33,376 nucleotides of DNA from Rhodospirillales bacterium (GTDB lineage Bacteria; Pseudomonadota; Alphaproteobacteria; Reyranellales; Reyranellaceae). How positions within the stretch are numbered: the stretch's first letter is position 1; each line of letters opens with the position of its first letter. The translations under genes were made by a program, and so were the position numbers. This document shows positions 1 through 33,376 of this stretch, piece by piece. The stretch lies in contig PLYQ01000295.1 in the NCBI GenBank assembly GCA_003153415.1, forward strand, positions 1-33,376, written 5' to 3'. The notes below the pieces were generated by a model. The model made no database searches and had not been told where the DNA came from. It saw only the letters and a list, made by a program, of their open reading frames with translations.

Positions 1-27
1 GGCGTTCAGCGATTGTGGGCGGCTGAA

Positions 28-1041
28 ATGAGCACGACCGGAACCTACGCCTTCAATCCCACGCTGGCGCAGCTGATCCAGCAGAGCTTCCGCGACCTCG
101 ATATCATCGACGCCGAGGAGACGCCTACGGCCGCGCAGTTCGCCGAGGCGATGTTCCTGCTCAACAGCATCACCAAGGGCCTCGAGGCCACGGGGATCCA
201 CGTCTGGACCGAGCAAGAGGCGATCCTGTTCCTGCAGCCGGGCCAAGCGCGCTACACGATCGGCTCGAGCGGCGTGAACGACAACGCGCCGGCGTCGGAC
301 TCGTGGCTGCAGCTGGCGCTCGCTGGCTCCTACACGGCCGGTGCGGCTACGATCGCCCTGGCCATCGCCGCGGACGTCAACCAGGGCGACAACATCGGCG
401 TGGTGCTCGATAGCGGCGCGACCTTCTGGACCACCGTGGCAATGCAGATCCCGGCCGCGCCAGCGCTGGCGACTAGCGTTCTGCTGGCCGCGCCGCTGCC
501 GAGCTCGGCCTCGCTCGGCAACGTGGTGCTGGACTTCGCACCGGCGGCGCAGATCGTGCGGCCGCTCAAGATCCCCTCGATGCGGCTGTTCACCTTCTCG
601 TCGCAGACCGAGATCCCCATGACCGTGCTCTCGCGGCAGGGATACATGGACCTTCCGAACAAGGGCCCCCAGGCCGGCGTGACGGCGACCCCGGGCGCGC
701 AGGGCATCCCGACGCAGTTCTACTACAGCCCGCAGCAAGGGCTGGGCTGGGTCTATATCTGGCCCGTGCCGGTGCTGAGCAATTGGGCCTGCCGGATGAC
801 CTGGTATCGACCCATCCAGGATTGGGCGAACCCCGCGAACACGATGGACTTTCCCCAGGAGTGGTCCGCACCGCTGCGCTGGATGCTTTCAGACGAGCTG
901 AAGCTCGGCTACTCGATCCCGCCGGCGCGCGCGGAGATGATCACGGCGAAGGCCGCCGACTGGCTCACCACCGTGTCGGGGTGGGATCGGGACAGCGAGC
1001 CGGTCCAGTTCGGTATTGATAATCAGTTCCGCGGGAGGTAA
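28..1041 (+). CDS. Head-tail adaptor / P22 gp4-like tail accessory protein
   Basis: A 337-residue protein that probably sits under the portal and closes the DNA-filled head. The N-terminal part (residues about 5-70) is helical, with a pattern of the form LAQLIQQSFRDLDII, a 'LLNSI' helix and then 'HVWTEQE', as in gp4-like adaptors. The rest is beta-rich and ends in a segment rich in Trp and Pro. I prefer the ATG at 28 over an in-frame TTG at 13 because the usual family N-terminus begins there. The next gene is gp10-like, which is the P22 order and supports the call. The stop overlaps the strong Shine-Dalgarno of the next gene. The family assignment is by eye; an unrelated tail protein of similar length is possible. 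Confidence 0.6.
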   Translation: MSTTGTYAFNPTLAQLIQQSFRDLDIIDAEETPTAAQFAEAMFLLNSITKGLEATGIHVWTEQEAILFLQPGQARYTIGSSGVNDNAPASDSWLQLALAGSYTAGAATIALAIAADVNQGDNIGVVLDSGATFWTTVAMQIPAAPALATSVLLAAPLPSSASLGNVVLDFAPAAQIVRPLKIPSMRLFTFSSQTEIPMTVLSRQGYMDLPNKGPQAGVTATPGAQGIPTQFYYSPQQGLGWVYIWPVPVLSNWACRMTWYRPIQDWANPANTMDFPQEWSAPLRWMLSDELKLGYSIPPARAEMITAKAADWLTTVSGWDRDSEPVQFGIDNQFRGR

Positions 1042-1047
1042 CCGGCC

Positions 1048-2466
1048 ATGCCGCCGATCCTCTTCGCCGTCGAGTCCGCTGTCAGCCGGGCGCCGCAGCT
1101 CAGCGCCCAGCGCCTGGTCAACGCCTTCGTGGAGCGGCAGAACCCCGACGCCAAGTCACAATCGCCGATCTTTGGCGCGCCTGGCCTGACGCTGCTCGCG
1201 ACTGCCGGCATGGGCCCGAACCGCGGCGCGTGGAACTTCAACGGCCTGGCCTACTTCGTACAGGGCCAGTCGCTCTACTCGGTAACCGCGGACGGCGTCG
1301 CGACCCTGCACGGCTGGGGGATCCTGGGATCTGGTCCGGTCAGCATGTCCGACAATGGCGTGCAGCTCTGCATAGTCAACGGCTCCCAGGGTTACATCTA
1401 CACCGTCGCCAACTACCTGCAGGTGATCACCGACCCGGCGTTCTCGGCCGCAAACACCGTCAACTACATGGACGGCTACTTTAAGTTCGACAACATCGGG
1501 ACCAACGAGTGGTTCCTCTCAGCGCTCTTCGACGGCACCAGCTTCAACGGCCTGGATTTCGCCAGCGCGGAGGCCGAGCCGGGCTTCGTCACGGCGACGG
1601 CGCAGAACCTGCAGCTCAACTTCATCTTCTGCACCGCCCACATCGAGCTCTGGTATGACACCGGCGCGGCCGATTTCCCCTTCCAGATCTACCCAGGCGG
1701 CGTGATCTACTACGGCTGCATATCGCCTCAGACGATCGTCAACCAGGACGGCGCGCTGTTCTTCCTGGGCGCTGACCATGTGTTCTATCGCCTGCAGGCC
1801 AACACGCCGATCAGGGTTTCCACGCACCCGATCGAGACCCTGATCCGCAACTCGCCCATCATCAGCGATGCGCGGTGTTTCACGTACTCGATCGAGGGTC
1901 ACAAGTTCGTGGTGCTGCAGCTGCCGTCGGCGGCGCTTACCCTGGTGTTCGACATATCGACCGGCAAGTGGCACGACCGCGAGTCCTGGGTGAACGCAGG
2001 CTACACGATCACCAGCCTCGGCAGATGGCGCGCGCAAAGCGTGCTCGAGATCTACGACACGATCCTCTTCGGCGATGCCGTCAATGGGAGCATTGGCGTG
2101 CTGGACTGGAAAAATTACACCGAATACGGCAACACCATGCCGATGCTGGCGCGCTCGGTTAATCAGCACCACGACCGCCAGCGCATCTTTGTTGGCCGGC
2201 TCGAGCTCGACGTGCAGGCCGGCGTCGGCCTGACCGCCGGCCAGGGCTCCAATCCTCAGATCATGCTGCGCAAGAGCGTCGACGGCGGCGAAACCTGGTC
2301 CGACTACCAACTCTGGCGCTCCATGGGCAAGATCGGCAAGACCCTCCAGCGCCTGCGGTGGATGAAGCAGGGGAGCGGGCACCAGATGATGTGGGAGATC
2401 ACGATCACCGATCCGGTCTTCCGCTGCATCATCGCCGCCCACGCCGATATCGAAGTCGGCATGTAG
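1048..2466 (+). CDS. P22 gp10-like packaged-DNA stabilisation protein
   Basis: A 472-residue protein expected to plug the portal-adaptor channel after packaging. The opening residues (ESAVSRAPQLSAQRLVNAF, then GAPGLTLLAT near residue 50) match the usual start of gp10-like proteins, which place a 'RLVN' segment and a 'PGL' turn before a repeated beta structure. The remainder is made of short beta-hairpin-like stretches with many Tyr, Phe and Gly residues, as expected for a propeller. The length matches P22 gp10 closely. Start ATG lies 7 bases after a GGGAGG Shine-Dalgarno that overlaps the stop of the adaptor gene. It is followed directly (TAG then ATG) by the next gene, so they are probably co-translated. 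Confidence 0.7.
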   Translation: MPPILFAVESAVSRAPQLSAQRLVNAFVERQNPDAKSQSPIFGAPGLTLLATAGMGPNRGAWNFNGLAYFVQGQSLYSVTADGVATLHGWGILGSGPVSMSDNGVQLCIVNGSQGYIYTVANYLQVITDPAFSAANTVNYMDGYFKFDNIGTNEWFLSALFDGTSFNGLDFASAEAEPGFVTATAQNLQLNFIFCTAHIELWYDTGAADFPFQIYPGGVIYYGCISPQTIVNQDGALFFLGADHVFYRLQANTPIRVSTHPIETLIRNSPIISDARCFTYSIEGHKFVVLQLPSAALTLVFDISTGKWHDRESWVNAGYTITSLGRWRAQSVLEIYDTILFGDAVNGSIGVLDWKNYTEYGNTMPMLARSVNQHHDRQRIFVGRLELDVQAGVGLTAGQGSNPQIMLRKSVDGGETWSDYQLWRSMGKIGKTLQRLRWMKQGSGHQMMWEITITDPVFRCIIAAHADIEVGM

Positions 2467-3057
2467 ATGGCGGCCAGCGACCAGCTCACCCCGGCGCTCC
2501 TCTCGCTGCCGTTTGGCGAGCTCCACGGCGACGGCAAGGTCTACCTCTCCCAGCTCGGGGCTCGCTTCCTGCAAGAGCTGCTGACCGACGTCAACAACCC
2601 CATCCCGTCGGTCGCTTCGGCCGAGCCCGCGCTGACGCTGCGGGAGACCGATCACTCGCCCGTCGCTTGGAAGCCAGTGCTGGCGGGTCAGACCACCGCC
2701 GGCGTGCAGACCTATGGCGCGACCACGGTGGGTCGCACCGCCAGGATCGGCCCCTGTGTTTTCGCCGCCTTCGTCGTGGCCCTGACAGCCGTCGGCGGCA
2801 CGATTGCGGGCAATGTGGTGATCAACGGACTGCCGTTCGCCGCCAACGCCAGTGGGCCGACCCAGGCCGGGGCGCTCTCGGAGTGGTCAGACGTCACCCT
2901 GGCGGCCAGCAACACTGCGCTGGGAATCCAGATGGCCCCCGGCTCCTCGAGCATCAGCCTGGTGCAGAGCGGCTCGGGGATCGCGGCCACCATGCTGCAG
3001 GCCACAGGGATCGCCAACACCTCGCTTCTGGTCGGGAGCCTCACCTATTTCATCTGA
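2467..3057 (+). CDS. Hypothetical virion protein, beta-rich
   Basis: A 196-residue protein whose ATG follows the gp10-like stop with no gap. The sequence is rich in Ala, Gly, Ser, Thr and Val, with few charged residues after residue 70. It reads like a beta-sandwich structural or decoration protein. I do not recognise a named family. The first 60 residues contain a short amphipathic part (LGARFLQELLTDVNNPIP). Its place between the gp10-like gene and the ejection proteins suggests a role in the tail machine or on the capsid surface. The first 60 bases after it are non-coding and end in the AGGGAGCC Shine-Dalgarno of the next gene. Confidence 0.55.
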   Translation: MAASDQLTPALLSLPFGELHGDGKVYLSQLGARFLQELLTDVNNPIPSVASAEPALTLRETDHSPVAWKPVLAGQTTAGVQTYGATTVGRTARIGPCVFAAFVVALTAVGGTIAGNVVINGLPFAANASGPTQAGALSEWSDVTLAASNTALGIQMAPGSSSISLVQSGSGIAATMLQATGIANTSLLVGSLTYFI

Positions 3058-3125
3058 GCGGCAAAGCGTGATAGGCCTCGCGCAAGGAGGCGAAGTCACC
3101 GCGCCGGCCTTATAGGGAGCCAACG

Positions 3126-3464
3126 GTGGCCACGATCACGCTTCTACCCCTGTTCGAGCCGCTGCAGTTGGCGAGCGCGGCCAGCCCGCTATTCACAGCG
3201 ACCGCGCCAATCAGGATCGACAAGCTCACCGTCACCAACACCGACACGGCGGCGCACACGGTCTCGTTCTATTGGGTGTCCGCCGGCGGGGCGTTCAGTG
3301 TCGCCAATCTGCTCGTGGCCGCGAGGCCTCTGCAGGTCAACGAGTCCTGGGATGCGCAGCCCTTCATGGGCCACGTGCTCAGTGAGGGCGATCAGCTTTT
3401 CGGCATGGCTTCTGTCGGCGGCGTGGTCAACTGCTTCGGCTCAGGCGTCCAGGTGTCGCCATGA
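3126..3464 (+). CDS. Small beta-sandwich virion-type protein
   Basis: A 112-residue protein starting with GTG at 3126, with AGGGAGCC just upstream. Alternating hydrophobic strands (for example RIDKLTVTNTDTAAHTVSFYW) and the Asn-Thr-Asp turn are typical of small phage beta-sandwich proteins that bind surfaces of the virion, and similar short genes often sit next to tail genes. It contains no catalytic motif that I can see. Its stop codon overlaps the start of the hydroxylase-like gene by four bases (3461-3464), so the two are probably translated together. Function is not known. Confidence 0.55.
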   Translation: MATITLLPLFEPLQLASAASPLFTATAPIRIDKLTVTNTDTAAHTVSFYWVSAGGAFSVANLLVAARPLQVNESWDAQPFMGHVLSEGDQLFGMASVGGVVNCFGSGVQVSP

Positions 3465-4045
3465 GATACTTCCAGCGCATCGCCGCCGGCGTCGACGTCC
3501 TGCCGCTGGCGCACGCGCTCCAGCGCAAGCCCTACCTGTGGGGCGCTGAACCCATGCGAACGCTGGTGCACAACGGCCCGCATGCCGAGGTCGATGACGT
3601 GCTCCTACGGTTCGAGGACGTTCCGCCGGCGCTCGCCGCAAAGGCCTCGGAGGGCGGCGCGGAAGCCTGGGCCGAGTTTGAGGCGCTCCCGCTGGCCTTC
3701 CGGCCGGCGTGGACGGAGCTACCCGAGGCCAAGCCGCTGATCCAGGGCCTCATGGTGCGCGTCGGCGCCTACGAGCTCGGGCGCGTGGTCATCACCAAAC
3801 TGCGGCCCGGCGGCTGCATCTATCCCCACGCCGACACCGGGGCCTATTCGGAGACGCCGGACCGCTCGCGCTACCACGTCGTGCTCAACAGCACGCCGGG
3901 CTCGACGTTTCGCTGCGCCAACGAAGCCGTCTACATGGCCCCGGGCGATATTTGGTGGTTCGATCCGCAGAGCGTCCACTCGGTCGAGAATAACGGCGTG
4001 GATGACCGGCTGCACCTGCTGGTCGACGTGAGGATCGCGCCATGA
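3461..4045 (+). CDS. Aspartyl/asparaginyl beta-hydroxylase-like dioxygenase
   Basis: A 194-residue protein of the Fe(II)/2-oxoglutarate double-stranded beta-helix type. The iron-binding triad is visible: H123 and D125 in 'IYPHADTG', and H173 in 'SVHSVENNG'. A basic residue follows in 'DDRLHLLVDV' (about residue 184), where the 2-oxoglutarate-binding arginine is expected. The strand 'YHVVLNSTPGSTF' and the 'GDIWWFD' turn also match the Asp/Asn hydroxylase family. The enzyme should hydroxylate Asp or Asn side chains in a protein partner, which the sequence does not reveal. It overlaps both neighbours by four bases and lies inside a virion gene block, so a virion or host-surface protein is a plausible substrate. 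This last point is inference. Confidence 0.75.
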   Translation: MRYFQRIAAGVDVLPLAHALQRKPYLWGAEPMRTLVHNGPHAEVDDVLLRFEDVPPALAAKASEGGAEAWAEFEALPLAFRPAWTELPEAKPLIQGLMVRVGAYELGRVVITKLRPGGCIYPHADTGAYSETPDRSRYHVVLNSTPGSTFRCANEAVYMAPGDIWWFDPQSVHSVENNGVDDRLHLLVDVRIAP

Positions 4046-4497
4046 TCACCGCACAGATCGAGCGGGTGACGGATATCTGGCCCGAGGTCGAGCCCTTCCT
4101 GCCGCTGCATTGGGAGGAACTTGGCCTGTGGCGCGACAAGATGCCGCTCAACCCAAATCGCGAGGAGTATTTTCGCCTCGACGCCGAGGGCGCCCTCACC
4201 GCCGCCACGGTGCGCGAGGACGGTCGACTTATCGCCTACGTCGACTTCTTCGTGCGGCGCCACCTTCACTATTGGTCGACCCTCTGCGCCTCGATGGACG
4301 TGATCTATCTCGCGCCTGAGCACCGCGGCAACGGGACCGGGCGGCTGCTGGGCGAGACGGCGCTTGCCGAACTGAAGCGTCGCGGCGTCGGGCCGGTGAT
4401 GGGCGGCTCGAAAAATCACAAGGGGATCGAAGGCTTCTGGCTCGCGCTGGGCCTTATGCCGATCGAGACGATCCTCGGTCTTTGGATTGGAGATTAG
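4042..4497 (+). CDS. GNAT-family N-acetyltransferase
   Basis: A 151-residue protein with the acetyl-CoA-binding signature of GNAT enzymes: the strand 'SMDVIYLAPEHRGNGTG' (about residues 88-104), with the R-G-N-G-T-G loop for pyrophosphate binding, followed by the helix 'RLLGETALAELKRRG'. The C-terminal part has the usual 'GFWLALGLMPIET' strand. It should transfer acetyl from acetyl-CoA to an amine, and the substrate is not known. Short GNAT genes of this kind occur next to structural genes in other phages. Its start overlaps the hydroxylase-like gene stop (ATGA) and the next gene begins 3 bases after its stop. The pairing suggests two protein-modifying activities expressed with the virion genes. 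Confidence 0.8.
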   Translation: MITAQIERVTDIWPEVEPFLPLHWEELGLWRDKMPLNPNREEYFRLDAEGALTAATVREDGRLIAYVDFFVRRHLHYWSTLCASMDVIYLAPEHRGNGTGRLLGETALAELKRRGVGPVMGGSKNHKGIEGFWLALGLMPIETILGLWIGD

Positions 4498-4500
4498 ACG

Positions 4501-5535
4501 ATGGTCCTGCAAGCAGCCGTCGCAGCGGTCTCGACGGTCGGCTCAATCGTTGGCGGCGTGATCCAGGGCAACGCCGCCAAGAGCGCGGCCAAGACGACGG
4601 CGAACGCTGCGACGGCCGCATCGGCGCAAGAGCTTGCCGCGGGCAAGAGTGCGGCGGCGGCGCTCAACCAGACCACCCAGGAGGCCTACCAGACCGACAT
4701 CAACGCCGGGAATGTGGCAAACCAGCAGGATATAAACGCCGGCCAGAGCTCGGCGGCGATGGCGCTCGGCCAAGCTGGCGCGGCGGCGCAGATCCCACTC
4801 AATATGTTCAACCAGACCAGCGCGTCGCTGCAGCCATACATGCAGACTGGCAACGCGGCGCTGGCGCAGCTGGCGAGCCTGTGGGGGCTCCAGCCCGGCG
4901 GCAACGGCACGCCCAACTCCTCGGCCGCCATGACAGCGCTACAGAACTTCCCGGGCTACCAATTCGGGGCGCAGCAGGGCGAGCAGGCGCTCGACCGCAG
5001 CGCCGCCGCGAAGGGGCTCGTGCTCTCGGGCGCCCAACTGAAGGACGCGCAGACCTTCGGCACCAACTACGCCATGCAGCAGGCGTGGTCGCCCTACGTG
5101 TCGCAGCTCAACAGCCTATCGAGCCTCGGAGCCACCACGGGCGTCTCCAGCGGCCAGATTGGGCAGTCAGCGGCCAACGAATCCGCCCAGGTGACCAACG
5201 CCGGCGGCGCGGAAGCCGCGACGGCGCTGATGACGGGCGGCGAGCAGGGCGGCAACGCGCTGCTGCAGGGCGGCACGGCGGCCAGCAATGCGCTGATCGC
5301 GGGTTCGGCCAACGCGGCGGACGCGACCCTCGGCACCACGGCGAACGCCACCAGCGCCCAGCTGGCGGCCGCGCAGGCGACAGCCGCGGGCCAGGTTGGC
5401 GCGGCCAACGCGGTCACCTCCGGGATCAATGGCGCGCTCTCCAACTCGCTCCTCGCCATGCAGCTCAGCGGCGGTGGCGCGAGCAGCTACGGTGGCGGCG
5501 CGAGCCTCAGCGGCCTCGGGCCGGCGCTCTCATAA
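4501..5535 (+). CDS. gp7-like DNA ejection (DNA transfer) protein
   Basis: A 344-residue Ala/Gln/Asn/Ser-rich protein. The diagnostic stretch is near residues 150-185: 'FPGYQFGAQQGEQALDRS', then Ala-Ala-Ala-Lys-Gly and 'LVLSGAQLKDAQ'. This is the conserved core of phage DNA-transfer/ejection proteins related in position and style to P22 gp7. The N-terminus (residues about 3-25, VAAVSTVGSIVGGVIQG) is a hydrophobic Gly-rich segment that could insert in a membrane. The C-terminal half is a long low-complexity helix rich in Ala. It is expected to be packaged in the head and ejected into the cell envelope ahead of the DNA. The following two genes are in the places of further ejection proteins. Confidence 0.75.
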   Translation: MVLQAAVAAVSTVGSIVGGVIQGNAAKSAAKTTANAATAASAQELAAGKSAAAALNQTTQEAYQTDINAGNVANQQDINAGQSSAAMALGQAGAAAQIPLNMFNQTSASLQPYMQTGNAALAQLASLWGLQPGGNGTPNSSAAMTALQNFPGYQFGAQQGEQALDRSAAAKGLVLSGAQLKDAQTFGTNYAMQQAWSPYVSQLNSLSSLGATTGVSSGQIGQSAANESAQVTNAGGAEAATALMTGGEQGGNALLQGGTAASNALIAGSANAADATLGTTANATSAQLAAAQATAAGQVGAANAVTSGINGALSNSLLAMQLSGGGASSYGGGASLSGLGPALS

Positions 5536-5546
5536 GGAACCTCGCC

Positions 5547-5861
5547 ATGAAGGCTTTTTCCGCACCCAAGATGGCCGGCCCGGTCAAGACCTCGATGCCC
5601 TCGATGGGCAAGGGGCCCTCCATGGGCTCCGCGCCTATGCCAGGCGCCGAGCCCGCGAGCCTGGGCATGCAGAAGCTGCCGGGCGCCGCGCACGGTGCCG
5701 GGGTTCGGCCGCGCATGCGCCTGCGCAAGCTCTCGATGACGGGCAAGTCGGCCTTCCCGACCGCGCCAGCGGCCTTCGGCGATCCGTCGGCCGCCGCCGG
5801 CCCTGGCCAGGCCTTCAGCGGGCCCGGCCCACTCTCGGCCGCCGGCGACGCGGGGGAATAA
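5547..5861 (+). CDS. Small Pro/Met/Ala-rich hypothetical protein
   Basis: A 104-residue protein starting at ATG 5547, with an AGGAAC Shine-Dalgarno at 5534-5539. A longer reading of the same frame back to 4482 runs through the ejection protein gene and is not real. The sequence is basic and low in complexity, with many short Ser-Met-Pro and Gly-Met steps and a central basic patch (RPRMRLRKL). It looks unstructured. It sits between two ejection-type genes with a 3-base gap to the next start, so it is probably a minor virion component or an assembly helper. No family recognised. Confidence 0.55.
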   Translation: MKAFSAPKMAGPVKTSMPSMGKGPSMGSAPMPGAEPASLGMQKLPGAAHGAGVRPRMRLRKLSMTGKSAFPTAPAAFGDPSAAAGPGQAFSGPGPLSAAGDAGE

Positions 5862-5864
5862 CCC

Positions 5865-7418
5865 ATGGCCGTCGACGCGGGCAGGATCCAGATACCAGCC
5901 GGGTTCGGCGAGGTTCCGGTCGCCGTCAAGGACAACACGTTTGACCTGGCGACCCCGCTCGAGGCGGCGGCGAAGATCCAGCAGGACCAGGCGGTCACTC
6001 AGGATACCCAGGCCGCGTCGCAACTGCGCCAAGCTGAGATCCCCGGCGAGGTCGCCAAGTCCTCGCTGGCCACGATGGACACCAACGACGCGCAGATCGC
6101 CCAGGTGATGCGCGGGATCGACTGGAGCGACCCGAATGCCGCGGCCAATGGCGATGCGGCGCTGGGGAAGCTCGTGGATGGCGGCAACGAGGCCGCCCAG
6201 CAATACATCGGCAAGCTTTCGCCGGCGACGACGGACCGGCTGACGGAAAGCCTCGATGCGAGCGCGGTGCGCCAGCGCTCGAGCGCAGCCGGCCAACTCG
6301 CGGGCACCCCCGAGCAGAACACGGGCCAGGGCACACCGGAGCAGATGCGGCAGCAACTGAACCAACTGCCCGACGACCAACTGCAGCTCGCGGCAAAGAC
6401 GATTGGGGATCACCAGGCCGCCGCGCTGCGCGTCTACCACGCGGCGGACCCGGCAAAACAGTGGGACCTCGAGGCGCCGGCGCTTGGCCATCCCGAAATG
6501 GTCGGGCGCTACAACCAGATGACGCTGAGCTCTATCCTGGCCGAGACCGAGCAGGTGCAGCCGATCGTTCAAAGCGTTCTGGACCAGCGCCAGATCGGCC
6601 TGCCCGGCGCGCCGTCGGCGACGGAGTACAAGGAGGTCGGGGGCAACCTCTACGCCATCGACCCCTACGCGAAGGGCGGCGCGACGGTGAAGCCGGTCAC
6701 CGACAACGCCACCCTGGTCGGCACCGACTCCGAAGGGCGCGCGATCTACAAGGGCCCGAACGGCGAGACTGTCGGATCACACCCGCTCAGCGCCAAGCCC
6801 GGCTCCGGCGATCACGACAGCCGGTTCAACGAAATGCACGACGCGTGGATCGCCGCGCACCCGGGCGACGAGGCTGGCGCACTTCGCTATGCCGGCGGAA
6901 CCGGCGGCACGCTGACGCCAGTGCAGATCCAACAGTCGGCGGCAGCGCAAGCTGCGCGCGATCTGCAGGCGGCCTCGGCCTCGGGCAACCCGCCGACGGA
7001 CGCCAACACCTATCTGGCGCAGCAGACCCAGCTGCACGTGGGCGAGCTCACGAGCGCCGCGGCCTCTGCGGCGTCGCCAGGTGGGGCTGGCGCCCCCGCG
7101 CCGGCCGCGCCTGGCGGGCCCCCGCCGGCGCTTCAGGACGACCAGACGCCGGTGCGAACCAACTTCGGCTATGCGATCTCAAGCCTGCAGCAGCAGGTCG
7201 CCGCAGCGAAACCAGGCACCCCGAACTATGTCCAGCTGCAGAGGAACCTGGCCAAGGCCCAGGCGGACGCCGCGCAGCACCTGCAACCGATCGCAAACGG
7301 CGGCACGCTGCCAGCTCGCGCGCTGGCAGCGCTCAAGCAGGCCGGCGAGGGCGTCCCACACGCCTTCGTCGGCAGCGGCTGGATGCTCAAGGACGGCCAG
7401 CCCGTCAGGCTCTGGTGA
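5865..7418 (+). CDS. Internal virion / ejection protein
   Basis: A 517-residue, mostly helical protein rich in Gln, Ala and Asp. Residues about 20-180 form long heptad-like helices (QDTQAASQLRQAEIPGEVA), the central part (about 245-320) is beta-like with 'GGNLYAIDPYAKGG', residues about 380-420 are a Pro/Ala linker, and the end returns to Gln-rich helix before 'GSGWMLKDGQPVRLW'. This composition and the position, after a gp7-like gene and before the giant ORF, fit a second ejection protein in the place of P22 gp20. The Shine-Dalgarno (GGGGGAA) overlaps the stop of the previous gene. No enzyme motif seen. Confidence 0.6.
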   Translation: MAVDAGRIQIPAGFGEVPVAVKDNTFDLATPLEAAAKIQQDQAVTQDTQAASQLRQAEIPGEVAKSSLATMDTNDAQIAQVMRGIDWSDPNAAANGDAALGKLVDGGNEAAQQYIGKLSPATTDRLTESLDASAVRQRSSAAGQLAGTPEQNTGQGTPEQMRQQLNQLPDDQLQLAAKTIGDHQAAALRVYHAADPAKQWDLEAPALGHPEMVGRYNQMTLSSILAETEQVQPIVQSVLDQRQIGLPGAPSATEYKEVGGNLYAIDPYAKGGATVKPVTDNATLVGTDSEGRAIYKGPNGETVGSHPLSAKPGSGDHDSRFNEMHDAWIAAHPGDEAGALRYAGGTGGTLTPVQIQQSAAAQAARDLQAASASGNPPTDANTYLAQQTQLHVGELTSAAASAASPGGAGAPAPAAPGGPPPALQDDQTPVRTNFGYAISSLQQQVAAAKPGTPNYVQLQRNLAKAQADAAQHLQPIANGGTLPARALAALKQAGEGVPHAFVGSGWMLKDGQPVRLW

Positions 7419-7421
7419 CGC

Positions 7422-10400
7422 ATGCAAGACCCCTGGGGTTCTGTCGGGGACACCACGGCCGGCTACATGGACGATGCGTCGTTCAAGTCGTCGATGGACG
7501 GGATCTATGGGCCCGGAAACTGGCGTCAGAGCGGCGGCTGGCGCTCCCAGGCGCGCGAGAACCAGCTTAGGACCCAGGGCGCGCAGACCACGGCGCCTGG
7601 CGTCACGTCCGCCCACAGCCTCGGCACGCTGAACGCGCCAGGCGCGCGCGATATCACGGTCAACGGCGAGAGCCCGCAGATAGCCGCAGCGCAGCTGCAG
7701 GCGCACCGCTTCCCGGCTGCCCAGGTCTATCCGGAGGGCGCGGCTGGCGGCCAGGGCGGCCATCTGCATATCGGGATGGATCCGAGCATCAACCCACCTG
7801 GTGGCCCGCCGGCGGCGGACCCATGGGCGTCGGTAGGGGCCAGCACCCCGCAGATCCAGCGGCCAGGCGCAACCCCAGCGCCGGCGGCGCCGACGCGCGA
7901 GGCCGGCGACCCCGAGCTCTACAAGGTCATCCTGCAGGAAGCGGGCCCGAACGCGACGCCGCGCCACATCGCGGCCCTCGCGTCTGAGTTCGTGAACCGA
8001 TCGGCGCAAAGCGGCCAGAGCTACATCGGCGTGGTAACGGCGCGGGACCAATACGGCCCGGGCTATTCGAGCGACACGGCCGAGGGGAAGGGCTGGGAGC
8101 GCGTGCAGAGCCTGCCCGACAACGACCCGCGCCTCCAGCGCATCGCCGCGGTGGCCGACCCCTATCTGACGCGCCAGGTCCAGCCTCTGCCCTACACGGG
8201 CCATTGGTCGCCAGGCGCTGCGGCGGCGACCGACGAAAGCCGCCCTGGGTGGGCCGACGACACCGGCACACCGATCGGGGGCAACCTCTTCTACTCCCAT
8301 CCCTACGGTCCCGGCGGCCAGCCGGCGGCTGACCCGTGGGCATCGGTTGGCGCGGCAACCCCCACGGTGCAGCGGCCGGCGCCGCAGGAAGACCAGTGGG
8401 CTTCGGTCGGCGGTCAGGCCGCGCTCGCAGCGCAGCCAAAGCCATCGCCGAAGCGCGACCTCATGGGCGAGGGCTCGAGGTTGCTTGGCGGTTTCGTTGG
8501 CAGTGCCGAGACCGCCGGCGCGCAGATGCTGCGGGGCTTTGGTGGCATCGGCGATATCGTCGCCCAGGATATGGCCGCCCAGGCCGCCGGGCAGGGGACG
8601 ATCACCGATCCTCTGACAGGCGTCGCCGAGCCGGTGCCGGAAGCAATCCGGCCAGGCATGGCGAGCATTGCGACCCAGCGCACCCCGGTCGCGTCGCCGC
8701 AGGTCGAGCGGCTCGCAGCGCCAATGTCCGAGCAGGGCAGTAGCATGACGCCCACCGATATGAACTTCGGCGAGAAGCTGGTCGCCGGCGCCGGGGGCTT
8801 CGTGCCGCTGATCGGCGCCAGCCTTATCGACCCGCTCGCCGGCGTCGCGGCCTTCGGCGCGCAGGGCTACGAACAATCCCACGCGGAAGCGCTCAAGGCG
8901 GGAAAGCCCGAGGAGACCGCGCAATCGGCCGGCCTGGCCAATGCCGGTATCTCGATGGGCGCGGGGGCGCTTCCTCTCGGCCCCGTGCTCAGCCCGATTG
9001 TCGGCCGTGTGGGCGGCGGCGTCATCGCTCGAGTCGCCGCCCGCACCGCGGCGGCGGCGGCCGAGAACGCCGCGCAGATGGGCGCGATGACCGCCGGATC
9101 GAACGTCGTGGCGCAGAAGTATTATGACCCGACGCGCGGGACCTGGCAGGACGTGCCCGAGGCGGCCGCGAGCGGCGCGCTCGCCGGCGGATTGATCCAC
9201 GGGGGCCACGAGGCCTTCGCAGGCGTGAAGGGGGCCTTCGCCGGCGCTCCAGCAGCCACAGCAGAGGCGCAGGCGCAGCCCCTGCCGGCGACGGATGCTG
9301 TGCAGGCCTACACGGACCTAACGGCGCGCCAGACGGCTCCAGGCGGCCCCTACGGGCCACCGGCCGAGGAAGCGGGCGCTGGGGCCCCGGCGCCCCCTGG
9401 CGGCCCTCCTGCACCGCCTGACACGTCGGCTGCGGCCATCCCGCAGGCGCCCCCGCCCGACTACGAGGCCGCCAGGGCCGCCGAGGGCGCGCCGCTCGAG
9501 CGCATGCCGGCCGCGATCAACGACGTGGCGGCCGCGCGCACCGCGCCGCCGCAGGGCCCCAACCTGTTCCAGGCGATCAAGTCGCTTGGCGGCATCCGCA
9601 ACCGCGACGCGGCCGGGACGCTCGACAGCGACCTCATGGAAGCGCTCGGGGAGAAGCGCGGGCCGCCGGGCATGATCAACAACAAGACCGGACTGTCGCC
9701 TGACGACATGCGCCTGGCGCTGCAGGAGCAGGGCTGGTTCGGCCCAGGCCGCGAAGACCTGGGCACGACGCCGAACGATCTGCACGACCTGATCGACCGC
9801 CATGTGCGCAACGGGCCGCTGACGCTCCAGTCGCTGCAGGATCCCGCGAGCTTCGAAGAGCATGCGTCGCGGCAGAACGAGCTCGACCAGGCCGGCGTGG
9901 GCTCGACCGACACCGACGCCGTGGCGGCGTCGAAGCTGGCGGCCTTCCGTCAGGAGCAGGACCAAGCGTCCGGACCCTCGATGGAAGCCCTGCGCGACCG
10001 GGCGGCCAACCTGGGCCTCCCGCACACTGAAGCTATGGCCTATGACGAATTGCTCGGTGATGTGGTAGAGCGTGAGGCGATACAGCACGAGAATACCGAT
10101 GGCTTCGCCGACGACCACGACGAAAGAGAGATCGACACCGTTCTCACGCCAGACGAGCACGAGTGGCTCTCTGCCGCCGAAAGAGGCCCTCGAGGTGAGC
10201 CTGGGCCGACTGAAGGCCCTAAAGGCCCTGGCCGCGGCCCCGCACCTGAGCGAGCGACGGCGCAAGGTCATCAAGAACTTGGTCAGGGCGCAGGCGGCGG
10301 TGGTGGCGAAGCGGGAGCTTTTCCTGAAGGCTCTAAACTAGCCCACGTCGATCCCGAGGCGATCGCGAACGCGTGGGCCAAAGGCTGGGCCCCGTTCGCC

Positions 10401-13400
10401 GATCGATACCATGAAGTGGAACAGGCCGCCGAGAACGGTGGGCGCCTGACCGTCCCCTCGCCCGAGTTCACCCGCGAGGTGTCCGGCCAGCCGTTCGAGG
10501 AGCATCTGCGGGCAGGCGCCAGCTTTGACAACGGGGATGGCAAGGGCGACCCCTGGGCGTCCGTTGGGTCGCCAGAAGCCGCCGATAGGCCGGTTCCTAA
10601 CAAGACGCCTAGGGAAGCTACCGAGGCGTCAGAGAAGGCGCGCGCCGCTGCAGACCAACCGCCGGCGCCCGAGGGCAAGCCGCTACCGCCCACCACGCCG
10701 GCCGTGCGCAATCGCGTGGTCCGCGAGGAGCTTGCGGGCAAGAAGAAGAAGGCTGACGAGTACGACGCGCTGGGCATGACGGACGCCGAGCGGGCCCGCG
10801 CCTTCAACCGCCAGACCGAGGCGGACCGTGAAACCAAGCGCGGCTGGGACTTCAAGACCAAGTTTCCGCCTGAGACCGCCAGGGAAGGGCAGCCGAGCGT
10901 CTATCGCCACGGCCCCACGGAGGAAGATCAGCGCGGGCTGCACCAGGAGACGGCCCGGCTGCTGATCCAGGACCGCAACGCCCGCGACGCGGCGGACAAT
11001 GCTCTTGGGGCCAACGTCGATCCGAAGGACGGCAAGCCGCTTACGGCCGAACGCCGCAAGGCCTTGCAGGCCGAGGCCCATGAGCTCGATCAGCACATCC
11101 AGGATACCCTCGACTCCTACCAGGATCGCTTCGGTAAGCTGGCCCGCGAGGCCTTCGAGGCGCACGTCTGGCGCGAAGCCGCCGTTGAAACCCAGGCGCG
11201 ACCAGAGCCCACCTCGGAGAAGATGGACCTCGGCGGCGAGAAGGTCGACCAGCTGCTGATCCCGGGCGGCGAGCAATCGGCGCGCCAGGCCGCACAGGCC
11301 CGCGGTGAGACCCTGCGGCCGCGTGTGGCCCAGGAAGGCCCTGGCGACCTGTTCGCGCCTCCAGAGCCGCCGCAGCCCGGCCTATTCGACCAGCCAGAGC
11401 CGAAGGGCGGCAACGCCGCGCTCGAGCCCGAGGCCCGCGAGGCCAAGGCGGTGAAGGAAGGTCCTAAGCCAGGCGAGGGCTACGGCGACAAGAACAAGGT
11501 GTTCACCCGCGAGAGCCGCGACGAGGCGCTCAAGAAGCTCCGCGAGATCGCGCGCCGCTCGAACGCCGGCGTCGACCCCGAGCTCGTGCACTCCGGGATC
11601 ATGCTGGCGGGCTACCACGTGGAGGCCGGCGCGCGTGTCTTCGCCGACTACGCCCGGGCTATGCTGCAGGACCTGGGCGAGTGGTCTGCGCCCTACCTCA
11701 AAATGTGGTATAACGCCCTCCGCGACTATCCGGGCTTCGGCGCCGACGGCATGACGCCCACGCACGAAATCACCGATCAGTCCCTCGAGGAGGCGTGGCG
11801 CGATGTACGGGATAGCGGCGTCGGTCTGGAACCGGGTAGCGAGGGAACAACCGCTGCAGACCGACATGGCGAAGCAGCTGTTCCCAATGGACCAGGTGGA
11901 CCTGAACGAGGCGCTCCAGCAGAAGGAAGCGGACCTGAAGGCGCGGGGGGTGGACCCGCTGGTGGCGTCGGCCTACCTGACCGTGGCGCCGCTCCTGTGG
12001 GAGAAGAGCGCGCTGGCGAGCTTTTCGCGGGATCACCAGGGGCTGTCGGACGCGCTGCCGAACGTGGTGAGCCCGGGGGAAGCAACGATGTTGGCAACGA
12101 AGGAATACAGCCTGAGCGTATCCCAGCAACAGAGTTTGCAGACGCTGCTGATGACGCCGCCCACCTAGAGCCAGTCGCCCCGTCGGCGCACCCGGACGCG
12201 GCCAGCGTCGATGCGCCGCCGGTGCCGCACGAGCTCGATGAAGCCCTGCCGACGCTCTTTCCCGAGCAGCGAGCCGACGTGGCGTTTGCCGAAGAGCGCT
12301 TCGCCAAGGACGACGGCCACGGGGTGCTGTTCACCAACGGGACGGGCACGGGCAAAACATTTTCAGGGGGCGGCATCGTCAAGCGCTTCCATGACGCCGG
12401 CAAGGGCGACGTGCTGGTCATCGCGCCTAGCCAGGGCATCCTGGATCACTGGCGCGCCACGATGGAGAACCTCAAGGTTCCCTTCGATGTGCTCGAGGAT
12501 ACGGCCGGTGCGGGCGAGCCCGGCCGGCCGACCGGCACCACCTATGCGAACCTGGCCAACAACCGGACGCTGGCCGACCGCAAGTGGGACCTGGTGGTGG
12601 CCGACGAGGCCCACAACCTTTCGTCCAACGCCACCGGCGACGAGACCACCGGGCTGCAGAACTTCCGCGCGATCACCCATCATCCGGACCGTCTGCAGGC
12701 GAAGGCCAGGATGCAGCTGCGGGACGTGGTGGACCGCGTGGACGCCATGCGGGCTGCATTGGGCAAGAACCCTCCGGAGGCGCTCGCGCGGCAATGGGAG
12801 GACGCCCAGCGAGCGCTGGACGCGGAGGTCAAGCAGCGTGCGGAGATGACGGCCGCCGAGCCTCGGCCCAAGGCCGTCTTCCTCTCGGCCACGCCCTTCG
12901 CCTACGACAAGTCGATCGACTACGCGGAGAAGTACCTGTTCAACTACGGGCCCGAAACCGACCGCATGCGCTACAACGGGGGCAGCCCGCGCGATCAGTT
13001 TATGATGCGGAACTTCGGTTACCGCATGCGCTTCAACAAGCTCACGCGCCCCGACAACGCCGTCGAGTCCGACGTGATGGAGCGGCAGTTCCATGAGTGG
13101 ATGCGCCGCGCCGGCGCGCTGTCGGGCCGCGTGCTGACGGTCGACAAGGACTATGACCGGAAGTTCGTGCTGACCCCGGACGCCGAGGGCTCGCAGATCG
13201 ACAAGGCGCTCGACTTCCTGCACTCGGCCGACGATGGCAAGTTCCTGCCGCTGGCCGATGCGGTGCGCAAGCGCTTCGACTACCTGGCGCGCGCCCGGTT
13301 GCTCGAGGCCATGAAGGCCAAGGCCGCCATCCCGATCATCGAGAGGCACCTGGCCCTGGGCCGCAAGGTCGTGGTCTTCCACAATTACAACGTCGGCGGC

Positions 13401-16400
13401 GGCTTCGCGCCGTTCGAGTACGGCTCGGAAATGGAGTCGTCGGCGCGCTACGATCAGAAGACCTTGAAGCAGGTGCCGATCAGGCAGCTCCACGACGAGT
13501 TCGTTGCCCGCAATCCCTACGCGAAGGACATTGATCAGCACGTGGCCGGCCTCGAGTCCCCGCTCGAGCAGCTGCAGGCGCACTTCCCCGACGCCATGGC
13601 CTACAACGGCACCGTCCCCCGCGGGCAGCGCGCCAAGGCGATCGAGCAGTTCAACCAGGACGGCGGCCGCAAGAACCTGATCATCGTCCAGTCGGAAGCT
13701 GGACAAGCAGGGATCAGCCTGCACGACACCACCGGCCAGCACCAGCGGGTCACCCTAAACCTCGGCATGCCAGGGCGCCCCACCGCGGCGATCCAGCAGG
13801 AGGGCCGCACCTATCGGATCGGCCAGGCCTCCGATGCGATCTTCCGCTACATGAACACCGGGACCAATTGGGAGCGCTCGGCGTTTGCGCAGACGATCGC
13901 CCAGCGGGCGGGCACTGCGGAGAACCTGGCCCTGGGGGATCAGGCGCGCACGATGCGCGAGAGCTTCATCAACGCCTTCCTCGAGTCCGCCCCGAACCCG
14001 CCAGCGCGCGGCGAGGGCAAGGGCGGCAAGGCGGCGGACCGGCAGCTCGCCAAGGCTCTGTCGGCGTTCCAGAAGGCCAAGAGCTTCTATTTCGCCGAGG
14101 GCAAGAAGACCGGCGGCCGCGCCAGCCGCGAGGGCGTCGACTACTTCCCAACGCCAGAGCCCCTGGGGCTCAAGATGGTCGAGTGGGCGGACGCGCGGCC
14201 AGGCGAGCACATGCTCGAGCCCAGCGCGGGGCATGGGGCGATCGCACGGTTCTTCCCCGAGACCACCTCGCGGACCCTGGTCGAGCCGTCGCCGAACCTC
14301 GCCTCGCGAGCGGAGCTATCCAGCCCCGGCGCCCGGGTCCTGGTCAGCAAGTTCGAAGACCTCCACGCGGTCAACAAGTACCACGCGATCGTGATGAACC
14401 CGCCGTTCGGGACCGCCGGCGCCACGGCGATCGCCCACCTCGAGAAGGCGGCGCTGCACCTGGCCGACGGCGGCCGCATTGTCGCCTTGATCCCGCACGG
14501 CGCGACCGACGCGAAGTTTGAGCGCCTGATGGAGTCGGACGCGTTCAAGCACATCTACAAGGCCGCGGACATCAACCTGCCGGCGTCGACGTTCGAGCGG
14601 GCCGGCACCAAGATCAGTGCGCATGTGGTGGTGCTCGAGCGCGTGAACGACGCCGGCGCGCCCAAGCCGCAGGAGGTGCAGCGCGACTTCTCCAACGCCG
14701 AGAACATCACCCAGCTGTTCGACCGCCTCGAGGACACGAGCATCCCCGACCGGCTGGCCCCGATCTCGGCCGACCTGGATCCACAGCCCGCCCAGCGCAT
14801 CGAGGTGAGCCGTGCGGCCAAGCCGGCCACGTCGTTCGAGACCGGCCAGACCGTGCACAGCAAGACCGGCGAGGATCTCTTCGTCGCCAGCCCCCGCGTG
14901 CGCGTCAGCAGCGACGACTACAAGGCCACCCTGGCGATCGCCAAGGGGCACGACGGCTACTACTCGTCCTGGCGTGGCCCAGGCGCCATCCCGGGCTTCC
15001 AGTTCAAGACCGAGGCTGACCGCCAGGCCTTCCTCGATGAGACCAACGCCCAGCGTCGCGCGGAGATCAGCGGCGACGGCGCCTCGTTCGACCGCGCCGT
15101 GCCCCTCTACAGCGCCGTCCAGCGAACCGTGGAGCGCTCGCAGCAGAAGGTGGCGACGCCCGAGCAATGGCGCTCCACCCTCGAGAACGCGCCAGGCGTC
15201 AAGCGCGAGGAGCTCGAGTGGACCGGCGTCAACGACTGGCTCGATATGATGAAGGGCCAGAAGGTCACCAAGGCGGCCGTGCAGGCCTTCCTGAGCGAGC
15301 ACGGGGTGCGGGTCGAGGAGAAGGTGCTGGGCGCCGAGCTGCGGGACCAGGCGCGCTACCACCATGCCTCGGACGAAGACCTTGAGGAGCTCGCGACCGG
15401 GCAGGCCCAGGATCGGTATCACCAGGCCGTCTCTCAGGCCCACGACGAGCTTGGCGATGAGCCCGAGTACATGGCCTGGACCCTCCCCGGCGCGTCCGAC
15501 TATCGCGAGCTCCTGTTTACCCTCCCCGACGAGGCGACGCCACCAGCGACGCATTGGTCGACCCCGGGCGTTATGGCGCACGTGCGGTTCGACAGCAGGA
15601 CCGCGCCCGATGGCAAGAAGGTGTTGTTTGTTGAGGAGGTCCAATCGGATTGGCACAAACTTGGCCGCGAGCAAGGCTACGCCAAGCCGGGCACGCAGGA
15701 GCAACTTGATGCGGCCGCAAAGGCGCACGACAGGGCCGTAGACGCCCTCAAAGCCACGACCGACCGAATCCTCCCGATGGCCGATGATGTTTGGCGGCAC
15801 GAAGCCGGGGCGCGTGACCCTTCTAACGCTCCGTGGCGCGCAGGTTGGCACCCTAACATCGAGGACAATCCCACGCGCATGAACTCTAAGGTCGAAGCGG
15901 TCCGGAACTGGATAGTTCGTTCCGTCGATCGACCGCCGGCTCCCCTGGATCGTCTACTCGTCCAGCACAGGGGAGAGAGCTTGCGCGTCAATGAGGCCCT
16001 ACAAGCCTACCGCATTGCCGAAGGCTCCGCCGGCATCCCGGACGCCCCGTTCAAGTCGTCCTGGCCGGCGCTGACCATGCGTCGGATGATCGTGTGGGCA
16101 GCAGATCACGGCTTTGACCGTGTGGCCTGGACCACGGGTGATCAGCAAAACGACCGATACCCTGGACGGCCGGAAGAGGCCCAGGCCGGCATGCGCGCCT
16201 TCTACGACCGCAACCTGGTGAACATCACCAACGATATCATCAAGCGGTACGGGGAGAAGGTCTCAGACGGCCACGTCGACACGCACGCAGAGACCGGCCG
16301 CGCGTTCGCCGAAGGCCAGCGGGCGACGCCAGAAGGGCTCAAGGACGCCGTGCGCGCCGGCCAGGTGGCCGAGAGCCACGGCTTCGACGTCACCGACCGC

Positions 16401-19400
16401 ATGCGCGAGGCGGCGACCCAGGGCCTGCCGCTATTCAACCGCCCCGCCGAGCCGCCGGCAGCGCCAGCTGGCCGCCGCCCGCTGGCCGAGGGCGTCCTGC
16501 CGACCGACACGCCCGAAGTGGCGCGGATGATCAAGCAGGTGCACGACATAATCGGTCGCATAGCGCCCAAGGTCGAGGTGAAGGCCTATGCGAGCCTGAC
16601 CGAGAAGGCCACGGGCGCGCCGATCAGCGGCATGTTCGTGCGGGATGGCGACAAGAACCTGATCGCCTGGGCGCTGGACTCGGCCGACCACCCGTCGCTG
16701 GCTCGCCACGAGAGCGTGCACTACCTGCGGCAGCTCAAGTTCTTCAAGCCGGCCGAATGGTCCGCGCTCGAGTCGACCGCATCGAGCGAGAATTGGATGC
16801 AGCGCTACAACATCGAGCGGCTCTATCCCGACCTGGGGCCGGAGAAGCAGATGGAAGAAGCGATCGCCGAGCGCTACGGCGATTGGGGCCGCGGCGTCGG
16901 CGACGTCCACGATCTCCCGACCTTCGTTCGCGCCCTGTTCCAGCGCATCCAGCGGGCCCTTGGCGCGATCGCAGACGCCACGCGACAGGCCCTAGGGAAG
17001 GGCGTGACGGCCGAGGACGTCTTCAGGCGCATAGAGAGCGGCGAGGTTGGGGCCCGCACTCCTGGCGAGCCAGGGGCTGCTGGCGATAGCGTCTCGTTCG
17101 CCAGGGCGCCCAAGGAAGAGGGCGATACCCGGAGCTTCGTCAACCGCATCCTCGGCGAGGGCCTCGACACCGTTGGCCACAAGGTCGACCGCGCCGCTGC
17201 CCGCTTCCTGCCCGACCCGCTGATTGAGCTCACCGAGCACGTCCGGATGGGCCTGAACCCGATGGCCGCGGGCTCGGCGCGCGCCCAGGCGACGGCCAAG
17301 GACTTCGCCAACACGATGCGCGAGAACACCTGGGCGTGGAACCGCGTCGATACCCAACTCGAAAAGACGTTCACGCGCGACGAGCGTGAGGCCATGTGGC
17401 GGGCGGCCGACGAGGAGTCGGTGCTGCTGCAGCTGGGGGCCGAGGTGAAGGACGGCCAGGGCTTGAGTCGACTCACGCCGCCGCAGCGCGCGGTGGTGAA
17501 GGAATTGCAGGCCAGAGCCAACGACGCGTTCCAGCGGGCGCAGCAGCTGGGGATGACCAAGGCCGAGGGCTTGCCGAGCTACGTCCCCCGCATGGTGGTG
17601 GAAATGACCGCCGAAGGTGGCGCCCGGCGCGTGGGCGCCAGGGCGCGCGCCACGACGCCCGAGGGCGCCGGGCGCAACCTCACCACGACCACGGGCAACC
17701 TGCGACAGCGCAAGTACCTCACGACCGAAGAGACGGAGGGCGCTGCCCGCGAGGCGTTCGGCGAGAACGCCGCAGTGATCACCGATATCCGGACGCTCGC
17801 CCATGCGACGGGCGCGCTCGAGCAAGCGATCGCCGGGCGCCGGCTGATCAACACGATCAAGGAAATGGGCAAGAGCGGCGGCGAGGAGCTCGTGCAGGAG
17901 GGCGGCCGGACCAATGAAGGCGCGTTCACCCTCGATCATCCGGCGATGAAGGTGTGGGGCCCGAAGTTCGTGGTGGAGCACGAGACCGGCAAGCTCTCGA
18001 CCATCCGCGACCCCTCGACCGGCGGCGTCGTGATGGAGGCCAAGCCGCTCTACGTCTCCAAGGAGTTCGAGGGCCCGCTGCGCGCGGTGCTGACCAAGCC
18101 CACCGGCATGCTCGAGAAGGGCCTCATGTCGCTCAAGGGCAAGATTATGAGCGTGATCATGTACTCGCCGCTCATGCACAACGCGGTCATTTGGGGCAAG
18201 GCGCTCTCGGCCAATCCAGTGAGCGTCCTCACCTTCGACGTCTACCGCGAGGGATACCGGGCCAAGAACGACGTCGACACCATGCGCGAGGCCCTGCGGG
18301 CCGGCGTGGACCCCATCGGTCGGCGCTACTTCAACCAGGATATCACGGCCCTGGTCGAGCAACCGCAGATCTCGGCCGGGCGCTCCTGGACCGCGCAGCT
18401 GCTGGGCTCGCCCGTGGGCTGGGTGAACCGTGAGGCAGGGACCGCGGTCAAGGAGACCATCGATAAGCTGGGCGACCTTTGGCACAACACCTTCCTGTGG
18501 GATCGGGTCGCTGATCTCCAGATGGGCCTCTACACCCGCCTGCGCGACAGCTTCACCAGCCACGGCCTGGATCCGCAGAGCGCCCAGCGGGTCGCCGCGC
18601 ACTTCGCCAATCGCTACGCCGGCGCCCTGCCGATCGAGGCCATGTCGAAGATGGCGCGCACGACGGCGAACCTGGCGCTGTTCTCCCGCAGCTTCACCAT
18701 GACCAACATCGGGGCCTGGAAGGACGCGGTGGCGGGGCTGCCGACTGACGTACAGGCGCAGATCGAGCGTGACGCCGGCCTCAAGGGCCTGCAGCGGGCG
18801 CAGGGGACCGCGCGAGGCAAGGCCATGTCCCTGATCGTGCTGGACGTGGCGCTGGCCCACCTTGGGCTCCTGCTGGCCTCGAGCGCGGTCTATGGCGTCC
18901 ACCAACTGCTGAGCTCGCCGCAGCCATTCCATCCCGAGTGGGACAACGAGCCCGGCAAGCAGGACCGCTTCCTGATCGGCTACGGCGCCGACGGGACCGG
19001 GATCTATGGCCGGCTGCCAACCGGCAAGGTCGCGGAGGATCTGGTGACCTGGGTAACCGATCCGCTCGGCACCGAGCAGCGCAAGCTCAGCCCGTTCGCC
19101 AAGTTCGCGATGGAGCTCCAGTCCAACGACAAGGGCTTTGGCCGCAAGCTCTACGACCCCTACGACCAGACCGCCGCCGGCGATCTCCGGAATATCAGCC
19201 GCGTGGTCCTGGGCGCGGATATCTCGAACGTCCGGTCCCCCGACGACTTCTCTGGCGGCCTGCTGGGCTCGGTGGCCCCGGTGGGCGTCGTGCAGGGCGT
19301 GGCGCACCTGGGGAGTAAGAACCGCCAGGAGGGCTCTACCGCGCTGCTGCAGACCATGCTGCCGCTCTTTGGGATCACGGTGTCCAAGGGCTCGCCTGGC

Positions 19401-19712
19401 GGCCCGGCCTCCGGGGATATCTACCGGGCGCTGGACGAGCAGACCTTCCGGCTCAACGAGGCCATGCCCGGCGTCCGCGAGCAGATCCGCCAGGGCGACG
19501 TCCAGGGCGCGCGCCAGCGCCTCTCGACGCTGGGCGTCATCGGCAAGCGTGCAACCTACATCATCAGCGCGGCCCAGCACCCGGGCGTGCGCATCACCGG
19601 GCGCGAGCTGCTGAAGTTCAAGAGCGCCGCTGCTGCGGTGGACCCTGGCGACCAGGGGCAGTTCCAACAGGACGAGCAAGACCAACGCGCGCGCCAGGGG
19701 GTAACGCCATGA
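7422..19712 (+). CDS. Giant polyvalent protein: wall hydrolase, helicase, DNA methyltransferase, zincin and virion domains
   Basis: An uninterrupted ORF of 4096 residues in the place of the last P22-type ejection gene. Domains read in order: residues about 30-120, an M15-like peptidase pattern (H65, D77, H114-L-H116); about 160-280, a SleB/transglycosylase-like wall hydrolase (candidate E173, 'EFVNRSAQSG'); about 350-620, hydrophobic Gly/Ala segments; about 1400-1465, a DarB-associated helical domain; about 1600-2170, an SF2/SNF2-type helicase (Walker A K1645 in GTGTGKT, DEAH 1728-1731, SATP 1822-1825, and QQEGRTYRIGQ from 2125); about 2235-2420, an N6-adenine methyltransferase (EPSAG from 2266, NPPF 2326-2329); about 2580-2900, polyvalent-protein-associated domains (EELEWTG, VEEVQSDWH); a zincin (HESVH 3096-3100); and a helical C-terminus of virion type. 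Known polyvalent proteins and P1 DarB are injected and protect incoming DNA, and I infer the same here. Residues about 925-975 and 1461-1585 look out of frame (see embedded genes). Confidence 0.85.
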   Translation: MQDPWGSVGDTTAGYMDDASFKSSMDGIYGPGNWRQSGGWRSQARENQLRTQGAQTTAPGVTSAHSLGTLNAPGARDITVNGESPQIAAAQLQAHRFPAAQVYPEGAAGGQGGHLHIGMDPSINPPGGPPAADPWASVGASTPQIQRPGATPAPAAPTREAGDPELYKVILQEAGPNATPRHIAALASEFVNRSAQSGQSYIGVVTARDQYGPGYSSDTAEGKGWERVQSLPDNDPRLQRIAAVADPYLTRQVQPLPYTGHWSPGAAAATDESRPGWADDTGTPIGGNLFYSHPYGPGGQPAADPWASVGAATPTVQRPAPQEDQWASVGGQAALAAQPKPSPKRDLMGEGSRLLGGFVGSAETAGAQMLRGFGGIGDIVAQDMAAQAAGQGTITDPLTGVAEPVPEAIRPGMASIATQRTPVASPQVERLAAPMSEQGSSMTPTDMNFGEKLVAGAGGFVPLIGASLIDPLAGVAAFGAQGYEQSHAEALKAGKPEETAQSAGLANAGISMGAGALPLGPVLSPIVGRVGGGVIARVAARTAAAAAENAAQMGAMTAGSNVVAQKYYDPTRGTWQDVPEAAASGALAGGLIHGGHEAFAGVKGAFAGAPAATAEAQAQPLPATDAVQAYTDLTARQTAPGGPYGPPAEEAGAGAPAPPGGPPAPPDTSAAAIPQAPPPDYEAARAAEGAPLERMPAAINDVAAARTAPPQGPNLFQAIKSLGGIRNRDAAGTLDSDLMEALGEKRGPPGMINNKTGLSPDDMRLALQEQGWFGPGREDLGTTPNDLHDLIDRHVRNGPLTLQSLQDPASFEEHASRQNELDQAGVGSTDTDAVAASKLAAFRQEQDQASGPSMEALRDRAANLGLPHTEAMAYDELLGDVVEREAIQHENTDGFADDHDEREIDTVLTPDEHEWLSAAERGPRGEPGPTEGPKGPGRGPAPERATAQGHQELGQGAGGGGGEAGAFPEGSKLAHVDPEAIANAWAKGWAPFADRYHEVEQAAENGGRLTVPSPEFTREVSGQPFEEHLRAGASFDNGDGKGDPWASVGSPEAADRPVPNKTPREATEASEKARAAADQPPAPEGKPLPPTTPAVRNRVVREELAGKKKKADEYDALGMTDAERARAFNRQTEADRETKRGWDFKTKFPPETAREGQPSVYRHGPTEEDQRGLHQETARLLIQDRNARDAADNALGANVDPKDGKPLTAERRKALQAEAHELDQHIQDTLDSYQDRFGKLAREAFEAHVWREAAVETQARPEPTSEKMDLGGEKVDQLLIPGGEQSARQAAQARGETLRPRVAQEGPGDLFAPPEPPQPGLFDQPEPKGGNAALEPEAREAKAVKEGPKPGEGYGDKNKVFTRESRDEALKKLREIARRSNAGVDPELVHSGIMLAGYHVEAGARVFADYARAMLQDLGEWSAPYLKMWYNALRDYPGFGADGMTPTHEITDQSLEEAWRDVRDSGVGLEPGSEGTTAADRHGEAAVPNGPGGPERGAPAEGSGPEGAGGGPAGGVGLPDRGAAPVGEERAGELFAGSPGAVGRAAERGEPGGSNDVGNEGIQPERIPATEFADAADDAAHLEPVAPSAHPDAASVDAPPVPHELDEALPTLFPEQRADVAFAEERFAKDDGHGVLFTNGTGTGKTFSGGGIVKRFHDAGKGDVLVIAPSQGILDHWRATMENLKVPFDVLEDTAGAGEPGRPTGTTYANLANNRTLADRKWDLVVADEAHNLSSNATGDETTGLQNFRAITHHPDRLQAKARMQLRDVVDRVDAMRAALGKNPPEALARQWEDAQRALDAEVKQRAEMTAAEPRPKAVFLSATPFAYDKSIDYAEKYLFNYGPETDRMRYNGGSPRDQFMMRNFGYRMRFNKLTRPDNAVESDVMERQFHEWMRRAGALSGRVLTVDKDYDRKFVLTPDAEGSQIDKALDFLHSADDGKFLPLADAVRKRFDYLARARLLEAMKAKAAIPIIERHLALGRKVVVFHNYNVGGGFAPFEYGSEMESSARYDQKTLKQVPIRQLHDEFVARNPYAKDIDQHVAGLESPLEQLQAHFPDAMAYNGTVPRGQRAKAIEQFNQDGGRKNLIIVQSEAGQAGISLHDTTGQHQRVTLNLGMPGRPTAAIQQEGRTYRIGQASDAIFRYMNTGTNWERSAFAQTIAQRAGTAENLALGDQARTMRESFINAFLESAPNPPARGEGKGGKAADRQLAKALSAFQKAKSFYFAEGKKTGGRASREGVDYFPTPEPLGLKMVEWADARPGEHMLEPSAGHGAIARFFPETTSRTLVEPSPNLASRAELSSPGARVLVSKFEDLHAVNKYHAIVMNPPFGTAGATAIAHLEKAALHLADGGRIVALIPHGATDAKFERLMESDAFKHIYKAADINLPASTFERAGTKISAHVVVLERVNDAGAPKPQEVQRDFSNAENITQLFDRLEDTSIPDRLAPISADLDPQPAQRIEVSRAAKPATSFETGQTVHSKTGEDLFVASPRVRVSSDDYKATLAIAKGHDGYYSSWRGPGAIPGFQFKTEADRQAFLDETNAQRRAEISGDGASFDRAVPLYSAVQRTVERSQQKVATPEQWRSTLENAPGVKREELEWTGVNDWLDMMKGQKVTKAAVQAFLSEHGVRVEEKVLGAELRDQARYHHASDEDLEELATGQAQDRYHQAVSQAHDELGDEPEYMAWTLPGASDYRELLFTLPDEATPPATHWSTPGVMAHVRFDSRTAPDGKKVLFVEEVQSDWHKLGREQGYAKPGTQEQLDAAAKAHDRAVDALKATTDRILPMADDVWRHEAGARDPSNAPWRAGWHPNIEDNPTRMNSKVEAVRNWIVRSVDRPPAPLDRLLVQHRGESLRVNEALQAYRIAEGSAGIPDAPFKSSWPALTMRRMIVWAADHGFDRVAWTTGDQQNDRYPGRPEEAQAGMRAFYDRNLVNITNDIIKRYGEKVSDGHVDTHAETGRAFAEGQRATPEGLKDAVRAGQVAESHGFDVTDRMREAATQGLPLFNRPAEPPAAPAGRRPLAEGVLPTDTPEVARMIKQVHDIIGRIAPKVEVKAYASLTEKATGAPISGMFVRDGDKNLIAWALDSADHPSLARHESVHYLRQLKFFKPAEWSALESTASSENWMQRYNIERLYPDLGPEKQMEEAIAERYGDWGRGVGDVHDLPTFVRALFQRIQRALGAIADATRQALGKGVTAEDVFRRIESGEVGARTPGEPGAAGDSVSFARAPKEEGDTRSFVNRILGEGLDTVGHKVDRAAARFLPDPLIELTEHVRMGLNPMAAGSARAQATAKDFANTMRENTWAWNRVDTQLEKTFTRDEREAMWRAADEESVLLQLGAEVKDGQGLSRLTPPQRAVVKELQARANDAFQRAQQLGMTKAEGLPSYVPRMVVEMTAEGGARRVGARARATTPEGAGRNLTTTTGNLRQRKYLTTEETEGAAREAFGENAAVITDIRTLAHATGALEQAIAGRRLINTIKEMGKSGGEELVQEGGRTNEGAFTLDHPAMKVWGPKFVVEHETGKLSTIRDPSTGGVVMEAKPLYVSKEFEGPLRAVLTKPTGMLEKGLMSLKGKIMSVIMYSPLMHNAVIWGKALSANPVSVLTFDVYREGYRAKNDVDTMREALRAGVDPIGRRYFNQDITALVEQPQISAGRSWTAQLLGSPVGWVNREAGTAVKETIDKLGDLWHNTFLWDRVADLQMGLYTRLRDSFTSHGLDPQSAQRVAAHFANRYAGALPIEAMSKMARTTANLALFSRSFTMTNIGAWKDAVAGLPTDVQAQIERDAGLKGLQRAQGTARGKAMSLIVLDVALAHLGLLLASSAVYGVHQLLSSPQPFHPEWDNEPGKQDRFLIGYGADGTGIYGRLPTGKVAEDLVTWVTDPLGTEQRKLSPFAKFAMELQSNDKGFGRKLYDPYDQTAAGDLRNISRVVLGADISNVRSPDDFSGGLLGSVAPVGVVQGVAHLGSKNRQEGSTALLQTMLPLFGITVSKGSPGGPASGDIYRALDEQTFRLNEAMPGVREQIRQGDVQGARQRLSTLGVIGKRATYIISAAQHPGVRITGRELLKFKSAAAAVDPGDQGQFQQDEQDQRARQGVTP
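10195..10341 (+). CDS. Candidate embedded small gene, +1 frame inside the giant ORF
   Basis: A possible 48-residue basic helical protein in the frame +1 to the polyvalent ORF, starting at GTG 10195 with AAAGAGG about 8 bases upstream and ending at TAG 10339-10341. It reads as a clean amphipathic helix pair (SLGRLKALKALAAAPHL, then ERRRKVIKNLVRAQ). Nearly all of its third codon positions are G or C, which is the habit of real genes in this window. In the same stretch the polyvalent frame has mostly A or T at third positions and gives a Gly/Pro/Glu-rich string that looks like an out-of-frame reading. The start is uncertain because no ATG is available. Function unknown. Confidence 0.4.
   Translation: MSLGRLKALKALAAAPHLSERRRKVIKNLVRAQAAVVAKRELFLKALN
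11803..12168 (+). CDS. Embedded gene, +1 frame inside the giant ORF
   Basis: A 121-residue ORF starting at ATG 11803, with a strong GAGGAGG Shine-Dalgarno at 11787-11793 (9-base spacing). It lies wholly inside the polyvalent ORF in the +1 frame. The product looks like a normal folded protein: MAKQLFPMDQVDLNEALQ, then a Lys/Glu helix, 'DPLVASAYLTVAPLLWEK' and a Ser/Gln-rich end. Third codon positions are almost all G or C in this frame, while the polyvalent frame shows many A or T there and yields a Gly/Pro/Glu/Arg string without structure. I therefore think this frame is the older coding frame. No family recognised. The helicase part of the giant ORF resumes about 50 bases after its stop, with no good start codon of its own. 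Confidence 0.65.
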   Translation: MYGIAASVWNRVAREQPLQTDMAKQLFPMDQVDLNEALQQKEADLKARGVDPLVASAYLTVAPLLWEKSALASFSRDHQGLSDALPNVVSPGEATMLATKEYSLSVSQQQSLQTLLMTPPT

Positions 19713-19921
19713 AAGAAACCGAGCGCCCCCCTGGCATGAGCGACGCCGCGTGGGAACTCTGGCAAGTTATGCACCCCTGCCTCGAGGCAAACCAGCTTGA
19801 GACCACTCGCATTGTCCGTCGCTGGTCGGCTTTCGGTATGGCGTCAATGGCCGTGGCTGCCGACGCGCTGCTGAGCGCCTATGCCGCGAAAGCCGCAGCC
19901 GCCAAGCGCGCCTGTCGATGA
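19709..19921 (+). CDS. Small hypothetical protein
   Basis: A 70-residue protein whose ATG overlaps the stop of the giant ORF (ATGA at 19709-19712), which points to coupled translation. The first half carries a Trp-rich helix (DAAWELWQVMHPCLEAN). The second half is an Ala/Met-rich helix (FGMASMAVAADALLSAYAA) that is hydrophobic enough to touch a membrane, and it ends in a basic tail (KAAAAKRACR). No family recognised. By position it could belong to the virion block or to the lysis block that follows. Confidence 0.5.
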   Translation: MKETERPPGMSDAAWELWQVMHPCLEANQLETTRIVRRWSAFGMASMAVAADALLSAYAAKAAAAKRACR

Positions 19922-19926
19922 CCGCT

Positions 19927-20010
19927 ATGTGCGAGGATGATTCGCCGGCTATTCAGGGCGTGCCGCGCATCCTACTCGGCGCGCCGGCGTTAACAGGACC
20001 AGGGCGATGA
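19927..20010 (+). CDS. Possible 27-residue coupled ORF
   Basis: A short ORF from ATG 19927 to TGA 20010 fills the gap between the preceding small gene and the membrane protein gene, and its stop overlaps the next start in an ATGA arrangement like that of many genes here. The sequence begins MCEDDSPAIQGVPRILLG. I see no clear Shine-Dalgarno. It may be a leader or simply chance. Confidence 0.2.
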   Translation: MCEDDSPAIQGVPRILLGAPALTGPGR

Positions 20011-20363
20011 AAATGGAACCCGTGCCTGAAAACCCGACAATCGAGGATGCCTGCGAACGGCTGACCCAGCTTCACGGGTGCCTGGAGGACCTCAAGACGG
20101 GCGCGCTCGAGGAGATCAGAGGAGACGTTGCCCTGATCAAACGCGCGATGAATGTCGAGGACCCCATCGCCATCACCGCCGACCCCAAGGGGACGCCGAA
20201 GCCCGTGCAGGGCCTGCTGACCCAGGCCGCGGCGTTCCGCAAGAGCGTCCAAGCCTCGGCGACCAGCATCGTCGGCCTGTTCCTGATCTACAAGTTCATG
20301 GTGTTCATGTTCCCGTCGATGTGGGGCGTGCTCAAGGCCCTCAACGCCTTCGCCATACACTGA
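20007..20363 (+). CDS. Single-span membrane protein, holin candidate
   Basis: A 118-residue protein with a charged N-terminal half (residues 1-75, Glu/Asp/Lys-rich helices including 'LTQLHGCLEDLKTG') and one clear membrane segment near residues 88-110 (SIVGLFLIYKFMVFMFPS). It starts at ATG 20007 after AGGGCG; a second in-frame ATG lies two codons later. The gene directly precedes the DUF1906-type hydrolase gene, so a role in lysis such as a holin or pinholin is possible. The long soluble N-terminus is unusual for a holin, and a membrane-bound superinfection-exclusion or virion-assembly protein cannot be excluded. Confidence 0.5.
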   Translation: MKMEPVPENPTIEDACERLTQLHGCLEDLKTGALEEIRGDVALIKRAMNVEDPIAITADPKGTPKPVQGLLTQAAAFRKSVQASATSIVGLFLIYKFMVFMFPSMWGVLKALNAFAIH

Positions 20364-20402
20364 CGGTTGCGGCCACGCTGGAAATCGGCGTAATGCTGCG
20401 CC

Positions 20403-21605
20403 ATGGGCATGGAATATCGCGGCTTCGATCTCGATATCTTCCCCGGCGTCGCGGCCCTCGAGGACGCGTTCGCGCAGGGGTTTTCCTGGTGCGCATCCTA
20501 CCTGCCGGCGCCGAGCCACAGCAACGCGGGCTGGCCGAGCTATCCCATCCTCGCTGCGACCAAGCTCAAGATCGCGCCCGTGTGGGTCGGCGCGCAGATC
20601 GAGGGGCCCGGTAGCCATGCCGTCGGTGCGGCCCAAGGGAAGATCGAGGGGCAAAACTGCGTCTCCGAGTTGACCACGCGCCAGTATCCGCCCGGCAGCG
20701 GCGTCGTCTTCGACACCGAGAACGGCGCTCCGCTATCGCCCCTGCAGCAGGCGCACCTGACGGCCTGGCGCGATGCTGTGCGCGCCGGCGGCTTCCGTCC
20801 CATGGTCTACGGCAGCTATGAGAATTTCGTCGCCCTGGCCCTGATCTTCGCCGCCGAGGACGTGTGGGAGTTCGAGCTCCTGCCGTCGGCACCCAATAAT
20901 TTCAGCGGCGTGGCGATCCAATGGGAGCAGTCGACGCCGCTGCGCTTGGCCGGCTACGACTACAACGTCGACCTCAGCGCCTCGACGGTGGCCGATCCGG
21001 CGGCCGGCGCCGCGCCTGTGATAGCGGAGACTGCAATGACCATGGGCATAAACCAGGACGTCGGCGCGGCGACAGCCGAACAACCGAACAGCCCTGCGCT
21101 CGCAGCCCCGATCCCCGTCGTAGTGACAGCCCCCGCGCCTGTCCCGGTGACCACCAAGGTCACCCAGGCCGGGCCGCCCATCGCTGCCGGCCTCATGGCC
21201 GCTGCGACCGCCGCGGTCGGCGCCGTGCATGTGGCGGCCTACCACGTCGACCTCAGCGGACTGGTCGACGCCGCCGCGCCCTTCCTGATCGCCGGCGTGA
21301 TCCTGCCGCTCATCGTTTGGGGCTTCGGCCGGGGCCTGCAACTGATGCACCTCTCGGCGCAGTCGACTGCGGCTCAGTTCGTACTGACGGCCGTCGAAAA
21401 TGCCGTCAGAAGTGAGGCGCAGCAGGGCCTGACCTATGTCGATAACCACGCGGTGGTGACCCTGAGCAATCAGGCCGCCGCCAATGTGTTGAACTACGTC
21501 AACACCGCCGTACCGAAGAGGCTCGCGGCCTCCGGGATTTCGCCCGATCAGCTCGGCGGCCTGATCGCGAACAGGCTCAACCAGGTCCAGACCCCACAAA
21601 GTTGA
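20403..21605 (+). CDS. DUF1906-type glycoside-hydrolase-like endolysin with holin-like membrane tail
   Basis: A 400-residue protein. Residues about 4-190 match the DUF1906 (Rv2525c-like) TIM-barrel family: 'YRGFDLDIFPG' at the start with D8 and D10, the strand 'KIAPVWVGAQIEG', and 'VVFDTENG' with D104 and E106 as likely active-site acids. Residues about 200-258 are an Ala/Pro/Val linker. Two membrane segments follow (about 260-282 and 290-312), and then a C-terminal helix pair ('FVLTAVENAVRSEAQQG', 'PKRLAASGISPDQLGG') typical of small alphaproteobacterial phage holin-like proteins. I infer a peptidoglycan-cleaving lysin tied to the membrane. It lies after a membrane protein gene and ends at a hairpin terminator. 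The joining of both parts in one chain is unusual. Confidence 0.65.
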   Translation: MGMEYRGFDLDIFPGVAALEDAFAQGFSWCASYLPAPSHSNAGWPSYPILAATKLKIAPVWVGAQIEGPGSHAVGAAQGKIEGQNCVSELTTRQYPPGSGVVFDTENGAPLSPLQQAHLTAWRDAVRAGGFRPMVYGSYENFVALALIFAAEDVWEFELLPSAPNNFSGVAIQWEQSTPLRLAGYDYNVDLSASTVADPAAGAAPVIAETAMTMGINQDVGAATAEQPNSPALAAPIPVVVTAPAPVPVTTKVTQAGPPIAAGLMAAATAAVGAVHVAAYHVDLSGLVDAAAPFLIAGVILPLIVWGFGRGLQLMHLSAQSTAAQFVLTAVENAVRSEAQQGLTYVDNHAVVTLSNQAAANVLNYVNTAVPKRLAASGISPDQLGGLIANRLNQVQTPQS

Positions 21606-21623
21606 GGGGGCCGAAGCCCCCTC
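21604..21623. terminator. Hairpin between convergent genes (UUCG loop on the minus strand)
   Basis: A perfect 8-bp stem (21604-21611 with 21616-21623) and a 4-base loop. It begins within the stop codon of the lysin gene. Read from the minus strand the loop is C(UUCG)G, the very stable tetraloop, and it directly ends the pentamer array that trails the minus-strand gene. There is no long T run on either side, so it may be an RNA 3' end protector rather than a classic terminator. Confidence 0.6.
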
Positions 21624-21755
21624 CCATGCCAGTCCAAGCCCTGCCGTAGCACACCAAACCCGACCCTAGCGCACCAAGCCGTGCCGCAGCACACCCCGCC
21701 TATCCATGCCCGACCCGACCTTGCCCTTGCTCGCCGAACCACGCCACCCCAAGGC
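21621..21755 (-). repeat. Downstream GGYNN pentanucleotide array, 27 units
   Basis: Read on the minus strand, the 135 bases that follow the stop codon of the RAMP-like gene split exactly into 27 pentamers. All 27 begin with G, 22 begin with GG and the other five with GC, and the third base is C or T in 22 of 27. The last two positions vary freely. The phase never slips from the base after TGA down to the terminal hairpin. Examples are GGCAT (twice), GGCGT, GGTCG (three times) and GGCTT (twice). It has no long exact repeats and no spacers, so it is not CRISPR or a simple satellite. What matters seems to be a G pair every 5 nt. Confidence 0.85.
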
Positions 21756-22382
21756 TCAGGCTTCGCGCACCTTCCAGTGCGCCACAGCGAACCGCCCATA
21801 GGTCGGCCGAAAGTCTCCGACGCCGATCAGACGTCCGGCGTCGTCCAGCACGCGCCGGAGCAGCACCGGCGGCACGTACTCGGGCAAATTGACCATGAGC
21901 TCGACCTCCGCGCGCCAGCCCTCTTTCATGGCCGGCCGTGTGCGCGTGATCCCGTTGCGCTGGACCATGACGCGGCGCCGATCGAGGAAGTCCGGCTCTG
22001 TCACGCCCATCGACGCCAGCGGCGTGAGGCTGATCACCGCAGCCTTGAACAGGTCCATCGCCGACTTGCGCGGCGACCTCGGGTCCTGCTGGAACTTGGC
22101 CGCGTGGATGACGGCCTGGCGCAGATACTCGCCCGGCAGCGCGATCTCTCCTGCGTCGTTGCGATAGAGGTACGACTCGATATCGTCGCTCTTCTTGGCC
22201 GCCGAGCCCTTTGCGGCCTTGGATTTGGTCTCAACAGCGTCGCAGTTCCACCTGTGGAAAAGAATGGGCGCCACCCCCTCTACGGCCACGGCGACCGTGT
22301 AGGGGAAGGACATTTCGAGCATGTCCTCACCGCCGTTTGTCGTTTGGTCGGCCTTCAGCGCGACCACGTTTGCCTTAGCCAT
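21756..22382 (-). CDS. RAMP/Cas7-like protein, standalone
   Basis: A 208-residue protein. Features that resemble the RAMP fold of Cas7/Csm3-type proteins: a first strand leading to 'VEGVAPILFHRW' (34-45), the turn and helix 'LPGEYLRQAVIHAAK' (82-96), which is like the 'iPGSsLkGalR' element, a basic stretch 'LDRRRVMVQRNG' (133-144), and a Gly-rich end 'GVGDFRPTYGRF' (187-198) like the RAMP glycine loop. The family tie is my inference; I recall similar uncharacterised phage proteins but no function. ATG 22382 is chosen because GGAGAGG (22387-22393) precedes it, while the longer frame to 22457 only translates the repeat leader. It is flanked by GGYNN arrays and faces an RHH gene across an inverted repeat. 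An RNA- or ssDNA-binding role is likely. Confidence 0.6.
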   Translation of the reverse strand: MAKANVVALKADQTTNGGEDMLEMSFPYTVAVAVEGVAPILFHRWNCDAVETKSKAAKGSAAKKSDDIESYLYRNDAGEIALPGEYLRQAVIHAAKFQQDPRSPRKSAMDLFKAAVISLTPLASMGVTEPDFLDRRRVMVQRNGITRTRPAMKEGWRAEVELMVNLPEYVPPVLLRRVLDDAGRLIGVGDFRPTYGRFAVAHWKVREA

Positions 22383-22383
22383 T

Positions 22384-22433
22384 TGGCCTCTCCTTGCCTT
22401 ACCACGCCATGCCCGTCCTAAGCAGGGCTTGGC
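22384..22433 (-). repeat. Upstream GGNNN pentanucleotide leader, 10 units
   Basis: On the minus strand, the 50 bases before the RAMP-like start codon (separated from it by one A) form ten in-phase pentamers. The first three begin with GC and the next seven with GG. GGCAT, GGCGT and GGCAA occur here and in the downstream array. The Shine-Dalgarno is embedded as GGAGA-GG. If the promoter candidate upstream is right, the transcript would start close to the first unit, so the array would be the 5' leader. Confidence 0.75.
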
Positions 22434-22447
22434 TTGAGGTGGAATTG

Positions 22448-22486
22448 CTGTCATCAATTACCCATGCCGTCAATAACTGATGACAG
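22448..22486. promoter_or_regulatory. Inverted-repeat operator and minus-strand promoter candidate
   Basis: Two 13-base arms (22448-22460 and 22474-22486) are inverted copies with one mismatch, separated by 13 bases; their centres are 26 bases apart. Inside lies a minus-strand -35-like TTGACG (22473-22468), and a weak -10 would fall near 22450-22445. The spacer also contains the ATG of the RHH gene. An RHH protein bound here would block its own start and the RAMP-like promoter. The inverted repeat is seen directly; its role is inferred. Confidence 0.55.
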
Positions 22487-22646
22487 AAAAGCACGCGGGC
22501 GCCCCAAGGTGGGCTCCGTGTCCGTCGGCGTGCGCTTTCCGCCCGACGAACTTGCGAACCTTGACCGCTGGGTAGATGCTCAGCAAAAGCCGAGTCGGCC
22601 CGAGGCCATCCGGCAGATTGTGCGCGAGCGCCTGGAAAGCGAATAG
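22464..22646 (+). CDS. Ribbon-helix-helix (CopG/Arc-type) regulator
   Basis: A 60-residue protein. After a basic arm (DDRKARGRPKVG) comes the DNA-binding strand 'VSVGVRFPPDEL', then two helices ('LANLDRWVDAQ' and 'RPEAIRQIVRERLES'), the standard RHH layout and size. ATG 22464 is used; an in-frame TTG at 22434 is less likely. There is no clear Shine-Dalgarno, and the start lies within the spacer of a 13-base inverted repeat, which suggests autorepression. It is divergent from the RAMP-like gene and 11 bases before the lipoprotein gene. It probably controls one or both directions. Confidence 0.7.
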   Translation: MPSITDDRKARGRPKVGSVSVGVRFPPDELANLDRWVDAQQKPSRPEAIRQIVRERLESE

Positions 22647-22657
22647 GAACCCACACC

Positions 22658-23011
22658 ATGAAGCGCCTTCTCGGTCTTGCCGCCATCCTGCTCGCCGCGG
22701 CCTGCGTTGCCGCCTGCAACGGCATCCCCGCGTCGTCGCTGATCCCGCCATCGGCCGACGTGGCGGTCCTGCAGGCCGATACGACCCTCGACGGGATCTA
22801 CAACGCCACGGCCCAACTCTACCTGGCCGCCGCGCCGTCGCTGTCGGTCTCGCTGCACGCCCAGGCCAAGGGCCTCCTGCAGAAAGCGCGCCCCATCGTC
22901 CAGGCGGCCGACCACGCCCAGGCGCTCGGTGATGCGACGACCTTCCAGGCGCAGTACGCTGAGGCGATGGCGCTGATCAACCAGGTGAAGGCACTCCTGC
23001 CGGCGTCATGA
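22658..23011 (+). CDS. Small lipoprotein
   Basis: A 117-residue protein with a lipoprotein signal: basic start (MKRLLG), hydrophobic core and a lipobox V17-A18-A19-C20 (C16 is a second candidate). The mature part is Ala/Gln-rich and helical ('SLSVSLHAQAKGLLQKARP', 'YAEAMALINQVKALLPAS'). The lipid would place it in the outer or inner membrane. A role as outer-membrane spanin subunit is possible because lysis genes lie nearby, but it lacks the Pro-rich character of Rz1-like proteins. It overlaps the HNH gene by four bases (ATGA). Confidence 0.6.
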   Translation: MKRLLGLAAILLAAACVAACNGIPASSLIPPSADVAVLQADTTLDGIYNATAQLYLAAAPSLSVSLHAQAKGLLQKARPIVQAADHAQALGDATTFQAQYAEAMALINQVKALLPAS

Positions 23012-23532
23012 CCGAGCGCTGGCTTCCAGTCGCGGGCCACGAGGGCCGGTACGAGGTGTCTGACCTCGGGCGTGTGCGCTCGTTCGTCAACTCGCGCGGA
23101 AACCTAAAGTCGGTCCCCACATATCTGTCGCTTCGGCCGCGCAAGGCCGGAAACACTGGCCACGGCTATGTCATCGTGTTCCTCGGTCAGGACGATAGGC
23201 GCTACGTTCACGAGCTTGTGCTGACGACCTTCGTCGGGCCGAGGCCCCCCGGGATGGAGTCGTGCCACGGCGATGACGTCCGCCACAACAATCGCCTGGG
23301 CAATCTTTGTTGGGGAACCCACAAGAAGAACCTCGCCGACATGACCTCTCGGGGTCGGCGCAAGGCCCTCCTTACTGACGATGATGTGCGATGCATCCGG
23401 GCCGAGCCTAATTTCTACGGCGTCTGCGCAATGCTTGCGCGATGCTTTGGTGTTAAGAGCGCCGTTATTGAGAAAGCAAGACGCGGGACCTCGTTCAAGA
23501 GGTTGCTCCCGCTGGAAATGGAGAGAGCCTGA
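23008..23532 (+). CDS. HNH homing endonuclease with NUMOD4 domain
   Basis: A 174-residue protein. Residues 4-26 are a NUMOD4 motif ('WLPVAGHEGRYEVSDLGRV'). The HNH core spans about 66-105: H68 in 'YVHELVLTTFVG', H87 in 'MESCHGDD', N94/N95 and the ending 'NLCWGTHKKNLADM'. The C-terminal part (about 120-165) looks like a small helix-turn-helix that could add DNA specificity. Such enzymes cut DNA at a specific site and often spread between phages as free-standing genes. It is inserted between two small genes with overlapping start and stop codons on both sides, so it has become part of the operon. Confidence 0.8.
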   Translation: MTERWLPVAGHEGRYEVSDLGRVRSFVNSRGNLKSVPTYLSLRPRKAGNTGHGYVIVFLGQDDRRYVHELVLTTFVGPRPPGMESCHGDDVRHNNRLGNLCWGTHKKNLADMTSRGRRKALLTDDDVRCIRAEPNFYGVCAMLARCFGVKSAVIEKARRGTSFKRLLPLEMERA

Positions 23533-23801
23533 TGATTACGTTAGCTCAAGTGGAAGCGGCCCTGACCCAGGGCTTGACGCTGATCTCCCAGCTTGCTCCG
23601 CTGGCCGCCCTCGGTGGCCCAGCCGCTGGCGCCATCGGGGTCACCGTAGGGGCGATCGCCGGGGCTGCCGCGAAGATCGTGACCCAGGTCGAGAACGACG
23701 CCACGATCATCGCTGGCGGCGACCTGACGCAGATCAAGGCCTTACAAGCACAGATCCAGGCGCAGAACGATCAACTCGCGACGCAAATCGACGCCTCCTA
23801 G
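23532..23801 (+). CDS. Small hydrophobic hypothetical protein
   Basis: An 89-residue protein sharing one base with the stop of the HNH gene. The middle (about residues 18-48) is Gly/Ala-rich and hydrophobic ('GGPAAGAIGVTVGAIAG') and may span a membrane. The end is a Gln-rich helix ('IKALQAQIQAQNDQLATQ') that could form a coiled coil. No family recognised. By size and position it could be a lysis helper or a tail-tip minor protein. Confidence 0.5.
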   Translation: MITLAQVEAALTQGLTLISQLAPLAALGGPAAGAIGVTVGAIAGAAAKIVTQVENDATIIAGGDLTQIKALQAQIQAQNDQLATQIDAS

Positions 23802-23868
23802 ACCGTGGCAGTAGCCCGCGAATGGTGATAGCCCGGTGATCCCGAGCCATCACCGATAGTGAGAGCCA

Positions 23869-24864
23869 ATGGCCGAACACCCCCAACGTCAACTGCATCG
23901 CATCCGTCGCGATCTCCTCGAGCTTGTCTCGAGCATGCGCCGGCGCGCTGCCAAGCACATGAAGGATTACGAAATGGATATCGATCTCACCGCGTTGGAG
24001 GCCCTTGGCCCGCGCCTTGACCAAGTGGCGGCCCTGGTCGCCCAGCTACAGGCCAATCCCGGCATCACACCGACGGCCGAGGCCGCTGCCTTGGCCGCCG
24101 AGGCGGGCACTGACGCGACCAAGGACACCTCGGACTCTACCGCGGCCTACGCCAAGGGACAGTCCGACCAGCTGGCCCTGGATGAGGCGGCCGTGGTCAA
24201 TCTCACCGACGCCTATGGTGTTAAGATCAGCGCCATCCTGGGCAACACGACCGGGAACACTACGGGCAACACGACCGCCGGCAACACCACCACGGGCTCC
24301 GTCGTGCTCACGATCGGACCAGCGACGCTGCCGGACGGCACCGTTGGCGTGGCCTACTCCGAGCAGCTCACGGCCGACAACGCCGTGGGAAACGCGGAGT
24401 TCTCCTCTGGCAGTCTCCCAGCTGGCCTTGGCCTCACGACCACCGGCCTCCTCTCGGGCACGCCGGCGGCCGCAGGCGACACCTCGTTTAACGTCGTAGT
24501 GAACGACACGTCCGGCAACACCGGCAACGAGACCTATGCGCTGAACATCGACGCCCCTGCCAGCGGCAACACCACCGGGAACACGACCAACGGCAACACC
24601 ACGCTGCCGCTGGGCCTCACCACCACGACCCTCCCCAACGCCACTGTCGGCGCCGCTTATGCGGAGACTGTCGGGGTCGAGGGCGGCGCACCGCCCTACG
24701 CCATCGCCTTCTCTGGACTGCCCGACGGCCTCTCCGGCGATCCGGGCGGCAACATCAGCGGCAACCCGACCACGGTGGAGGACAACAACGTCACCATCAC
24801 GGTGACCGACAGCGCCTCGACCCAGGTCAGCGAAACGCTGGCGCTGGACGTGGCCGCGGCCTAA
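23869..24864 (+). CDS. Ig-like surface/adhesin-type protein with Asn-Thr-Thr-Gly linkers
   Basis: A 331-residue protein. The N-terminal 100 residues are helical and Ala-rich, with a heptad part (LEALGPRLDQVAALVAQLQ). Two Ig-like domains of the putative-Ig (He_PIG) style follow: residues about 145-230 ('ATLPDGTVGVAYSEQL', 'GSLPAGLGLTTTGLLSG') and about 245-328 ('TTLPNATVGAAYAETV', 'SGLPDGLSGD'). Each is preceded by an Asn-Thr-Thr-Gly repeat linker. Ig-like domains on phage proteins usually help weak binding to cell surfaces or mucus, so this is likely a virion surface or secreted protein. A shorter start at the ATG at 23959 is possible. A strong terminator follows. Confidence 0.65.
   Translation: MAEHPQRQLHRIRRDLLELVSSMRRRAAKHMKDYEMDIDLTALEALGPRLDQVAALVAQLQANPGITPTAEAAALAAEAGTDATKDTSDSTAAYAKGQSDQLALDEAAVVNLTDAYGVKISAILGNTTGNTTGNTTAGNTTTGSVVLTIGPATLPDGTVGVAYSEQLTADNAVGNAEFSSGSLPAGLGLTTTGLLSGTPAAAGDTSFNVVVNDTSGNTGNETYALNIDAPASGNTTGNTTNGNTTLPLGLTTTTLPNATVGAAYAETVGVEGGAPPYAIAFSGLPDGLSGDPGGNISGNPTTVEDNNVTITVTDSASTQVSETLALDVAAA
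24242..24299 (+). repeat. Asn-Thr-Thr-Gly coding repeats
   Basis: Short tandem repeats of about 12 bases encode Gly-Asn-Thr-Thr steps before the first Ig-like domain. A second, shorter block lies at 24564-24603 before the second domain. The codons vary (ACG/ACC/ACT), so the protein pattern is kept more than the DNA. Confidence 0.7.
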
Positions 24865-24892
24865 AACGCTGCCGGCCGGGTGATTCGATCTC

Positions 24893-24925
24893 GGGCCCGC
24901 GGCTGACTACCGCGGGCCCATTTTT
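24893..24925 (+). terminator. Rho-independent terminator after the Ig-like gene
   Basis: A perfect 10-bp GC-rich stem (24893-24902 with 24910-24919), a 7-base loop and then A-TTTTT. It stops rightward transcription just before the leftward operon ends at 24927. No T run follows on the minus strand, so it acts mainly on the plus strand. Confidence 0.9.
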
Positions 24926-24926
24926 G

Positions 24927-25061
24927 TCAGTCTTCCTCGTCGGCCTCAAAGGCGTCGTGGGCGCAGTCATCGCACAGCAGCATCCCGGTCAGCTCGTAGG
25001 CCTCGACGGTGCTAGTCTCGTTCCCGTCGAGCTCTGCCTTGCACCGCTCGCAGAAGTTCAT
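24927..25061 (-). CDS. Small zinc-ribbon protein
   Basis: A 44-residue protein with two CxxC pairs, 'FCERCKAEL' (C4, C7) and 'LLCDDCAHD', the pattern of a one-zinc ribbon. The acidic tail (FEADEED) is typical of small phage early proteins. Its start overlaps the recT stop (ATGA at 25058-25061). The longer frame back to 25253 runs antisense-like through recT and is not used. Last gene of the leftward operon; partner unknown. Confidence 0.6.
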   Translation of the reverse strand: MNFCERCKAELDGNETSTVEAYELTGMLLCDDCAHDAFEADEED

Positions 25062-26773
25062 TCGTAGTCCTCGGCGGTGGCCTCGACCTCGGTCGGAGCC
25101 AGCGCGTGCTTCCTGGTCGTCAGCGCGCGATCCAGGGCGTCTCTGGCTGGCTCGGCCAGGGCCTTCCACGCGGGGTTGGCCATCGAGTGCACGGTCGCTG
25201 CGAGGGCGCTCAGCGTGGCGAGGTGCTCCTCCCAATCGACGTAGCAGCGCCACGCCTTCAACTCGGTGCGCATGTCGATGTTGAGCTTGAGCTCATCCAC
25301 CCGGGCGTAGGCGATGCGGCGCGCGGGCTCGCGCGGCGGCACGTGGTCCCTCCACTCCTCAGTCCGCATCAATTCGGTGAGCGCGTGGCTGATCGACGGC
25401 CAATCGTTCGCTTCCGCCACCGCGTCGGCGTAGTCGCCAAACGCGCCCAAGGCGTCGTCCTCAGCCTCCGGGCCCGGCGAGGCGTCTGAGGTAGCCGGGG
25501 ATGGCGACTCCCCCTCCGCGCCCTCCTGGCTGGCCTCCTGGGCCTGCTCAGCCTCCGCGTGGGCCGCATAGGCGCTGTAGGCGGTGGCGGCGCTCGGGTG
25601 GATGCTTTTGACCGCCTCGCCGTCCTTGTAGAGGTTGCGGGCCTTGTGGTTGTTCAGCGGCTCGTTGGCGATGATGTAGTTCTCGCCGGCCAGCGGAAAG
25701 CCGGGGCAGAGCTTGTCGGGCTTGGGGGTCCTAGTGTTCGCGGCTTCGGCGATGGATGGCTTCTTTGTCGCGGTCGACGCGGCCGTTGAAGCGCTCGACG
25801 CAGCTGGGGCAGATCCCTTGTCGGGGGCTGGGTCCGCCGCAGCCGAGGCAGACCCATCGGGCTTTGGGTTCTCAGGTTCCTTCTCGCCATCGCCGGACTT
25901 GGGCGATTGCTGCTGCTGGCCAGAGGTTTCCGCCGCTGTAGCGCCAGACGCACCCGTGGCAGAGGCCGACGTATCCTTGTCGCCCTCCGCAGCCGGGGCA
26001 TCGCTGCCCTGGGGGCCCGTTTCGCCCTCGGCGGATTTTGACGGATCCTGACGGTTTTCGACGGAATGCGCCGGCGCGAGCTTCCTGGCCGCGCCCTTGC
26101 GCCTGTCGGCCGTCGCGTCAATCGCCGGCGCATCGGCCGCGCGCGCGTCGAGGGTCTCGAACGACGTCGCCACGTCGTCCCTGGGGACCGAGGCCGCCTC
26201 CTCGCGGTCGTAGACGCCCAGGAGCACGTCAGGCCGGTGGCGCCGGGCCCAGGCGCGGATGGTGTAGTAGCCGAGCTGCTGGTCGGGGTCGGACGTCCAG
26301 AGCGGCGAGTTCTTCGGGTTGATCTTGCTGAAGAGCGGGCTCTCGAGCGGGACCTCCTCACCGTCGGGCGTGATGATCGTCACGGTGCACCGACGCGTGG
26401 CGCCCTCGCCGGTGTAGCTGTACTTCGGATAGCCCACGTGCGGCACAAGCTTGAGCACCACGGCGGCGATCAACTGCGCCTCGTAGGCCATCCGGTCGTT
26501 GACGGAGTAGTTCTTGTTGGCGACCGCGAAGGGCTCCATGCCCCAATGGAAGGCCTGCATTGAGACGGCCAGGCAGGCGCCGGGCGCCTCGCGCAGATGC
26601 TTCGGCACCGCGACGCCGGCGCGCGACATGAGCTGCGCAAAGGCCACGACCTCGCCGAGGTTCGTCGGGATCAGAGACACCGAGGCGGCGTCGATGTGCA
26701 TATCGATCGACGTGGCCCGGGCAGGCACGCGGATTTGGTCGGCTTCGACAAGGGCGGTGGATTCGTCGGTCAT
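25058..26773 (-). CDS. recT: RecT-family single-strand annealing protein with long C-terminal extension
   Basis: A 571-residue protein. Residues about 25-190 carry the RecT core: 'LGEVVAFAQLMSRAGVAVP', 'GACLAVSMQAFHWGMEPF', 'MAYEAQLIAAVV', and the closing 'GYYTIRAWARRHRPDVLLG' followed by 'VYDREE'. It should anneal complementary single strands produced by the exonuclease encoded just upstream. Residues about 215-360 are low complexity (Ser, Ala, Glu, Pro, Gln), and about 360-571 form an extra part with 'CPGFPLAGENYIIANEPLN' and a helical end. RecT proteins are usually near 270-370 residues, so this is a large extension. ATG 26773 overlaps the exonuclease stop by four bases; the longer frame to 27562 is a shadow of the exonuclease gene. 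Confidence 0.85.
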   Translation of the reverse strand: MTDESTALVEADQIRVPARATSIDMHIDAASVSLIPTNLGEVVAFAQLMSRAGVAVPKHLREAPGACLAVSMQAFHWGMEPFAVANKNYSVNDRMAYEAQLIAAVVLKLVPHVGYPKYSYTGEGATRRCTVTIITPDGEEVPLESPLFSKINPKNSPLWTSDPDQQLGYYTIRAWARRHRPDVLLGVYDREEAASVPRDDVATSFETLDARAADAPAIDATADRRKGAARKLAPAHSVENRQDPSKSAEGETGPQGSDAPAAEGDKDTSASATGASGATAAETSGQQQQSPKSGDGEKEPENPKPDGSASAAADPAPDKGSAPAASSASTAASTATKKPSIAEAANTRTPKPDKLCPGFPLAGENYIIANEPLNNHKARNLYKDGEAVKSIHPSAATAYSAYAAHAEAEQAQEASQEGAEGESPSPATSDASPGPEAEDDALGAFGDYADAVAEANDWPSISHALTELMRTEEWRDHVPPREPARRIAYARVDELKLNIDMRTELKAWRCYVDWEEHLATLSALAATVHSMANPAWKALAEPARDALDRALTTRKHALAPTEVEATAEDYE

Positions 26774-27621
26774 GTGTTCGAGATCCTCTGTTGATAGTAG
26801 TTCGGGGTTTCGTAGGGCTCGGGCTCTTTGGGATAGCCGGGCCAGCTGCGCTCGCGGAGGCACTTCGCCCACAGCTCCATCGCCCGCGCGATCTGGCGCT
26901 CGGCCGCGTATTGGGTGTTGGTCGCGGGGTAGAGGGTGCGCACGCCATAGGGCGGATAGTTCTCGACCACCAGGTTCGCGAAGCGCACGGCGCCGACGTC
27001 CGGGAGCACCTGGGAGAGCCCGCGGGGATAGAACACCCCCTGCACGTCGTAGCCGCTGTCGCTGGCGGCCCTGCCGAAGTTCTCGGCGTTGGCGTTGATC
27101 CGCAGCACCTTGGGGTCCAGGATCAGGCCCAAGGGGCGGCAGAGCACGTCCAGCTGGGCCCGGCACCATATCTCGCCGTACATCGTGCGCTCTTTCCAGA
27201 TCAGCACGACCTCGGTCTCGTAGGGGTGGCCCTCGCAGGCGCGCTCGATCGCCGCCACCAGGATCCGCGCCACATCGCGGGCGCGGACAAGCTCGGCCTC
27301 GAGCACCGGGATGCGGTTGTTGGCGATGGCCAGGTCCCGCGCTTCGCGCGCCGAGCTGTCGCGGTAGTCCCGATAGCGGATCGGGCTTATGTCGCGCCCC
27401 CGGCCAAGGGCAATGCGGTGCACGGCCTCGCCGAAATACTGCGTCAGGCTCGACTGCAGGGCTGGGCCATAGGGGTTGAGCCTGGGGTGCTGGTAGGCGC
27501 CGTGAAGCGGCGAGCGCAGCAGGTAGGGGATAATGCTCTGGTTCAAGCTCGGCCGCTCGCACGGATCGGCCTGATAGGTCTTCGCGTCCATGTCGCGGTA
27601 GATCCCGACGTCGTAGATCAA
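26770..27621 (-). CDS. PD-(D/E)XK exonuclease (DUF3799-like), partner of RecT
   Basis: A 283-residue nuclease. The start 'YDVGIYRDMDAKTYQADP' followed by 'SLNQSIIPYLLRSPLHGAY' matches the usual N-terminus of the DUF3799 group. Catalytic elements of the fold: acidic residues near E135/E137, D158 in 'RAQLDVL', D169-P-K171 as the D-x-K pair, and Q194 in 'YDVQGVFY'. The enzyme should resect duplex DNA to give single strands for RecT, which follows with a four-base overlap. I chose the TTG at 27621, which overlaps the upstream stop (TTGA) and has GAGGA upstream, because the conserved N-terminus lies before the first ATG. Confidence 0.75.
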   Translation of the reverse strand: MIYDVGIYRDMDAKTYQADPCERPSLNQSIIPYLLRSPLHGAYQHPRLNPYGPALQSSLTQYFGEAVHRIALGRGRDISPIRYRDYRDSSAREARDLAIANNRIPVLEAELVRARDVARILVAAIERACEGHPYETEVVLIWKERTMYGEIWCRAQLDVLCRPLGLILDPKVLRINANAENFGRAASDSGYDVQGVFYPRGLSQVLPDVGAVRFANLVVENYPPYGVRTLYPATNTQYAAERQIARAMELWAKCLRERSWPGYPKEPEPYETPNYYQQRISNT

Positions 27622-27863
27622 AACGGAATGTCCTCGTCCTCGGCCATGGCGTTCTGCTGACTGCGCCGCTTCATCCACTCGGCTTCCACGTGGGCGTAGT
27701 GCTCGGCGCCCGTGCGGGCGCCGGCCGCCTTGAACTCCGCGTCGATGGCGCCCTGGGCGACCGCGCGGTTCACCGGCGACAGCGCGCAGCACTGCGCGTA
27801 CAGCGCCCGCAGGCCCCGGATGCGCCAGTTGCGGGTGCGGGCGGCGTCCTGGGCGGCGCTCAC
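27618..27863 (-). CDS. Small hypothetical early protein
   Basis: An 81-residue basic protein starting with GTG 27863, whose codon overlaps the stop of the gene before it. The sequence is helical, with Arg-rich turns ('TRNWRIRGLRALYAQC', 'EAEWMKRRSQQ') and an acidic end (AEDEDIPF) of the kind seen on single-strand-DNA-associated proteins. That resemblance is only to a short tail, so no function is claimed. It directly precedes the exonuclease gene. Confidence 0.55.
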   Translation of the reverse strand: MSAAQDAARTRNWRIRGLRALYAQCCALSPVNRAVAQGAIDAEFKAAGARTGAEHYAHVEAEWMKRRSQQNAMAEDEDIPF

Positions 27864-28048
27864 AGCAGCCGCTCCGCTCCCGCCTGCGCCTCGAGGTTCT
27901 CGGCGATCGCCAGCATCATCGCGATCTGGCGATCGGCCGCGACCTGGGTCATGGCCCCGCGCTCAACCAGGCGCGCATAGACCTTGTGGCGCTGTTTGAC
28001 CTCGCGCTGCGCGCACTCCACGAGCTCGGTCATGGTGAAGGCGCTCAT
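27860..28048 (-). CDS. Small helical hypothetical protein
   Basis: A 62-residue protein, start ATG 28048 overlapping the previous stop (ATGA). It reads as two helices: 'MTELVECAQREVKQRHKVY' and 'ADRQIAMMLAIAENLEAQAG'. This two-helix layout resembles small phage proteins with a VEC..RE..R...Y pattern of unknown role that occur in early operons. No catalytic residues seen. Confidence 0.6.
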   Translation of the reverse strand: MSAFTMTELVECAQREVKQRHKVYARLVERGAMTQVAADRQIAMMLAIAENLEAQAGAERLL

Positions 28049-28257
28049 GGCCGCAGCACGTCCAGGCGCGCCTGCAGGAGCTTCTCGAGGTGCGCGAAGA
28101 GCTCGAAGGCCATTTCGGAGGAGAGGAACACGCCGCCGATCGGCCGGCGCCCGCGCATCGCCGCCAGCCTGATATAGGTTGAGCCCCCGGCCTTCATCGC
28201 CCCCATCGCGGCGTGCGCGTCTTTGAGCGCCTGCTCGAGGAGTTCCTGTTCTATCAT
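28045..28257 (-). CDS. Small hypothetical early protein
   Basis: A 70-residue protein. ATG 28257 follows a GAGG stretch in the upstream gene and overlaps its stop (ATGA). It begins with a helix (EQELLEQALKDAHAAMG), then 'GGSTYIRLAAMRGRRP', and ends in a second helix (FELFAHLEKLLQARLD). The longer frame to 28428 is not supported. Function unknown; part of the overlapping leftward operon. Confidence 0.55.
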   Translation of the reverse strand: MIEQELLEQALKDAHAAMGAMKAGGSTYIRLAAMRGRRPIGGVFLSSEMAFELFAHLEKLLQARLDVLRP

Positions 28258-28445
28258 CCTCGTTCTCCCGCGAATATGATCTGGTTGGGCGGCGGCTTGC
28301 CGTCGGCGCGCTCGACTTCCTCGCAGTCCTCGACCGTCCCCTGGGCCTGCACGAATGTGTAGCGGGACCAGCAGTAAGCTAGGCTGTGGGCTGTAACCCT
28401 TGAATCCAGGTGGCGACATAGGGCGCATGGGCGGGTGTTCACCAT
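28254..28445 (-). CDS. Small Cys-rich hypothetical protein
   Basis: A 63-residue protein from ATG 28445. It has 'CALCRHLDS' near the start and single Cys residues in 'LAYCWSRY' and 'EDCEEVE', so four Cys could hold one metal ion. The end is 'PPPNQIIFAGERG'. It overlaps the previous gene's stop by a few bases. Likely a small zinc-binding early protein; no family recognised. Confidence 0.5.
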   Translation of the reverse strand: MVNTRPCALCRHLDSRVTAHSLAYCWSRYTFVQAQGTVEDCEEVERADGKPPPNQIIFAGERG

Positions 28446-28636
28446 CGTGCGCTCAGCGCCTTCGACACGTAGTATGCCCACACGCGGCACCCGAGGGTTG
28501 GCGGAAGAATCACGGTGTGCGTTCGCATCGCCGGGCTGTTGATGGCGGACCATATCGCCATGGTCCAGCGCGGGTGCACTCCCCCGTTGCTGACGACGAC
28601 GCAGGCGTCGGGGCCGGTCATGCACTTCACCATCAT
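28439..28636 (-). CDS. Small hypothetical protein
   Basis: A 65-residue protein from ATG 28636 (a second ATG follows directly). The stop of the preceding gene overlaps the start (ATGA). It contains three Cys residues and a Trp-containing central part ('HPRWTMAIWSAINSPAM'). It gives no domain that I know. The upstream part of the same frame to 28855 is a shadow of the next gene and is left out. Confidence 0.45.
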   Translation of the reverse strand: MMVKCMTGPDACVVVSNGGVHPRWTMAIWSAINSPAMRTHTVILPPTLGCRVWAYYVSKALSARW

Positions 28637-28896
28637 TGCGCCGCCCCCCGCTGCCGCCTGTAGGCCTCGCCGATCCTGGCGGCCATGAGTGTCACCACGG
28701 GCCCGATGGGCTGCAGGCCGCCCTCCTGGCGCGCCCTGTCGTGCTTGATCACGAGTCGAACGGACCAGTCGTTGAGGTAGAGGGCGTAGAGCCGGTCGAT
28801 CTCGGCACCGGCGGTCACCTTGATGCGCGCGGCCTTCTGGTAGAGCTCGAGCCACGCGTCGAAGGTCTCGAGTCGGTCGCTGGGCGTCATGGTCAT
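28633..28896 (-). CDS. First gene of the leftward early operon, hypothetical
   Basis: An 87-residue protein from ATG 28896, six bases after GGGGAG (28903-28908). It is helical, with 'FDAWLELYQKAARIKVTAG' and 'YLNDWSVRLVIKHDRARQE'. A promoter candidate lies 26 bases upstream, so this should be the leader gene of the recombination operon. The longer frame to 28959 would cross that promoter. No family recognised. Confidence 0.55.
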   Translation of the reverse strand: MTMTPSDRLETFDAWLELYQKAARIKVTAGAEIDRLYALYLNDWSVRLVIKHDRARQEGGLQPIGPVVTLMAARIGEAYRRQRGAAQ

Positions 28897-28921
28897 CTGG
28901 TTCTCCCCGGTGGATGCAGGG

Positions 28922-28950
28922 TTGATATCACTCTCCGGATCGGGTAGCAA
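28922..28950 (-). promoter_or_regulatory. Leftward early promoter candidate with palindrome
   Basis: On the minus strand, TTGCTA (28950-28945) and TATCAA (28927-28922) are separated by 17 bases, each matching 4 of 6 consensus bases. The -10 overlaps the 8-base palindrome TGATATCA (28923-28930), which recurs at 29036-29043 within the divergent RHH gene. The RHH product may bind these sites. This is inference from position. Confidence 0.45.
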
Positions 28951-28985
28951 GACAGCCACGCTTACCTCTGTGGAGAACGCCCCGC

Positions 28986-29213
28986 ATGGCCGACGACGAC
29001 GCTACAAAGCCCATGCTGTTAAGGCTTCCAGCTCGTGATATCACTTTTCTGGACGCCGAGGCGGCCAAGGCCGGCGTGTCCCGCAACCGATTCGCGGCGG
29101 ACCTGATATCGCAATGGCGCGAGACCGTGGAGCTCGAGGCGAGCACGCATGGCACGCGGCGCCTGCGGCGCCCCTCGAGGCCCGTCGCCCACACCGCCGA
29201 AGACTTTGAATAG
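28986..29213 (+). CDS. Ribbon-helix-helix-like regulator
   Basis: A 75-residue protein. The core 'MLLRLPARDITFLDAEA' strand and helix, then 'SRNRFAADLISQWRE', fits an RHH fold, with a basic Arg/Pro-rich tail (TRRLRRPSRPVAH). ATG 28986 follows GGAGAACGC. It is divergent from the recombination operon and 24 bases before the next plus-strand gene, so it is placed to control both early operons. The gene itself contains a GTGATATCAC palindrome (29035-29044). Confidence 0.55.
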   Translation: MADDDATKPMLLRLPARDITFLDAEAAKAGVSRNRFAADLISQWRETVELEASTHGTRRLRRPSRPVAHTAEDFE

Positions 29214-29237
29214 GCTCAACCCAAGAAGGGAACCACT

Positions 29238-30251
29238 ATGGCAAAATCAATCAACGACGACGACAAGGTGGCCGACCTGGCCACGCACCGCGCCAAGGCC
29301 GGCGGCCGCGGTAAGGCGAAGGGGATGAAGGTGATCGGGGAATCCGGCGTCACCATCATCGAAGACGATTTCATTGACGGCGAGGAGCGCGCGCCAGGCC
29401 TCGGCCACAACCAGCCCACCGAGGGCGAGTTCCTCCGCTGGGTGAACCGGCTCAACGCCAAGGACGACGAGGTTGCGGCGTGCGCGCTGTTGCTCAAGGG
29501 CAAGAAGGGCGAGCGCAGGGACCTTCGGAAGGAGGCCGGCGGCGCCGGCATGGTCATGGGCGAGCTCGATGACGCGCTCAAGGACCTCAAGACCGACGAC
29601 GTGGACCTGGTGGCCCGCGAGGAGCGCCGGCGTCTTTACCGCACGTGGCTGGGCCTGCCGATCGGCGGCCAGGGCAAGCTGCCGCTGCCGAAGAACGACG
29701 CCGAGGCCGAGAACGCGCGCTGGTTCAAGCGTGGGGATATCGACGGCCGGCTCGGCAAGCCCCGCGTCAACCCCGAAGGCTGCCCGCCGGAGCGCCTGCA
29801 GGCCTACTACAAGGGCTGGGAGCACGGCCAGGAGGCGCTGATGCGCGGCGCTGACCTGACCAAGGCCGCGTTCGAGAAGCCGGCCGACAATGGCCTCGCC
29901 GGCGAGGGGGGCCTCGATGGCGGTGTGAAGCCCAAGGGCGGCAAGGTCAACAAGACCAGCGGCGACCCTGAGCCGACGGAGAAGGCTACGCTGGTGCTGA
30001 ACGAGGCCGACTTCGCAGCTGGCACCATATTGGAAGATGCGAACCTCAAGACCCTGATCCCCGCCAAGTGTGAGGAGTTCATGGCGGCGGATCGCGTGGT
30101 GGCGCTGTTCGGGACCGTCCGTCGCATCCTCCGCGAGCCGGATGATCGCGAGCCCGGCGGCTACTACACTGACGACGGCGAGACCGCCGCGGTGAGCGAT
30201 CCGGAGCCCGCCGGCCCGGATGCCCCGCCGACGGCCGCCGAGCTCGCGTGA
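29238..30251 (+). CDS. Hypothetical early protein with RMF-like motif
   Basis: A 337-residue protein. The N-terminal 50 residues are charged, then 'GLGHNQP' starts a helical region (about 55-135) whose style recalls GapR/DUF2312-like phage proteins, though I cannot align it firmly. Residues about 160-200 read 'RGDIDGRLGKPRVNP', then Cys-Pro-Pro-Glu and 'YYKGWEHGQEAL', which is the G..G / CP / GW..G pattern of ribosome-modulation-factor-like sequences. The C-terminal third is acidic and partly disordered. ATG 29238 follows AAGGGA. The stop overlaps the RuvC-like gene start. RMF-like action on ribosomes is a guess. Confidence 0.5.
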   Translation: MAKSINDDDKVADLATHRAKAGGRGKAKGMKVIGESGVTIIEDDFIDGEERAPGLGHNQPTEGEFLRWVNRLNAKDDEVAACALLLKGKKGERRDLRKEAGGAGMVMGELDDALKDLKTDDVDLVAREERRRLYRTWLGLPIGGQGKLPLPKNDAEAENARWFKRGDIDGRLGKPRVNPEGCPPERLQAYYKGWEHGQEALMRGADLTKAAFEKPADNGLAGEGGLDGGVKPKGGKVNKTSGDPEPTEKATLVLNEADFAAGTILEDANLKTLIPAKCEEFMAADRVVALFGTVRRILREPDDREPGGYYTDDGETAAVSDPEPAGPDAPPTAAELA

Positions 30252-30904
30252 CCATCATCTGCGGATTCGATTTGGCGACTTCATCGGGCTGGGCGATCGG
30301 TCGCCCGGACCAGACGCCGGAGGTAGGAGCGGTGCGTCCGCCGGCCTCCGGCGTCGACTATGGGGTGTTCGGCGAGTTCTACCTCGACTTCTTCGGCGCG
30401 AAGCTCTCAGCCGTCTGCCAGGCCGCAGCGCACGGCGAGCCCGTCAAAATAGCATACGAAGCTCCGATTGTGCCCCACCCGCGCCTTGAGAGGGACGCCA
30501 AGAGCGGCAAGGTCACCATGAAGGTTCTGACGACGGTGCAGACCACCCGCAAGCTCGGCTTCCTCGGTGTGGCGCTCGAGGCGGCCGCGCGGACGTGTGC
30601 GCGCCTTTACGACCGCGAGATCGAGGTCCGCGAGTGCCAGATCCAGGCGATCAAGAACGAGCTCGCCGGTCACACTCGGGCGGACAAGGCCGAAATGATT
30701 TACGCGGCCAGGCGCGCGGGGATCGCGCTGCCGACCGGCAACGACGCGATGGACGCGGCGGACAGTTTTGGCGTTTGGTTGATAGGTGTTCGCAAGTGGG
30801 CGCCCGAGCACCGGGCCATGTGGGACAGGCGCCTGTTCAGCGCCACCGGCCAGGAGCGCATGAGCGCCACCGAGGCGCGGGACCTGTTCAAGGGACGTCG
30901 GTGA
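30248..30904 (+). CDS. RuvC-like Holliday-junction resolvase (RNase H fold)
   Basis: A 218-residue nuclease. Acidic residues of the RuvC fold are visible: D8 in 'GFDLATSSGWA', E71 in 'IAYEAPIV', and D169/D172 in 'NDAMDAADSFGVW'. A helix with 'RADKAEMIYAARRAG' stands before the last motif, as in phage RuvC-like proteins. It should cut branched DNA such as recombination or replication junctions before packaging, with two metal ions. The start overlaps the previous gene and its stop overlaps the next ATG. The C-terminal 35 residues (RMSATEARDLFKGRR) are an additional basic tail. Confidence 0.75.
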   Translation: MTIICGFDLATSSGWAIGRPDQTPEVGAVRPPASGVDYGVFGEFYLDFFGAKLSAVCQAAAHGEPVKIAYEAPIVPHPRLERDAKSGKVTMKVLTTVQTTRKLGFLGVALEAAARTCARLYDREIEVRECQIQAIKNELAGHTRADKAEMIYAARRAGIALPTGNDAMDAADSFGVWLIGVRKWAPEHRAMWDRRLFSATGQERMSATEARDLFKGRR

Positions 30905-31152
30905 TGGCGAATACGTCGACGGGCCTCCAGCGCCGCGGTGGCGTGCGCAAGGGTAAGTCCTGGACGCTCGAGGCGCTGCGCTGCTACCGCGCTGCTCTGG
31001 TCCTCCGGCGCCGGATGGGGCCATGGGCGCGGCCAGCGCGCCGCCTGATGGCCGAGGCGCTGCGGATTATCTCGGCGCATAGCCGATCGCTGAAGCTGCG
31101 GTGCGAGGCCCTGGACCTTCTCGCCCGCGTTGACCCGGACAAATTGCCATGA
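30904..31152 (+). CDS. Small basic hypothetical protein
   Basis: An 82-residue protein from ATG 30904, sharing one base with the RuvC-like stop. It is very basic (RKGKSWTLEALRCYRAALV, 'RRRMGPWARPARRLM') and helical, so it may bind nucleic acid. No family recognised. A longer frame back to 30595 is a shadow of the resolvase gene. Its end overlaps the next start by four bases. Confidence 0.5.
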   Translation: MANTSTGLQRRGGVRKGKSWTLEALRCYRAALVLRRRMGPWARPARRLMAEALRIISAHSRSLKLRCEALDLLARVDPDKLP

Positions 31153-31373
31153 CCACGTTCTGCCGGATCCTCGAGTTGAGGCGCGTGGACGCCGAGGAGT
31201 TGATCGAGCGCAAGCCCGAATTGCGCGCGATCGTGGGCTGGCCGACGATCCGCTGGCAGGACAGGGCCGGGATCTACCACGTCTGGCCGAACCCGATCGA
31301 GGGCGTCGAGGTGCTCTACGACAAGCACGGCGTGCCGGCGGGGTTCACGATCGAGGAGGAGCGGCCCGAATGA
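31149..31373 (+). CDS. Small hypothetical protein
   Basis: A 74-residue protein, ATG 31149, overlapping both neighbours by four bases. It has a helical first half ('RVDAEELIERKPELRAIVG') and a beta-like second half ('VEVLYDKHGVPAGFTIEEE'). The mix suggests a small folded domain but I know no family. It lies between a basic protein and an HNH endonuclease in a compact operon. Confidence 0.5.
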   Translation: MTTFCRILELRRVDAEELIERKPELRAIVGWPTIRWQDRAGIYHVWPNPIEGVEVLYDKHGVPAGFTIEEERPE

Positions 31374-31960
31374 CGGCCTGCTCTTCCTGCGACGGTCAGC
31401 TTTATGCGAAAGGCCTGTGTCGCTTCCACTACCGCCGCCAGCTTGACGGGGTGCCGCTGGACGCTCCGAGGCTCGAGACAGGCCTTTCGCTGGCCGAGCG
31501 GCTGCTTCGGCGCAGTGAGCCAGACCTGAATAGCGGCTGCCTTCTCTGGTTCGGCGCGGTGGGGCCGAAGGGCTATGGCCTCACGGCGATCGGCGGCAAG
31601 ACGATACGCGTGCACCGGGCGGCGTGGATTGCCTGGCGCGGCCCGATCCCCGACGATCTGCACGTTTTGCACACATGCGACACGCCGCCCTGCATCAATG
31701 CCGACCATCTTTATCTCGGGCTTGATCTGCAGAACGCGGCCGATCGCGAGGCGCGCGGGCGCGGCGCCCAGCCTCGGGGCGAGGCGAACGCCAACGCTCG
31801 GCTGACCGCGGATGCAGTGCTCCTGATCCGGGCGCTCCTCGCAAAAGGAGAGGCTCAGTGGCGCATCGCCGAGCGGTTCGGCGTCAGCCAGCCAACCATC
31901 GGCCGCATCCACCGCGGGCTCACATGGCGTCACGTGCCAGAAAACAGGGAGGCAGCATGA
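31370..31960 (+). CDS. HNH endonuclease with zinc-finger start and HTH end
   Basis: A 196-residue protein. An N-terminal finger has C4, C7, C17 and H20 ('CSSCDGQLYAKGLCRFHY'). The HNH_3-type core covers about 76-131: 'VHRAAWIAWRGPIP', H101 in 'VLHTCDTPPC', N110, H113 in 'ADHLYLG' and the closing 'NAADREARGRG'. The C-terminal part (about 146-188) is a helix-turn-helix ('IAERFGVSQPTIGRIHRG'). It should nick or cut DNA, perhaps as a homing enzyme. The start overlaps the previous stop (ATGA). Confidence 0.85.
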   Translation: MTACSSCDGQLYAKGLCRFHYRRQLDGVPLDAPRLETGLSLAERLLRRSEPDLNSGCLLWFGAVGPKGYGLTAIGGKTIRVHRAAWIAWRGPIPDDLHVLHTCDTPPCINADHLYLGLDLQNAADREARGRGAQPRGEANANARLTADAVLLIRALLAKGEAQWRIAERFGVSQPTIGRIHRGLTWRHVPENREAA

Positions 31961-32310
31961 TCGACCCGCACACCGGCGCGGCTCGCAACCGGCCGAATAG
32001 ACACGGCGATTCCGTCGGGACCTTTCATCGGTCAGCGCTCAAGCTGATGACCATGAGCACCGCCAAAAACGCGAAGTCGGAGAAGCGCGGCTACCTGCAG
32101 GCCACGCTGTTCCTGCAGCCCCACACGGCCGGCGGTGGTCGTACCCTTTGCCCGCACTCCACGCCGGCATGCCGGGAAATGTGTCTCGCCGGCGCCGGGC
32201 TCTCCGGGCTCGAGCAGCGATTGGTTCGGCGCTTTGGGGGGAACGCCGCGAAACCCGTTGGAACACATCGGTCCTATCGGGGTTGCGCCTTTGATAGACC
32301 GCTCCTATAG
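31957..32310 (+). CDS. DUF7227-like protein, apparently shortened
   Basis: A 117-residue protein from ATG 31957, overlapping the HNH stop. The part 'STAKNAKSEKRGYLQATLF' with 'LCPHSTPACREMCLAGAG' (about residues 34-78) matches the start of the DUF7227 group of phage proteins, where Cys residues follow a 'Tak..Kse.rGYl' segment. Those proteins usually continue much further; here the sequence loses resemblance after 'CLAGAG' and ends within 40 residues. It may be a truncated or degraded gene. Function of the family is not known to me. Confidence 0.5.
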   Translation: MIDPHTGAARNRPNRHGDSVGTFHRSALKLMTMSTAKNAKSEKRGYLQATLFLQPHTAGGGRTLCPHSTPACREMCLAGAGLSGLEQRLVRRFGGNAAKPVGTHRSYRGCAFDRPLL

Positions 32311-32352
32311 TGAAGGAGCATTGCAAAACGTGTCGGCGCACACCGTCACAGG

Positions 32353-32387
32353 AAGGCCCGGAAGTGTCCCAACACACCGGGCCTTTT
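32353..32387 (+). terminator. Rho-independent terminator of the rightward early operon
   Basis: Stem AAGGCCCGG (32353-32361) with CCGGGCCTT (32377-32385), an inner GTGT/ACAC pairing, and TTTT ending at 32387. It follows the DUF7227-like gene by about 40 bases. A smaller hairpin at 32301-32319 lies upstream, across the stop of that gene. Confidence 0.85.
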
Positions 32388-32558
32388 GCATTGCCCAAGA
32401 TGCCTTAACGGTTTAGGTTGTCAATGCCGCTGCTGCCTGAAAGCCCGGCGGTAGGTACTGGCGGTGAGAGCTCGACATATTGGGCGCTGAGATCACGGTC
32501 TCACTCGCCGTCAGTCCCGCATCCGCTGAGCTTGTCAATTGGGCTCCCCTCACCAAAA
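32388..32558. other. Non-coding gap between two terminators
   Basis: Between the rightward terminator and the leftward one I find no convincing gene. A plus-strand frame from 32418 would run through the leftward terminator and into the opposite gene and has a random-looking Ser/Pro-rich product. No tRNA or clear promoter seen. Confidence 0.5.
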
Positions 32559-32599
32559 GAGAGCCCGCGAGGCCAGCCAAGTAGCCAGCGCGGGCTCTC
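32559..32599 (-). terminator. Rho-independent terminator of the leftward gene
   Basis: An 11-bp perfect stem (32559-32569 with 32589-32599) and a 19-base loop; read on the minus strand it is followed directly by TTTT (32558-32555). It ends transcription of the gene that stops at 32619. Confidence 0.85.
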
Positions 32600-32618
32600 C
32601 CATCGGATTAGCCTCTCT

Positions 32619-33263
32619 TCAGCTCGGCTCGTCGGTCGAAACCCTTTTCAGACATTCGACCATCCCTGCCGCTAGCCGCGTGATCGACTTTTTATAGGCG
32701 TCGGCGTTGGCGTAGGCGTCGGCGTTGGCGTAGGCGTTGGCGTCGGCGTATCGGGCCAGATAAGCCTGCTTGTACGCCGCGAGAAAATGCGCGTGCCATT
32801 CGTCGCGAGAGAACTTCTCGCCGGTCAGCGCCTTCCATTGTATTTCGGCCAGAGCCTTCGCTGGCGCCGGATCGCGCTTGTGCTTCTCGGCCGTCTCGAC
32901 GGCGAACGGGCCGACAACGGACGATTGCCAGTCATAGACCACCGAGAACGGTACGACGCCATTGAGGCGCTTCAGCTCGGCGTAGAAGTCCAGACCCCAC
33001 GCGAAGGCGTCCTCGGGCTTCTGGCTATCGAAGAACCAAGGGACCATCTGCGCCAGCCAGCGCGGCATGATCGCGGACGGGCAGTCAGACGGCGAATCGA
33101 CCTCATCGCCGATGACCCCGAGCCCGCAGGCAAGTTGGCGGCCATCGGCCTCGACGTGCCATTGCGACTGGATCAGGCGCCCGGAATCATAGAAGGCGCG
33201 GTAACGCTCGAAAGCCTGTTCGGCGGTTTCGGCGTGGTCGGGGACGGTAATTGCGTCGGTCAT
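32619..33263 (-). CDS. Hypothetical phage protein with Tyr-Ala-Asp/Asn-Ala repeats
   Basis: A 214-residue protein. Start ATG 33263 has a strong AAGGAGG (33271-33277). Residues about 15-165 form a folded region with many Trp and Phe residues ('AETAEQAFERYRAFYDSG', 'WLAQMVPWFFDSQ', 'KALTGEKFSRDEWHAHFL'). Near residues 170-192 are repeats of the type Ala-Tyr-Ala-Asn-Ala-Asp, then a basic helix ('KKSITRLAAGMVECLKR'). Proteins with such Ala-Tyr/Asp repeats are found in many phages without a known function. The gene stands alone, convergent to the early operon and with its own terminator, so it may be expressed at a different time, possibly on entry. Confidence 0.6.
   Translation of the reverse strand: MTDAITVPDHAETAEQAFERYRAFYDSGRLIQSQWHVEADGRQLACGLGVIGDEVDSPSDCPSAIMPRWLAQMVPWFFDSQKPEDAFAWGLDFYAELKRLNGVVPFSVVYDWQSSVVGPFAVETAEKHKRDPAPAKALAEIQWKALTGEKFSRDEWHAHFLAAYKQAYLARYADANAYANADAYANADAYKKSITRLAAGMVECLKRVSTDEPS
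32699..32750 (-). repeat. GGCGT-type 6-base coding repeats
   Basis: Tandem hexamer-like units of the form GGCGTN (plus strand, with T, C or A last), about eight copies, which encode the Ala-Tyr/Asp/Asn repeats of the gene above. Copy number is likely to change by slippage. Confidence 0.7.
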
Positions 33264-33304
33264 TGGTCTTCCTCCTTCGCGGCGAGGGTTTTCAGCCGCA
33301 TGTT

Positions 33305-33345
33305 ATCACGGATCGCAGGCTTGAGGGCCTAGGCACAACCGTGAT
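33305..33345. promoter_or_regulatory. Inverted repeat upstream of the leftward gene
   Basis: ATCACGG (33305-33311) and CCGTGAT (33339-33345) are perfect inverted 7-mers, 42 to 82 bases upstream of the ATG at 33263. They could be an operator. No convincing -35/-10 pair found in the part visible before the window ends. Confidence 0.3.
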
Positions 33346-33376
33346 CGCGCGTAAATGCGAAGAGCGCCGGCGAGAT

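Follow-up and report, generated by a model that had tools for sequence, protein, structure and literature searches.

VIPR (Viral Interference Programmable Repeat) is a system built around the RAMP protein Vipr and found mostly in phages and prophages. It was described in a preprint of April 2026 (bioRxiv 2026.04.26.720920, PMC13142463), which is the source of the background given here. In this system, the vrRNA consists of 9–16 YNNGG repeats and a 3′ tail; GGY is the scaffold, and NN supplies the guide letters, which pair with dsDNA in such a way that one base is skipped between pairs (PMC13142463). The RNP represses transcription, and most of its predicted natural targets belong to satellites and prophages, that is, competing mobile elements. 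Vipr binds its own pentamer RNA, which is held by a glycine-rich loop and a thumb, and the released vrRNAs, of about 100 nt, act on DNA. According to the same source, seven VIPR types can be distinguished, some with staggered, overlapping arrays (fig. S18 therein) or one vrRNA, and a vap (vipr-accessory) gene, which varies by type, is typical of the system. Moreover, VIPR is PAM-less and very small, and its authors propose that it is older than CRISPR and related to CRISPR ancestors (PMC13142463). In the titles and abstract openings of the literature searched, arrays of this kind are described nowhere besides this preprint. The first-pass annotation of the DNA treated here had noticed G-rich pentamer runs and knew of no described function for them, a statement overtaken by the preprint, which describes one.

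The window, that is, the whole analysed stretch of 33,376 nucleotides (contig PLYQ01000295.1 of a Rhodospirillales bacterium), contains a locus of this kind surrounded by phage genes (Table 1). Since the protein, the array, the usual strand arrangement and the phage setting are all present, the locus is filed as a VIPR member: it is considered a phage-borne VIPR system with a probability of roughly 0.88, the function of this copy being judged from its relatives. The kind of system has thus already been published, and the window holds a previously undescribed member of it.

Table 1. Features of the vipr locus and of its surroundings in the window.
Feature	Positions	Strand or orientation	Evidence or reading
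vipr gene, 208-residue single-domain RAMP (Cas7-like) protein	21756–22382	minus	PHROG 4652, PDB 36pp, predicted fold
GGY/NN array, 27 units	21621–21755	minus	presumed vrRNA guide tract(s); score 48.5, unit counts
Short pentamer run, 10 units	22384–22433	minus	possible second or degenerate vrRNA, or leader; score 15.5
UUCG-capped hairpin, 8 pairs	21604–21623	minus	presumably the 3′ tail of the vrRNA and/or a terminator between the convergent genes
Endolysin-like gene	20403–21605	convergent to vipr	PHROG 291, E 6e-4
Ribbon-helix-helix (CopG-like) gene, 61 aa	22461–22646	plus, divergent from vipr	Pfam RHH_1, E 2e-5
Polyvalent protein, 4096 residues, with helicase, methyltransferase and DarB-like antirestriction segments	7422–19712	plus	
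Open frame of 834 residues whose middle part contains a RecT single-strand-annealing domain	25058–27562	minus	

The protein of the window matches PHROG 4652 (E 4.1e-19), a family whose function is annotated as unknown, and the same family is matched by all 76 aligned relatives. This alignment covers the window and the viral-contig loci, 76 of the 79 sequences passing the length and coverage filter having been kept after thinning at 80% identity. PDB entry 36pp, 'SUSP1 Vipr protein', is found with E 6.8e-42 by the profile of the 76 relatives and with E 1e-6 by the single sequence. The AlphaFold model calculated from this alignment has a pLDDT of 92.3 and a pTM of 0.84. In the Foldseek search, which gave 810 rows with E up to 10, every one of the best 50 is a CRISPR effector chain (type VII Cas7, Csm subunits or Cas7-11), the best at 6.1e-8; 36pp is not among these best 50 in the PDB copy to 8 April 2026, which has no bearing on the fold. 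By VIA, the model aligns with type VII Cas7 over 162 residues with a Z of 12.9 and with Csm3 with a Z of about 12. The RAMP/Cas7 fold proposed in the first-pass annotation is therefore borne out by the predicted model, by Foldseek and by the nearest folds in VIA. Pfam, NCBIfam and PADLOC yielded no family for the window protein, and the Cmr6 and Csm3 models gave weak matches only, each in one of the 76 relatives. The vipr frame is open, and the window copy has nine residues that are invariant or nearly invariant in the family. G183, G187, R192, G196 and F198 are conserved to this degree among the aligned relatives, which would be consistent with a glycine-rich RNA-holding loop.

The main array begins at the first position past the vipr TGA (21756–21758) and runs away from the gene as 27 pentamers whose phase is exact across 135 bases; all 27 units begin with G, 22 with GG and 18 with GGY. 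Its phase score is 48.5, the highest value among 100 first-order Markov randomisations of the window being 16.5, and the best scores elsewhere in the window are 10.0 on the plus strand and 9.0 on the minus strand. The earlier counts (27 downstream and 10 upstream units, GG in 29 of the 37, a UUCG hairpin at the end) thus hold, and the period-5 signal, for which a comparison with the rest of the genome had been suggested, is at this strength confined to the array within the window. The strict-GGY fraction of the window array, 0.64 over 28 scored units, stands against a median of 0.70 in 115 loci, which places the window 45th from the lowest. The impression, gained by eye, that the array consists of two duplicated guides was rejected, 1058 of 2000 shuffles being equally good.

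Seven of the ten units of the upstream run start with GG. Because its score lies within the upper tail of the shuffled windows, this run is not significant by itself and counts only through its place and strand. It is separated from the vipr ATG by one base, and a Shine-Dalgarno-like AAGGAGAGG occurs within its last units, so that part of the run may be a ribosome-binding site; self-regulation through binding of Vipr to this leader of its own is possible. A similar arrangement of run and start is seen in the viral locus L127. A start codon abutting an array was also considered as a general trait and rejected: it occurs in 18 of 100 loci, many of which are start-calling artefacts.

At the other end, the 51 nt around the hairpin fold with a z of −2.01, 6 of 200 shuffles being as stable. 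The hairpin shares two bases with the end of the endolysin-like gene, which is convergent, and could therefore also be a terminator. Rfam reported no known RNA, hammerhead included, in 20500–23500, and no sigma-70-like promoter was recognised in 21400–22800. No vap gene is seen in the vipr operon, and no same-strand gene directly follows the array, where the convergent gene ends; the ribbon-helix-helix gene is a possible but unsupported vap candidate.

The link between protein and array was followed in both directions. Starting from the protein, a same-strand array within 1.5 kb was found in 24 of 24 relatives and an opposite-strand array in 0 of 24, versus 1.5% for shuffled flanks; one further locus, L146 (E 1e-4, one internal stop, no open frame by profile, no array), had been removed from the original 25 before this count. 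The 24 relatives comprise 5 of 122 phage records (L001–L005), 4 viral loci (L127–L130) and 15 loci from other genomes (L131–L143, L145 and L147), L144 and L006 having been left out as copies of the window. Starting from the array, at least 120 viral stretches match the exact nine-unit GGYNN pattern, and 91 of 120, among the matches listed, encode the Vipr family. The family profile was iterated over the same loci, and its first round already gave 117 of the final 118 frames. Among these same listed matches, a same-strand array lies within 1.5 kb of vipr in 90 of the 91 loci, and nine of the 91 have opposite-strand arrays within that distance, which are additional in eight and sole in L069, the only one of the 91 with arrays solely on the strand opposite vipr. 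The same-strand rule for array and vipr is strong but not absolute. The first-pass proposal of one gene-array system shared by phages, together with the check for period-5 arrays beside homologues that it had called for, is upheld by both counts. In addition, the 5807 pooled units show G in 95%, G in 79% and C or T in 84%, followed by two nearly flat positions; this profile is the published GGY/NN pattern and supports the VIPR reading.

Another Vipr, a distant one (profile E 1.5e-30), is encoded within the host's genus in L181 (1257–1483 and 2494–2583), which comes from one other of 75 family genomes. Besides a single array on the vipr strand, this locus has three opposite-strand arrays, and two of these lie directly behind the gene; it is the 25th protein-found relative and was added after the set of 24 had been drawn. 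In L008, a relative within the clade of the window, several vrRNA-like tracts of 10–17 units alternate with tails of about 49 nt that are almost identical to one another, which cleanly illustrates the combination of a repeat tract with a constant tail.

Among the matches listed, 29 of 120 array stretches show no vipr, some being cut by the stretch end and some lying within long open frames. In eleven of them (L014, L022, L027, L035, L056, L063, L073, L084, L097, L119 and L120), the array is not part of a long open frame and has 1 kb or more of sequence on either side. A lax profile search of the vipr-less stretches, which are contig pieces beyond which the gene may lie, gave nothing convincing; L088, with a weak Vipr match (E 0.0098) cut at the stretch end, may hold a truncated vipr. 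The non-coding arrays without a detectable vipr, such as those of L027, L035, L063 and L120, are possibly orphan vrRNAs that use the protein of another element, or else the gene lies beyond the stretch.

The NN letters were also treated as words: those from 555 arrays, which belong to 146 loci, were searched for in the sequences of these loci after masking of the arrays. Compared with shuffled units, words occurred more often at a skip of 1 (z 9.8) and at a skip of 4 (z 7.6), both of which match the codon period, while skips of 0, 2 and 3 gave z of 1.1, 1.5 and 2.2, and the reversed unit order scored almost as high as the true one (0.2365 vs. 0.2385). Since skip 4 and the reversed order are nearly as good, the signal reflects a codon-like composition of NN and singles out neither a skip length nor a target. 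This codon-period signal would fit targets located in genes, with the skips falling on wobble positions.

Direct searches brought no acceptable target. For the NN tracts of the 555 arrays against the same loci, unmasked, the top skip-1 score was 21.5, and the shuffled set reached at least 24. With exact 1-nt-skip seeds from the window array, matches in viral contigs (units 1–9, 10–18, 19–27, 19–26 and 14–21) ended at the seed or one unit beyond, and in genome contigs (units 18–26) no match continued convincingly past the seed. These exact matches look like chance; the best agreement outside the seed, that of L160 and L162 (19 of 36 bases, P about 0.002 each before correction for 33 loci), was set aside as unconvincing. 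In the genome assembly to which the window belongs, units 12–21 found no target with up to 3 mismatches; for decoded peptides, one reading had no phage match and 0 of 4 matched in PHROGs. This outcome counts mildly against function, or it means that the target is absent from the collections or matches inexactly.

It is against these results that other explanations of the array have to be weighed. It might mainly be a cis element, that is to say, Vipr would bind its own transcript and regulate its own synthesis or stability with no DNA targets. This is suggested by the upstream run, which stops one base short of the ATG and overlaps the presumed ribosome-binding site, by the main array starting at the first base past the stop codon, and by the target searches without a find. 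Nevertheless, a run abuts the start codon in just the 18 loci mentioned above, several of them with starts called inside the array, and many relatives have several separate arrays, often past a second gene, while the vrRNAs released by the published relatives act on DNA (PMC13142463); a mainly cis role is accordingly held to be quite improbable. That the locus is a decaying VIPR, with an intact protein beside a drifted guide tract out of use, is unlikely: 9 of the 27 units are non-GGY and 5 lack GG, and no target was found, but the G of position 1 is kept in all units, the phase is unbroken, the GGY purity is mid-range among the 115 loci, and the vipr frame is open with its nine conserved residues.

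A low-complexity or coding by-product, in which the period-5 G would come from GC-rich drift or from an opposite-strand gene, could draw on the GC content of the window (67.6%) and on the open frames that overlap the array on both strands. It is scarcely credible given the distance between the array score and that of the shuffles, the tie of the array to one protein family and mostly to one strand, and a period of 5, which is not a multiple of three.

In a maximum-likelihood tree of 99 rows, the window falls in a 15-row clade (support 99/98), apart from the clade of wV8 (Felixounavirus) with LESphi2 and Medea1 (Pseudomonas phages). The tree includes neither SUSP1 nor the P. fulva system, and we take wV8, LESphi2 and Medea1, judged from their hosts, to stand nearest the SUSP1 and Pseudomonas systems of the preprint. 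The largest scored tract per locus, breaks tolerated, has a median of 38 units (up to 182) in the window's clade vs. 21 in 95 other loci (p 0.013). For the longest run without any break, the median of the clade, the window left out, is 19 units (up to 63), vs. 13 in 101 others (p 0.025). Both p values are approximate, as the loci are not independent by descent and some of them were chosen by their arrays. It may tentatively be suggested, with more doubt than confidence, that the clade is a VIPR form storing its guides in long in-phase tracts, where overlapping registers would give many staggered guides, and that the vipr-less arrays of some phages use the protein of another element. Against such a form speaks the clade member DSL-LC04, which has a second gene; staggered arrays as such have already been mentioned for VIPR (PMC13142463).

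If the locus is a VIPR system, as preferred here, a minus-strand transcript would carry both vipr and the pentamer array. Vipr subunits, with one RAMP domain each, would be arranged along the array, presumably at one subunit for every five bases. As the scaffold, GGY would be bound by the protein and left unread, and the NN letters of successive units would be displayed. The RNP would then pair NN with dsDNA, leaving one unread base between read pairs (the 1-nt skip rule), and, once bound, would block transcription in a competing element, be it a phage, a prophage or a satellite; we infer expression and like action of this copy, taking RNA binding, the skip rule, repression and the target class from the published relatives. 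The 27 units may give one or more overlapping guides. The first-pass annotation had anticipated a 5-nt step with a fixed GG, which agrees with the pooled units and with the published GGY/NN, and its remark that NN could encode something has proved correct in so far as NN carries guide information in the published relatives (PMC13142463). It had also supposed that the protein may coat or process its own transcript, or a related ssDNA: the protein of the relatives does bind its own pentamer RNA, but this RNA guides the RNP to dsDNA (PMC13142463). The earlier interpretation is supported in part, and its central guess for the most part.

The locus thus adds a VIPR member in a clade outside that of the compared named phages (wV8, LESphi2 and Medea1). 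Moreover, the two-way test, in which the array predicts the protein and the protein predicts the array, independently supports the published link between Vipr and GGY/NN from sequence alone. As the array can be recognised from the raw letters, such loci can be found without annotation.

Compared with the VIPR of Escherichia phage SUSP1 and of the P. fulva prophage, which are type II as we read the preprint (PMC13142463), the window has in common the Vipr family, the flanking non-coding GGY/NN, the terminal hairpin and the phage setting; it differs in having 27 units in one tract, vs. 9–16 in the published systems, and in being without a same-strand second gene directly downstream. In phage DSL-LC04 (OR003939.1), the protein is 61% identical to that of the window and is likewise accompanied by same-strand pentamer arrays, which lie before the gene and not behind it; a second gene follows, and the protein is annotated as 'helix-turn-helix transcriptional regulator'.

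TRAP (trp RNA-binding attenuation protein) also follows a short spacing, binding RNA in which a short fixed trinucleotide recurs about every 5 bases. The window protein, in contrast, has a predicted RAMP fold and the motif GGY, and TRAP is not counted as a relative. In CRISPR, the backbone formed by type III-A Csm3 or by type VII Cas7 is a guide-RNA filament with a fixed step. The window protein is predicted to share the RAMP fold with both over residues 25–208 (Z about 11–13), whereas the identity is about 6–15%. The window shows no evenly spaced repeat family of at least 20 nt within 150 nt that would look like a CRISPR array, and among the 17 distinct window proteins scanned in addition to vipr no cas family was found. 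CRISPR class 1 systems obtain crRNA from a CRISPR array, and their effectors have a disruption at every sixth position, as stated in the preprint (PMC13142463); the window locus combines one small protein with a pentamer RNA, whose unit is 5 nt.
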